Positions 1 through 64,000 of a stretch of DNA of 64,000 nucleotides are shown here, piece after piece (the first letter of the stretch is position 1; each line of letters starts with the position of its first letter). Under the pieces are notes generated by a model, which saw only the letters and a program-made list of their open reading frames with translations, ran no database searches and was not told where the DNA came from. The stretch lies in contig JAJFPB010000011.1 in assembly GCA_020881915.1 (NCBI GenBank), forward strand, positions 1 to 64,000. The letters run 5' to 3'. The position numbers and the translations under genes were made by a program. The DNA is from Paramyrothecium sp. XJ0827 (lineage: Eukaryota > Ascomycota > Sordariomycetes > Hypocreales > Stachybotryaceae).

Positions 1-1260
1 CTCTCCCTAAAACCCTTCTATAACTAACCCTAACTATGGCCTCGCCGGCCTGGCTCTTTTCTTGCTGTCGCCCTTAATTATTAACCCTAACCCATTTAAA
101 CCCTCCTCCCTCCCTTCTCCCTCTGACCTCCGACCTCCGATCTCTACCCCTTAACCTTAACCCTATTCGCCCGGTCCGGTTCCGCCCTCTACTACTAATC
201 CCCTAAATCCTCCCGCCTCCACATGGCCGCACATCACTTATTGTGGGTCTAACTGCCTGCTGCTTGCTTCTTTTCTAACTGCCCGCCTTATATTACATTG
301 CAATCCCTGCTGTTTCCTTCCCTTTTGTACTTCTGCCTTTGTATATTCTGTAATCCGACTTTTCTTCTCTATTCTTCCTATATAAACCTTAACCCCTCTA
401 TCTACCCCTCCCTCCTTCTTTTACCCTTTCTTGCTGCTCTTTACCTCTCCGCTATTCGTCTTGGCTATTTATTCTAATCCTTGTCTCTACCTACCTGGCT
501 AAACCCTTGCTTTCCTGCCTGCCTGCTTATATTGTCCGTTGCTTCTCTACTGACTTCTTTTGTTTTAATTCTTGCCTGCTAACTCTATTGACGGCCCTTC
601 TTTTATCTTACCTAATGCCTACTGTCTCTGTCACCGCCATCTTGGCTACTGCTTGCCTTCTTGCTGCTGCTATAACTCTCGCCGTCTACGCCATGCCTGC
701 CTCCTCCTACCTAACTGTTGTATTCACCTACGCCGCCATTTATCTATCTCTATATCTTCACTACAACACTGGCTTCTCTGTTACCGCTGCCTTTGCTAAT
801 AACCCGTTGTCTTTACCTAATCTACTATCCGCCCTCCTCCCTTCATTATCTGCTTACCCTAACCCTTCTCATTGACTTGTTCCCATCTTAAACTAATTGG
901 TCTGGGCCTACGTTTCGATTTTATCGTCAAATCCCGCCTAATCTATTAACACTCCTTGGTCTCTACATACTATACCATACTATCCACACTTACTCTATGG
1001 CCTGCAAACATGGGCAACCTTTCTCACCCTAACCATATAAATGCAACCTCACCCTAACCATATTAATTAAACCTCACCCTAACCATATTAATTAAACCTC
1101 ACCCTAACCATATTAATTAAACCTAACCCTAACTGTCTCTACTCCGCCGTATAAATAATAATACCTATAACCCTCTAAAATTATATATCTCTTCTAACCT
1201 CTATTATATAATAATCTACAAATTTATATAAACCCCACACATATATTATTTGTCTCATGC
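1..1260. other. Subtelomeric DNA with degenerate telomere-type repeats
   Basis: This stretch is strongly biased to C and T on the plus strand and is scattered with short CCCTAA/ACCCTAACC units. CCCTAA on the plus strand at a left edge is the orientation expected if a TTAGGG-type telomere lies just outside the window. The units are interspersed rather than a clean array, so this is subtelomere, not the telomere tip. Long plus-strand open frames here are low-complexity and rich in Leu, Ser and Pro, and I do not consider them genes. Confidence 0.75.
1022..1133. repeat. 25-bp tandem repeat containing CCCTAACC
   Basis: Three near-identical 25-bp units start at 1047, 1072 and 1097, with a degenerate unit before and a partial unit after. 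Each unit combines a telomere-like CACCCTAACC with an AT-rich ATATTAATTAA. It is a subtelomeric satellite built around an interstitial telomere repeat. Confidence 0.9.
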
Positions 1261-1620
1261 CCGCCCCATCTTACCTTCTTACCTATCCATATAAACTTGT
1301 CCACCTCTTCTTCCCCAATTATACCCATCTCCTTTATTATTTCCATCGTCTCGTCGTGGTAAAACCCTAACCCCGCGCCCCAAACCTTTTCTAATACACC
1401 TCTATACTGGCACTGCTTCCTTATATCTGGGCAAATGCCCCTCGTCCTCCTTTGCCGCCACCCATTGCTGGTAAATCCCCTGTGGCATCCCGCAATTAAA
1501 ACACCCGCTGAAACTCGTAAACCGCCTGGCCTTAAATACTATCTTCTTCACCTCTTCGGCCCACACCTGCGCTGCAATCCAATCTAATACTCCTCTCTAC
1601 GGGCATACCTCTCCCCGTTT
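1261..1620 (-). pseudogene. Relic of a telomere-linked helicase C-terminal domain
   Basis: Read on the minus strand, this segment encodes a block CFNCGMPQGIYQQW and then, after a frame change in a GGGG run, a block starting CQYRGVLEKVWGAG. The same two blocks, in the same order, occur in the larger helicase gene to the right (CFGCGLPYKVCNGW, then CQYEGVLARF). The final part also matches, ending in W-GG. It is a diverged second copy of the zinc-binding C-terminal module lying closer to the telomere, with no helicase motor attached. I judge it a relic left by recombination or truncation of a tandem helicase copy. Confidence 0.65.
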
Positions 1621-1780
1621 ATTTACGCCTGACCGGCGCGGCTCTTTTCCTGCCCGGATGGTTTGTTACTCTTCTCTCTCTTTCCTTCTCTCCCTCTCTC
1701 CACCCTTTTTACGCCTAACTGATGCCGCTCTTTTTCTGCCCGGATGGCTTGTTAATCTACTCTCTCATTCTCTCTTTCTT
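1621..1780. repeat. 88-bp imperfect tandem duplication
   Basis: The segment beginning TTTACGCCTGACCGG near 1622 is repeated imperfectly from about 1709. Both copies contain CTGCCCGGATGG and GTTTGTTA/CTTGTTA. A run of about 20 T follows at 1846-1865. No coding role is apparent. Confidence 0.7.
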
Positions 1781-2008
1781 CTTCTGCCTTACTGGCATTG
1801 CCTCTTTCTTGGACGGCACTTTATTCCTTCGCTGTTTTCCTTGCTTTTTTTTTTTTTTTTTTTTTAAATGTCTTTATTCCAACCCTACTACTACCCTAAA
1901 CTACAAATATACCCTAACTCTCTCTACCTATAACTACTACACCAACCCCTAATAATTGTATTCTCGCCCTAACCCTAATATCTATTCTCTTTATACTAAA
2001 TGCTCTAT

Positions 2009-5000
2009 TCACTCCTCCTCTTCCATTATCCACTTACATAACTCTGCAAATCCCCGGCACATCTCATTTGTCTCCATCCCACCCCATAACTTAATCCTCC
2101 TTCCTGCCCATGTATAAAACCCCCTCGACTCTCTCTCTTGCCCACTTAACCCCTTGACCTTATCCTGGAAAATACAAACGGCTGCCCTGTAAAACCGCGC
2201 CAATACTCCTTCATACTGACATTTCCCTCCCTGTATCTTCTCGTATCTCCCCGTCATCATCCATTACCTTCCATCCATTACAAACCTTGTATGGCAACCC
2301 ACACCCAAAACAACCGCTGTACGGTTCAAACCCTCGCTTTCGAAACATCTCCTCTTCTATCCTTGCCATAACCCCGCTCACCTCTGTACCCTGCCGTACC
2401 CTTTAACGGGCACTCTTCCATTCTGTGCTCATCTGCCTCATCCCCATCCGGCAAATCGCACAACACTCTGCCCAACTTTCCAAATAACCCTCCAACTCGC
2501 TCGCCATCGCCGTTTCCTCCATCATTTGCTTCCTGCTTTGCCACTCTTGGAATGCAATATCTCGTCTCTGCCGGTCGAACGCTATTTGTGCCTCTGCGTA
2601 TTCGACTTCGTCTTGGTCTTGGCCTTGGTCTTGGCTTTGGTTGTCCAACTTTTCTTCTATTCGTCCGCAAACATCGCATTGCTCTTCACCTTCTTCACAC
2701 CCCTCTCGATCCGTTCGACCATCCATCGACATATCCAATATCTTTCGCCGGCATTCCTCCCTCTCCACGTAATCCACACTTCTCTCCTCTCTTTCTTCCT
2801 TACACCACCCGCTCTGCTCGGCCTTTGCCTTTTGCCGCCTCTCGGCCTCTTGCTTATCTTGTTTCAACCCCGGCAAATAACAACCGCATCGCTGACTTGC
2901 CCGTCTCGTCCCGCTCGCCCGCTCTCCTGTACGTAATCTCGAATTCGCCTCGGCATCCATCCATGCACTACCAACCTTATGTCGGGTATATCGATTCCCA
3001 TCCCTAATGCGTTCGTTGCCACTATAATTCTCTCTCCCATCATCCACATCTGTAACCGTTCCTTCTTGCCCTCCTTTGTGTCGACCTTGTTGTAATATGT
3101 GCCACAACCAAACATCTCCCTAACCTCTTCACCCGTTCCACTGACCCGCCATAAATGATCACCTTGCCGTCGTGTCCTCCACGGATCCATGCTTCTACAA
3201 CCTCTTTGATCCTCTTATCTTCTGCCATCTGTGCCTCCTCTTCCTCTTGCCTCCAATGTGCCTTCCCTTTGCCCCTTGCTTTATTACTCCTATGCTCCAC
3301 CTTGATGACGCTGTACCGTATGTTGCGTCGTGTTGTTTTGCTTCGAAACACTACCTCCCGCCCGGGCTGGATCGCCGCCACCTTGTAAAACTCGACCATC
3401 TCGTCCGGGCCCATCGTGGCTGTTAAAAATACCCGCTGCACACCCCACTCCCGAACCACCTTTCCGACTTCGCTTAACTTTGGCCGGAACGTTGCGCTGC
3501 CATCCATTAATGTGTGGCACTCTTCTAAAATCACTCGGTCCAAAACACCCTGGTTTTGCAATCGGTTGACGTAATCTCGGAACCCGCCCGTCACCGCTGA
3601 CTCGGGCGTCACGAAAACTATGCTTGCTGTCGGCGTTCCCTGCTGGCTGTTCCATATATGGGACGTAATTTGGAACTCCGTGCAACGTTTATGTAAATCT
3701 TCCTGCAATGCAACCAATGGCACTACAACGATCGTTGTCCCCTCTGGTGAACAATATGCCGGCAACATGAACGACAAACTCTTGCCTCCACCCGTGCTTG
3801 TGATCTGGATAATCGGCGTTTCCCCGCGATGATGGCCCGGATCACCTTCGACTGTTGACCACGAAACTCTGTCCCTCGTCCCATCATCTGCTGTAACTGT
3901 CCGGAAATATCGACTTGCCGTAACCGATGTAATCGTCGGAATCGCCCTTCCTCCCGCTCGCTTTCGAACTGATCTCGCTTGCGCTTCCGCCCGCCCTGCG
4001 CACTCGCCCCTGTACCGAACCCGAAAAATCGATGTAACTCGTGGCTGATGTTCCGGAATTCCTCCCGCATCCGCGCTGTGCCTCCTAACCCTTGTTGTAA
4101 CTCTCGCGCATAAATTATACCCGCGATATGCGATTGGTGGCCGGCCTGTAAATCCGCCGCGTCATTGTCGATCCCGTCCTCGTCTTCGTATTCCACCCCG
4201 TCTTCTCCCACCCTCTTTGCAAACTTGCCTCCTAAATACCGGTTGGATATCGCGATGGCGATGTGCCGCCATACGCTGATATTCAACCGACAACCCATTA
4301 ATCGCTGGCTGATCTGCTGTAAAATTCGCCGCGCCCGATCCGGTGTCCATTTTCTTTCCCCACCCAATTCTTCCATTCAACGGGTATGGTCATATCGATG
4401 CCTTCGTCTTCCGACTGGCTTGACCGACTTGACCGACCTACCTGACTTGACCGACTTGCCCGACTTGACCTTGCTTGTGCCAAACTCTCCTTGTTGCCAA
4501 TTCCGTCCGTACTACCCTTTTCTTCTCCAAACTCCCTTTCTCCTTCCTCCTCGCTGCTATATCCCTCGTCTTCGTCGCTGTTGTGGTGCCGCTTGCGGTA
4601 TGCGATCTCTTCGCTCCATAAAAATGGGCTTACTTGGTCTGCACCCTTGACCATACCCTGCACCTGCTGCCAAAACGGCAACACCAACCACAAATACCAA
4701 ACCAATAATTCCCCAACCTCTCTGGGTATAAAACGGTGAATGATTTTCGCCTGGCCCGTTTGCTGGAAATTTTTATGGTATGCTGTAACGAAACATACGT
4801 CGCCGTTGTGGATAAAAATGTTGCGTGTGCCGCCGTTGCTGGTGTTCTTATACCGTATTCCTAAAATTTCCCATAATCGCGCGGGCATTGACAATAAATG
4901 CTTCAAAAACCACATCAACTCCCGGAACCGCTCCAATATTTTGCTGTACTCCTGCAATGCCTTCTTTTTGTACGGATGCTTTTGCTTTTCATCGGTCGAA

Positions 5001-6827
5001 ATCCATTCTTTTTGCAGTTCCTTGCGCTGAACCAACCGTGTGAATACCCAACCCTTGCCTTGCTCCAACCATGTGTTGCGGCTGTCCTCTAAAAACGAAT
5101 AACCCACCTTGTCCTCGCTATTGTCGTCCTCCACACGATCCCACGGGATATGCGGTAACTTGCTGAACCCTTCTTCGCTGCCGTCAACCATGGCCAACTT
5201 GCATAATAACTCCCTCGCCTCGACGACGACGGCGTGTATCATTTCCGTTAATTGACCCATTGTGAACTTGGTTCGCTTGTATTGGACTTGCTCTCCTTCC
5301 AATCGATGCTGCCGCCCGCCGTTGTATTGAACCGAATGTGCATGCCGTATGTCCGTGTCTCCAATATCCAATCCATCGGGCCGGGTTGTTCTGATCGTCC
5401 GTCGCCGACACGGGTCATAAACTTACGAACCATTTTCCGTACGCGGGTGAACATGCCCGGCGTACGCTCGCGTGCTAATCTCTCCTCCATATTGTGCACC
5501 CTCCTGGTTAACTGCACCTCTTCCTCGCGTTGCCGATATGCCCAACCGATGGCAAACATGCGGGCCACCTTGATCACGGCTGACAAAACGGGTGTATAAT
5601 CCGACGGGTCGTACCAACCACCATCTTCGCGAATGCCTAATACGGCCAACGCGCTAACAATGGCATTCTGATGTTCATTATCGCCCACCTGATGATCCAA
5701 AAACAACATAACCATCTCCAAACACTGCCGATCAATTGCTCCATCCGATGGCGGATTGTTTGTTGGTTTACTCTTGCCCTGGAACGCTTCGTCGCGGGTT
5801 CGTGCATGCTGTATGAATGCATCCCACGCTGCCTGCTGTGCGCTCGTGAACTGATACGGCGGTCGTTCGTCCTCGTCTTCCTGTTGCTGCGTTCGGTACC
5901 ATATGCTTGTGATCTTGCGCCATACCTCCTTATATCGTATCCATGAATCATCTTCCATCCGCCCTTCAAACGGTTGTGCGGGTTTCTTCCCAACTTCTCG
6001 CCGGTTGATTTCGAATAACGCGGCTGTCCCAACTTTGCTCGGGCGGCATAAACCCCTCGACCATTCCATGGTACGGTCTAAACTCTCGCACACCTGCCGC
6101 AACACACCCTCTTCGTCCCCGATGGGTCCGGTCATGGCCCGCAATGCATTGCGGTCTAAACCCTTCAAATGGACTGACCAACCCACCCTGCCCAACCATG
6201 CGTTGGCCTCGAATTTCTGGTTCACTTCTTCGATCCGATCTTCTTTCTCGGCTTCCTTGAACCGCTGCTCTTGCGTACTGTGGAACTCCTCAATCTTTCG
6301 CATGATGTCTCGTTCCTCGGCTTCTGGCTCTGGTTTAACACCTGGCTCTCGAACTTCGAACCATGCACTGCCGGCTCGGGACGGAAAAACCGTTGGCAAT
6401 AAACGCCGGTCGTCCATGGCACAAGCCGCTCCGCTTGATGGGTTCTTCTTCGGGAACTATCGCCTTGTCTCCGTTCATTTTTCCACTGGTGCTTATCCGT
6501 GGCGTGATCCCGCATATGCTTCTCTCGTCGGACAATATATGGGCACTGATTACATCTTATACCATCTGGCTGTGGCCTGGCGATGATTGGCACCGGCTCG
6601 ATGGCTTCCACCGGCAACGGGTATTGTCTTAACTGCGTCTGGTCATAAATAATTCCCGGGATTAACTTTACCGCTTGGATGATCTTCGCCCTTTCCTTGC
6701 TATCAATATCTCGATGATGTCTCCGTAAATGCGTCTGAACCTCATCGGCAATACATGCATGCTCACATTGGTTACAAAGCATGAATGGATATTCGGGTAA
6801 CTTTGTGAATGGACCGAATGCCTCCAT
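2009..6827 (-). pseudogene. Telomere-linked RecQ-type helicase, multiply frameshifted
   Basis: A long minus-strand coding region runs toward the chromosome end. The N-terminus (6827-6222) carries two C2H2-like zinc motifs (CNQCEHACIADEV, and CNQCPYIVRREKH). A long unclassified middle region of about 700 codons follows, then a superfamily 2 helicase core: Walker A TSTGGGKS (about 3795), motif II ILEECHTL, a motif V region with ATNALGMGIDIP, and motif VI ESGRAGRDG (about 2900). A C-terminal zinc-binding module has CFGCGLPYKVC and CQYEGVL. The order matches fungal telomere-linked helicases. The reading frame changes at least seven times, near 6420, 5300, 4360, 3815, 3140, 2420 and 2245, often in short G or A runs. 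Motif II begins with Glu where Asp is usual. It is either a decayed copy or affected by sequence errors; I favour decay because nearby genes are clean. Confidence 0.85.
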
Positions 6828-7221
6828 TTTTACTTAACCCTTAATCGGTGGCAATGAATGGTTGAAGTTGGATTACTTAAATGGAAATGGGTTATCTCTA
6901 CCTTTATTATGGCTGGCTCTATCCCTTAACATGGCCTCCTGGTCGTCGGGACCCACTCTCAACCTCACTTCATTTACTTGGGCCGAATTTCGGATGGCCA
7001 CCAGAAATGCAATTCTGCTTCATTTTAAATAAAAACATACGTGCTTAGTCTCCAAGATCGTGGCTCTCTATTGATATATATATTATGTATTTTACTGCTG
7101 TCTAACCCAAAAACCATAGACGCCACTTTGCAAAAACCATGGACGCCAGTTTCATTAGCGCGAAAATAAAATGTATGTAATTTCAAAAACCTTTGAGTCC
7201 ATGGCACAAGTCATAAGTGAT
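6828..7221. other. Intergenic, upstream of the helicase
   Basis: No gene is seen. Around 7107-7155 a short motif (AAAAACCATRGACGCCA) occurs twice in tandem. The segment could hold the promoter of the helicase gene, but no specific site is recognisable. Confidence 0.5.
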
Positions 7222-7444
7222 AGGATAGGATAGGATAGACTTTAGCTACTATGGGGTTTTAAATCGATGGACTGTCCAACGATCCGCGCATATAGGATAG
7301 ACTTTAGCTACTATGGGGTTTTAAATCGATGGACTGTCCAACGATCCGCGCATATAGGATAGGATAGGATAGGATAGCTACTATGGGGTTTTAAATCGAT
7401 GGACTGTCCAACGATCCGCGCATATAGGATAGGATAGGATAGGA
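7222..7444. repeat. Tandem 62/62/70-bp repeat with AGGAT pentamers
   Basis: Three consecutive units (7233-7294, 7295-7356, 7357-7426) share a core from TAGCTACTATGGGG through CGATCCGCGCATATA. They are separated by variable numbers of the pentamer AGGAT/GGATA and flanked by the same pentamer on both sides. The array overlaps the 3' end of the neighbouring minus-strand gene and supplies its last codons. Confidence 0.95.
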
Positions 7445-9801
7445 AAGAACGAAAATGCGTCGCCACCAGAGAAGTATCGGGCGCAGCTGTTGACAATCGT
7501 TCTTGAAGGCGCCTGTTGCACAGGCTCTTCCAGAGGAGAGTGAAAGGTTCGCTTCGTCGTAGCTCTCGGGAGTTGTTGTTGACTACAAAGTCTCGTGTTC
7601 CAATATCTATCCAGCAAGAACGCATGTCCAACATCTCGGGGTCTACGTAAGCCATGACTGTGCGTTGGAAGTGAGATAGTGTGTCGTGGAGTGTGGATGC
7701 GGCAAACGTATTCTTCAGGTCATGCGCCTGCATCAGTAATCGAGGGTTCCGAAAATAAAGAGCCGGCTCCCCTCGCTTGGTAGGTATGCTGAGCCGGTTT
7801 GCCCTGGCCACGATTGAGTGCCAGAAGAGCGAAAGATCTGCTGCGGGTATGGTGTAGGAAAGCTGGAACGCACGGCTCGCGTCCTCTGCGCTCCAGCGAC
7901 CCATGCCTGGCTTTTCCTGGTAGGATCGAGACTTCGCATACACCATGTCGAATGTCCTGGGGATTTCCTGCCGTACTGGGTCCCTCACAGTCTCATACGC
8001 TGCCGGGATGATGACGCCATCGTAGAGATCCTTCTGCCGCTCAAGCGAGAGCGCATTCGATGTAGTCGATCTTGTCGGGCCAGTACTCCTAGTCGAATCC
8101 GGAAAGAAGATGAAAACTGTGAAGCGAGCGCCGGGTGTATTGAAAGAGCCCAAGGGTATATGTCGCGTGTTCGAGAGGTCGAGTCCATGTGGCTGTATTA
8201 CTTGATCCGTAGCTAGATTCAGGCTGAAAGAGGGTAAAAACGAGAGTCGGAAATCATTGGGAGGTCGGATAGCGGCGAGATCGTTAGCGCCAAACCAGAT
8301 GCTATCGATGTCCCATTGCCGCGTCACTGTAACGGGTTGGCTCAGAGCAGCCTGCGTCTTGCGTAGAGAGAGTGGTTCAAGCGGGTGCCGAGAAAGGAAC
8401 GTCTGCCAGTGAGGGAAATGGTCTTTCGGCTCGTAAGCGCCGAATTCTTTGAAGACGTCTAGGAAGGGGGGCATCGACTGCTTAAGCTGTGCGACTCTTT
8501 CCTGGATCGTATGGGTGTTTTCGGGCTCGTCTGCCTCGCACGGCGTTGGACCTAGTTTGTGTTTGTTAGTTGGGAGGATGCACGCGGGGTCAGTAGAACT
8601 TACAATCGCACTCCACATGGAAAAAACCTCGGATGATCTTGTCGTATACTTCCCCTTGCGCGTTGAGATACCCATTGCCTCTAGGATGCTGACTCTGGAT
8701 AGCCTCTAGGTATTGGCTTAGATGCTCGTCTTTTGAGTTGACGATGGGAGTCGCCGATTTAGAAGAACCGAGACTGATGTTGGAGCCTGTTTCCACCGAT
8801 TGGACACTCCCAGGTGAATTCGCCGAGGAGCTCAGAAAGGGGAAATGAGCGTCACTGGCCATTGACGACGGAGAGCCCTGTTCATCATACAATCCAGGTG
8901 ATGAGGACTCGTCGAATTGATTGTCGGTCGGACCAACGTCACACCCCGAATGATCGGAGTCCAAAGCCGATATGGCGAGAGGGGACGAGCAAATGGATGC
9001 TTGACCTGAGCCCTCGTCTATTCTGTCCATGACATCAGACTCGTCTTCGGATTGGTGTAGTGAATCGTTCCGTTCGCAACTCGATGGGCCATATCTCGAC
9101 TGAACTTTCCCTCCCCCTTCGGTCGATTTGCCCAATGATGTCGATGGTATGGGGCTCGGACTGGAGAATTGCCAGCCGCCGTCATCTTCAGGACATGGTT
9201 CGTGGAGCTCGTTGCTAATCGTTTCGGAAGGATTGTCTCCTTGTTGGTCGACCGTGAGGCGTGAAGACCCTGTCGAGGCTGTGTCTGTGATCGAAATCGG
9301 ATCTGCTTCGTTGCCTATTTCTCCGACCGACAGAGAGCGAGCCTCAGTGGGCTTGTACAATGTGTCGATAGAGGAATCTTGTCGGCGCGTCGGCGGCGGT
9401 GTCGACACAAAGATGTTAGAACGGTCTCTGGTATTGACTTCGTTTAGTTTCAGCGGCTCTACCGGCATAGCGCGGCTTTTTTTCGAAATCACCGCTTTTG
9501 AGTCAAACTCCTCCTGTGGACAGGGCCTCTTTCGACGCGTTCCAATGGCTGAAGCCTGTGACTGTGGGAGATTGTCGATGTTTGGGATGGCCGATGACTT
9601 AGAGAGATGTTGGGTTGAACTTGCGTGTTTTTGATGCGTTTGCGAGTCCTGTACTGGTCTGTTACTGTGGTCAACAATTCGCACGTGTGGGTTTTCAAGA
9701 CAGTCGTCGTGGTGTTGCTTCTGTCTTCTGGCTCGCAATGCATCGCGTCGCCTGACTCCACGGAGGCGCTCCTGCTCCCTCCTTTGCTCGTTGGTAGGCA
9801 T
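7311..9801 (-). CDS. Unrecognised two-exon protein, 3' end replaced by repeat
   Basis: Exon 1 runs from 9801 (or from an upstream in-frame ATG at 9933) to 8604, then a 52-bp GTAAGT...CTAAC...TAG intron (8552-8603) joins it in phase to exon 2. The N-terminus is a basic, bZIP-like stretch (RREQERLRGVRRRDALRARR) followed by about 350 residues of Ser-rich, probably disordered sequence. The C-terminal half is a globular region that I do not recognise. After about YVDPEMLDMRSCWIDIG the protein runs into the tandem AGGAT repeat, so its last 40 or so residues are repeat-encoded. I infer a gene truncated at its 3' end by repeat expansion. Nuclear function is a guess from the basic N-terminus only. Confidence 0.6.
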
Positions 9802-10299
9802 CCCTGTGGTCAAGGTCACCAGAGTAGCTGTCGGGAAAACAAATTGCTCAAGCTTACGCTTTCCTAGCCATGGCTGGCTCAGGTCCTGGTCGGGGACCGT
9901 CTGGCCTCTGGCGATTGCCACGCTATGGCGCAATTAACATTGCTTTTTCGTTGCGGACGCGCGGCACTGGCCATCTACTTCGCCGTACTTCTTATTCCCG
10001 TGTAATCCTGCAATGAACAATCCTGTAACAACCTTTCCATAAAACGAATCATTACTAGAAAACACGCTCACAAAAATTTGTCAGTTGGTGTGGGCAGCCA
10101 CGCAGGGCAATTTAGATGAGTGCTGGTAGTTGGGACTGCTTGCAGCAAGAGGGGCACTGAATAATATGTCAACAAATAGCTGACAGCAACTATGATACCA
10201 ATTCAGCAACGAAATAAAGGGAGCACGAGTTGATATAACTATAAAGCCATTTCCCCAACTCACATAGTTCAAACAAAGATGGTTCAGTGTGGAAACATT

Positions 10300-10545
10300 C
10301 GTTGTGAAATACAGTGGTAGACAAGTCTTCCATGCTGTAGGGTAGGCATGCACACAATCACCCATGACTGATGCGTGCTTTCGTAAGCATGCTTGAAGAA
10401 CAGGATTTTCGGACTTGCATCTCGAACTAAAAACACCAAAATAAAATGAATGATCTGCATATAAAAATGACAGTGTTCCCGACCGACACTCAACCTGAAT
10501 TTCTTTAAGTCCCACGCGACACAAGCACGACCTCGCCTAGGTACC
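10300..10545. repeat. Dispersed repeat, copy 1
   Basis: This segment matches 13290-13680 in several blocks: GCTGTAGGGTAGGCA, CAGGATTTTC-GAC-TGCATCTC, and AGTCCCACGCGACACAAGCA, among others. The two copies have the same orientation and lie about 3 kb apart. Neither contains a convincing gene, although both keep similar minus-strand open frames. Confidence 0.75.
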
Positions 10546-10560
10546 TATCCGATCATTACA

Positions 10561-11419
10561 ATGCCAGTATTTAGTACCGATGCAAATGCCAAAAGCACTA
10601 TCTACTCAACCTTTTTACTCCATATTCAAAAGTAAGCCTATTTTTCCTTTACACCTCACTTTATTTTATCTCTTTTCATTCACCACTTATAAAACTTCAT
10701 TCATTAGCCTTTATTCTTCATCGGACTATTACGATCTCCTTGTCACCGTTAAGGGTGGAGAATCATTTCGCCTACATCGAAACATTATTTGTCCTCGCTC
10801 TAAACCTCTCCAAATTGCTTGCAAGTACGCCAATGTATCCGCCAAAGAGAACCAACCACCCTCCTCGCTTCTATCCGAATCAACTACCTATGCTATGCCT
10901 CACGAACCCATTTGGAATATCGATCTAACCATGGAGGACCCCGTCGCCGTCAATTGCATGCTCGTCTTCTTCTATCATCAAGACTACGACCCTCAAAACT
11001 TGCCAGAACATCTCTATCATCACGACGACGACCCTGAAAACTCACCAGAACATATCTCTATCGAAGATAATAATCCCACTCAACTATCCGAGCCTTCACC
11101 AGTCCTGAGTCATGTACTCGTCCATAAACTGGCCGAGGTATACGATGTAGCCGACCTCAAAGAACTTTCCTTATATAAACTCAACACCTTCGACTCTAGG
11201 ACCGTCAAAGTTCAATCACGCGACCTTGTTAATGCTACCCGCGAAGCCTTCTCCGAAATGCTCGAGTGCTTCGATCCCTTGAGAGCCGCCGTCGTTCGCA
11301 TTTTTCACAAAAACCGGAAACAACTGCTTGATGACGAGAGTTTTAAAAAGTTGCTTGATACAACTGGCCCTCTAGGTCATCAAATTATTCTATATTTGTA
11401 CCAGCACGGCATTTATTAG
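10561..11419 (+). CDS. BTB/POZ domain protein
   Basis: The best model starts at ATG 10561, splices a 76-bp GTAAGC...TTAG intron (10632-10707) and continues in phase to the stop at 11419, giving about 260 residues. This join produces YSTFLLHIQNLYSSSDYYDL, which leads straight into the BTB fold. The in-frame alternative from 10580 reads through the intron and gives an implausible hydrophobic start. BTB signatures are the DLLVTVKGGESFRLHRNIICPRS-type first half, the strand IDLTMEDPVAVNCMLVFFYH, and a helical end with HVLVHKLAEVYDVADLKELS. Fungal BTB proteins of this size are common and usually of unknown role; dimerisation or ubiquitin-ligase adaptor functions are possible. Confidence 0.85.
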
Positions 11420-13289
11420 TCGCAAACGTCGCCCTACTCCTCATAAGCTTAATCCGAAACACAATTGTTCTGATGTTTTATGGGAAACTGTAATGAACAT
11501 AGGGCCAAGGTTAGCCTACGTATAGGTAGGGACTAGCATAAGGTGAAGTTTTGGTCAGGGGGACGCATGGGTTAGAAATTGTAGGGAGTTACATAACTAG
11601 TTGAGTTATATATCCTAGTAATCGCCGTCAATAATTTCTATCAGCATCCCGCTACCTGTCGATTCCATACTCTGCCTATCTTTTTGCCTCTTCCATAAGG
11701 TTTATTTCGTTGCATCCGGCTTGTGATACTGACCTAATTATCCCCACTATCTCATCCTCCACTTGCACTCGATATTTGGTGATACTCGTGTCAAACTTTG
11801 TGCTGACTGCTAGCTTTTGGCGCTTGATCTCCGCCATTTCAGCCTTCAAAGTAGCCGCCACATCCACTACGTGCTGTGCCAATCTATGGACAATATTATC
11901 GACCGTGGTCAGTAGTCTTTATATGATCTCAGAGTCCTGCTAATCCGCAAGATATCCATTAGCCGCTTAGACTCTGTCAGATTTTGTTTCGTTGTCTTCC
12001 AATCAACGCTGGAACGATGTACTGCCATGTTCCGGATGTTACATATCGATTGATAAATCAATGTCTCCATTCGGGAGCGAGAAAGACTGGGAAAGACACT
12101 TTGTCATCAAGCTGATGATCTAACTGAAGAGGCTACCTTAACATGAAGAATTGAGACTATTCTACCGGTAGTAACGCTCCGCGACAGGAGAGATAACGGA
12201 AGCACATTCGAATCCAGCATAGAATCAAGTCCGACCGACCGGTCACAACGGAGCCAGCGGAGCTGGATACTGGCCCTTAACCCTGATCCCTTCCCTCTTC
12301 TCATGCATGTGGCGCGATGCAGTGGGAAGCGCCTCGATTCGAGTCCTGGTGGAGTACGATTCAAAGGTAATCTAACCGCTAGACCCTCGGACGTCGAGAC
12401 ATGAAGTCCAGGTTTGGCCGATATGACAGCTCAAGGCTCCAGATCGTCAACGCCAGACAACTGGAAATATGCGACTGGACAAATGCTTATACCCTGTGTT
12501 GTAGCCTGCAGTTGGTTTAGATATATGCCCCGTTGACGCGATATCAAGGCTCTTACACGGACTGCAAAAGGCTTGCCCGTTTTCAAATTGGACTACTGAC
12601 GGCGACTCATGACATTCATGACACGAATCTTGGACACTTCAGTAAGCTAAATTTGTTATTTGAAGATGGGACTTACGCTGGTCGCAGTAAGCATGAATGC
12701 CAGAAATAGCTTCGCAATCTGCTTTCTGGCACTCCCATGTGCTGTTACTCACACCTTCCAGCCAACTGAAATTAAATTCTGTACGCTCCATGTGTACACA
12801 AGAGCTGTGAGACGTATGAAGACACCGCTTTTGAAGGAAACTGCGAAACCTGTGTAGTCAGTCCTTCAAATACATGACATTACTTAGATAAACCAGCTAA
12901 GGTAGTAGGGACCCGATAGTGGCAACGGCCCGATCCTGCCTTAGGCACTAATGCATGAAAGTCAGTGACCATTTGCCAGTGAACTGCTAGCAAATGGCCT
13001 TTCCTGGCTGCCATAACACCACTAACGATATTTCTCAACTGCCATGCGTGGCAATCTACGCCAACTGATAATATTTGCGAACGTATTTTTTGTAATATCT
13101 TACTTGATCTAAAGGTCGCAGTGGGGACGTTCATTGCAAGATTACATGCATTTGGGTTATATATACTTAGATGAAAGGCTCTGTACACTGGAACATCGCG
13201 TCTGTCGAGAAAGACGTATGTATGATTGACACATAACTATAGATCTGACGACGAATCCATTGAGTCACACTTCGTAAAAAACGGTAGTA
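11420..13289. other. Long interval without a convincing gene
   Basis: A 68-codon minus-strand frame at 11676-11882 (MAQHVVDVAATLKAEMAEIK...) has coiled-coil-like composition and may be a gene scrap. Around 12300-12400 the minus strand shows tRNA box A-like and box B-like sequence, but no cloverleaf forms. Otherwise I see nothing. Confidence 0.5.
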
Positions 13290-13685
13290 GACGAGCCGGT
13301 GCTGTAGGGTAGGCACGTTGATGCACAATAAAAAAAAAGTTGACAGGGATAGCATCCATGAGCGAAAGTCGCCCGTCAGCCCGTGTGACAGGGATAGCAT
13401 CCATGACAGGGATGCCGTCCATGCTTTCGTAATCAAGCCTGAAGGTGCACTCAGCCTGTGCGCAACAGGATTTTCAGACCTGCATCTCAAATAAAAAACA
13501 CCAGGCCACTGGAAAAATAAAATAAAAGATCTGTAAGTATGAATAACGATGTTCCCTACCATATGATACTGGTTGCATGCATTTTCGGACGTTTAGGGGC
13601 TGTTGCGCTGACGATGAGGCCCACCAACATTCAATCTGAATTTCACTAAGTCCCACGCGACACAAGCATGACCCGCGCCTGAAGA
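13290..13685. repeat. Dispersed repeat, copy 2
   Basis: Homologous to 10300-10545 but longer. It holds an internal short direct repeat (GACAGGGATAGCATCCATGA at about 13340 and 13387, with a third degenerate copy) and an insertion near 13575-13625. The conserved end AGTCCCACGCGACACAAGCA lies at about 13649. It may be a non-autonomous element. Confidence 0.7.
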
Positions 13686-13808
13686 CAGGTCTGATCACTG
13701 CTTTTCCTCTTCCCCTCCCTCTCCTTTCCCTCTCCCTGGGGTTAGTAGGCTAATTAGGAATCTCTACATTATAATCCATCTAAGTCTAACCCGAGCTCTG
13801 CCAAGAAT

Positions 13809-14300
13809 CCTGAACGCAGGTGAACCTCTACCTTGGTCAGTGGGCCAAGTAATAATATGGGGCTGAACGCAGGTGCAAGTTAGCAGAGCTCGGCCGACCT
13901 TGAGATCTGGAAAGCGGGTGCAATTTCTTGCAAAGCAGTCAGGTATAGCCCAAACCTGCGCAGACAGCAGAAGACCGAGCCTGAACGTGGGTGCACCTTC
14001 ACCTTCAGGCAGTGGGTTAAATGATAATGTGGGGCTGAACGCAGGTGCAGTTTACCAGAGCTCAGCCGACCTCAAGATCCGGAACGCGGGTGCAGCTTCG
14101 TACAGAGGAGGTAGGTATAACCTAATCCTACGTAGAGAGCACAAGACCGAACCTGAACGCGGGGGCAGCTTATGCTACGGCTATATTCCCTACCTGCCCA
14201 GGGTTTTAGAACGTAGGTGCAGTGTATGTGGTTGAAAGCATGCATGCAGTAGAAGGAACCTACTTAACTCGTAATGGTTTTGGAACGCGCGTGCACTTTT
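13809..14300 (+). repeat. 171-bp tandem repeat with recurring GAACGCRGGTGCA motif
   Basis: Units start with CCTGAAC at 13809, 13980 and 14152, a period of 171-172 bp. Inside and beyond them the 13-mer GAACGC(A/G)GGTGCA or a one- to two-base variant recurs at about 13813, 13865, 13908, 13983, 14036, 14082, 14154, 14209 and 14282, always on the same strand and usually 45-75 bp apart. No reading frame runs through the array. Confidence 0.85.
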
Positions 14301-15211
14301 TCTTACCCCTAACCCGATACCCAATGTTCGGTTTGCCTCTTACTATAGCAGGGATGAATGCTGGTACTTCTATCATAGTAAAATTAGCTGTAGCTAGGTG
14401 TCACTGGATTTTCCCGGTTTTAATTGGATCAGATCCATGTCCGATACACCCCTTGTAACGCCGCACTGTCAAAGAGATAGCCTGCAGCAGAGCTTTCCAG
14501 CCTCTCACACAAGCTTAAGGTTTCGGCAGTTGGCAGGTAGCTTTACGGCTGAGACAAATACAAGCCATAGTAAATATGATTGGGTGTTAGCCTTGCAGAC
14601 CTGTTTTTTTTTCGGGCTTCTCCCGCAGCTCACTCCTGCAGTTGCATCACATGTCAGAAAATCCTGAAGCCACAAGGTCAGAATATTGCCTGGCTCGTGA
14701 GGACTGACCGGATGAACGAGGCTCAATACCTACTGGACGGAATGTGGCGTTATCAATAATTAATGCAGATACGAAACCTTCTCGCAGTCACATGCAGCTA
14801 CTATACTTCACATGCAAACCTATTTATCATCATATGAAGCTGGAAAAAAGAAGATTTGAATTATGATCATATGGATAGAGCTGAGACTTAATAATAAAGT
14901 TATAGAGAATGTGGCGTTATTAATGCATGCAGATGCTCAGGAGATTATTGTGCAGTCAGACGATCGTGACCCACCGTTGGATGGCTGTGGGCAGGTTCCC
15001 TTGTACCATCTACAACGATCTTAGGAATGTTATGTGAATACTATTATGGGTGTTAATGTAATAGTATCGTTAGTACCCAGGATTAAGCCATACCTTGGAT
15101 ATTACGGGTACTTCTAAATGATGGGTGAACGCGGAGTCCTGTTGGCTAGAACGGGCCGCAAATGAGAGTATACCGGTAAATCTCACAAGATGGGGAGGAG
15201 GTCACATCACC
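14301..15211. other. Interval without a recognised gene
   Basis: Only short, unconvincing open frames are present. Nothing else is identified. Confidence 0.5.
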
Positions 15212-15637
15212 ATGTTCATTCAACAGCCGCACTCCAATTCTACAGTTCCTCGGCATCGCGGAGCTACGATTCCATGGCCGCGAAACTGCGCCGTTCCCCT
15301 TATATACTTAAATCCGAATATTTGGACCATCGTCGGTGCTGATCCTACTACCGCCCCCCTATCCGCTCCTCGGACTAACTCTACTACCTGGATATGGTGC
15401 TCCGTTGCGAATACCGGTAATCAGCCCGTCAATGCCGTGACCGTCAGGTTCTACGTTCGCAACCCTTCCACCGTGCTCACCCCTGGCTCCGGTCCGCCAC
15501 TGGGAACGAGCACTGTGGCACAGTTGGCAGGCGAGACGAAAGAAGTACTTTGCGTCACCCCATAGATTCCAGCCTGACTGCGTGAGAAAGCTATAGTCAT
15601 CGAGGTCATAGCTAGCTTGTGTTTGAATTTGAATTGA
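15212..15637 (+). pseudogene. CARDB-like beta-sandwich protein with nonsense codons
   Basis: From ATG 15212 (ATCACCATGT context) the frame encodes about 117 residues resembling a CARDB-type beta sandwich: LNPNIWTIVGADPTTAPLSA, then SVANTGNQPVNAVTVRFYVR, then VAQLAGETKEVLCVTP. It stops at TAG (15563-15565), but the same frame continues with IPA, a TGA, and about 20 more sensible residues (LREKAIVIEVIAS...). Both stops lie where Trp (TGG) would be a natural residue, so a G-to-A change would explain each. The domain type is best known from prokaryotic exported proteins, and a horizontal origin is possible but unproven. An upstream in-frame ATG at 15125 is less likely. Confidence 0.5.
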
Positions 15638-16142
15638 TTGGGAAGTCATTGTTTCAATTGAGACTGAAATAAGCTGATTTATATGGTGTTTTAATAAAAT
15701 GCGTCTCTCGACGAACTTTTAGAATAAACTATGGGTCGGGCTATTTGCCCTAAGCAAGACATTTAAATAGATGTTTCGCACTAGAGAAGTATTGTTTCCT
15801 TACCTCTCTTCTCGTTTATCTCTCTTACACCCCAAACATGCTTACCTACAACTCACTTCTTATCTTTGATCTTGATTTGATTAACTTGGCCCCCGTACAC
15901 GTCTTGTCTTATCTTGTCCTATACCATCATTAGATAACGGTCTATTGCGTTACGGAGAGTAGGTTTCCTTGCTGGTCTCGTGGTAGTAGGCGTGGACCAA
16001 ATGTATTCTAAAACTATTCGCCGGGAAGACGACCGACCCCATCGAACCATCCTGGCCCTGACTGTTCTTCTCCATAAGCAATATTACGTCACGCATCACT
16101 TGCCGTGTGGTTTGAAAGTCTAAAAGCGTGGGGGTACCACAC
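15638..16142. other. Interval without a gene
   Basis: No gene is recognised. The segment leads into the left arm of the inverted repeat that flanks the first pogo element. Confidence 0.5.
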
Positions 16143-16234
16143 TCCAGTGGCGGCGGCTGATACATGGGCACCCTGCTTTGGATATTTGGGCACCCGATGG
16201 TACATCCACTGCACACTCTGAACCCTAAGATACT
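16143..16234. repeat. Left arm of an inverted repeat
   Basis: The reverse complement of this segment reappears at 18431-18520 with about ten mismatches. Shared blocks include GGTGCCCAAATATCCAAAGC and GGGTGCCCATGTATCAGCCG. The pogo element lies between the two arms, so the arms belong to an older structure into which pogo jumped. Confidence 0.9.
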
Positions 16235-16483
16235 ATCAAGAAATCACTAAAATAATTTTTTATAAAAAGGTCAGGTAAGTAGGTAAGTTATAGTAGGAAG
16301 GTCAATGTAATTTATCAGTGTATTATATATTAATCTTACGAGTTTATGGCAAAGGGCTATTTGCTTGCTTTTGTACTTCATAGGGTGCGCTAGTCCGCTA
16401 ATATCAGCAAATGCAAACATACAAAGAGTACAAAAGCAGCGGCATTACACTTTTGCAAATTTATAAGATTGAAATATAATATA

Positions 16484-18341
16484 ACGTACATGATAAGCGA
16501 GTGCACCAACCAAGCGAGTGCACCAAAAATTACTCAATCTCTCCTCTTTACATCTAATCAACTATTTCTCAACCACCAAATATGTCACAATCAAATAATG
16601 AAGCTAATATGCTTCTCGCTCTTCGGGCCCTTCAAAATGACCCGAAACTGGGTCTACGACCCGCCGCAAGATTATACCAGGTGGATTATTATGCCCTTCG
16701 TCGCCGACAGAGGGGCATCCAGTCTCGGCGCGATACCATCCCCAACTCACGGAGACTATCCGATCTAGAGGAGCAGATTATTGTCCAGTTCATTCTCGAC
16801 CTGGATTCGCGAGGATTTCCCCGCGACTGCGTGGTGTTGAAGAAATGGCCAACCGACTGCTCGCTGACCGCGACGCGTCACCTGTCGGCAAGCGCTGGGC
16901 TTCCAACTTCGTCAGGCGACAACCAGAGCTCAAGACGCGTTTTTTCGTAAATATGACTATCAGAGGGCTAAATGCGAAGATCCAACCATTATTCGCAATT
17001 GGTTCCGGCTCGTGGAGAACACAATCGCGAAATATGGCATCGACCTAGCCGATATCTACGACTTTGATGAGACCGGCTTTATGATGGGCATAATTGCAAG
17101 CGGAATGGTCGTCACAGGTGCAGATAGGCGTGGAAACCCGAAATCAGTCCAGCCTGGAAACCGGGAATGGGTTACAGTCATTCAGGCGATTAATGCCGAA
17201 GGCTGGGCGATCGCGCCGTTCATCGTGGTCGCGGGCCAATATCACCTCGCAAGCTGGTACCAGGAAAGCAACCTTCCGGGCGACTGGGCTATTGCGACAA
17301 CTCAAAATGGTTGGACCGACAATGAGACCGGCCTTGAGTGGCTAAAACACTTTGACCGGCATACCAAGGCCCGATCAACCGGTCGCTATCGTCTTCTGAT
17401 CCTCGATGGGCATGGAAGTCACCACTCGGTTGACTTTGAGAAATATTGTGAAGATAACCATATCATTACGCTGTGTATGCCGCCTCATTCGTCTCACCTA
17501 CTTCAGTCTCTTGATGTCGGGTGCTTTGGGCCACTCAAAAAGGCATACGGTCGAGAAATAGAGCATCTGATCAGGTGCTCTATAACCCACGTTTCTAAGA
17601 CTGAGTTCTTTCTGGCATTTTACGCCGCCCACCAAGCCGCCATAATAGAAATTAATATCAAAGGGGGTTTTAGAGGGGCCGGGCTTGTTCCTTTAGGCCC
17701 AGAAAGTGTCATATCGAAGCTTGATGTGCAGGTACGAACTCCAACACCGATTGAGGAGGAGGCCTGCCTCCCCGACCCTTGGGTGCCCAAGACGCCAAAG
17801 ACGGTCCTTGAGGCTACCTCTCAATCTGAATACCTTGAAAGACGAATCAGAAGGCACCAGGGAAGCTCCCCAGCATCTATTGTTGATGCGCTTAAGTCAT
17901 TTTCTAAGGGAACGAAGGCGATAATGCATCAAATAGCATTATTAAAGTCTGAGAACCAGATCCTTCGACAGGCAAATGAGACTCTTAGCAAGCGGCGTAG
18001 GGCAAAAAGAACCCGGCTACAGAATGGAGGGAAGATGACTATAGGTGAGGGAAGGGATGAGATTGATCAGAAAGACGTTGATGCGCAGATAATGGCTGGA
18101 TTGTTGAGAAGTGGTGGTCGAGGGAGGTCAGCACTGGCGAGAGAAAGGCGCTGTAGAACCTGTGGAAATACCGGACATAATTCAAGAACATGTCAGATAG
18201 TTGTGTTAGTATCTGAAGAAGACGATAGTGATTAATTTTAATTGATTAGATGTTTTGTAGTGATTTTAAGTAATGTTCTATTTTAATGGTGTGAATTTTT
18301 GGTGCACTCGCTTGGTTGGTGCACTCGCTTATCATGTACGT
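16484..18341 (+). mobile_element. pogo-type DNA transposon, copy 1 (1858 bp)
   Basis: The element is bounded by perfect 48-bp terminal inverted repeats (16484-16531 and 18294-18341) and by a TA on each side (16482-16483, 18342-18343), the target-site duplication of Tc1/mariner/pogo elements. Each terminal repeat begins ACGTACATGATAAGCGAG and contains the direct repeat AAGCGAGTGCACCA twice, probably paired transposase-binding sites. The identical ends suggest a fairly recent insertion, although the transposase is frameshifted. Confidence 0.95.
16582..18235 (+). pseudogene. pogo transposase, two frameshifts
   Basis: From ATG 16582 the protein shows an N-terminal helix-turn-helix region (LALRALQNDPKLGLRPAARL), a CENP-B-type DNA-binding segment (MANRLLADRDASPVGKRWAS), and a DDE catalytic domain with Asp in YDFDETGF, Asp in LILDGHGSH and Asp in LLQSLDVGCF. 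A basic coiled tail and a CCHC zinc knuckle (CRTCGNTGHNSRTC) end it. Comparison with the second copy at 27.7 kb shows frame changes near 16825 (in GATTTCCCCGCG) and near 16945 (in a T run). The catalytic part from 17012 on is intact. This copy cannot make a full transposase from one frame but its ends could be mobilised in trans. Confidence 0.92.
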
Positions 18342-18430
18342 TAGTGATAAAAGGAGCTGAAGTTTGTAAGAATAATTGCATTATTTCCCTAAAGTTCATC
18401 ATTTTATTTTTAAGTATTTTTTTCCGGAAG

Positions 18431-18520
18431 GTATCTTAAGGCTCAGAGTATGCAGTGGATGTACCATCAGGTGCCCAAATATCCAAAGCAGGGTGCCCAT
18501 GTATCAGCCGCCTCTAGTGG
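18431..18520. repeat. Right arm of an inverted repeat
   Basis: Inverted match of 16143-16234. The outer end is at about CCGCCTCTAGTG, where similarity stops. The arms may be the terminal repeats of another, older element; I could not find a target duplication outside them. Confidence 0.9.
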
Positions 18521-18919
18521 CCCAGTGATTATGGAAGCACTGTACGAAACCGGAAACAGCTTAGTGCAAAGGCCCTCTGCAGTGTGCCCTCCGGGCGAAA
18601 TAAAAATGCTACAGTGGCCCTTGGGCCAATAGCATAGCAGCATTACTCGGCCGTAGCACTGCCGCATTTGGATTATCACGTGCAGGCCATTTAAGTTGCA
18701 GCGCACAAGCGTCAGCTTCGATGCAGACCTTACATCAGCTATCCATCAAACACGATCGATCGATGAGCAAGACCATCAACTGCAATATCTCACGGAGCTA
18801 GATGCGATGCTTGTGACTGGGACGGGGCTCATATTCGCCGACTTCGGTCTCGAGCTAGGAATCTTCGACCGTATAATCCACGATCTTTACCTTTCCTCGA
18901 GGGCAAGCTTGTAGTCGAT
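18521..18919. other. Region upstream of the NLR gene
   Basis: No gene is recognised. It should contain the promoter and 5' leader of the NLR gene starting at 18920. Confidence 0.5.
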
Positions 18920-21900
18920 ATGGCGACCATGATAGCTGTTGTTGGACTTGTGGCATCTGCTTTTCGTGTTAGATCTGCCCTTTTCGCGTCGTTGAGCCCT
19001 AGCCTGCGGCGTGATGATGGGCTATCGACATCGTTCGGTATCCAAGTGTTGGATGATGAGCCAGAGAACCCGGTTGCTGAGTATGGCCTCTGAGTGCTTC
19101 TGTACACGATATTGGCACTGATATCGATGTAGCATTTGCTTCGTTCACGGTTTCAATGGGGATCTAGTCTCAACGTGGTTGTCGCCCGACTCTGATGGTA
19201 AAGACAAGTTCTGGTGGCCGAAGGAACTCCAAAAACAAACCAACGTCCGCATTCTGCTATATGGCTATAGCACTGTGGCTCCAACGGCTGAATACCTCGC
19301 TCGACGGACGCTATACCGCCAGGCCGAGCACCTGGTGGAAAGCCTCGCTGATGTGCGTAAAGATCACCCGAGACGGCCGCTCGTCTTTGTTGCCCACAGC
19401 CTCGGCGGCATTGTTGTTAAGAGTGGCCTGATCTTCTCCAGTCAGAGCCTAGAGGAAAGTAGTCCCACCCGGGCCATTGCGCTCTCAGTCGCGGGTATTG
19501 TCTTTATAGGGACGCCATACAAAGTACACAGTCACCTTAGCTGGTCGCCTGGGAGTGTTCTGCGAAGAATCGTCGAAGTGAGTGGTCAGAATCGAAAAGC
19601 TCTGAAGCATCTCGATGATGAGAGCAGAGCACTTCAAAGCTACTTGGAACCGTTCGAGGCTTTGAGCACCGACATTCCCATAATATCATTTTATGAGTCA
19701 CGGGGCACCGAGCGCTTTGGTCATGTAAGTTGATCCAGTATTCAGACTATAGGGAGCAATGCATCTAATACCTGCAGATCGTGCCACCTTCAACGGCTGT
19801 TCCAGATGCTGAGTACCATTTCTTGGACTCAAATCATGCCAATCTAGCGAGATTCAACGGCCCTAACGATCGTGGTTATATTATGGTAGCTTCGGCCATC
19901 CGAAGGCTGTGCCAGGAAGCTACTTCCTTGGTTGATAAGAGCTGGGACAAATACCGACAAAGCAAGGGTGACATTCCACATCCCACATTCAACCACCTAG
20001 ACGGGTTCTAGTATGCTAATGAACAACTTGCAGAGCCAAATACCTGTCAGAATGACAAAAGACTAGAAGATTTCCGGGTTCCTCTACGGCTGTCATTCCA
20101 ATCCTCGAGCTTCATCGGTAGGGAGGACGCGCTCAAATGGATTGAAGGCTCCCTGTTGGGGAAATGCCCCCCTGATTGCCTAAACAACTGCCACACAGTC
20201 AATCTTCACGGACTTGCAGGGATTGGAAAAACTCAGATAGCGCTGGCATTTGCCCACAGGTTTCGCGACAGTTTCAGCTCAATCTTCTGGATTCCCTCTC
20301 AGACGCGTACCGCAGTCGAGCACGGATTTCTTGAGATAGCACGTGCTCTATGGTCACCAACCTTCGAAGCGGGAGATGAGGGTTCAGCACGCGAAATAGC
20401 CTACTCGGTGCTGGAGTGGCTTAAATTCAGCCGTAACACCGACTGGCTGCTCATATTTGACGACGTCGATCTTTCTGCTGCGCCAGATGTCATAGAACTG
20501 ATCCCAAGCACAACCTGCGTCCACGGCCATGCAATCATCACCTCGAGAGCCCCATTGAATCTTCCCTTCGCGAAGACGTACAAAGTGGGTCCTCTGCAAA
20601 AGGAAGACTCAAGGGCGCTTTTAGAGACATACCTAGACCCTTTTCCGGATAGTTCGTATACTCATAGCTATCATGGTTTAAGAAACCCCACTAACCGATC
20701 TTAGAGTCGGATTTGGACAGGGTGCCAGAAGCCCTAGATGGACATCCTCTCGCACTATCAATGGCAGCTGACTTCATGAGGCAAAGCAGCGTGTCGCCTA
20801 GAGAGTACTTAGAAGTATACCACGAACGACAGTCCGAACCTTTGCACCGGAGGATGGACATGATCTTTGCGGAGTCCATCGACAAGATCTCCATATCGCC
20901 AGCGAAGCTACTTTTCTCCATGTGCTGTATACTCTCTCTGGAATCGATTCCGTTATGGATCTTCGAAGAAAGTTCAGCGACTTTCAGTTCAAAAAGCAAG
21001 TCCGATACCTACAGATACTAGTTCTCAAATCCCGCGGCTGACATTTGCTTGTAGGGGTTCTACGAGAATCCATCTCCGTGCTAGAGAACCTTAATCTCAT
21101 AGTTCACCGGCCGTCCCAATCCCACATACTAGTCCACCGCCTAGTACGCGACTATGGGCGGAAACTGCTCCCGGCGGCGCTACAATCTGACGCCCGTCGT
21201 GAGCTGTGCGAGACCGCGTCATACGTCGCAGTCGAGCGCAAGCAGACTGTGGCGGGATTCCTAGGACCCGCCAACGACGTTACTTCCAGTTTCGAAAAGG
21301 AGCTCGTCGAGCTCATTGTTGACACTCTCCCCATAATTCTTTCCCATCTGACCTCTTCGTTGGAATGGGATATCGACCTGGAGGAGCTTGGCAAAGTTTG
21401 CCAAGCACATGGCAGGTTCTCCGAGGCCGAAAAATTCTACGAACTACACCTAGAGAGGAACAAAGAGCCCGCAACATCGGTCTCACGGGCAAAGGTCAGA
21501 CTAGCCCTAACCCGGCGCCATACTGGAGAGCGTTTAGAGACCGATACCAATTCCGAGGATAAGAGCCTCGGCGTGCAATTCCAGGAGGTGGTAGAAGCTG
21601 CTCCTGACGACGAGTCCCTGCGGGACCTGAAGTCGCTCAATCGCAAGCAGGACGACCCCGAGCAAGAACTGGAGGTTCTGCGGATGATCATCGAGGCGCA
21701 GGAGGAGCGCTTGGGACCCATGAGCTCGTCGACGCTCGAATCCACCCAGGAGATTTTCCATCGACTGGTCGAGCAAGGCTTCCTGGACGAAGCGGAGGCC
21801 AAACTACGGCGCATCCTAATGTCCTACCGCAAGCTACACGGCCCACACCACCCGAGCACGACCCGCATCGCAGAGCACTTGGCCTCGGTCTGCGCCTCGC

Positions 21901-22382
21901 TAGGCAAGCTAGACGAGGCCGAGGCGATCTGTGAGGACGCAAGTCACGACTATGAGAAGCGCCTCGGGCGAGACCATGCTTCTACGCAAAGGTGCTTGGC
22001 GCAGCTAGCATTCACGTATTATCTTAAAGGGCGTTACGTCCTCGCAGAATCGTTGTTTTTTGAGGCCAATGATACCCTTACCAGGACGGCAGGGCCTGAC
22101 CACCCCGATGTTCTGTGGATACAACACAACTACGCCCTCAATCTGATGAAGTTAGGAAGGACACGGGAGAGCCGGGAGCTGCTGCAGAATGCGTTGCGTC
22201 GCATGGAGGCGCATCCGGGGATACACCCCATGAGCGCCAGACGGACTACTGCCATCCAGCTCTTCCAGGAGATCGAGGGAGATTCGACTGTTCAGGAAGG
22301 CGATGAACTCTGGAAGATGGCAAGGTACCTGGAAGATAAGTATGACTTGGAGAGCAATGGTGAATTGGATTTGTCGCCTTGA
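18920..22382 (+). CDS. NLR-type receptor: lipase-like, NB-ARC and TPR domains
   Basis: Exons 18920-19080, 19133-19724, 19778-19967, 20034-about 20651, about 20705-20990 and about 21055-22382 give roughly 1,050 residues. The first three introns (52, 53, 66 bp) keep phase; the last two junctions lack good donors and are approximate. The N-terminal alpha/beta hydrolase (SesB-like) shows ICFVHGFNGD and the nucleophile elbow FVAHSLGG. The NB-ARC ATPase shows a P-loop GLAGIGKT, Walker B WLLIFDDVD, HAIITSR and a GxP motif LDGHPLAL. The C-terminus has several about 42-residue TPRs of the kinesin-light-chain type (for example GKLDEAEAICEDA, HPSTTRIAEHLASV). Fungal proteins of this architecture are intracellular receptors in heterokaryon incompatibility and cell death. 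Its stop lies 125 bp from the convergent gasdermin-like gene, suggesting one functional island. Confidence 0.9.
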
Positions 22383-22507
22383 GAACTCGTGGGCATGGTT
22401 TGTAATAGGAATGGGCGCGGCCGTGGTTCTACATTCAGCAGGGATGAGGTTCAAGTGTCCATCGCCATGGATATATAGTAATCAATGCAATATTGTACGT
22501 GTGCTAC

Positions 22508-23428
22508 CTATGCATAGAGTACCAAGTCCAACCCGTCGTCATCCTGGCCCGACGGGTCAGAGATACCTGTACTTGCGACTGCTTCACCATTCTCCCTAGT
22601 AATTTCACCCAGCATCCCTTCCTGGTCACCTTCTATGTGAGTGGGCGGGACGGAGACGGTCATGGTGAGTGGGTGAATGGTTTCAGACGTAAAAGTGATG
22701 TCGTGGAGGGACGGTGTATGCGACTCCCAAAACTGCCAACCGCTCGGCCGCTGCTTCAGTCTCATTTCCACATAGCCGCAGGCAATGATGACCTCGTCCT
22801 TGTAGGTACCAGAGAGCTCAGCTTTGGTGTTGCCGCCGGCATTCGCCTCCAGCGTGAGGTCACCGACTCCCCCCGGTCCCCCCATGGCCTCGCTCGCGAC
22901 AGTGGCGTTGCCGCCGGCTTCGCGCTCCTCCGACTCGACGTTTCCCACCCCCATCTCAAGACAGGAGATGATGCTGACTATGATTCCGAACTTAGCCTCG
23001 GGGAACCGCTGGAACAACTCGATGATCGGCCCGTTGTACTTGTCGTTGTTGAGCAGACTCTCGATCTTGCTGTTCTGCTCCTCCATGGTGATGCGGCGGA
23101 AGCCCGGGATCGACAGTTTGATCTGGCTCGACTTCTTGTGCTTGTAGAAGAGACTCAGGACCTTACTGATGGAGGCCTTGGCGCTCTCGTCGTGTGCCTT
23201 TTCACGGAGCACCTCGGCGTTTTTGGCCTCGACGTGTTTGGGGTAGAGGTTTGGTTCGAGCTCCTTCAGGTCCGGCCCGACGGTAGGCAGGCGCGGCCTG
23301 ATGGTGGACTCTGTGGGACGCTTCAGGGAGTCGCCTTCGAAGTATACGGCTCGGCCGAGGAGATCGGGGATCCGGTGGCCGGGGACCGGCTCGGTGAGGA
23401 GGAAATAGTCCTTGGTTGCGGGGGGCAT
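22508..23428 (-). CDS. Gasdermin-like pore-forming cell-death protein
   Basis: A single-exon gene encodes 306 residues, close to the size of known fungal gasdermin-like proteins. The N-terminus DYFLLTEPVPGHRIPDLLGR, a basic central stretch (KHKKSSQIKLSIPGF), a Gly/Ala/Glu-rich region, and the strand DEVIIACGYVEMRLK fit the fungal gasdermin family (RCD-1, HET-Q1) as I remember it. Family members permeabilise the plasma membrane once a C-terminal inhibitory tail is cut off. About 80 acidic residues follow the last strand here and could be that tail. The neighbouring CHAT protease gene is divergent, which fits the protease-plus-gasdermin pairs reported in fungi. The call rests on short motifs and context, so a profile or fold search is needed. 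The alternative is an unrelated fungal protein. Confidence 0.62.
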   Translation of the reverse strand: MPPATKDYFLLTEPVPGHRIPDLLGRAVYFEGDSLKRPTESTIRPRLPTVGPDLKELEPNLYPKHVEAKNAEVLREKAHDESAKASISKVLSLFYKHKKSSQIKLSIPGFRRITMEEQNSKIESLLNNDKYNGPIIELFQRFPEAKFGIIVSIISCLEMGVGNVESEEREAGGNATVASEAMGGPGGVGDLTLEANAGGNTKAELSGTYKDEVIIACGYVEMRLKQRPSGWQFWESHTPSLHDITFTSETIHPLTMTVSVPPTHIEGDQEGMLGEITRENGEAVASTGISDPSGQDDDGLDLVLYA

Positions 23429-23709
23429 TTTGAGTTTACCTATGTTCGAGTCAGTATCTTGTCCGGGTCGTGTCTAGACAGGACAAGGACAGAGCAGAAT
23501 AATGACAAGACTGTATAAAGACAGGGTAAACTGGGTTGAAGCCAGAACCTGTCTCCTATATTTTTTATATTTAGGTAGGTTGAGCGCGCTTGCCACTGAC
23601 CTTTTCCAAGGGAGTGGATGGGTTTTAAAATGTTTGGTTGTAGTTGAGGATAATAGAAAAGGGAATTAATTGAGGGTCAAGGTTGTGGACGCGAGGAGAG
23701 GGAAGGTCT

Positions 23710-23803
23710 TGATGAAATAAGGTTGGGGGCTCAGCTCTGATGAAATAAGGTTGGGGGCTCAGCTCTGATGAAATAAGGTTGGGGGCTCAGCTCTGATGAA
23801 ATA
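23710..23803. repeat. 28-bp tandem repeat in the divergent promoter
   Basis: Three exact 28-bp units start at 23710, 23738 and 23766, followed by a partial fourth at 23794. The core is TGATGAAATAAGG plus TTGGGGGCTCAGCTC. It lies between the gasdermin-like gene and the CHAT gene, which are transcribed away from each other, so it could influence both promoters. Confidence 0.95.
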
Positions 23804-23968
23804 TCATGCCACAGCTGCCCGCCTCCGAGTCCCAAGCGCATGTGATAAAGTCCAACAACTTCGTATGATACATCACGTTCATCTGCCATTGACGATATAA
23901 TGCATTTGGTCCTGTCGCAGCCCCTTTGAACTGGACCAAGTCTGGACGTCCAATGGACACTGGGCGAC

Positions 23969-26330
23969 ATGCTCCAATTCTTTAGGATACGCCAGTATAT
24001 TGTGCTTTTTCTTACACCATTAGCCAGCGAAATGCTGCGAATGCCTCTCCGGCTCCACATTGACGCCTTCCTTCCACGACCTCCCTACAACAGCAACTGC
24101 GACAGCGCAGACAATATCAGCATTACCCGCAAGAGTTACGAGGGCAAGTGTCTCAACGGCCATCGGATCTGGACTGTGGTCGTCGCGATCAATGGCGAGA
24201 GCAATGAAAAGACCCTGACGGATCCTTTTGCTGACGTAGAGTACGGAGATCACATAAATCCTCGCACAGGACTTCTATGCGACGAGGTACGGCCGCAAAA
24301 CCTGCACTCCCCTATTTAAAACAAAATTATGGTGCCTTTTGGGGGTTGTCTAACAACTTTTCGATGAAAATCAGTGCTCAAGGTCTTATTTCAAAAAGCT
24401 TGTGTCCCAATTGGGCCTCGAAGGTGTTGTGTGCCAGGGCTTGCCGCACCGCCAAATCACCATCCACGAAGAACTCGACAACGAAATAAAAGGCGACCGC
24501 GATGCGACGAGCGAACCGAGCATATATTCCCTTTTCTGGGAGGTGCTGGAGAATGTGCATTTTTGGCAGGCCTGCGCACTGACGAGAGTCAGGCTCTGTC
24601 GCACATGGACATTCGCTAAAGTAGAGTCCGGTTTTGTCACGCAGCAAGTACCACAGCCGTCCTTACTATCGGGCCAGAAGGCAGAATATCGCATACTGCT
24701 TGTCATAGCCAGGTCGTCCAGGCGGGACGCGACCGGGAGATATCGGGACTATCGTCCAAATCTCGTGCTGGGCGCCCTACTCAAGATTGCCTTCTGGTGC
24801 AAACAATGGGGCCGCCTGCCCAGAGTGCGCGTCGACGTGGTGCGACCTGGGACGATCGATGAGCTCGGGCGCGAGCTCAGGAGGCGCAAAAAGAGGCCCT
24901 ATGACATTGTTCATCTGGACATGCATGGGAAAATTGATATAAGACCGTCGTCCATACAATCTTCGTCGATGGCAGCAACGCCGTATCTGCGATTTGCGAA
25001 GCATTACAATGAAGACCTAGGCAGGTTTCGTGACAGGGAGGACCCCGTCGCGGCGCTCATGCAGCACGACGACTCGTTGGACGACGTCGAGGTGGTCAAA
25101 GTCGCGTCGCTACTGCAGAAGTACGGCATCACCAATGTCGCCCTCAGCGCTTGCCTCTCGTCCTACGCACAGCGGGACATGCTTGCCAACATGTGTCACG
25201 TCTTCCTGAGCCACGGCGCCTCGAATGTCTCGGCCATGAGCTTCCAGGTACTCGCGAACACGGCGCAGGTCTACTACGCCGCCTTCTACGAGGCGCTACT
25301 CGTCAATGGCCAGTCCTTCCTAAGCGCTGCTGCCGTCGGCCGCGAGGCCCTCCGTGCGGACCCCCGCCAGTCCGCCAACGCTCCGATCCCGACAAACTAC
25401 CACCGCGCCGCCAGGGTCTCTACTAACGACTTCTGGCCGAAGCACCGCCAGCGAGTGGCTTGGCTCTGGCTGTTTGCGGGATACTGCTTGCGACTGGGTG
25501 CGATTCTGGGCGTTGCATCAGCCTGGCTGCCGCTCTACTCTCCGGCGGCATGGTTTAAATTTCCGGGGGGACGCCTCGGCAGCCTGTCGCTCGCCAGCAT
25601 GGTCTGGTATGGGTCGGTCCGTTGGGTGCGGCAACTGCAATGCCCGCTCTGGCTTTGGAGGCCGCGCCCGGTCAAGGTCTTCCACCCGCGCGAGAACCTC
25701 AGGCAGTTGAGCGGTCACGTTGAGATTGAGCACCTGGTGCTGGAAGACCGCCTTAAGGTCGAAGCCAATCAGGGCGCGGTCTATCTCTGGAGCGGCGACG
25801 CCAAGGCAGCGCTGGGAAGGGTGATCGCGCGTCTGGCCCGGGTGTGGGTGCGTACGGGCTTTGTCGACTCCATCGACATCATCCCGGCCATGGTGTTCAC
25901 GTCGCGGCTCTCTAGTCTGCAGTGTTGGCTTCGATTGTGGATCACGCGCCATACGAGCAATGGTACAGATAGTGATGGCCTTGGTCGAAGATGGCTCGTT
26001 GTTATCACTGACTTTGACGGGTTTTACGATGTCTATCGTCGGCGCGGTAGACCGGCGTCGGGGATGAACATTTCGGGCGCGGCTCTTACAGAGTTGCAGG
26101 ATGCCCTTTGGCGCATGACAGAGTTTGTCAGTCGTTATGAAGAGGACAATGAGACTGATGTAGAAAACGGGGACTCGAACGACGGCACGGTGATTGGAAA
26201 GCCATACCTGATTATTACGGGGTCGTACAGGGCCGACCAATGGCAACAACTGTCATGGTTCAAACCGGAGATCACGGAGACCATTGGTCGAGCAGTGCCG
26301 CACCTCCACGACATCAAGCCGTCTCAGTAA
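23969..26330 (+). CDS. CHAT (caspase-like) protease with degenerate STAND NTPase
   Basis: Exon 1 (start at 23969, or ATG 24041) ends at 24286; an 88-bp GTACGG...CTAAC...CAG intron (24287-24374) joins in phase to exon 2 (24375-26330), giving 733-757 residues. The CHAT protease fold shows YDIVHLDMHG (candidate catalytic His codons at 24912 and 24924) and NVALSACLSS (Cys codon at 25152), followed by the usual SHGASNVSAMSF and AFYEALL segments. Two hydrophobic segments follow (about 25455-25530 and 25590-25660). The C-terminus resembles a STAND NTPase but its P-loop reads SGDAKAALGR instead of GxxGxGKS, while WLVVITDFD and YLIITGSYR keep the later motifs. It is the likely activating protease for the divergent gasdermin-like protein. 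Additional 5' exons are possible. Confidence 0.8.
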
Positions 26331-26741
26331 TAGCCAGGTTCAGTATGTATATATGCCATGAAGATCCTTCGGCTTGACGTCTTTCAGTCTAAAAGGCTCC
26401 GACGGGGTCACTCCCATGGTTCCGAGTAGTGAGGGAAGTTAGGAAATCGGCGTTGTGAAAATATTACTCAGCGTTACCGTCACGTGCTTACTCTTATCTT
26501 CTAAGACTTCACGCGGCGGCCACCTTGGGTAAGCATTTCCGATGAACATCTAGTTATAAAAATATATTTTAATAGTTTCTAAGATACACTTAACTTTATT
26601 AAAAGAAATCCTAAGTACGAAATTATCTAAAGATATTATAGGTGTAATTATATAGAGGTTTTATATACTCTAGATAGAAAAGATAAAGTAGGAAAATACC
26701 CCTTTAAGTCCTAGATTATATAATAGAAGAATAGTACTTTT
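26331..26741. other. Intergenic, becoming AT-rich
   Basis: From about 26540 the base composition turns strongly AT-rich with many TATA and TAATA runs. This is typical of old transposon DNA mutated by RIP, though no family can be recognised. The AT-rich segment resumes after the solo LTR. Confidence 0.6.
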
Positions 26742-27327
26742 TGTCACGACCCGCACTAACCTCGTGACTAAGCCAGAACGGAACAACCATGACCCGTTCG
26801 GGCTACGACGGATGCTACGTAGAAGGGACGAAGGAACCAACCTACGGACCACGGCTCAAGGCCATGCCTACCCTCACCAAGGACATGGTCACGTGGGACC
26901 AACAGAGTAAAAGATTCAGGCGCACGACAGGAGAGTACGTCGGGCGCGATGCCATAGCCATCCTAGGACTCAGTGAGAATACGGTACCCGCCTGGCAGGG
27001 TAAGGGGACGCTTTAGGAATAGCGTCAGCCGGGAAGATCACGGTGAGCGAGCGCTCACGGTGATCGGGAAGGATCACGGTGATCCAGCAAGGACAGACAA
27101 ACTATATAGATGGCGAGTCTCTCGCGTGTACTCCGTTAGATACTCGACAGCTATCAATAACATACAGTCCCCGAGGTAACCTTCATCGCACTGTTCTCTC
27201 ATAGACTAGTGACAACCCCTTGTGTGCTTCAGATACCTTCTCGTCGTTCTGTCTAAGGACAAACGAACCCCCAACGATCCTTAGTGACCCTATACCTTTC
27301 GGTGTAAGGCTACCCCCGATCGTCACA
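26742..27327. mobile_element. Solo LTR of a retrotransposon (586 bp)
   Basis: The segment starts TGTCACGACCCG and ends CGATCGTCACA, the TG...CA ends of an LTR. It is flanked on both sides by the 5-bp direct repeat CTTTT (26737-26741 and 27328-27332), a typical LTR-element target duplication. No internal retroelement sequence is present, so this is a solo LTR left by LTR-LTR recombination. A short open frame inside (26789-27016) is not a gene. The surrounding DNA is AT-rich while the LTR is not, so the LTR entered later than the decay of its host sequence. Confidence 0.88.
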
Positions 27328-27332
27328 CTTTT

Positions 27333-27608
27333 CTTGTCTTATCTTAATTAGAGTATAAGTACGTAGAAACCGGTCTTGAGTTATATAATAATAGCTAGTT
27401 TAGTAACTGGCTTTACTTAGAATATTATTACCTAGCTAGATTTAATTAATTAAAATTTAATAAATTTCTACTACTAACCTACATTTAATAGAAAGCCAAG
27501 GTAACTATAGAATAATAATATAATATAATACCTATTAATAAGTTTAATTATTATATACCTTTATAACTGGGATACTTCTCTTTATTAACTAGTTATTAAT
27601 ATAATATA
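27333..27608. other. AT-rich spacer
   Basis: This continues the AT-rich DNA that precedes the solo LTR, with many TTAATTAATTAAAA-type runs. It has no genes and ends at the TA target site of the second pogo element. Confidence 0.7.
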
Positions 27609-27610
27609 TA

Positions 27611-29452
27611 ACGTACATGCATAACGAGTTGGCCAACATAACGAGTTGGCCAAAAATCCCTCATCCTACATCTCAATCAATTGATCAAATGATTCACCAC
27701 AACTAGCCATGTCAAGCTCAATTAATGAGGGCGATATCAATCTTGCACTTCAAGCCCTTCGAAAAGACCCAAAATTAAGTCTGCGACGTGCTGCACGGAT
27801 CTACAACATCCCTCGGCAGACATTGCGTAACCGGCAGTGTGGAAAACAGTCTAGACGCGATACTATGGCCAATTTACGTAAACTTTCTGATCTTGAGGAG
27901 CAGACGATAGTTCAGTATGTTCTTGATCTAGATTCACGAGGATTTTCACCCCGGCTTTGTGGTGTTGAAGAAATGGCCAATCGACTGCTTGCTGATCGCA
28001 ATATGCCTTCTGTTGGACCACGCTGGGCTTCGAATTTTATTAAGCGGCAACCAGAGCTCAAGACGCGTTTCTTTCGCAGATATGACTACCAGAGAGCCAA
28101 ATGCGAAGATCCAGTCGCAATAAACGCGTGGTTCTCGCTTGTACAGAACACAATCGCGAAGTACGGTATAGGATCAAATGATCTGTATAACTTCGATGAG
28201 ACTGGCTTTATGATGGGCGTTATTGCAAGCGGAATGGTTGTTACGGGTACAGAAAAGCGTCAGAACCCTAAAAAGTCCAGCCTGGAAACCGGGAATGGGT
28301 TACAGCGATCCAATCGATCAATGCTGAAGGGTGGGTGCTACCGCCGTTCATCATCGTTGCAGGCCAATATCATCTCTCGAGTTGGTACCAAGAAAGCAAC
28401 CTCCCGGGCGATTGGGCTATCGCAACCACCAAAAATGGCTGGACCGATAACGAAACAGGCCTTGAGTGGCTAAAGCACTTCAATCGGCATACAATCAATA
28501 GATCAAATGGTGCCTATCGTCTTCTGGTCCTTGACGGGCATGAAAGCCACCATTCAGTCGCCTTTGAGGATTTCTGCAAGGAGAACAAGATCATTACACT
28601 CTGTATGCCACCTCATTCGTCTCATCTACTTCAGCCTCTTGATGTGGCCTGCTTTGGGCCGCTTAAGAAAGCTTACGGTCGAGAAATAGAGCATTTGATC
28701 AAATGCTCTATAACACACATTTCGAAGACCGAGTTCTTTCCTGCCTTCCACGCCGCACACCAAGCCACTATGACGAAGAAAAATATCCAGGGAGGTTTCA
28801 GAGGGGCTGGACTTGTTCCTCTTGATGTAAAGCATGTGATCTCGAAGCTTGATATCCAATTACGAACTCCAACACCTCCTACAGGTGAGTCAGAGCTTCC
28901 TGACCCTTGGACTTCAAAGACACCAAAGACCATCCGGGAAACCGAATCTCAGTCCGAGTATCTAAGAAGACGAATTGAAAGGCATCACAGCAGCTCCCCA
29001 GCATCAATTATTGAGGCCTTGAAGTCAATGACTAAGGGAACTAAGGCAGTATTGCATGAAATGACATTACTGAGGGCTGAGGTCAGGGATCTTCGAGAGG
29101 CAAATGAGATACTAAGCCGGCGCCGGAGGGAAAAAAAGAAACGCCTACGTAATGGAGGGACAATGACTGTAGAGGAAGGTCAAGGATCAATTGATCAAAT
29201 GGATGTGAACACGCAGATAGTGGCCGAATCATCGAGGAGAGGTGGTCAAGGAAGGTCGGCACAACCGACCCAAAGGCGCTGTGGTGTGTGCGGTAAGCCC
29301 GGACATAATGCACGAACTTGCAAGATTGAGGTAGAGGTATCTGAGCAAGAGTATATCGACTAGTTTTAATTGGTCAAATGGTCTGTTGTGTTTTTATTGA
29401 AGTTTCTATCTTGAGGGTTGAGATTAGTGGCCAACTCGTTATGCATGTACGT
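27611..29452 (+). mobile_element. pogo-type DNA transposon, copy 2 (1842 bp)
   Basis: Terminal inverted repeats of 25 bp (27611-27635 and 29428-29452) begin ACGTACATGCATAACGAG, and TA flanks both ends. On the left the ATAACGAGTTGGCCA unit is repeated a second time; on the right it is present once. The first eight bases match copy 1 at 16.5 kb but the rest of the repeat differs, so the two are related families rather than sister insertions. Confidence 0.95.
27709..29363 (+). pseudogene. pogo transposase, one frameshift
   Basis: The frame starts at ATG 27709 and shows the helix-turn-helix region (LALQALRKDPKLSLRRAARI), the CENP-B-type segment, YNFDETGF, then after a frame change in AAAAAG near 28275 the rest of the DDE domain (LVLDGHESH, LLQPLDVACF) and a CCHC knuckle (CGVCGKPGHNARTC). 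It is similar along its full length to the transposase at 16.6-18.2 kb. A single indel separates it from an intact gene. All three catalytic Asp positions are present. Confidence 0.92.
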
Positions 29453-29549
29453 TAACTTACATGTATGTACATATGTACATACTAGCTCATACATAATTTC
29501 TGTATTATCCCTTACACTAACGATACCTTGGGGGTAGAAGGTTTCTTCT

Positions 29550-29942
29550 GTGCCTGTAACTAGTGGTTATACTCTCTTCAATGATTCAACACTGGAAACA
29601 CAATCCAGACTCGTTAGCGGGGTTGTCAACATCGGGGATAGTCCAGGCCATGTGGCAGCTGGCAGTCCTGTGGCGCCGCGGCGGACCGAGAATGAGTTAT
29701 GCAATAACGGCACCGGGGATGATGAGATTTCCTTCGAAGAAGATGAGTATGGGGTTGAGAGATTGGATGCCAAGGTTCGTATTGCAAGGAAGATGTGGTA
29801 TAAGGTTAAGTGGAAAGGCTATGGCGAACAAGAGAATAGCTGGGTGAGGAAGGCGGACATTGGCGATGCAGCACTCAATCGATCTGCTCCAAAGGTCAAT
29901 ATTGAGTTTCAGGTTGTGAAATTGATATGCAAAAAGGGATAA
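29550..29942 (+). CDS. Chromodomain protein or chromodomain relic
   Basis: A 130-residue frame contains a recognisable chromodomain: EYGVERLDAKVRIAR, then MWYKVKWKGYGEQENSW. The first 60 residues are Gly/Ser/Asn-rich without a recognised domain. Just upstream (29512-29556) lies an intron-end-like sequence almost identical to the splice acceptor of the gene at 37.3 kb, so the frame may be the last exon of a larger gene whose front was lost beside the pogo element. A leftover integrase chromodomain of an LTR retroelement is another possibility. Confidence 0.5.
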   Translation: MPVTSGYTLFNDSTLETQSRLVSGVVNIGDSPGHVAAGSPVAPRRTENELCNNGTGDDEISFEEDEYGVERLDAKVRIARKMWYKVKWKGYGEQENSWVRKADIGDAALNRSAPKVNIEFQVVKLICKKG

Positions 29943-30153
29943 GTTAGAGAGTTCTTATATGAGGCACTTTTACAAGGACCCTCACATACCGAAACGCTTT
30001 GGCTAGGTAGGGGGGACCTAACTATTAAGGCTATCGCTGCATTTGAAGAAAGATAGTACTGGAGTATAGATAGATTCAACATAGAAATAATAAAAATAAG
30101 GGAAGTTACCTGGACTACTGTTTGGCGGTTTTTTCTTTTTTTAAACATTGTTA

Positions 30154-30608
30154 TTAGTTTAAGTCTACTAATACATTATTCTTAAGCTCCTGTAGCTTGG
30201 GTAGAATCTGATCCAAGTCTTCCGAAAACACTTTTATAATTTGTTTAAAGTATGCTGCTTCCTGCTCAAGATGCTTCATCTTATTCTCATAGTCATGATA
30301 GCAACTTTTTAGTTCCTCTAGTTGTTCTTCTGCCAGCTGCCGCCGGGAAATCTCCTCTGCTACTTGGCATCGCTGTTGCTCCAGTTCCTCAGATAGCCTC
30401 CCAACTTCACCCTCAAGCTTGGCGATATTTTCTGTGAAGCTTATTAATGGATAGAACTAGCAAATCCTTAATCAGTTGCTCCTAAACCTAAAACCTCACG
30501 TATACATACTGTGCTATTAATATTCCCCGTTTTGGTTGACTCTGTGTATTGAACCTCAAATTTCTGGCCGACTTCTTCGGTGTTTACCCGATCGGCTTGA
30601 CGCCGCAT
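30154..30608 (-). CDS. Small two-exon coiled-coil protein
   Basis: ATG at 30608 opens a 33-codon exon (to 30510) ending NINST; a 53-bp intron with GTATGT, CTGAT and TAG (30457-30509) joins it in phase 0 to a 100-codon exon (30456-30154). Exon 2 is a clear heptad-type coiled coil: KLEGEVGRLSEELEQQ, then RRQLAEEQLEELKSCY, then KHLEQEAAYFKQII. The total is 133 residues. The joined frame and consensus intron support a real gene or the 3' end of one. No family or function is recognised. Confidence 0.55.
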
Positions 30609-31060
30609 CTCAAACGAGAAACGCTACGCTGCCTCCTCATTCCTTCAGGGTCAAAGAGAGGCGGCCGCCCAGAGGCCAGGGTTCTTATCCCTGTCTAAGT
30701 CTATACTGGTTTAAAGTCCCACCGGGAGGTCCGAGTCGCAGACACAAGTCCAGGATGTAGAATTAATAAACTCCACATAATCTTGAGATGTCTATTGGGA
30801 AGGCGATGTTTGGATTTGATAGGAACTTTAGTAATGTACTGCTCTCACAAGATATTCGCCTGAAGGACGTCTCATTAAGAAACGATGTGAGGCATTCCAT
30901 TTATAGGATATGCGAAGATGTTAGATTTCCACTACATTCTACCACATCTTGGTACAACACATCATTGTAATATTTGCTGTCAAAGTCATGCTGAATACCT
31001 TTCTCTGCCATAAAGATTTCTATTGAAACATCTTATGCTAGTCAGCAACTTCCCTCCTGC
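30609..31060. other. Interval without a recognised gene
   Basis: Short open frames only. Nothing is identified between the coiled-coil gene and the MACPF-like gene. Confidence 0.5.
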
Positions 31061-33140
31061 CTAAGACTTCTTGACATAAAAGCTAAAGTCGTCATCACCA
31101 CGCGGCGTTGCATCCTTAAGCTCCAGCTTTACGACTCCCATCTCCGGAATAGGATCCATAGTCACTTTTCCGTCGACAATATCCGTCATTTTCTCTTCAA
31201 ATCCCCACAGCTGGCTTGTTTGCTTGTACCCAGGGGTGATGGTGTTTCTTCCCATCAGACAGATGTACCTATCATCATTCACACTTTTACCAAAGATGAT
31301 CTTGGTGGTTAACATAACCTGGTCAAAATCATAGGCTTCGAAACTGAACAGCTCGTTGGCCGTGGGATGTTTGTGGTCATCAATAACTGCTTCCGTAAGT
31401 ATCGTATTCATACGTTATATAGATATATGGTCTTCGAACGGGGAAAGGACAACGAGCAACATACAGTGGGTTCTCCCGTTGGTCAAGCGAATGGATTGAG
31501 CGATGAATTTTCTTTTCTTGACAGCAAGCTGGGAAATTGGTGTCAGTAGGGAACCATGACATTTTCTTAGCCAGGTATCTAAGACTGACCAAGACTTCAC
31601 TCTGAAGAGTTTTCGGATTGTTCCCGGGCGGCGACGTGGCCTCTCTGGGTGTCTTGCTAACTTTATCTACCTAGAGATTTGGTTAGACGCCACTTCTTCG
31701 TAAGTAGACTAGGGTTCCAATGCGCACCCAGCTTCTGTAGACCTGCAGCTGGTTGCTGACCTTGGTGTCGAGCTGATCACGGCCCGTTCTGCCACTTGTA
31801 TAATGGCTCGAGTCGACTAGAGGAAGTTTAGCTCAACACCTGGTACATTTATTGGAAACGGTGCGCCATACTTGCTCGGAGCATTTTCTGAATGACCAGA
31901 CACTCGGTAAAGTCGCCGAACACCGCCCAGCTCTAAGGGAAAGGTGTCAGCGAGAAAGGTGCGTTAAAACGGGAGTCCACACATACTCGATCTTTGGCTT
32001 CGGCATAGTCAAGTGGCTGAAATTCGTTGTTAAAGTTGGGAATGTTAGAATACTTTTCCAATAGCGCACTGTGTTTATGATTAGCAAATTGAACCATCCA
32101 TTCAGCTGTAGATTATACTCTCACAATCTCTTGTAGGTATGCTTCGAGGCACTATTGTAAAAAGCGTCGGCAACCTGCTTGAGGCGCAACATGTCATTGT
32201 CCGCCCCCTCGCTCGGCTGCATCTCGGTCGGAGTTCCAACGTAGTGAAGGTAGATTTTGACCTCGGAGCTTTTCTGGATCTTCTCCATGCTTTGCTTCAC
32301 TTCAGAAGTGATTTCTGCATTGGCACTGTAGACCGGGAAAGCAGTCTTGGCCCTACACATCTAGCCCTGTCAGTGAGAGATTCAATGTCATATGGTAGCA
32401 ATTTTCCTGTAATACTCACGCGACCTGGAGCTCGTGAGATGTTGACTTCTCATTGGTGATGATGGAAACGCGAGCAAAGAGCGCCCCGCCCTTGACAAAA
32501 TCTGAATGTTGTTAGCTGCTGGGATGCAACATGATCATTTAGGAGAGTGATACCGGAAATGAAGCGGTCGCCGTATTTGCCTTGGGGATCGGATGACTCT
32601 TTCCAGTTGAACTTGTACTTGGATGTTGCGCTCGGCTGTCGCTGGGCGTCCACCTTGACTACATAGGTGAGCAGACTTTTCTTGATCTGAACTATTCATT
32701 AGCAAACACATTCTCGTAAGTTGTGTCAGATAGTTCGGTAGTCCTTACCTCTGTCTTGTCAAGAAACTTGGAGTCAATTCGAGATTCTGTTCCCCAGCCA
32801 GAAATTCCCGCACCAGCACTGATATCGAGTGTCTGCAAAAGTTCGCTATAGGGCAAGAAAGTTAGCCTGTTTCATCCTGCAAGACATTCGAACCTGTGGT
32901 GATATTACTTGTAGTCCTTGATTTCACTAGATTCATAGATTAGATTCATAGGGGCATCTGGGCCATTTATCGCCTCTACAGTCACGGCATCGTGCACGCA
33001 AGTCTGCTGCAGGTAGGAGTTGTAACTAGAGGATAGTAGCCCAGCATGTCAGCTTGATTCATTGGGGAACTCTCTGAATATGTTTACCCTTGGCCCTCAG
33101 TCATGCCATCGGCATATGGAACTCGAACTTGGCCGATCAT
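31061..33140 (-). CDS. MACPF-like protein, 12 exons
   Basis: Twelve exons on the minus strand (33140-33088, 33025-32909, 32845-32749, 32686-32554, 32501-32420, 32352-32125, 32068-31987, 31932-31872, 31816-31728, 31670-31590, 31528-31465, 31386-31061) join in phase to 470 residues. All introns are short GT-AG, several with a CTAAT or CTGAC branch site. The protein fits the fungal MACPF-like family: ISAGAGISGWG, then KFLDKTE, then YGDRFISG and DFVKGGALFARVSI, then AAKTAFPVYSANAEIT. MACPF proteins form membrane pores, often with a partner that recognises the target lipid. The divergent aegerolysin gene 1.66 kb away is such a partner type. No secretion signal is obvious at the N-terminus, as is common for aegerolysin/MACPF pairs. 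The family call is by eye; the gene model is firm. Confidence 0.78.
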
Positions 33141-34804
33141 TGTCAATTAAAAGTCAAGAAGAAACAGATATTCTTTTCCTTGAAAGGAGACTGAGCAAGC
33201 TGAAGTTGGAGAAGCTTTCTTTGCATTCTCTCCTTTTAATACTCTTGCATATTTTTAAGCGATATGCTCATACCAATGTTAGGTTACGAACGCGGTCCCC
33301 CCATCTCGTCAGTGATTTTGTCATTGGCCCATACCTCTGTCATGATATCACCTAGTTGGACATGGCTTGGGCATCAACTCTTGGACAAATTTGGCCTCAT
33401 ACAGCCAGCCACATGCTGCAGGATGTAGCGTGTCTCGGATCGACGATTGCCGTCGGGGCTATTTGTGAAATGGATGCATCCGTTAAGAGAGCGGCCGTAG
33501 CCAGCCAGCCACATACAGTCAATCACAGTCTCATTTTTGGAACCACTTGCGAATACCTCGCCTCGGCACGGCACGAATGTACGTCGGTCACATCTTCGCA
33601 ACGGCCATCATTGCCATTGGTTCATGTATATGAGACATGCACTGCCTCTACGGCATGGCATGAGCCCAGACTCGACATCATTGACGCCACCAAACAACTC
33701 ATTGGCCGACAGGATGCCTCGCTTAACCGTGGCTTAAACTCTCAGCTTCTAGACCTTTATGATCATCTACCGACCTGGTCGTTTGATGCCTAGCGCGCGG
33801 GCACCGTGTCGAAGCAATCGGGGCGGTGAGCGAACAGGACTGATATCGATGCTACAACAACAAACACATCCGAAATACGAGGGTCTTATCCGAGACCGTG
33901 ATGGTGCCCAATTCCCAATCCAGGGCGCGACGACGTAAGACATGTAAGATGATAATCGACAGGAAACCCACCAACTGCTACAGTCCTACTAGATAATGTG
34001 CAGAACCTTGACTAGCGACATCATAGTAATGGGTTCCCGGGAACAGCCGCACGTCCCATGACACATGTCCAACCTCGTACCTTTTACTCGCTGTCTGTAT
34101 CTGAAATACTGCGTGGAAAGGTCAACAAGTTGTAACTAGATATTTCGGGATACCAAGACTAGCGTATATGCAGGGATGTCACCGGAAAAGGCCCGCAAAT
34201 GGCTCCAGAGTAACTGTAGCGCAACGGGAACGCCATGCGTAATCATGGATTATCCCGTCTTACTGTGGGACAGCGGCCCCATGTCACCACGACGGAAGAA
34301 GAAGGAATCTCCACCACTGTCTTAGACGTGAGAGCTGAATGCGGGGAGCTGTCCTGATCAACTCGCACCATTGACTCCTGGTGAGACATGTGGGCTGCTC
34401 GGCTACTGGGCTAGATCTTTCCAACATACGGTGAGAACATCCACAGCTCAGCTACGCCACTACCGGTATATGCATCCTATGTCACACTAATGGCTCGTGT
34501 GCCCTGTTGTCCCCGTTCTGTATGGCGGCAAGTTCACCAAGTGCCGATGCTCGGCATGTGTGTCCTATTCGTGGATGACCATATTCATCGCTCCATTATC
34601 ATAGCTAGAAGTTCACTCTTCACTTGTCAAAGGAGAGAACTAGGCTATGCCAGCATCATTTCCTTGAAATATTCGGGTATATAAGTCTCGACGTCGCCAC
34701 TTTCTTCGACTTAGCTAGATCCTCAACAAAGCTTTACAATCTCTCATAACCTATTCCCTCAATTCAAATCATTTCAATACAATTTACGTACCACCTTAAA
34801 AACA
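33141..34804. promoter_or_regulatory. Divergent intergenic region between MACPF-like and aegerolysin genes
   Basis: This 1.66-kb interval separates the start codons of two outward-facing genes and must contain both promoters. GTATATAAG at 34676-34684, about 120 bp before the aegerolysin ATG, is a candidate TATA element, followed by a CT/CA-rich leader. A 145-codon plus-strand frame at 33356-33793 has no recognisable domain, and I do not call it a gene. Confidence 0.5.
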
Positions 34805-35291
34805 ATGGCCTACAAGCAATGGATTGCTCTGAAGATTCGAAGTCGCCTGCGCAAGGGTGATATCCGAGTCAAGGAGGCCAGGCTCGAATCGTAATTCCCC
34901 CTCCTCTCATTTCACCAACTATGGTTTCCATCTAACCCAATTGAATCTCTCTAGTGGCAAGTTCTACCGGGGCAGCAAAGACAACGAGATCAGCGCCAGT
35001 GAGGTCAACAAGACAGTCATCCCGCCCCAGGGGCAGGGTCTCGTCACTTCTTGCGGGCGGTCGGACGCGGCCATCGGCACAGAGGGCTATCTGACCTTTT
35101 ACGAGTGGGACGGTGAGCACGAGACAAAGATCTGCCGGGTTTACTGGAGCGCGCCGTGGGGTGCGTACCCTAACGTCTTGAACGTCCTGGACTGGGATCC
35201 CAACACGTCTGATTACTCCATTATGAAGGATGAGGTGCAGCAGGACTCGACAATTGGAAATGTCGAGATTGTGTTTGCCAAGTTGGCGTGA
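34805..35291 (+). CDS. Aegerolysin family protein
   Basis: Exon 1 (34805-34890) and exon 2 (34955-35291) are separated by a 64-bp intron with a CTAAC branch site and join in phase to 140 residues, the usual aegerolysin size. Family features in order are the start AYKQWIALKI, the strand GDIRVKEARLESGKFYR, EISASEVNKTVIPP, CGRSDAAIGTEG, and ICRVYWSAPWGAYPN. Aegerolysins are cytosolic or secreted beta-sandwich proteins that bind membrane sphingolipids such as ceramide phosphoethanolamine, or sphingomyelin/cholesterol, and some need a MACPF partner to make pores. The divergent MACPF-like gene and the downstream sphingomyelinase D-like gene fit that theme. Confidence 0.93.
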
Positions 35292-35610
35292 GAGAAGAAT
35301 GGGAACGCGGTCCATTCAAATGTTCCGGGCGTTTACCCTGGTATCAGTAGCAGACGCAGCGGCAGAGGGGTGGTAGTACCTGTGCTCAATCATCTGTCTC
35401 AGGTTTGCGTATGGCTATATAAGGTAGATTGGCCACTACTAAAGATGCTATTCAATACATCCATCACTGGGCTGCCCGACCAGTTGTTGACATATAATAT
35501 ACCGTGTGAAATTCTTCTCTAGTCTTCCAGCAACAGATCTTCCCTCTCATCCTTGCTCCCTCCATCACTTAAGCACCTCCATCACTTTGAACAACATCTT
35601 GACCGTCATC

Positions 35611-36462
35611 ATGACCAACCAATCACAGGATGAGGCTGCCCCTACACAAGTTCCCGCCGCCATGGACTCGGCCCGGCGTCCATTCTATGCAATTGCTCAC
35701 CGTGTCCTTAAAGTCTACGGTATACGGTCTGCCCTTTCACACGGAGCCAACGCAATTGAGATCGACATGACCGCTTGGTCCGATGGCTGGTGGGCTGATC
35801 ATGACGGGCTGCCTACCAGCAAGGGTGACACGGCAGAGAAGATGTTCGAGACCATTGCAGAAGAGCGAAAGGCTGGCAAGAACATCATTTTTGTCTGGCT
35901 GGATCTAAAGAATCCCGACTATGAACCGGATGCCAGTAAAAGGACAAGTGTCGAGGGGCTTAGGAGGCTCGCACGCGAGATTCTGCAACCTGTCGGAGTC
36001 AAGGTTCTGTATGGATTCTACAAGTCTACGATTGGCAAAAGAGCGTATGATTCGATACGCGGAGGCTTGAACGACAATGAGGCTCTCAACGTGGACGGTG
36101 ATGTCGCAATGGTTGAAAAGGAGCTTCAAAATCTACCCCGGGGACAGCGTGTTTATTCAAACGGTTACTTCGACCTTGCTTGGAAGTTCAAGGGTCCCTT
36201 GGCCAATCTGACGGCGGCCTCCAAGAGCGGGGCTTTCGGAAAGGTATTTGGATGGACACTTGCGAACCACAACGACAAGACAAAGGTCGCCCGGCTTGTG
36301 AATGATGCCCACGTTGATGGCCTTATCTATGGCTTCAAACACACGCACTACTACGACGATAAGGATACGAAGGGTGCCTTTAACGATATTATCCGTACTA
36401 TACAGGCGGGTGACCGCTACCGCTTGGCGAACATCAATGATGACCCTTGGAGCGCAGAGTAG
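35611..36462 (+). CDS. Sphingomyelinase D-like phospholipase
   Basis: From ATG 35611 (CATCATGACC context) the gene encodes 283 residues; an in-frame ATG at 35506 would add 35 residues that look like leader. Active-site blocks of the sphingomyelinase D/GDPD-like fold are visible: FYAIAHRV (first catalytic His), NAIEIDMTAW (metal-binding Glu and Asp), WWADHDGLP (second catalytic His) and FVWLDLKNP (Asp and Lys of the active site). Relatives in fungi, spiders and bacteria cleave the headgroup of sphingolipids or lysophospholipids. No signal peptide is evident from this start. It follows the aegerolysin gene on the same strand with 319 bp between stop and start, suggesting a shared role with the lipid-binding protein. 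Confidence 0.85.
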   Translation: MTNQSQDEAAPTQVPAAMDSARRPFYAIAHRVLKVYGIRSALSHGANAIEIDMTAWSDGWWADHDGLPTSKGDTAEKMFETIAEERKAGKNIIFVWLDLKNPDYEPDASKRTSVEGLRRLAREILQPVGVKVLYGFYKSTIGKRAYDSIRGGLNDNEALNVDGDVAMVEKELQNLPRGQRVYSNGYFDLAWKFKGPLANLTAASKSGAFGKVFGWTLANHNDKTKVARLVNDAHVDGLIYGFKHTHYYDDKDTKGAFNDIIRTIQAGDRYRLANINDDPWSAE

Positions 36463-36698
36463 TGCAATGAGTAAATGGACTGGGGATTCTAGGAGGGCAA
36501 CAATCTGAGCATGCTCAAACAATACAATATCATATTGGTACCACGCGTCCTAATTTGTGTTCACGCGACTAAATATACATCGGTGTAGAGAGCTTAGTAG
36601 TGGTAGAACGCTGTAGCAGAGCAGCTCCTACACGATCTAGGTACAACCCCTGATTGGTCTTCTAGCCATCACTGGGCTATCCAGTACGATACTGTTGA

Positions 36699-36858
36699 TT
36701 ACAGCTTCTGTCCGGCTGTTCCGGGAATCGTGCTAGCGACGGCTCCGGAGCCCAGAACGCTGATACTGTAAGGCAAAGAGCTGGGTGTCAGGGTTCCCTC
36801 GGGAACGGAGTTCTTGGAACCGCCCAAGTCCACGTCGTTAACAACAGCATAGCTAGGT
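36699..36858 (-). pseudogene. C-terminal scrap of a pectate lyase (PL1)
   Basis: Read on the minus strand the segment encodes about 52 residues ending in a stop (36699-36701): NDVDLGGSKNSVPEGTLT, then LPYSISVLGSGAVASTI, then PGTAGQKL. These match the conserved C-terminus of fungal PL1 pectate lyases. The catalytic part is absent: the DNA upstream (36860-36980) has no matching frame. It is a truncated gene relic. Confidence 0.7.
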
Positions 36859-37206
36859 AGATGCTACAGAGAGGTTGACATTCTTATATAGTTCTTGACC
36901 CTATAACGAGGAATAGCTATACCAAATATCTGGCGACTGACTTAAGAGAAAGGTTAGATTATTCAGCTACTCTTAGATCGGGCTTTGCAGTTGGATCCGG
37001 CAACTTGTCGAACTGCGTATAAGAAGGTTGCTAAGAACCAAAAACTTGGTATTATATACCATTACCTAGGATTTCAGGTTCCTAAATATAATGGTTTACA
37101 GATTTCCCCTCTCTTGAACAATATTCATTATACTGCAGATATACAATGTACTGAACCTACGTACTACCTCATAAAATCTATCTTAGTATTCCAACCTAAC
37201 TTAAAC

Positions 37207-37792
37207 ATGTCCACTCAGCTTTCTTATATTAAAGCTGCCCAGCCGCTAGGCCAAACTATTGATGTTACAGGTATGTTCAATTCTTTTCTATATTATTTAT
37301 TACACTAACAATATCTTAGGGATAGAAGGTTTCTTTTTTGCCTGTTGTCCATCAGAGACTGGATATGAGATTGACGATATCGTTGATGCTATTGAATTAA
37401 ATGGCCAGATAGTATTTCTTATCAAGCGGTCATCAAGCATCATTCCAGTACACTCTTTTATCGGGCCCCTTCTCCACAGGATAAAAGATCAGAGAACCCA
37501 AATCTATGGTGATGATCAATTTTATGCTTGTCTCGATCAGTATTATGATAGTTCAAAGCAGGCCGTGAGTCAACTATATGGTCACTATTCTTTCTACAAC
37601 ATTGTTCAGATCTTCAAGAGTGATGGGATTCTACAGGCTGAAATCGTATGGAGTAACAGCTACGCAACGATTGAGGACCTTCATGAATCACTCCTGGCTA
37701 AAGCGGAAGACCTAGTGGTTGGAAAATTTGGTCATACAGTATGGACTTTATTACAGCATGTATATTTACTAGATAATGAGGAAAATATGTAA
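37207..37792 (+). CDS. Unrecognised two-exon protein with chromo-like segment
   Basis: ATG 37207 opens exon 1 (to 37270); a 49-bp intron with GTATGT, CACTAAC and TAG (37271-37319) joins in phase to exon 2 (37320-37792), giving 178 residues. The start is MSTQLSYIKAAQPLGQTIDV. After the splice, GYEIDDIVDAIELNGQIVFLI resembles the first strands of a chromo or chromo-shadow fold, but the family is not certain. The rest is a mixed alpha/beta region with no hallmark. The acceptor region is nearly identical to 29512-29556, so this gene belongs to a small repeated family. Confidence 0.6.
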
Positions 37793-37925
37793 TATAGTCA
37801 GGCGAGCGGCGTCATAAAGAAACGTTTTACTCTATGCAATTTTGTGCTCGAATTTAGGTCTGGAAGGGTTGTCGTATGAGATGCTCTGCATTGTGTATTG
37901 TGATTACAGGCTGCCGCCTGCCTGG

Positions 37926-38075
37926 TCCTAAAACAGGGATCACCCTTAACTGGTCCCAGTTTTGGGACAGCCTCATTTGGTCCTAAAACTGGGATCACCT
38001 TCATCTAGACCCAAAACTAGGATCACCTTCATCTAGAGACTGGGACGCCCTCGTCTAGTATAGTCCTAAAACCAG
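37926..38075. repeat. Degenerate short tandem repeat
   Basis: A motif close to CTAAAACTGGGATCACCTTC recurs at about 37928, 37980, 38012 and, weakly, 38066, separated by CATCTAGAC-type spacers. An inverted variant (CCCAGTTTTGGGA) sits at about 37954. It looks like a small satellite with no coding role. Confidence 0.6.
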
Positions 38076-38178
38076 ACCTGTAAGAAAAGTTCGCATGGGT
38101 GAAAACTGAGGTTGAAAATGGACAGTGGATTTTTTGGTCTTCAGAATTGAAAATAATATCACAGTACATTACTTGAAA

Positions 38179-38358
38179 ATGACTATTCATCAGCATCCCG
38201 TCGCTGTCGTCAAGGTTCTTCGTTGCATGCGCTGCGCGCGATCTGTTGAGGCCACCTCCACAGATGATGTTAGGTCTTTGGGTATGCTGAGAATCGGTTA
38301 TAATCTTTACTACTGCGAGCAATGCGCTAAAATCGTCGGCTTTGAAGAGAGTAGGTAA
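38179..38358 (+). CDS. Small CxxC zinc-ribbon-like protein
   Basis: From ATG 38179 the frame encodes 59 residues with two CxxC pairs, LRCMRCAR and YYCEQCAK, spaced by 25 residues, consistent with a zinc ribbon. An upstream in-frame ATG at 38125 is less likely. A possible splice donor (GTAGGTAACT) sits at the end, so more exons could follow. Function is unknown. Confidence 0.45.
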   Translation: MTIHQHPVAVVKVLRCMRCARSVEATSTDDVRSLGMLRIGYNLYYCEQCAKIVGFEESR

Positions 38359-38496
38359 CTATCCTACTTGTGGTACCGCCCAGAGAAACCACTAACAATC
38401 GTTCAGCCATAACGAAATCACCAGAATCAACATCACACCATGAACCCTATACTGCCTTTAACTAGTTAGTTAAATAAGAGAAAAGATAACGTTATA

Positions 38497-38977
38497 TATC
38501 TCCTTGAGTGCCGTTAGCCATCAAGGAGGTAGCATACAGGGATCTGAGCCAATTAAAACCGGGTAAAATCTAGTGACATTGGTTTCCTAACGAATTGGCT
38601 GGTGATAGAAGTTCCAGCATTCAAGACTATTACAAAGAGCTACATTACAAGTCTCACAACCCCACCTTGTGCTTGTACCTCTGACCCTCTTGGAGCCCGG
38701 CTGTGGCCCGGCCCTGCTATTGAGGCTATTCGGGTCAGCATTTCCTAAGGGGACCCGGCTCTTAGGGCGTTGTGTTGAGCCAATTTGAACGCCCTTGCAG
38801 GCAAGACACTCAGCTTGTCCTCTATCATTACCGTGATGATCATCGTAGGGCGTAAAGATATCTCCAGCACGGTTCCTTCTCTTCAAGGAGCCTATCTCCT
38901 TGAGTGCCGTTAGCCACCAAACATGTAGCGAACAAGGATATTATCCAATTAGAAGTCGACAGAAGCTAGTGACATTA
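38497..38977. repeat. Pair of about 84-bp direct repeats
   Basis: The segments 38497-38580 and 38893-38977 are similar: both start TATCTCCTTGAGTGCCGTTA and end CTAGTGACATT, with a diverged middle. They are in the same orientation and bracket the transposase-like scrap between them. They may be edges of a repeated element. Confidence 0.7.
38587..38886 (-). pseudogene. Transposase C-terminal zinc-ribbon scrap (piggyBac-like)
   Basis: A 99-residue minus-strand frame ends in TRWGCETCNVALCNSLECWN and FYHQPIR, with an upstream CLAC. This Cys-rich end resembles the zinc-binding tail of piggyBac-type transposases (W-C-C-LC-C-YH). No catalytic domain is present. It lies between two direct repeats, so it is probably a fragment of a broken element. 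Confidence 0.45.
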
Positions 38978-39347
38978 TGATAAAGAGATTTCTAGCTCTC
39001 CGTGGTATTTATGTTCTAGCGCTATACATCGATAGATAGATAGATAGATAGATAGAGTTTATTACGCCCGGGAGAACGAATCTCATAGGGCCAGTAGGTA
39101 CGCTAAGCTATTTACGATTCCTCCGCATTGATCCGGTCTACACAAAGGAAAGCCCCACTTCTCTTCTTAAGTCTTTTCCATTCAAGCCTCGCTTGACTCT
39201 GCTTGACAGGCCTGCTTGAAGGCCGACTTCTCCAAGTGTTCAGCATCCTATCTTCAGCAGCTGAAGCATGGTCTGTCAACTTGAGGCTGTTCGATGTTAG
39301 TAGTCACCTGTGATGTTAATGTTTTAATATGTTCTGTTTTCCCTTTC

Positions 39348-42300
39348 TCAACTCAGTCTTCCCGTCGCCATCGCAAACTTGACTGTCGCTCGCACCGCCT
39401 CCAGGTTAGGTGCCCATTTGGGTCCATCTGACGCCGGCTTTCCACCCAGGAAGAAGGAAAGGTTTCCCATCATGCTTTGTCCAGCTTGTCGCATGTTTCC
39501 GCGCTCCGTATCCCACCTTGTGCATCGGAACAGGAAATGCTCCATCGTCTCTGGTGCGCGTCCGCACTCACACATGTCCGACCCTGCGGCCCCTATCGTG
39601 CTCAGGTAACTGTTGATCCTCGCCATTCCCGTACGAAGCTGCGACAGCACGTCGGCTTCTCGCCTCTTCAAGCTATCGTACAGCGCTTTCGTGTGCTTGC
39701 CCGGCAGGGCTCGGTCGATCCGCTTGGAGTAGCCGCCCACTTTGTCGGGTAGTCTCCGTTGCTGGCGTAGCCGCGCTGCCACTAGCCTGGTCCGGGTAGA
39801 GCGAGCCTGGTATGGCAGCACTTGCAGTGTGCATTCTGCTCTGGTTGCTCTCTGGGCTTGTCTTTTTGCTTCGCGGCCCATGGTGAGGTCGTCGTCTCGG
39901 GATGGTACCCATATCATTTTGACCCTGTTGTTTCCCTTTCTCAGTCGCTCGACGTGCTCATAGATCTGACGGATGGTGACCTGGCCAGACTGCTGTCGCG
40001 GCCGTGCGATCGCTTTGAGTGATGACTGGCTACTTGATAACACCGTAAGCTCTCGGCATTGCAGACCATCGGGCATGCATCGCAATGCCATCGCTATCGC
40101 CTCTAGCTCGGCCGTGTATGGGTTCTGGTCGTCTCGCGGCCCGAGGGTGACCGAATATCTGGCCACCATCTTATCTGTCTGGCCAGATGATCTGTATGCT
40201 ACGATGCCGCCTATACCTACAAGCCCTTCTCTGTCAGAAGCACTGGTTGCGATCACAATATCGTTGGCATCTTTGGCTGCTGTTATCGTTGCTTCCCGAT
40301 CGGCTTCGCATACCAGCGATACACGGTTGTGCCACGGTGGTACCGTATAAGCTTGGATCGTCTCCATCCGCTCGATACCGCTCCCTTCGTGAGCAAGTGC
40401 CAGTCTCTTCAACGGTGACATGTATCTTTGGCTCGTTGACACCTTGAGGGTTGCGAGCGGATGTGTCTTTGGCAGGGTCTGGATGTTGATGTACGATCTC
40501 ATGCCAGCTTGAGCATGCCTCTCGCCTACCGTCTGGAGGCTGGCCTCCGCTTCGGCCACTGCCGTCGACACTGTCCGAAAAGCGCCCGTGATGGCCCGCG
40601 CCCCCATCTTCTGAGCCCTATTGAACCAGGTCAGTTCTCTTTCACCTCGTGCGTGCGACCACACGACAGAGGCATAGTCCATGGCCGGCGCCACGGTTGC
40701 CACGAAGAGCTGCCTGGCCGTACGTGGGGATAGCATCTTGAGTCTCCTCAGACACATGGCTGCCGTGAGACCTCTGGTGGCCGCCTCGGCCATGTACTTC
40801 TTGAACCTGAGCTTCGCGTCCATGACCACTCCCAAGATCTTGGCCTTCTGCTTCGGTTTGATCACTTCTCCCTTGATCATGAACGGGATGCGGCTGGTAC
40901 GATCAATGACGCGCGTAAAGTGGACGATGGTCGTCTTGTCGCACTCAAATGTCGCCCCGCTGCACCTCTCCCACGCCAGTGCGCGGTCGATGATGGCCTG
41001 TATGCCGTCCCTGTTCTCTTCCGCCGTCGCACCTGTGACCCAGGCTGAGTAGACGTCGACAAAGGCGATCGAGCCTCCCTTTGAGTCTATCCTGCTCTGC
41101 ACCAGGTCTGCGTTGAAGAAGAGGAAGAGGATCGGCGACAGCGGCGACCCTTGCGGAAGGCCAGCCTGGGGCAGCTCCCGTAGCGCAGACGTGTAGCCGT
41201 TCACCGTGATGGTAGCCGTGCGGTTCGAGCAGAAAGCATCAATCCACCTGACCAGCTTCTTTGGTATATCCCGCGCTTCCAGCCTTTGCAGCAGCCTGTC
41301 CTTGAACACACCGTTGTAGGCACCCTTGACATCAAAGCTAACCAGGCTGACGACTTTGCGGTTGCGCCATGCTTTGTAGACCTGTTCCTGGAAGAGCAGC
41401 AACGCCTGCTCTGCCGACCGCCGCTTTCTCGCCCCAAAGTGGTTGGCAGGCAAGAGTCCGTACGTCTCGACGGCGTATGAGATGCGATCCGCCACTACTG
41501 CCTCGAGGATCTTGCCCAGCGTCGACAGCAGCGAGATCGGCCTCCACGCCTTTGCCTTCTTGTAGTCATCTTTACCCGGCTTCTTGAGAGGGGTGATCTT
41601 GGCGGTCCTCCACTGGTCTGGCAGTCGTCCTTCGCTCAATGATGTACGGAACAGGCGCAACACCCGCTCCTTCACCACCGACCACAGCTGCTTCCACACC
41701 ATGGCCGGCAGCCCGTCTTGCCCGGGCGCCTTCCATGCCTTGGCTTCCATCACCTTCTCCTCCACCTCCTCCATCGTCAGGTTTGGCATGGCCACTTCTC
41801 TGCGCCGCGGTCGTGGCCCTTCATCCTCTATGTCTGCCGGTAACGGCGGGAAGAAGGTCCTAAGCAGTTCCTCCGCCTGTTCGAATTTATCTTGCGTCGT
41901 CGTCCCGTCTGCTCGTTTCAACGGAGGCACTTTATCACCCTTCGTCTCGTCTCCGGGTTCGAGGTACCTGGCGGCTTGCCAGATGTTGGTCCCGTCAGCG
42001 AGAAAGTCATCCCAATGTGCCTTCTTCTGCTTTCTGATGGCGTCATGATACTCTTTTGCTGCTTCTTTGGCTCGATCTTCTAGGCTGTCGATCCGTTGAC
42101 CAGCTCGACGCCGGGCCCTCGCCAGATTCCTCCAGAACGTGTACGTTCTACGGAGCTTCGTGAGATCTGCCGTCCACCATCTCTTCGCGTATGGTGACGG
42201 CTTTGCTCTTGGTACCAGTTCATGGATCGCGTCGAGAACCACTTCCATCAACCTGTCCGTCTGTGTCTGGACGTCACCATCCCACGAGAGTAGTGCGAGC

Positions 42301-43104
42301 TTATCTTTCACCCTCTCCCTGATTGCATTCCACGGTGCATTCTTGAACAGTAGCCTTGAGTCTGCCGTTCTCTCAGGCGTCGTGAGATCAAACTCCGTCT
42401 GGATGGCCCTGTGGTCTGACCCGTGTTCAGTCGGGTGTATGCCGCAATGGACCATCTCTTCTGCTAGCTCAGCTGACGCGAGCGTCAGGTCGATGGTGCT
42501 CTCGCCACCCGGTCCCTCCCAAGTCTTCGTCCCTCGTGGGAGAAGACTGAGCAGACCATGTTCGTCCATGAGATCGATGATAGGCCCCGCCTCACCTTGC
42601 CTCCTGCCTGTTACCTCGTCGCCTCCCCAGAGCTGGCCGTGACGGTTGAAGTCTCCGACCAGGACGATGTCCGTTCTCTTCCCCGTGCTGCTTCGAAAGC
42701 CCGCGACGGTCGTGTGTAGCTGTCTTATGGCCGTGCGCAAAGCATCCTCCTCTTTACCCGCCACATATACTGACACCACCAAGACCTCCCGGTCGGGCCA
42801 CCGAAGGATGGCACCCGTGAGATCGGCCGACGGTATCGGCACCTGTTCCGCCTCCAGGTCGCTGCGGATCCAGAGCATGCTCCGGATCGGCCACTGCATC
42901 TCGTGTCTCTTTGTCGGTATATACTTGATCCAGTTTCTGTGACTGTCTGGTGTCGTCACCACCGATCCCTCAATGTTCAGCGCGTACGGTTCGGCGACCG
43001 CCAGCACTGCATAGTCCTGCAAGTCCCTATCGTTCATCATGCTTAGCTGCGTTACATCTCTCTTGTGTACGTTAAGTTGGAAGATTCGTAGGTTAGTGCC
43101 CATC
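39348..43104 (-). CDS. LINE ORF2: endonuclease, reverse transcriptase, RNase H
   Basis: From ATG 43104 the frame is open for about 1,251 residues. Domains in order: an AP-type endonuclease (IFQLNVHKRD, VLVGDFNRHG, GSDHRAI), a reverse transcriptase (APGQDGLPAMVWK, PISLLSTLGKILE, GLPQGSPLSPILF), an RNase H (NPYTAELEAIAMAL), and a C-terminal Cys/His motif (CECGRAPETMEHFLFRC). The reverse transcriptase catalytic motif reads FVDVYSAWVTG; the second Asp of the expected FVDD box is Val (codon GTC at 41052-41054). Loss of that Asp should abolish polymerase activity, so the copy is probably dead despite an open frame. Confidence 0.92.
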
Positions 43105-44261
43105 AGTGATGTGTAATTGTCGCACCCGACAGTTTCGACTGAGCGACTCATGCGGTCCTCCACACAGCACGCACTTTGGTTCGACCGCTTGGCAATCTCG
43201 ACGGCGGTGACCCGTCTCCGCGCACTTGCCGCATCGTTGTGTCTTGCTGCAAGCAAAAGCTTTGTGGCCCGTCTCCCAGCAGTTGTAGCACTGAGCAGGG
43301 CCTTGCACCTCCAGCTTTCTCGGCCGTCCCTTGCCCGTACCTTCTCTTCGATTGCTTGACGCACTTCTCCGACTTGCACCTTGCCTCTGTCCTCTTGAAT
43401 GACTCGCGACGTGTCGATGGTGCAGAACAGAGTATCCGTGAATGAGGATGGTGTCGTGCGCATGGATGAGAGCGTACGGACGTTGCTCGGCTGGCTTGTG
43501 GGTGGGGAACGGGCTACATCTGCATACGATGGCTGTGGGCTTGTCTGAGCGCTGCTGGCGATAGTATCGGCCATCACATGCAGCTGCTCCTTCACCTGTT
43601 GCATTTCCTCCTTCACTTGTTTAATCTCCTCTGCTGTCTGGGCTTGAACCTTTGTAAGTTCCTTCATCACTTCCTCTCGCAATTGCTCCATGTCTCTCGC
43701 AGTCTGTTCTCGCATGGTTCTAATTTGTTCGCTCATCTGCTCTCGCATTACTCTCAGCTGCCTGGTAGACTGTTCATGCAGGCGTCTAAGCTCGTCTGAT
43801 TTCTTCAGCTCTTCGGCTGCCTGCGTCTTGACCGCCTGGATTTCCTGCTGGAGCTGTCGGATCATCTCCAGCTGTTCGCCCATCATCTGCGTCGCCGTTC
43901 GCCGATTGCCCATCAACGCGTCCCAGAGTCTCTCAAGCATTTTCTTCTGCTCACCCATCAGATGGGCCGACGTCTCCTGGAGCATCGCTCGGAGCATGAC
44001 CTGCATCAACGACGCGTCGGTGCCCGTCGCGCCTTCCATCCTCTGTGGTTCTCCAGCCCTATCAGTCAGCGGAATCTCACCAGCATTCTCACTGACTTCC
44101 GACTGATCCGGGCCGATCTTGTTTGCTGCGCCGGTTTTCTTTGTCGCTGTCTGCAGCGTTTCCTGCAATTTCGCCGTTGGCTTCGCAGGCCTCGAGGACC
44201 GACGCGCCGCCACGACAGAATCCCCATCTTGGACCAGGATCTCCCCAGCAGTCGCGTCCAT
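43093..44261 (-). pseudogene. LINE ORF1 (gag-like), one frameshift
   Basis: The likely start is ATG 44261 (MDATAGEILVQDGD). A long coiled coil follows (MREQMSEQIRTMREQTARDM and neighbours), then a nucleic-acid-binding end with three zinc knuckles: CYNCWETGHKAFAC, CGKCAETGHRRRDC and CVLCGGPHESLSRNC. The knuckles lie in a different frame from the coiled coil; the change falls near 43330-43345 in a GGGCAAGGGACGG stretch. The knuckle frame stops at 43093-43095, overlapping the ORF2 start by 12 bases, the normal ORF1/ORF2 layout. The indel therefore fuses ORF1's front to ORF2 in one 1733-codon frame and drops the knuckles. Confidence 0.8.
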
Positions 44262-44551
44262 TTCGCGGCAAAAACGCTCACGGCCTTGCCGGCTTCTACG
44301 CTCCCCCGAAAGATTATAAAGATTGTAAAGATTGTAAAGATTCCGTACCTCCTTGAGTCCAACCCTCTGTCTCGAGACAGTGGGTAGCACGGAATCTTCT
44401 AGAGACCAATCCCCAGTTTCGGCGGGGGGACGTGACCAATGAGAACCCACCATCGTAAGCCCGCTAAAGGGTGTCCTCCAGCCCCTGGTAAGTGGGTCTA
44501 CAACTACCAGCCTTGCGATAGCATCACATAACCACAACACTGCATACAAAC

Positions 44552-44944
44552 ATGGCTTGTCCTACCGTTCCCCATAGATATCCTTCCGACACACCAATTC
44601 CATTTGTGGAAAGCCTGAGTGATGGGAATGAAGACAACGATCCAATAATTTTAAGTCGCGAGCAGCTTCAGAGAATCAACCATTCTCGAAGGGAAATCGA
44701 CCTCTGCAAAAATGACTATGAGAGGTACGAGGCATGGTATCATATTCTCAAGCCCCAGCATACAGTGTTCTTCAAACCAGTTATCACGCACTTGGTTTTC
44801 CGGCTCTATGACAAGCAGACACTGGGACTTAGCGGTCATATCCTGCAATGGACCGGCATCGAGCAGTGGCTGCAAACTGCCATAGTACAGATGAGCTGGA
44901 ATCACAAACGAAGATATAATAGGGCGTGCATTGCAATACGCTAG
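44552..44944 (+). CDS. Hypothetical protein, weak evidence
   Basis: A 130-residue frame starts immediately upstream of the LINE's 5' end. It has a disordered Pro/Asp-rich start, then a helical stretch (RREIDLCKNDYERYEAWYHI) and a mixed region. No family is recognised. The opposite strand also has a long frame (44651-45196), so coding is uncertain. It could be a gene cut by the LINE. Confidence 0.25.
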   Translation: MACPTVPHRYPSDTPIPFVESLSDGNEDNDPIILSREQLQRINHSRREIDLCKNDYERYEAWYHILKPQHTVFFKPVITHLVFRLYDKQTLGLSGHILQWTGIEQWLQTAIVQMSWNHKRRYNRACIAIR

Positions 44945-45763
44945 GCCGGTGAGAAACTTGTCGCAGCTAAGGCAAGGAATGGCAGAGCACATGAGCTTTG
45001 CAGAGCACGAGAACTTAGTGGAGAGGAGGTAGCGAGGCGTATTTTCGCCTTGGTAAAGGTAAGCGTGTGGATCTTTGGTAAAGTGCTGGCTGACAAGGTT
45101 AGGAGTTGGAGCAGCAATCTCGCAATCGTCGCCATCCCCTTCCAAGCTAAGTTGGAATGGAGGCTGAGCATACTGTACTATAGCTACATCGACCATCTTA
45201 CAATATCCGCCGAGTCAAGGTCCATTGGAGGCCTCCTGGCGAAAACGGCGTCTAGAAGTGAACTGGGGACTCCCATATTTGTTCCCACCGTGAATCAGAA
45301 GCAGGCCCCTTGTGCCGTAAACATGGACCAGACACAGATTTGAGCTCTATGACAGTCAGTAGTCCATACAAGCTGAACGCCGTTCATTTCATTGAAAATA
45401 TCCATCTTTGCAAGTTGAAAAGTCACCGTTCGATCAATCGTGATTCGCTTCAGAACTCAATTCCTCTGTGAGGAAATATACTGAGCTCTTTTAGTCGCAT
45501 CACTCCAACTAATCCTGCTGCGGAGCCAGAGGCAAAATATAAGGGCCAACCGGGAGCCTGGAAAGCGGCACGGCGTATTTCGTTCATGTCTGCGGTTTCG
45601 CTGCTGGTGTCGATAACGGTTATGATACTAGCTACAGCAACTTTAGGAAATGCCTACAGGGCGGCGCCGGGCATATAAGGACATACCATTCGAGACTCTC
45701 GCTATACCAATACTTTCTTGAAGCTCGAAAAGGTGCTGAGCGTCACAGGCAACGTAGCGGTCG
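44945..45763. other. Interval without a convincing gene
   Basis: Nothing is identified apart from overlapping low-quality frames. Confidence 0.5.
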
Positions 45764-47520
45764 CTAAGTGAGCCTGACTGCATACCAGATGAGGCCCAAG
45801 ATGGCGCCCATGATGATAGTAATTGGAGGGCTCAAGTTGAATGAGTAGCCGAAGACAAAGCTCGATGCTGTGACAACAACCCACCAAGGCTCCTGTGCCA
45901 GGCTCGTGCCCTGCTGAAAGCTTTCATCAATATACCCAATTTGCCACAAGCGATAAACCGCGGTATAGATGAGTCCCACAGCACCGGCGTTAACACCCCT
46001 GAGGAGGGACTTAACCCATCTAAGGCCACGAATAGCGCTCCAAATACCCATTGTACCATGGACTGTAATAAGGCCCGGAGCAAATATACCAATAAATCCA
46101 AGTATTGCTCCAACAGCCGAATTGTATCCACCATTAATCGCTGTCAGAGCTCCGAGGTATACCGCGAAGTTGAAGTTGGGACCGGGAAAGCTCTGCTGAA
46201 TCGCGAGGCCGATAAGAAAGTCGCGCGGACTAACCCAGCCTTCAGCAACAACATATTCGCGGAGCAGTGGAATGACAACAGGACCTCCGCCGAAAATAAT
46301 AGTCCCTGCGAGGTACATGTTGGCGAAGAAGCTGAAGAGGTACGTCTTGACCGGCAATTCGCCACGAAGGACCATAATTGCGATGAAGGTGATGAGAAAG
46401 AAGACAATAATACCAAGGCCAAAGCTCCAGGAAAAGTTGAGGGACCGCTCTGATGGGATGACGCGTGGTTCTGATTCAGCCTCCGCATGTGAATTCTCGG
46501 CAACTGGGAGAGTCTGTGCACTATTTTCAGGGCTCGAGCGGGCCATCGCATCATTATGTTCCCTAGTAGTGCTGAAAGAAGCGGCAGTGGTGGTGGCATT
46601 ATTATCCAGGTCGGCAAATTGTGCCTGCGAAAGCTCGATAGACTCCGGCTCTTGTGCTCTAAGCCGTTTTGTGGGATTCTTCACCAAGCCCACTACAGTC
46701 TTGATAGGGCCATGAAGCCAGCGATAGTCATGGACGACGGTTGCACAGCCGGCCACGAACATGAGAAGAGGAAAGTACCAGAGCGCATTGTATAGAATCC
46801 CGGCCGCACCTCCAAGCAAGACGAGTAATCGGGTTATCTTATCGGTGATGGCCTTTTCCGATAATTGAACGGCAGCGACTGCGATAATGCCCACAGTCGA
46901 GGCATTGAGCCCCGAGAGGAGTGCGTAAACGGGTCCAGGAAGAGTATCTCCAATGTTAGAGACGCCGATAGAGAGCCCATACATTGCTAGAGCCCCAGGC
47001 AAGCTAAGAATGAATTAAATAAAACTGAAAAAAAGACTGCTTTAGTGATGATAGTTACCGACCTCCAGATGAAGAAACTTAGTAAAGCAGGGAGAAAGCC
47101 ATCATGAATCAGGTTAATGCAGTAATGCATCTTGGTGCTGCCAGGGCCAGAGAAGGCCTGGCAGACGCTGAAGAGTTCCTGATACTGTATCTTCATTAGC
47201 GCCGCTATGCGTCTTGCAAATAATCTGTAGAAAAAGCCTTTGCTTACCACTTGATCGTCGATCCATTGTAGCTTCTGGACGAATTTGTCCTGGAACTAAG
47301 ACAGAGGCGGTTGTTCGTTAGCGCTTATCAAATCTCAATGCTTGGATGCGCCGCCGGGTACTCATCGTCAGAGATCAGTACTTACGATCTTGAAATGCAC
47401 CGGGGGGCCGCCGAAGGATGTAAAACCTAAGTGGTAATTGGTGCTGATGGTATTCCAAAACTTGGCCTTCAAATTGACAGGTCGCCAACTTCCCCAGACG
47501 CTACCGGACCGGATTGTCAT
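45764..47520 (-). CDS. Chromate transporter (CHR family)
   Basis: Four exons (47520-47386, 47295-47248, 47184-47063, 47003-45764) join in phase to 514 residues. It has two homologous membrane halves, typical of the long CHR type: half one has FTSFGGPPVHFKI and, after the first splices, FSGPGSTKMHYCI and LPGALAMYGLSIGVSN; half two has IIFGGGPVVIPLLREY, QQSFPGPNFNFAVYLGAL and FAPGLITVHGTMG. A charged, probably cytosolic linker (about residues 240-300) separates them. CHR proteins sit in the plasma membrane and export or exchange chromate with other anions. The third donor is GTCGGT, unusual, but the join gives the conserved FFIWSLPGA. The gene looks intact. Confidence 0.92.
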
Positions 47521-48139
47521 CTTGAACTTGTTGCAGCAAAGGAGTGGACATGAATGAACAGGCAAAGTTTGACCAAGGGAACCGTTGAAGGAGCAGCTCC
47601 GCTAAAATATAAAAAATGTCAATTTTAAGGTAGTAACTATGAAATTAAGATGGGTGCAGCTGTACCAACCATTGGCTCAATGTGGAGCACGTGGGATTGC
47701 CCGGTAACTTTATTCCGTCGAGGACCAATCAACCTAGGGGAGTGACCGCCCGGGAAGGGGAAAGACTGACTCACGCCGACGACATCTTGGCAGCTGTAAA
47801 TGCCGTGGTCTCTCAGTTGAAGTCCTAATTTCGTTGGGAACTCGGTGCAGCCGCAAAGGAAGACGCTTGATGTAGACAAGTGCCGCATATCCAAGTCATT
47901 ATATTGTTATAACTTAATCACGCTGACCTTGGATAAATTCTTGCCTACCCTGTACCGTACATGTGTTCTTTCAAATCTGCCTGTCACAGTTGACTGGTAG
48001 AATATTTTGCACTACCCTGTAAGACAGCCCCAGCTGAGCCTCGTTTCGGCTCCTGGCGGCTACAGCCTCATTCTTGAGACAATCTCCATCGACCACCGTA
48101 AAACCTTCACCTCTCTTACAAGTAGCTTAAAGTCTGCCG
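47521..48139. promoter_or_regulatory. Divergent region between the transporter and NACHT genes
   Basis: The two genes start on opposite sides and point away from each other, so both promoters lie here. No specific element is recognised. Confidence 0.45.
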
Positions 48140-51100
48140 ATGTCTGGTCTCGAGGTCTTGAGCGTGGCTTGCAACGTGATGCAAGTCATTGGTGCGGCAA
48201 TTGAGACAGCATCCCTATGTCGCGCAATTTACAATGGCACGCCGACTCCTGATGGGCTCTTGAGCAAGAATGCATCTTCTATGATGGCCGCTACAATCTT
48301 GCTCTCTGCTCAGAACAGCCCTTCCAGATTGCCTACTGCAGAAGACGAAGAGCTAGTGAGTTTGGTGCACAAGTGCCGCGATACCTCAAAACAACTTTAC
48401 GACCAAGTTCAATCCATCACTCGCCTCCAAAAGAGTGGTAGTGTTTCTAGAGCATTTCTCGGAGCCATCAAGTGGCGCCTAAACAGGGGTAAAGTTGAAG
48501 ATATTCAGAAGAGACTGGATGAATACAAGTCTATGATGGAGACACATATACTCGTGCGCCTCTAGTAAGTCGAGGCGGATCAAGGAAAGCCATAGTCATT
48601 AACGATATTCGATAGTCGGCGAAGTGACCGAGCTCTGTGGCAGCAACCCAACGCGCTTCAGCTATTACCTGGAGATGTCCAGTATTTCATCAGAAAGCTT
48701 GTTGAAGGACATACCAAAATGGAAGACCTTTTGAGAATGCAGGACAACCTTACCGAAATGACCAAGCGCACAGAGGTTATAGTCAAAGACCATATCACCG
48801 ACGAGCTACAGAAGCTGCAGGTTGAAGCCATTGTCCAAACACGGGGCGAGCGCCTTCTCCGTAGCTTGAAATACCCGGAGATGAACAAGCGATTGAATGG
48901 AATCACGCCAGCGGATGAAACCACATTCACGCGAATATTTCGCTCATACGATGCAATCAAGGAACACCATAGACCGGCAGTCTCAAATACAACTGACGAA
49001 GACAACGTCCTTGAGAATCGTGTTTTCCGGGTTGATAAAACTCGCCTCAAGTTCGACAGTGTATTTCCACCTGTCAATCTAGAGGATACCGCATCGGATC
49101 TTGATGAGAATTGGGGAACATTCGTCATGTGGCTTACTTCCGAAGAAGGCTTCTTCTGGATACGTGGAAAACCAGGTTCGGGGAAGAGCACTCTCATCAA
49201 ATTCCTAATCAATCACGAGGCTACTCACTCATTTCTCAACCAACGCAATCCGGGCACTGTTATACTGACGCACTTTCTGTGGAGAATCGGATGTGAGATG
49301 CAGAACAATCTTGAAGGACTGTTCTGCACTTTGACTCATCAGCTACTCTCAAGGAGTCCCGAAAGTGAACTGGTCGACTGCATTTTCAACAGATTTCCAA
49401 GTACAGCTCACAAAGATTCTATTAATGACTGGTCGCTCAGAGAATTGCAAGAGGTTCTCTTTGCAATGATAGAAACTGTGTCACATCCAATTTGTATCTT
49501 CATTGATGGTATGGACGAGATATCTCCGGTAATTGGGCCATCAGAACTCATTAAAGCGATTCGACTCTTCGAGCAATTTCCAAATGTCAAGATGTGCGTT
49601 TCATCACGCGCTGAGTGGATGTTCAACGAGAAGCTCAAATCATACCCGACGTTGCGACTGGAGGACTTGACCGAACCAGACATGAGATCCTATGTGCGTA
49701 AGGAGCTGAGGTCCTTTCATGACCAGGGCAGCATAACACAAGAGTTTGAAGACATCTTGATTGACAAGTTTGTGTCCAAGGCGCAAGGAGTATTTTTGTG
49801 GCTCTCTCTTGCCCTCCGCAGCGTTAAGAGCGGTCTGGAAAAGGAAGACTGCGAAGAGGAGCTGTCATACAGGCTGGAGCGACTTCCATCTGAGCTCGAA
49901 GATCTTTATACTGATATGTGGAGGCGACTCAATCAAGACGATCCTATATACAGAGAGAGAGCTGCTCTCTATCTGAAGCTAGTTATAGCACGGGATACAT
50001 GCGCATTTGGAGGCCTCAAGAGAGCTTTTATCCTCATGGCAGCGGCAAATCCGTCAATGCAAGAATCCCTTTTGGAGTGCGAAGGAGATATTGATCTCAA
50101 TAAACTCGAAAAGTCCTGTGGCAAGGCCCACAGAGAGATCTTAACACGATGCGTGGGACTTCTCGAATTCGCTCGCGGTGAAGCTTCTGGCAGAGCAGAC
50201 TCTGGCAGCATGGATTTGTCCATGAACTATACTGTAGAGCTCACTCACCGGACCGTGCAGGACTTCCTGACTAATACAGAGCCTGGAGAGCGTATATTGA
50301 GCTACGATCAATCTTCACCTTCTGGCCCAGACTTGGCAGTTCAACTTGTCAAAGGAATACTGTGTTATGCTCGAATTCTGAGTCGGGAGAAGAGACAATG
50401 GGCTGCTGTGGGGTTCTACCCTTGGCCTGCCATGTGGCATCTTCTGAACCCTAGTTCCGCACGATTTTCACTTGACAGCGGAAATGAAGTTACAAGCATG
50501 ATTCTGGATACACTGGGGCACATTGAGAGGTTCTATACGAACAAGATCTTGACATATGACAAGCGGCCCCAGTGGTATCCGTCACCTCGCTTCCTCGCTC
50601 TTGTGGCTAAGATAAGCGGCACAAACAAGATACTGGAGGACTTTGTGATAGAAACTGTCAAGAGAATCGGCCCGTCTGAGGCAACCAATGTGTTGCAGGA
50701 GATGTGGTTTGGATCCGAGTATACAACTTTGTTTCGATGGGAGTTCACACCGATTCGTTACCCTTCCGCGATCCTGGTTCGCAGGCTCTTGGAACTTGGA
50801 GCTCAGACAGACTCTGAAAGTATCTGTTTGTCCAACTCACCTAACAATAATCCACACGTTGCACTGCGTTGCAGTGCCATGACTAGTTTCTTGTTATGGA
50901 CTTGTGGAGTACTCACGTCGAAGCTCAGTTTTCAGAAACCTGGCGAAAGGCTCAACACCGACACATGGGGTCCTGCCCTTATCTCTGTGGCTGCCGCCAT
51001 GGCAAGTAAACTTCACAGCCTCCGCCGCCGAGTCTTGTGCTTTTTTGGTATGAGACAACGGCTTCTGAACATGGAACAACTACATGGACGATTCAACAAC

Positions 51101-51547
51101 GCGCAACCAGTTATCATTGTCGAGGTGGACCTGGTTTTTCTGCTTTCTTTTCTCTTTGAGCACTTGACAAGCGCGGATGTGACAGATCCAGCTCTTCCTC
51201 AAGGCCTCGAGACATCTATAAAGCAGCCGTTCGCGTCCCTTCGGTACGTTTTCTATGATTTTTATCACGAAAATACGCTAAAGGTATTTCGGCCCCACAA
51301 CTCAGCAACAGTAGGCGAAAATGTGGTGTCTCGGATATTCCCTCTCTTGCATACTGGTGAGCAAGAGAATTTGAGCTTGGAAACCTCGGTAATCGATATT
51401 GCTGACTTGGTAGAAAACATGGAAGAACTGAAAGAGACTCATGCGGCTATAATCAATGCGTTAATTTCAGAGGATAAGGGCATATGTCACGTTGATGAAG
51501 AAGTTTTCCAGCGTTTAACTGGCTGGACCCTAGATCAAAGGAGCTGA
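48140..51547 (+). CDS. STAND protein with HeLo-like N-terminus and NACHT domain
   Basis: Exon 1 (48140-48564) and exon 2 (48616-51547) join across a 51-bp GTAAGT intron in phase 2 to 1,118 residues. The N-terminus (MSGLEVLSVACNVMQVIGAA, about 200 residues, helical) resembles the HeLo-like domain of fungal STAND proteins. The NACHT NTPase follows with Walker A WIRGKPGSGKST (codons near 49160) and Walker B ICIFIDGMDEI (near 49495), and SSRAEW as sensor. The C-terminus is a helical region commonly attached to fungal NACHT proteins; I see no ANK, WD40 or TPR repeats. Such proteins act in non-self recognition and programmed cell death; HeLo-like domains can be membrane-active. All key NTPase motifs are present and the gene looks intact. 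Confidence 0.9.
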
Positions 51548-52313
51548 CCTGGCAGAGGATCTCTGAGGACATGCGGAAAAGTATAGTGACTTTGACTTCG
51601 AGTAACTTCGTTATCCATAACACTACGGTTTTGGCACCTGTTCCATGAACCAATAGTCCCGAACTCGTCTGCGCCATGTATCTTTGTTCGTATTTTCACC
51701 TTGGCCTTCCCACGATCGACGCATTATTTTGCCCTCGACACTCGAAACCCCAAGGAGAAAGAAGTAAATAGTCATGGGATGGCGAGTTGTCAGTCACAAA
51801 TATATTTACTTCCCTTCAGCTGTGGCCATTGTATCGTCATCTTCAGTTGTTGTCGGCCATGACCAGGCAGGATCTGGGCAGCCCGTTGCAATCGAGCACC
51901 AAAACAAGTTTGAGCATCGATTTAATACCTGGTTATGGACCTGCATAGCGTAAATAAATTACAGAAAAGCTGAACTAATAGTTCGAATAACCTACGTGCA
52001 CCCCACCGATATTGCTAGTTGTAAAGTCACTGGACGCTGTAGACTGTAATTTAGTTAGCACCCTGACTAACAAACTTACCTCCACGAATTATGACGTTGT
52101 CACTCAAATTAAAACCCCCGCCCTCGCTCCGCGCGTGTTTTGTCCTTTTACAGACACTCTCGCACCTGCCTACCTATGTGGAACGCTGACCAACAGGCAA
52201 CAGCCCCTGACCACCTTGAGTGTTCCATGAGTAACCCAACAACGTTCTACGACTAGCCCCACGAAGTCAACCTCTTCTTGCACCTCTTTTTATAGATTCT
52301 CTCAAAGCCTTGT
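51548..52313. other. Interval without a gene
   Basis: No coding or repeat signal is recognised. Confidence 0.5.
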
Positions 52314-53629
52314 ATGGTGGAGACGAGACGCCCCGATAGTTTCAGCACGCCTGGGTTGGCTTTTGAGATGGCACTGTTTGGTTCCAACTCGGAAGTGTCA
52401 ACCACGCAGCCCTGGCGTGTCCGCTTCACGATTCGCCGCCTGCCAGATTCACAGAATGCTTCTTGCATCATCAGCTGGAACGACTTTTCTGAGATATTCT
52501 ATGGAGAGAGCCTGGAGTTGTATCACGAAACCGCCCAAGGCTCCGAAAAAGTAGACACGGGCCTTTACAAGCCGCTTCCCCCGGAACCCTTGAAGCACTT
52601 CAACGACGAGATTCGTATAACAACAGAAAGCCGTGGTCATTTCAACTTCATGAGATTCGACCTGGAAGTAGCATAAACTTTCGACACACGTTACTTGAAT
52701 CATACCACCGTTGTCTCATCTCAGGCCAAAGGTACCGTTTACGGTGGTCGGGTAGAGACATCAAATACTGGACTTGGGGGTCACTTTCTCATGGAAACAT
52801 CATCGACTTTCGGAACCGAGACCACTTATCGAACCTGCGTATACTAGCGACCGAGGGATTTACATTTAGTGCAGTCGAAGAGAATGAGCCGTGGCCCGAC
52901 CGCACGAGTATAGAGGAAAGATTCGGATTCTCTACGGCAAACATGGAGGAATGGCGATGGCGACGCGACCAAACCGCATTGCAGGCTCGGAGGGACTACA
53001 TAAGAGCCCAGGACAGCCATGAGCTTGCAAAGAACGAAGAGAAAGAACCTACAGACCCAGATCTGCCTATACTCAGCGCAACTCTCGAAGCAGCGCCCAC
53101 CTTTTCAACGGACAAGCCTTTCAAGGTGACATTGCACATCAAGTACGAAGAGACTTCTCGAAAATTTGACCCCATCACATTTCACATATATCGTCTGGAC
53201 GGTAGATATGACCTATTTCGACAAGAAAACAAACAAGGTCAAGACATCTGGGAACCTTATCCTGCGGATGAAACGACAGGCTTTATGCTTGTCGATGACC
53301 CAGATATCCGGGTTAATGTTGCAGAACATAAAGACTTTGTGTCTTTGAAACAGGGCCAAGCTTACACAGACGAATGCAATCTTCATCATCCTGCGGGTGG
53401 TTATTTTGCTGGAGACTTGGCAGTTGGAGATCGATTCCGGATAAGGTGGGACGGGGCAGAGCTGGATTGGTGGGACTGGGGAACATTGCAAGATCATCAA
53501 GATACGGAAGCTCTGTTGCCGTGTTTTATTCACGCTAATGTGATTGAGTGCAACAAGGGAATGGGGAACAAGAAGCTTGCTGTTGGACGGGCTCGGGATA
53601 TCTATGCTACGGTGGTGAAGTCTACGTAG
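52314..53629 (+). CDS. Unrecognised protein with duplicated beta-rich domain
   Basis: Two frames on the same strand belong together. The first (52314-52676) encodes RVRFTIRRLPDSQNASCIIS, then LYKPLPPEPLKHF. The second (ending 53629) opens before its first ATG with YRLRWSGRDIKYWTWG and later repeats the pattern as FRIRWDGAELDWWDWG, with KVTLHIKYEETSRKFDPITF matching the first domain's strand. So two related beta-rich domains are separated by an Arg/Asp/Glu-rich helix (MEEWRWRRDQTALQARRDYI). An intron of about 50 bp ending in TCTCAG at about 52724 is likely, but I could not find a donor that keeps phase, so a small indel is possible. Function is unknown. Confidence 0.55.
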
Positions 53630-53838
53630 TTGATTCTTTCGATGGAACACCCCTGGTTTTTACCTTGGTTGTTTCGATCATTGGTGACGGAGTTTAACAA
53701 CATGGGCTTTCGATACGTTCCCTAAATTTCCGTTCCGGAGTCTCTTGTAGGAGACAGTATTCGGACAGCGCGATGTTCAGTAAGCTGACCCGAGGCCATC
53801 TCGGTCAGTGTGCATGGGTAACGCACGTTCATTGGCCG

Positions 53839-55812
53839 TCACCAAATTCCTCTCATAAGCATCGAAATGGATGGCGCATGTGTCGACAGCTGTACAAAGC
53901 GGAATCCATACTTGCGTAGCCGAGGAATGCATGATTTACAAACAGCGACAATATACCACCCAGCGTTCGGAGTGGTCCCAAGCACAAATACTGTGGGAAA
54001 GCACTTGATGTACGACCACGACCCGCTGTCTACTTCTTTCCTCTCGACAAGACAGCTCGACCAGCTGTCATATTTACTCGGTGTACGGAGTAGCTCGTCG
54101 TTGGCGAAAGGATTTGGCTCACTTATCTGTAATCTGTAAGTTTCGTGTCCATAGACTAGGTCAGAGCACCTTACTTGATCGACGGTTTGAGTGTACCATA
54201 TGGACTTGTTGAAAGAAGCACCGTCGCATGTCCCACCATCAACCAAAGTAGTGGATTTGCTGGCCTTTTTGCCCGGGTTATGGACGTGTTTTTGTTCGTC
54301 TTTTCGCTCTCCGAGAGATAAGCGTGCGATTCGATATCGTACCAACCTGCCTTCTTGTTTGCACAAAGACACTTCCTGGCCAAGACTGTGACAAGCGCCG
54401 GCAAGATAAAGCATACGCAACATGATGCTGTATGCCAGCAGAGAAAAATTGAAGAACACATTGACGAAATGGGATGGCAACCTGAAAAGGGATGCCGGAA
54501 AGAAGAGAAACAGCTGTTTGAGTTGGATAGATGATGGTATTTGTGTTCCTCGTTCTCCGAAAGGCCACCACCCCGAAGGTGAACCAGGGTAATAATGAGC
54601 CCCTGTGCACATTAGATTCTGGTAACCAGGTTCTTGGACTCCAGAGCATGGGTAGTCATGAAGCCAGGGGTCGTAGCCCCTGAGCCAAACGACTACCTCC
54701 GCCGGAATGACGATCAACAAATCCCACAGCCGGCCGACAGGGCGACGGAGAACCTTGAAGTGCGATCCGCCGAACCTTGACATCATGTTCAGACTCGAAA
54801 GTTTTGATGCAACTCCACCGATCGGGCGTGTCCCTGGGCAAAACCATCTTTCGATACAGATAGATGCTTTCATCAAAGCCGCCTATCTTGGGTGTCCGAT
54901 CTGGGTTGTCCCTTTAAGGCCTCGGGGTCAGATCCCTTGTGGTCCGCTCTGAACGACTCTTTCAGAAATTTCCATGGTGATCTGTCCTTAGCTCGCTGTG
55001 TAGCATCCACAAAAGTCCTTTGGATTCCATTCTGCTCCACAGCCATAACGATACGGTCCGCTTTGGGCCAGCTCTGCACAAGCTTCTCATTGGTTTGGTT
55101 CATGGAACGCAACTGGTGGCCCAGGCGTACGAACACAGCTGAAGCACGATCTTTTGGTGCGGTTAGGCAGAGAATGAGAGCCGCACTGAACAGAATCATC
55201 CTACATGCTGTTCGAATCCATTCTTGCCCTGACATAGCCTCCGTGTATTGAGCTTGTGCTGCCACCTCGTCAACTCCCTTTCCACTTATCAACTGTCAGC
55301 TCATGTGCTAAGAAGAAGATAAGAAGATCATACAAAGCCTTATCCCGGATTGACTTCTTAGCTTGGGCTTTCCTTGCAAGTGGATAGAGCAAGGTTTTGT
55401 TGAGGAGATAATAAGTTCCGGTCGACAAGACAATTGCGAGCACAGCAGATGTACCTGGCAACGCCAATCCGATAGTGACGTAGAGTGAAGGAACTTTAAT
55501 GAATAACGCGTTCAATAATGCGTTGATTGAGTCGGACTTTCGTATTGCTTCTTTATCCAATGAATGTTGCAAAGCAGCAGACGAGACACAGTCGAGGAAT
55601 ATGCCAATCTATGGCCACAATATATCCACGATGAAGTCAGGCGCCACTAAAAGCAGATCTCTATGAGCATCTGAAAGCGGTGTTTGCAAGATGCAATTGA
55701 CGAGTGGCGCCAAAGTGCAAAGAATACAGAGTAAGAAGATGGCGGCGTAAAAGGACAAGCACAGAGCGGAGGGGCGGGGCTTCCTAGACGCTAACAGAGG
55801 TGTCGTCTCCAT
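53839..55812 (-). pseudogene. Multi-pass membrane protein, disrupted
   Basis: ATG 55812 begins METTPLLASRKPRPSALC and a transmembrane segment (YAAIFLLCILCTLAPLV). A TAG at 55609-55611 interrupts the frame, but it continues with IGIFLDCVSSAALQHSLDKE and another hydrophobic segment (LAIVLSTGTYYLLN). A CAG-to-TAG change would explain the stop. The frame then changes near 55285 into GVDEVAAQAQYTEAMSG with a third hydrophobic segment, and again near 54870 into a C-terminal part with LWDLLIVIPAEVVVWLRGYD. The later changes could be introns that I could not place. No family is recognised; the topology suggests an uncharacterised fungal membrane protein. Confidence 0.5.
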
Positions 55813-56186
55813 TTTGACGCCAGGAAACGAAATGATTACAAGCTTAGCTGACTTTACAGTCTGGCGTAAATATGGAGTCAGATAAGTATCTGAAATAAGC
55901 TAGGAAGAGGAGGCCGACGGAAACATTATAAGATAACTGTCGATGAGGGAAGTGGTGCATGAAATCCGATTCATCGACTTGATAGATGGCACAACTAATG
56001 ATTGATCAGTACAGCCATCAACCAAAAACGACTTAGTGCCCCGGCCAGGTCTTGATGCTTGCAGACGGGTATGCAGAAAAGCCAGGTCTCAGTGATTAGC
56101 GCGCGAGTCACAGGTGAGAATTTAGGAACTTGTATAGTTAACAAAAAAGAAGTATTAATCGTACAGGTGGTCAAGTCCCACTGAAA
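55813..56186. other. Interval without a gene
   Basis: Nothing is recognised; it may include the promoter of the membrane-protein gene. Confidence 0.45.
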
Positions 56187-56636
56187 TTACTTGCCGCCCA
56201 AAGCCTTGTGCCAACCCCGACGAAGCCCCTGCGTGATAACGTTGATGGTTGTGGAGGTGATGGCTGTAATCATGGCTGTGGAGGTCGTGGTTCTAGAGGC
56301 AATCTGGAGTAGCGTTACCAGTTCGACCGTGTGGGAGTCTCTGGGTGCAGAGAGGCACGAGCAAGCCGGGTCTTCATGGCCGTGTTTGCAGTTTAGCTGA
56401 TTAGATGCCTCTGCCTCTACCATTTCAGGGGAAGGGCGTTTGTCCTCGCGAAGTCGCATACGGGGCCGTCTGTACACCCGCAGTGGTCTCCCCCCGTTCT
56501 TTGCATCATTATCTTTTTCCGAATAAATGCGCTTCAAGTCTCCATCACTTGTCTTTTGTAACTGATTCTCTGCCGCCCGCTTGCCCTTGTTGGAAAGCGG
56601 CGGAGGCTGCAGCGGTGGGTTCTGCGAGTAAGACAT
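56187..56636 (-). CDS. Hypothetical protein with Thr-rich C-terminus
   Basis: A 149-residue minus-strand frame begins MSYSQNPPLQPPPLSNKGKR, is basic and Pro-rich in the first half (RPLRVYRRPRMRLREDKRP), has a Cys/His patch (NCKHGHEDPACSC), and ends in a Thr/Ile-rich stretch (TSTAMITAITSTTINVI) plus a basic tail. It might be a small disordered protein. Evidence is composition only. Confidence 0.35.
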   Translation of the reverse strand: MSYSQNPPLQPPPLSNKGKRAAENQLQKTSDGDLKRIYSEKDNDAKNGGRPLRVYRRPRMRLREDKRPSPEMVEAEASNQLNCKHGHEDPACSCLSAPRDSHTVELVTLLQIASRTTTSTAMITAITSTTINVITQGLRRGWHKALGGK

Positions 56637-57804
56637 CTGCTATAAGGATTAGCTGGTTGGCCTACATTAGGGCAGGTGAGGCAGTACCTTCGCTGCAGGC
56701 TGTCGTAGCGATTCTGACATGTCAAGACAGAGGCCAGTTGGTGGTGCTTTATACTGGAGTGAGTGGGCCCCAGTTTGGATTGTGGTGTGAACAGGGTGGC
56801 GTTCATCCTAGGAAAGGATGCTAGGGGAACAGGTTCATTTGATACGCTTCGAATACGAGCTTGGCTTACGACCGAGGTGGAAAGTTGGCTTCATAATAAA
56901 GTCTCGTTCGGCAATCCTTGTTGAGTGGGAGACGCCCTGACCTGAAGTGCCGACGTTGACGCAGCCCACCCATCTCACGCGTCTCCACAACATAACGTGA
57001 TGCACTTCACTACAACCACGGCCACTTGTTCATGGGCCAGGTCGAGCATGTCATTGGCGGTTCCAATGTTGCGCGGATGTATGCCCTGGTTCCGTCGGCG
57101 TTGAGACCACCCACCGCAGTCCACCTCGGTTGCGTCGGAGGATACATCGTTGTCACTCCGAGTAGGACCTTTCACTCAGATCAACAGCCACGCCAGCTCA
57201 GTGCTAGGAACTGAGTTGAATATCCACTATGTCTTCAACGCAAGGCGGAGCTGGCTCATTGCACATTTGAGAAGTAACTATCGATTATTTTACGAATCAG
57301 TAAGGCTGATCCCTCAGGATACGACGCACTCGTTGACGATGGTGCATTCCCCTCAACAACCACAAATATGCCCAGTCAATTCTGACACTTTCCACTCTTT
57401 GGTATAGAGATCGCCTCTATTGTGATCTCGTCCAGTGTCGATGCAGCGTCGACAGGATTCGCTGGTCTAGAAAGTCCGCACGAGTTCCAGGCCATTTCGC
57501 TTTCCATCGGGGTGCCGTTTTTAACGTCTTCCAGTGATGCATAGTTGCTAAGAGAATTGGAGACTGTTGGATCTAACTCCGTGGTTGAGTCGGCCGTCGA
57601 AGGCGTGCTCGCTGGAATATGGGATGGGGGCAAGGGACTTAATCCTAAAGGCTTCTTAGTATATCTGTCTGTCTTCAGGAGGAGTAGCTTACCTGCTTCC
57701 ATCGATGAATCAACTGATGCGAGAGACCCAACGACTCTTGGTGTCACCCAAAGCTTTTGGACCTCATTCATCAGAGAAGTAACCAATGCACATTTCTCGG
57801 TTGC
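56637..57804. other. Interval without a convincing gene
   Basis: Several short frames on both strands have no recognisable domain. The catalytic part of the neighbouring mutanase would be expected here on the plus strand, but I do not find it. Confidence 0.45.
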
Positions 57805-58757
57805 CAGATCATTTACTGGTACCGGCGAACCTTGAGGACCCTCAACTGCGATGCCACCGACACTACAGCAGGCCGGCCGGCGAACAATGCAAGCGGGAAC
57901 TACTTCATGGGTCGGCCCGATGGCTGGGAAACATTAGAAGATGAAGTATACGTCGTTACGCTCCTGACGCAACCCGGCACCATTACTGTCACCTCGGGCG
58001 GCCAAGCTGTTGAGCAGCAAGTGCCCCTTGGCGCCCACATCTTCACATTTCCAGCAGGGGTCGGCAAGCAGCATTTCAGTCTGTCACGGGGCGGACAAGT
58101 GGTTCTCCAGGCCACGTCACTGATGGATATTTCCAACGTTTGTCCTTGCGGACTGTACGACTTCAATCCATATGTCGGCACAGTTCCTGCTGGCTTTGAC
58201 GATCCCCTCGGGCGCGACGGCCTCGCATCTCTCACGATCGGCCTCCATGTCAGCACATGCTCACCCACGCCGTCACTCGGCACGAACCCTCCATTACCCT
58301 CAGGCTCGGTGACCAGGACCACCATCTCTACCACAAGAGGGCAGACCACCACTACTACCAAGCCGACCACACCCCCCACCACGACATCGCGACCGACTTC
58401 TTCAACTAGTACTGCAGGGTCAGGGCCGTAAGTTTCACATCCACTCCTCCCCGGTACCGCTCTTGCGTGAATATGAAATGTCTCTAACTTCAGCAATTGC
58501 TATAATTAAAATCATGCAATGGCGGAACAAACGCCGACGGCGAGAGTGGTAACAGCCTTTGCAGCTTCAGCTGTAGTTTCGGTTACTGCTCTCCAGGCCC
58601 ATGCAAGTGCACTTCTTATGGTACTCCTGGCAACCCGCCGCCCACTAATGGCCGCAATGCATGTCCCCAGCTTGGCTTGGGTGATGGCTATAAGGATTTA
58701 TGCAGCTTCGCTTGCAACCATAGCTATTGTCCTGATACGGCTTGCCGATACTGTTAG
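57805..58757 (+). pseudogene. 5'-truncated alpha-1,3-glucanase (GH71 mutanase)
   Basis: The homology starts abruptly at QIIYWYRRTLRTLNCDAT and continues with ASGNYFMGRPDGWETLEDEV, VPLGAHIFTFPAGVGKQHFS, NVCPCGLYDFNPYVGTVPAG and a Thr-rich linker. After an intron (about 58431-58494) two Cys-rich modules follow, LCSFSCSFGYCSPGPCKC and LCSFACNHSYCPDTACRYC, ending at a stop (58755-58757). This is the C-terminal half of a GH71 mutanase with its accessory domain. The catalytic domain and signal peptide are missing, and the frame after the intron contains a stop before the first Cys module, so I call it a pseudogene. It would have acted outside the cell on fungal wall alpha-glucan. Confidence 0.75.
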
Positions 58758-58823
58758 AGTGCATGGGCGGCACGCAGGTGATCCAAGAGGCTCAGCCTAC
58801 AGCTTGTAGGCGGCCATGTGATT

Positions 58824-58867
58824 GGTGGTTGGCGGTTGGCGGTTGGCGGTTGGCGGTTGGCGATTGG
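58824..58867 (+). repeat. GGCGGTT heptamer repeat
   Basis: Five tandem copies of GGCGGTT with one variant on each side (GGTGGTT, GGCGATT). It is a simple repeat just after the mutanase remnant. Confidence 0.95.
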
Positions 58868-59235
58868 GGGTAGGTGGGTAGTAGGTTTATAGGAAGTATG
58901 TGCACGAACACGACATGGTCAATGTATGGTTGATACGAGTTTTCGTGCTAAAACACAGCGTCATTCCATTCGTTGTTCTTGATCACGGAGCATAATTTCT
59001 AGAATAAGAAGAAACTCGAGCCTTTCGTAACTCCAGTGCCATGTTATCAAAGAGAGAAGTGGTGTCTTGATGCATCTTTCAGGCGGCTTGGCACGTGATG
59101 GCGGAAGGCCTCCTGCAGGACATGCTGTTTATAGCCAACAGTGGTATTGCTTCAGGATTCCCGTCTTCAGCAAACATCGCGTTTCTTGAACACTTGAAAA
59201 AGAGTTGAATTTCTTGCCTGTTCTGTTGAACCACC
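58868..59235. other. Interval without a gene
   Basis: Nothing recognised. Confidence 0.45.
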
Positions 59236-59505
59236 ATGGCCACCCTCGATTGCCTCAAGAAGGTCCTTAGGCAGGAAGCAACCCCGTCGATATCGTCTAC
59301 CAAGCAGGCGTTGGCTGAGGCACGGTATAGCGCTGGCTTCAAAACACTAGTGCGAGGTTCGGAACAGCTGATCTACCAGGCATTCAATATACGAGAGCTT
59401 CGTCGACTACTGGCACCTCTTATCGACTCACGCGGTCCCATTTCCGTGCTGGAGGTGGGACCTGGCCTGGACAGGCACGGCCAACACAAACATGATCACA
59501 AGTAA
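59236..59505 (+). pseudogene. N-terminal fragment of a SAM-dependent methyltransferase
   Basis: An 89-codon frame starts MATLDCLKKVLRQEATPSIS and reaches the first motif of a class I methyltransferase, GPISVLEVGPGLD, where the Gly-rich loop binds the SAM cofactor. The frame then degenerates (RHGQHKHDHK) and stops; no downstream methyltransferase motifs are found before the SDR gene. The start and the motif I context resemble fungal secondary-metabolism methyltransferases. It is a truncated relic. Confidence 0.5.
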
Positions 59506-59579
59506 TTAAGAAAACACGTTTAAAAGATCTAATCCACAAGAAATCACTAATTCAAAACGGAGAGAGCAGTTAAACCATC

Positions 59580-60716
59580 CTACTCTTTCACTGCGACCCC
59601 GGTTAGCTCTGAGCTCAGCTCCCACAGCCGGTTCTCCCCCCTCCTCGTCATAAGCATGCGGCGCATAGCCAGGGTCGAGCATTGACCCTACGTCTTTCCC
59701 TTTGGCAGGCGAACCCACGCCGCACAGAGCTAGGTACCTTCCCCCTTTACCTTCGAGGGAGCTTGCGATCGCGGCCCAGACGGTTGTCGCAGTTCCTTGC
59801 TCTGCGCTTTGAAAGATATCCATCAGACTAGTATTGCTCCTCTACTGCTCCTGCTCCCCAGGGGAAAGGTGATTTACTAGCATAGGTGTCCAAATAAGGC
59901 CCAGGAATACCGAGTGTGCATGTACACCCTGAGAGCCATACACACGGTCAATATAACTGGCCATCCCAATATTTGCAGTTTTTGACTGCCCGTAAGCAAC
60001 CCACGGATTATACTTGTTCTCGAGGTTAATGTCGTCCCAATTGATGGAGGAGTAGCGATGGGACGTGGAAGCTACGGCCACGACACGGGACTTGAAAGCA
60101 GTTGTGCTAGAGCGGATCATAGTGGGAAGAAGGAGAGCTGTAAGAGTGAAATGTGCGAGGTGATTGACTGCGAACGGCAGGTTGAAACCATCAGCACTTT
60201 TCTCATTCCCTGACTGGCCCTTCCCCATGGTGCCTAATAGCATTTTTAGTTGGCTTATTCTCATGGTTGTCTACTTTTGATGGTGGAAAAGCGCGGAATA
60301 TAAGCGTGAATGATGGGCGAGGCTTCTGTACCTGCGTTATTCACAAGGATGTTCAGCACATGCGACTTGGCCAAGAAGGTCTTTGCACCTTTCTTGCCAG
60401 ACTCTAGGGAAGAGTTATCCATCTCGAAAACCTCAATCTTGCCCTTGCCTTTAGAAGACTCGAGGATGCCGTCTACTGCAACTTTGGCCGAATTGACCTC
60501 AAGGGCGGCGATGTAAATATCGGCACCAGTAGCGTGAAGGGCACGTGCTGTTTCGAGTCCAATGCCTGAGCTAGCCCCTGTAATAAGTATAACCTTGCCG
60601 ACTAAAGTGTTGGCAGCTTTCTGGTCGGAAATGATTTGTAGCGCTGTGGGACGGGCGTCACCAGGCCCGTGAGGGTCGGCGTATAGCTCTTCGTAGGGGT
60701 TCTCAATATCGATCAT
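59580..60716 (-). pseudogene. Short-chain dehydrogenase/reductase, one stop and one frameshift
   Basis: ATG 60716 begins MIDIENPYEELYADPHGPGD. The Rossmann motif VILITGASSGIGLETARAL binds NAD(P), VLNILVNNAG follows, then an intron of about 100 bp ending TATTAG near 60238. The catalytic region has VVAVASTSHRYSSINWDD (Ser) and YGQSK (Tyr-xxx-Lys). A TAG stop near 59842 interrupts the frame, which continues in register with MDIFQSAEQGTATTVWAA. A GGGGGG run near 59635 then shifts the frame; with one G fewer the expected C-terminus (RLWELSSEL) and a stop at 59580 appear. The catalytic residues are intact, so inactivation looks recent. Confidence 0.8.
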
Positions 60717-61043
60717 GGTAAGGACAGAGGATTTGATGATGCGAAAGATTAAATGCGTGATTCTCGTTCGATTTATGTGTTCAGTACATTTGCTTTTTAG
60801 CTTGTCGTTGATATGGTCGAGCAATGGCTTCATATATCATCACGATGTCGTTTCAGTTACCACGAACAGTTTACCGATGGAAACAGCGGTGAACGATGGC
60901 GTCTGAAGGATGCCTAGTGTTACATGCATCATCAGATGTACTGATGTGGCTATAGACTTCACCTCATGCACGGGCGGGCTGGATTTTCCGCAATTGTCCG
61001 CACTTTCCCCAACTTTGAAGTCTCGAGTCGAAGGATTTCTTGA
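60717..61043. other. Upstream region of the SDR pseudogene
   Basis: No gene is seen. It likely includes the former SDR promoter. Confidence 0.45.
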
Positions 61044-61121
61044 GATTTTGGTTTAGGCGGGATACTTTAGATTTTGGTTTAGGCGGGATACTTTAGATTT
61101 TGGTTTAGGCGGGATACTTTA
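61044..61121 (+). repeat. 26-bp tandem repeat, three exact copies
   Basis: Units at 61044-61069, 61070-61095 and 61096-61121 are identical; each starts GATTTTGGTTTAGGCGGG. Exact identity points to recent expansion. Confidence 0.97.
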
Positions 61122-61595
61122 TGAGCGATACATGTCGTGAGTCGACTAAATCAGATGACTTGCTCATGCGGGCTAGACATGACCTTCTCCGACAGACAAG
61201 CACGAGTGATTTGTACAGGTACGGCAGGTGGGACTTGAGACGAATAGCCCAATCCTTCGGCTACTAAACGTAACAGGCAATCGCCGGTTTTTAACTATTC
61301 ATCCGAGTCGCGCTTGAACCTGCATCGTGTGCCGGCAACTCAGTTATCACCAGAATAGATAGAGAGGGGTTACAAACCACCCGTTACGTATTGCGGGAAT
61401 GGGGCTTATTCTACCACCAACTACAAGATGATGATGAGGCCGAATATCGCTGGATACCCGGCCCGGACACAATAACATCCAAATCCACACACAGACAACT
61501 CCTTTACAAAGAGCACTCCCACCTTCGGAGCAAAGTAATCTTTCTACGCAAGCATTTATCACAATATTTAACGCTCTCAAACACTGCGATCACTG

Positions 61596-61941
61596 CAACG
61601 CCCAAGGGAGCTGACGATGCCAGATCTACAGCCCTGAAAATTGTCCGGGACGCTGATCTGACCGGCAAACAGGTCACCGAAGGCACCTTCATCACTGATG
61701 GCGTTCAATCTACGGTGTTGGGCTGGCCAAGGCCCTCTTCACTATTGGCGCCGGCATTCACGTCACTGGTCCAGAAGGACGAAAATCGCAGCAACTCATC
61801 GACTAGATCAGAAACATGCCTAAAAGCCAGGGCGAGATCGACTTCGTCGCAATGGCTATGTGCTCGCTCGTGGCAGTCATGAGCGCTAAGAAAGACTTTC
61901 TCGACAGGTCAGCCGACGAAGGGGGCCAATTTGCCAGGTGA
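61596..61941 (+). pseudogene. Relic of a second short-chain dehydrogenase
   Basis: Plus-strand frames encode DARSTALKIVRDADLTGK, which parallels ARPTALQIISDQKA in the SDR at 60 kb, then TEGTFITDGVQ at the cofactor-loop position, then in another frame AKALFTIGAGIHVTGPEGRK, a TAG, and EIDFVAMAMCSLVAVMSAKK. The glycine-rich cofactor loop is degraded. It is a decayed paralogue of the neighbouring SDR in the opposite orientation. Confidence 0.6.
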
Positions 61942-62587
61942 TTGTCTAGTCACATATGACAAGAGCAGTCTGGGCTAGTTTCTCTGCACATGGCGTTTCC
62001 AGTTGGAGATGTTGGTCGATGAATTGTCATTTCGGTTTGGAACTCTTTTCTTAATGTGCTCTTAAACCTCACTTCCTTAGGATTCTAGGAAGTATTGAAC
62101 GCAGAGATGCGTCACACACCCTCCAACACCCGGAAAAGTGGCAAGCGTAAGAATGGCACACGTCGACAAATAATCCTGGGAAGTGTGAAGGTAGAGCGCA
62201 TGAAATGTACTGCTTAAGTATTGAAATTGATTCCATGTCACGGTCCTACCATGCTCCATTAATGGCGTTATCACTGAGCAGGAGAGCACTTATCGTACCA
62301 GGACGTTTGCGCCTTGTTCACCTAGGCCATGGCTCAGAAGCAACCCCGATCCTGGATCCCTCTCGGCGTGGGCCAATTTTAGAGTAGGTTAGCTGAGATT
62401 GAGTCTAAATGAACCAATAAGGTTCCGAGGTCGCCGGGTTTCCTCGTCAACTCCCCATGCTAGTTGGTCAAGCCATGTGGGGATAAGCGAATTGGAACCA
62501 ACCACCATAACTTGACCAGGGTGAAACAACAAAAAACTAAACACCCAAGCCATGCCGTGCGCTCATTGAATCTTCCTCCTTAGCATC
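61942..62587. other. Interval upstream of the glycosyltransferase
   Basis: No gene is recognised; it should hold the promoter of the gene starting at 62588. Confidence 0.45.
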
Positions 62588-63780
62588 ATGTTTCAACGAA
62601 TCACCATCGCTAGCGTGGTGGCGCTTGCAGTGCTCGCGTTCCTCCTCTCTGGCGACACTGCGCCGGAGCCACGCGAGCCATACATTCAGGGGCGAAATGG
62701 CACCGTCCTCTTCATCGCCAACAACCTGTCCGGCCTAGCTAATGTGCACATTGCGGCAGCCTCTGCGCTGCTCGAGGGCTACCCACATGTCGAGGTGCAC
62801 TATGCCTCCTTTCCTGGGCCAGCTGCGAAGCTGAGTCAAGTCTCCTCATATGCGCGCGCCAAGAACCCCGCTGTGAAGGATATCGTCTTTCATCAGATCA
62901 AAGGCCAGTCGTTCCAGGAAGCCGTCGAGTCGGGAGGGTACAACATGTTGGACAGGATCTTGCCGCCTGGGGTGGCTGGTCTTGGGCCGCTCACAGCTGA
63001 CATGCAGCGCTTTCTTTCGCCGTGGAGTGTCGAGGACCATCTTGAAGTGTATCACGAACTGGGCGCTTTAATTGACGAGGTTGATCCTGCCGTCGTCGTC
63101 CTGGATATCTTCGTCGCACCGGGTATCGAAGCCGCAAGGGACAAGAATCGCCAGCATGCGCTATTATCCCCGAACACTGTGCTTGACCATTTCATGGACC
63201 TGCAGCCGCACGGGAGCATGCTCTGGAAATATCCTGCGTGAGTGGCCACCAAATGTCGAGACACCAGTACTGCTCAATCAAGCGTTGACACGTCGTACCT
63301 TAGCTTCTCTTCTGGTTTTCCTTACCCACTCCCTTGGAGTAAAATTCCAGAGAACATCTACATAAGCCTGCGCCTTGGCTATGCCGTCTTGAGAACGCCG
63401 CATCTAACGGCCAAGAAAGCGCTTCTTCGGGCAAAGGGCATCAAGAACCTAATCAACATTTTCAACATGCACCGCAATGACGTACCTTGGATCACAATGA
63501 CGACAGAAAATGCAATCATTCCCATTCCAGTCATTCCTCCCAACGTCAGTTGCGCGGGACCAATGGTTCTCTCCACCGCGCCCGTCGCAGAACAGGATGC
63601 CGAGCTCGCTGCTTGGCTGAAGAAAGCCCCAACAGTCATGATTAACCTAGGCAGCGGTCTTTGGGTACGTGCCTGAGCCAATATACGTAGCCGAAATCTT
63701 TCTGACTACTCTATTAGTATACCGAGGATCGGGCCGGTGCCATGGCCGGAGCCATAGTTGAGGTTTTGAGCAGGGATGGA
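62588..63780 (+). CDS. UDP-glycosyltransferase (GT1-like), cut at its 3' end
   Basis: Exons 62588-63237, 63304-63664 and 63718 onward join in phase across 66-bp and 53-bp introns (GTGAGT and GTACGT donors). The N-terminus MFQRITIASVVALAVLAFLL is a signal peptide or membrane anchor. The GT-B N-domain shows VLFIANNLSGLANVHIAAA and VVVLDIFVAPGIEAARD; the C-domain begins with APTVMINLGSGLW and YTEDRAGAMAGAIVEVL. About 345 residues are present where 480-520 are usual, and the donor-sugar-binding motif is missing because exon 3 runs into a TCGAAT-rich repeat at about 63775. Either the repeat has destroyed the gene or the rest lies beyond the window behind an insertion. Confidence 0.75.
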
Positions 63781-64000
63781 CATCGAACGAACGGGAATCG
63801 AATCGATAGATTCATTCGATGCCAAGTCTTACAAATGTCGAATCGAATTTCTTGGCATTCGATTCGATGTCGAATCTGCGGCGCGCCCATTTGATTCGCA
63901 TCGAATCGAATGTGACATGTCCTGTTCGATGTTCGAATGCATCGATTCGAATGTGGGGCATCCCATTCGACATTCGAACCGTACAGGTCACCATATGATT
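63775..64000. repeat. TCGAAT/ATTCGA-rich repeat block
   Basis: Short palindromic words built from TTCGA, TCGAA and ATCGAT recur more than a dozen times in about 225 bp, for example CGAATCGAATCGA-like runs at 63791, 63838, 63859 and 63900. The block starts inside the glycosyltransferase exon 3 and continues to the window end. It may be the edge of a transposable element or a satellite. Confidence 0.8.

What the first reader, a model, noticed from the sequence alone, without database searches (positions are those of the whole stretch)
18920..26330. Candidate three-gene cell-death island: NLR, gasdermin-like protein, divergent CHAT protease
Seen: an NLR with lipase-like, NB-ARC and TPR parts ends 125 bp from a convergent 306-residue gasdermin-like gene, whose start is 0.54-0.61 kb from a divergent CHAT protease gene with a His/Cys dyad. 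Known: fungal gasdermin-like proteins (HET-Q1, RCD-1 family) kill cells after proteolysis, and their genes often pair with protease genes, including caspase-like ones. Inferred: the CHAT protein cuts the gasdermin-like tail, and the NLR may sense the trigger or belong to a linked system. A third NLR-type partner next to the pair would be an unusual arrangement.
Basis: partly seen in the sequence, partly recalled or inferred. Interest (0 to 1): 0.96.

Follow-up and report, generated by a model that had tools for sequence, protein, structure and literature searches.

The report
Fungal receptor–protease–gasdermin cell-death cassette
Near the end of a fungal contig lie three neighbouring genes for an immune-type receptor, a caspase-like protease and a gasdermin-like pore protein; parts or all of the trio recur together in other fungi, which suggests a built-in cell-suicide circuit laid out like the human inflammasome pathway, not yet tested.

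Summary
At one end of a contig of a 51.8-Mb fungal assembly lie three intact genes: an alpha/beta-hydrolase–NB-ARC–TPR receptor (1059 aa), a convergent 306-aa protein 125 bp away, and a divergent two-exon CHAT gene 540–612 bp from it. The 306-aa protein has no informative Pfam hit, but its AlphaFold model (mean pLDDT 52.6) puts gasdermins in the first 16 of 29 structural rows, Neurospora RCD-1 first, at middling Z. The genome's only other detected gasdermin-like gene is convergent, 394 bp away, with the receptor's best paralogue; no CHAT or S8 match was listed within 100 kb of it. Gasdermin–CHAT pairs are published; the passages I read do not describe a separate hydrolase-type receptor, CHAT protease and gasdermin. 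Likely mechanism: receptor senses, CHAT cuts the acidic gasdermin tail, pores kill the cell. Sensing, cutting and killing are inferred. New variant of a known kind.

The parts
18920..22382 (+). NLR gene, 1059 aa, exons 18920-19080, 19133-19724, 19778-19967, 20034-20651, 20705-20995, 21055-22382: N-terminal alpha/beta-hydrolase (SesB/SERAC1-like) domain, NB-ARC, TPR array
   Evidence: Splicing and single terminal stop; Pfam; family alignment A4
19133..19724 (+). Most of the hydrolase domain, with HGFNG and AHSLGG (Ser143) motifs
   Evidence: best in-genome paralogue lies beside the second gasdermin-like gene
20034..20651 (+). NB-ARC domain with Walker A (GLAGIGKT) and Walker B (LLIFDDVD)
   Evidence: Pfam NB-ARC 23.7 bits, cut-off 23.5
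21055..22382 (+). TPR array
   Evidence: TPR_12 E 3.1e-24 (frame 21042-22382)
22383..22507 (.). 125-bp convergent spacer between NLR and gasdermin stops
22508..23428 (-). Gasdermin-like gene, 306 aa; core about residues 11-258, acidic C-terminal tail ending in DLVLYA (DFVLYA in most relatives)
   Evidence: Fold; alignment A2; tail conservation
23429..23968 (.). Divergent intergenic region between the gasdermin and CHAT genes
23969..26330 (+). CHAT gene, exons 23969 (or 24032/24041)-24286 and 24375-26330; CHAT domain, hydrophobic segment, C-terminal part of unknown kind
   Evidence: PF12770 35.5 bits; dyad motifs in 22 of 23 aligned; intron; hydrophobic segment

Best explanation
A three-gene regulated-cell-death cassette. 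Shown: a protein with a predicted gasdermin fold, a CHAT cysteine-protease-like protein with an intact His/Cys dyad, and a hydrolase-NB-ARC-TPR receptor are encoded side by side, and parts or all of the set recur together in Dothideomycetes and Sordariomycetes. Inferred: the receptor binds a trigger, oligomerises through NB-ARC, and directly or through its hydrolase activates the CHAT protease; CHAT, possibly held at a membrane by its hydrophobic segment, cuts the acidic linker before the conserved DFVLYA end of the gasdermin; the freed core assembles pores and kills the cell, as defence against non-self nuclei, viruses or other invaders.
Confidence: 0.62

Rival explanations
1. The NLR and gasdermin are the older working pair: the NLR's hydrolase (SesB-like) domain licenses the gasdermin directly, for example by acting on membrane lipid or an acyl group, and CHAT is a second, partly independent activator.
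For: The only other detected gasdermin-like gene in the genome is convergent with, and 394 bp from, a hydrolase-NB-ARC-TPR gene, and that gene is the best in-genome paralogue of the window NLR for both the hydrolase exon (38%, E 1.3e-23; next best 2.7e-16) and the TPR exon (28%, E 5.2e-20; next best 2.8e-16). Whole-genome searches list no CHAT match (20 listed) and no S8 match (92 listed) in the 20 kb around it; the nearest are 125 kb and 311 kb away.
Against: One extra locus only; a protease of another family or an unlinked one could serve it (only CHAT and S8 were searched for). The sole CHAT paralogue lies 125 kb away on the same contig with 2 in-frame stops in the match. I know of no case of a hydrolase activating a gasdermin. 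The hydrolase Pfam scores are below the cut-offs.
Confidence: 0.17
2. A plain gasdermin-CHAT two-gene cluster of the published kind, with an NLR of an unrelated system next to it, kept close only by general clustering of incompatibility genes.
For: Two-gene gasdermin-protease clusters are the printed norm. NLRs are common (18 NB-ARC matches listed in this genome, a lower bound), and another NACHT protein lies in the same window.
Against: The same NLR subfamily shares a contig with the gasdermin or CHAT in 6 of 8 close relatives and 0 of 28 distant ones; tight convergent spacing; paralogous NLR beside the second gasdermin-like gene.
Confidence: 0.15
3. An idiomorphic incompatibility or toxin-antidote-like locus in which one neighbour restrains the gasdermin and does not activate it.
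For: Patchy set of relatives, place near a contig end, transposons on both sides; het-Q1/het-Q2 are idiomorphs and rcd-1 loci are rearranged (passages).
Against: No population data; a neighbouring protease with an intact dyad fits activation better.
Confidence: 0.06

Closest known systems
Fungal gasdermin + CHAT (Q2L) two-gene clusters, Clave et al. 2022 (known here only through passages of PMC10197012, PMC12881547, PMC10989679)
   Same: Gasdermin gene within 10 kb of a CHAT protease gene; short C-terminal tail
   Different: There a large share of the proteases carry their own TPR/ANK/WD40 repeats, and some are NLRs; here Pfam finds only CHAT on the protease, and NB-ARC and TPR are on a separate third gene
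RCD-1 of Neurospora crassa (8jyy, 8jyz)
   Different: 9% identity; RCD-1 is controlled by a partner allele and not by cleavage (PMC12881547 passage); here a protease gene is adjacent
HET-Q1/HET-Q2 of Podospora anserina
   Same: Gasdermin with a tail of about 40 residues that is cleaved off (PMC10989679 passage)
   Different: HET-Q2 is an S8 subtilisin-like protease; here CHAT. An allorecognition role is untested here
SesB-like NB-ARC-TPR NLRs (PMC12258605 and PMC9815663, passages; Dyrka 2014 PMC4986451, listing only)
   Same: Domain order hydrolase-NB-ARC-TPR
   Different: The passages seen mention no gasdermin partner for this NLR type; the word gasdermin does not occur in PMC12258605
Mammalian NLR-caspase-gasdermin D pathway
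   Same: Three separate proteins of comparable kinds
   Different: No CARD or PYD seen in the Pfam scan, not searched for otherwise; CHAT is a distant cousin of caspases; here the genes are clustered
Bacterial gasdermin operons
   Same: Gasdermin beside caspase-like/CHAT proteases, with NLR/NACHT among the labels of the operon figure (PMC9612521 legend)
   Different: Bacterial; a hydrolase-NB-ARC-TPR receptor is not among the labels in that legend

Membership tests
Gasdermin superfamily (fungal gasdermins) | Gasdermin N-terminal pore-forming fold | tested here: met
Gasdermin superfamily (fungal gasdermins) | Recognisable sequence similarity to a described gasdermin | tested here: inconclusive
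   No gasdermin Pfam match, no PDB sequence hit for the protein or two profiles. Its in-genome relative (24% id, E 1.9e-11) has the HET-Q1 pore 9uv9 as best PDB hit, not significant at E 0.15
Gasdermin superfamily (fungal gasdermins) | Short C-terminal inhibitory tail | tested here: inconclusive
   36 residues after GDQE, acidic, variable linker and conserved end; inhibition not testable
Gasdermin superfamily (fungal gasdermins) | Pore formation and cell killing | not testable with these tools
   Needs experiment
CHAT protease family (PF12770) | Pfam CHAT match over the curated cut-off | tested here: met
   35.5 bits, cut-off 24, model positions 114-274 of 289
CHAT protease family (PF12770) | Catalytic His/Cys dyad | tested here: met
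   H184 and C260 of P0037; motifs present in 22 of 23 aligned proteins
CHAT protease family (PF12770) | Protease activity | not testable with these tools
   Needs experiment
Fungal NLR, SesB-like-NB-ARC-TPR type | NB-ARC and TPR array in one protein | tested here: met
   NB-ARC just over cut-off, TPR_12 E 3.1e-24; exons splice into one frame
Fungal NLR, SesB-like-NB-ARC-TPR type | N-terminal SesB-like alpha/beta hydrolase | tested here: inconclusive
   Abhydrolase_6, PGAP1, DUF676 matches below curated cut-offs; HGFNG and AHSLGG motifs present
Contracted fungal pathway with protease fused to the NLR | CHAT and NB-ARC in one protein | tested here: not met
   CHAT and NB-ARC lie on separate genes on either side of the gasdermin; the CHAT C-terminal part does not align with NB-ARC (hhalign probability 0.2 on a scale of 100)
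Gasdermin-protease gene cluster | Protease gene within 10 kb of a gasdermin gene | tested here: met
   540-612 bp apart, divergent
Inflammasome-type pathway | Receptor activates the protease through CARD/PYD or other contact | not tested
   Only the Pfam scan of the exons at E up to 1, which listed no CARD or PYD

The most novel reading that the evidence does not exclude
A fungal three-protein counterpart of the inflammasome: a separate hydrolase-type NLR, a separate (possibly membrane-anchored) CHAT protease and a gasdermin, inherited as one cassette, in which the NLR-gasdermin pair is the older core and the hydrolase-NLR can engage a gasdermin even where no CHAT or S8 protease gene is adjacent, as at the second locus of this genome.
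Probability: 0.35. Interest if true: 0.82.

Novelty: new variant of a known kind. Interest (0 to 1): 0.62.

Why it matters
In animals a receptor, a caspase and a gasdermin are separate proteins; in the passages I read, fungal versions put the protease into a repeat-bearing protein or into the receptor itself. A conserved fungal cassette with all three separate would give a compact model for how an NLR hands a signal to a caspase-like protease and a pore, and would tie the large, poorly understood class of hydrolase-type fungal NLRs to gasdermin death. The review PMC12881547 calls the stimuli of these sensors a major open question (passage); this locus offers a small trio on which to ask it.

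Tried and rejected
Idea that the CHAT C-terminal part is a decayed P-loop NTPase: not supported; hhalign against the NB-ARC columns gave probability 0.2 of 100 and Pfam listed only CHAT and a weak DUF357 match. Kept as a part of unknown kind.

Idea that the island is a composite transposon carried by its two flanking DDE elements: the elements are only 73.6% identical over 1829 bp, so they are not twin copies; not pursued.

Relatives with their DNA: the viral-contig scan with the gasdermin profile matched 37 stretches, none a relative. No fungal genome collection was open to me, so synteny rests on contig lengths and locus tags.

Control with other CHAT proteins of the same genome: the script picked short or wrong frames at several of the 8 loci (L001, L002, L004 at least), and its pattern found no HG site at any of the 8; I use neither result.

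The Fisher figure (p 1.4e-5) compares unlike sets of species, so I quote only the counts. The NLR list was cut at E 1e-30.

PADLOC: no hit for the two gasdermin-like proteins or the CHAT protein; a weak DUF626_VIII hit (E 2.3e-5) and a weaker Cas3fv hit to the NLR relative P0039, not followed.

Papers: the primary gasdermin-protease paper (PMC8851545) and the bacterial CARD paper (PMC12373157) are not held. Searches for a three-gene or hydrolase-NLR-gasdermin report; [quoted passage not shown] Of each paper named I saw passages only, never the whole text; Dyrka 2014 as a listing only.

Full report
What is there. The window is the first 64 kb of contig C2 in a 51.8-Mb fungal assembly of 15 contigs. 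Its first bases hold scattered CCCTAA-like units, which suggests a chromosome end. Between two DDE-type transposons lie three genes. The NLR (18920-22382, +) splices into 1059 residues with one terminal stop; four introns are GT-AG and the fifth reads best as GC-AG at 20996, the choice that restores the SSKRVLRES stretch shared with relatives. The 306-residue gene (22508-23428, -) ends 125 bp from it. The CHAT gene (23969 or 24032/24041 to 26330, +, one intron 24287-24374) begins 540-612 bp from the start of the 306-residue gene. No frame is broken.

The protease. Exon 2 matches CHAT above the curated cut-off. The dyad motifs are present in 22 of 23 aligned proteins; the exception, P0033, is a 405-residue model that lacks that part. 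In the segment after CHAT the most hydrophobic 19-residue stretch averages 1.34 to 2.76 across the 23; in the window protein it is 1.56, the highest of its exon-2 part. In the Xylariales relatives this looks like one or two membrane helices; in the window protein it is borderline, and in P0017 (1.34) a later stretch is more hydrophobic (1.99). The last 200 or so residues match no family tested.

Linkage in relatives. The protein searches print the length of the longest contig behind each hit. Taking identical lengths as the same contig, all three families occur together on contigs of 2,004,722 bp (Neocucurbitaria sp. VM-36) and 1,010,802 bp (Ophiobolus disseminans), and two of three on five more: 4308 (NLR, gasdermin), 142,226 (Xylaria telfairii; NLR, gasdermin), 158,244 (gasdermin, CHAT), 451,112 (Rosellinia necatrix; NLR, CHAT) and 2,897,681 (Hypoxylon trugodes; NLR, CHAT). 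The first two species are Pleosporales (Dothideomycetes), the last three named ones Xylariales (Sordariomycetes); Elaphomyces granulatus, a Eurotiomycete, has a gasdermin relative at 74% with no linked hit in my lists. In Neocucurbitaria the tags are consecutive and in the window's order: Nn.00g062120, 062130, 062140. On the 4308-bp contig the coding lengths sum to 3930 bp, so the genes must be nearly touching. Of the NLR hits, 6 of the 8 closest share a contig length with a gasdermin or CHAT hit, against 0 of the other 28; the sets differ in species, so this is a pointer and not a test. Against it: P0040 and P0041 among the 8 are not linked, and only 5 of 13 gasdermin hits and 5 of 23 CHAT hits are; two of the three searches scored only about 8000 candidates. 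Identities to the window go roughly in step (NLR/gasdermin/CHAT): 62/70/61 in Neocucurbitaria, 57/69/62 in Ophiobolus, 49/-/50 in Rosellinia, 35/-/39 in H. trugodes, 51/44/- in X. telfairii, 68/74/- on the 4308-bp contig, -/51/43 on the 158,244-bp contig. That fits inheritance as a set.

A second locus in the same genome. The gasdermin query finds one other place, C8:3792873-3793442 (24% identity, E 1.9e-11), in an open frame of 372 codons (about 305 from its likely Met). Convergent with it and 394 bp away is another hydrolase-NB-ARC-TPR gene. It is the best in-genome paralogue of the window NLR by its hydrolase exon (E 1.3e-23, next 2.7e-16) and by its TPR exon (E 5.2e-20, next 2.8e-16). A rough count of mine, 29 listed hydrolase places times two sides times 0.8 kb in 51.8 Mb, gives about 0.1% for such closeness by chance. 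Whole-genome family searches list no CHAT match (of 20) and no S8 match (of 92) within 100 kb of this pair; the lists are lower bounds, and other protease families were not searched. Neighbouring frames hold a DH/PH-domain protein and a weak phosphoesterase match. The only paralogue of the window CHAT lies 125 kb further along the same contig, with 2 in-frame stops in the match and a HET-domain gene beside it. So the receptor-gasdermin link looks at least as old as the CHAT link. This is one locus, and divergent gasdermins may have been missed.

Mechanism. Most likely the NLR is the sensor, CHAT the activating protease and the gasdermin the executioner. Shown: gene identities by domain and predicted fold, intact dyad, linkage. 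Established elsewhere: HET-Q1 is activated by removal of about 40 C-terminal residues, and a TPR-bearing CHAT protease activates its neighbour gasdermin in Podospora (passages). Inferred: that this CHAT cuts this tail, that the NLR controls CHAT, and that death follows. The role of the hydrolase domain is open.

Against what is known. Gasdermin-CHAT clusters are in print, with CHAT (or cysteine proteases) in about 17-19% of clusters, and so are NLRs that carry CHAT themselves, called contracted pathways. [quoted passage not shown] HetB of Aspergillus fumigatus is a CHAT protein in incompatibility, with a gasdermin link suggested by the authors (passages of PMC11138114). SesB-like NLRs are common. 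What I did not find in eight literature searches is a cassette of separate hydrolase-NLR, CHAT and gasdermin. The primary survey was not readable here, so it may already list it. I therefore call it a new variant of a known kind.

Noticed in passing
G000 contig C8:3792555-3797500 (loci L010, L012): Second gasdermin-like gene convergent, 394 bp away, with a hydrolase-NB-ARC-TPR gene that is the window NLR's best paralogue; no CHAT or S8 match listed within 100 kb.
   Followed up: partly
C8:3918111-3922991 (L015, L016): Only listed in-genome paralogue of the window CHAT protein, with 2 in-frame stops in the match (introns or decay), next to an 818-codon HET-domain frame (PF06985, E 4.9e-24).
   Followed up: partly
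16144-18520: DDE_1 transposase frame (16868-18235) flanked by an inverted 50-bp repeat (16482-16531 and 18294-18343, 100%) nested within an inverted 90-bp repeat (16144-16233 and 18431-18520, 92%), ending about 400 bp before the NLR start.
   Followed up: partly
27685-29363: A second DDE_1 element downstream of the CHAT gene, 73.6% identical to the first, in two overlapping frames.
   Followed up: partly
48596-51547: A 983-codon frame with NPHP3_N, NACHT and DUF7791 domains: another fungal NLR-like protein in the same window.
   Followed up: no
39348-44561: A 1737-codon frame with endonuclease and reverse transcriptase domains, as in LINE-type retrotransposons.
   Followed up: no
45764-47014: Chromate transporter family frame (PF02417).
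   Followed up: no
3040-4161: DEAD-box helicase frame close to the contig end; subtelomeric helicase genes are known in fungi (recalled).
   Followed up: no
CHAT protein family, residues about 352-438 of P0037: Hydrophobic segment after the CHAT domain, strong in Xylariales relatives and borderline in the window protein: a possible membrane anchor.
   Followed up: partly
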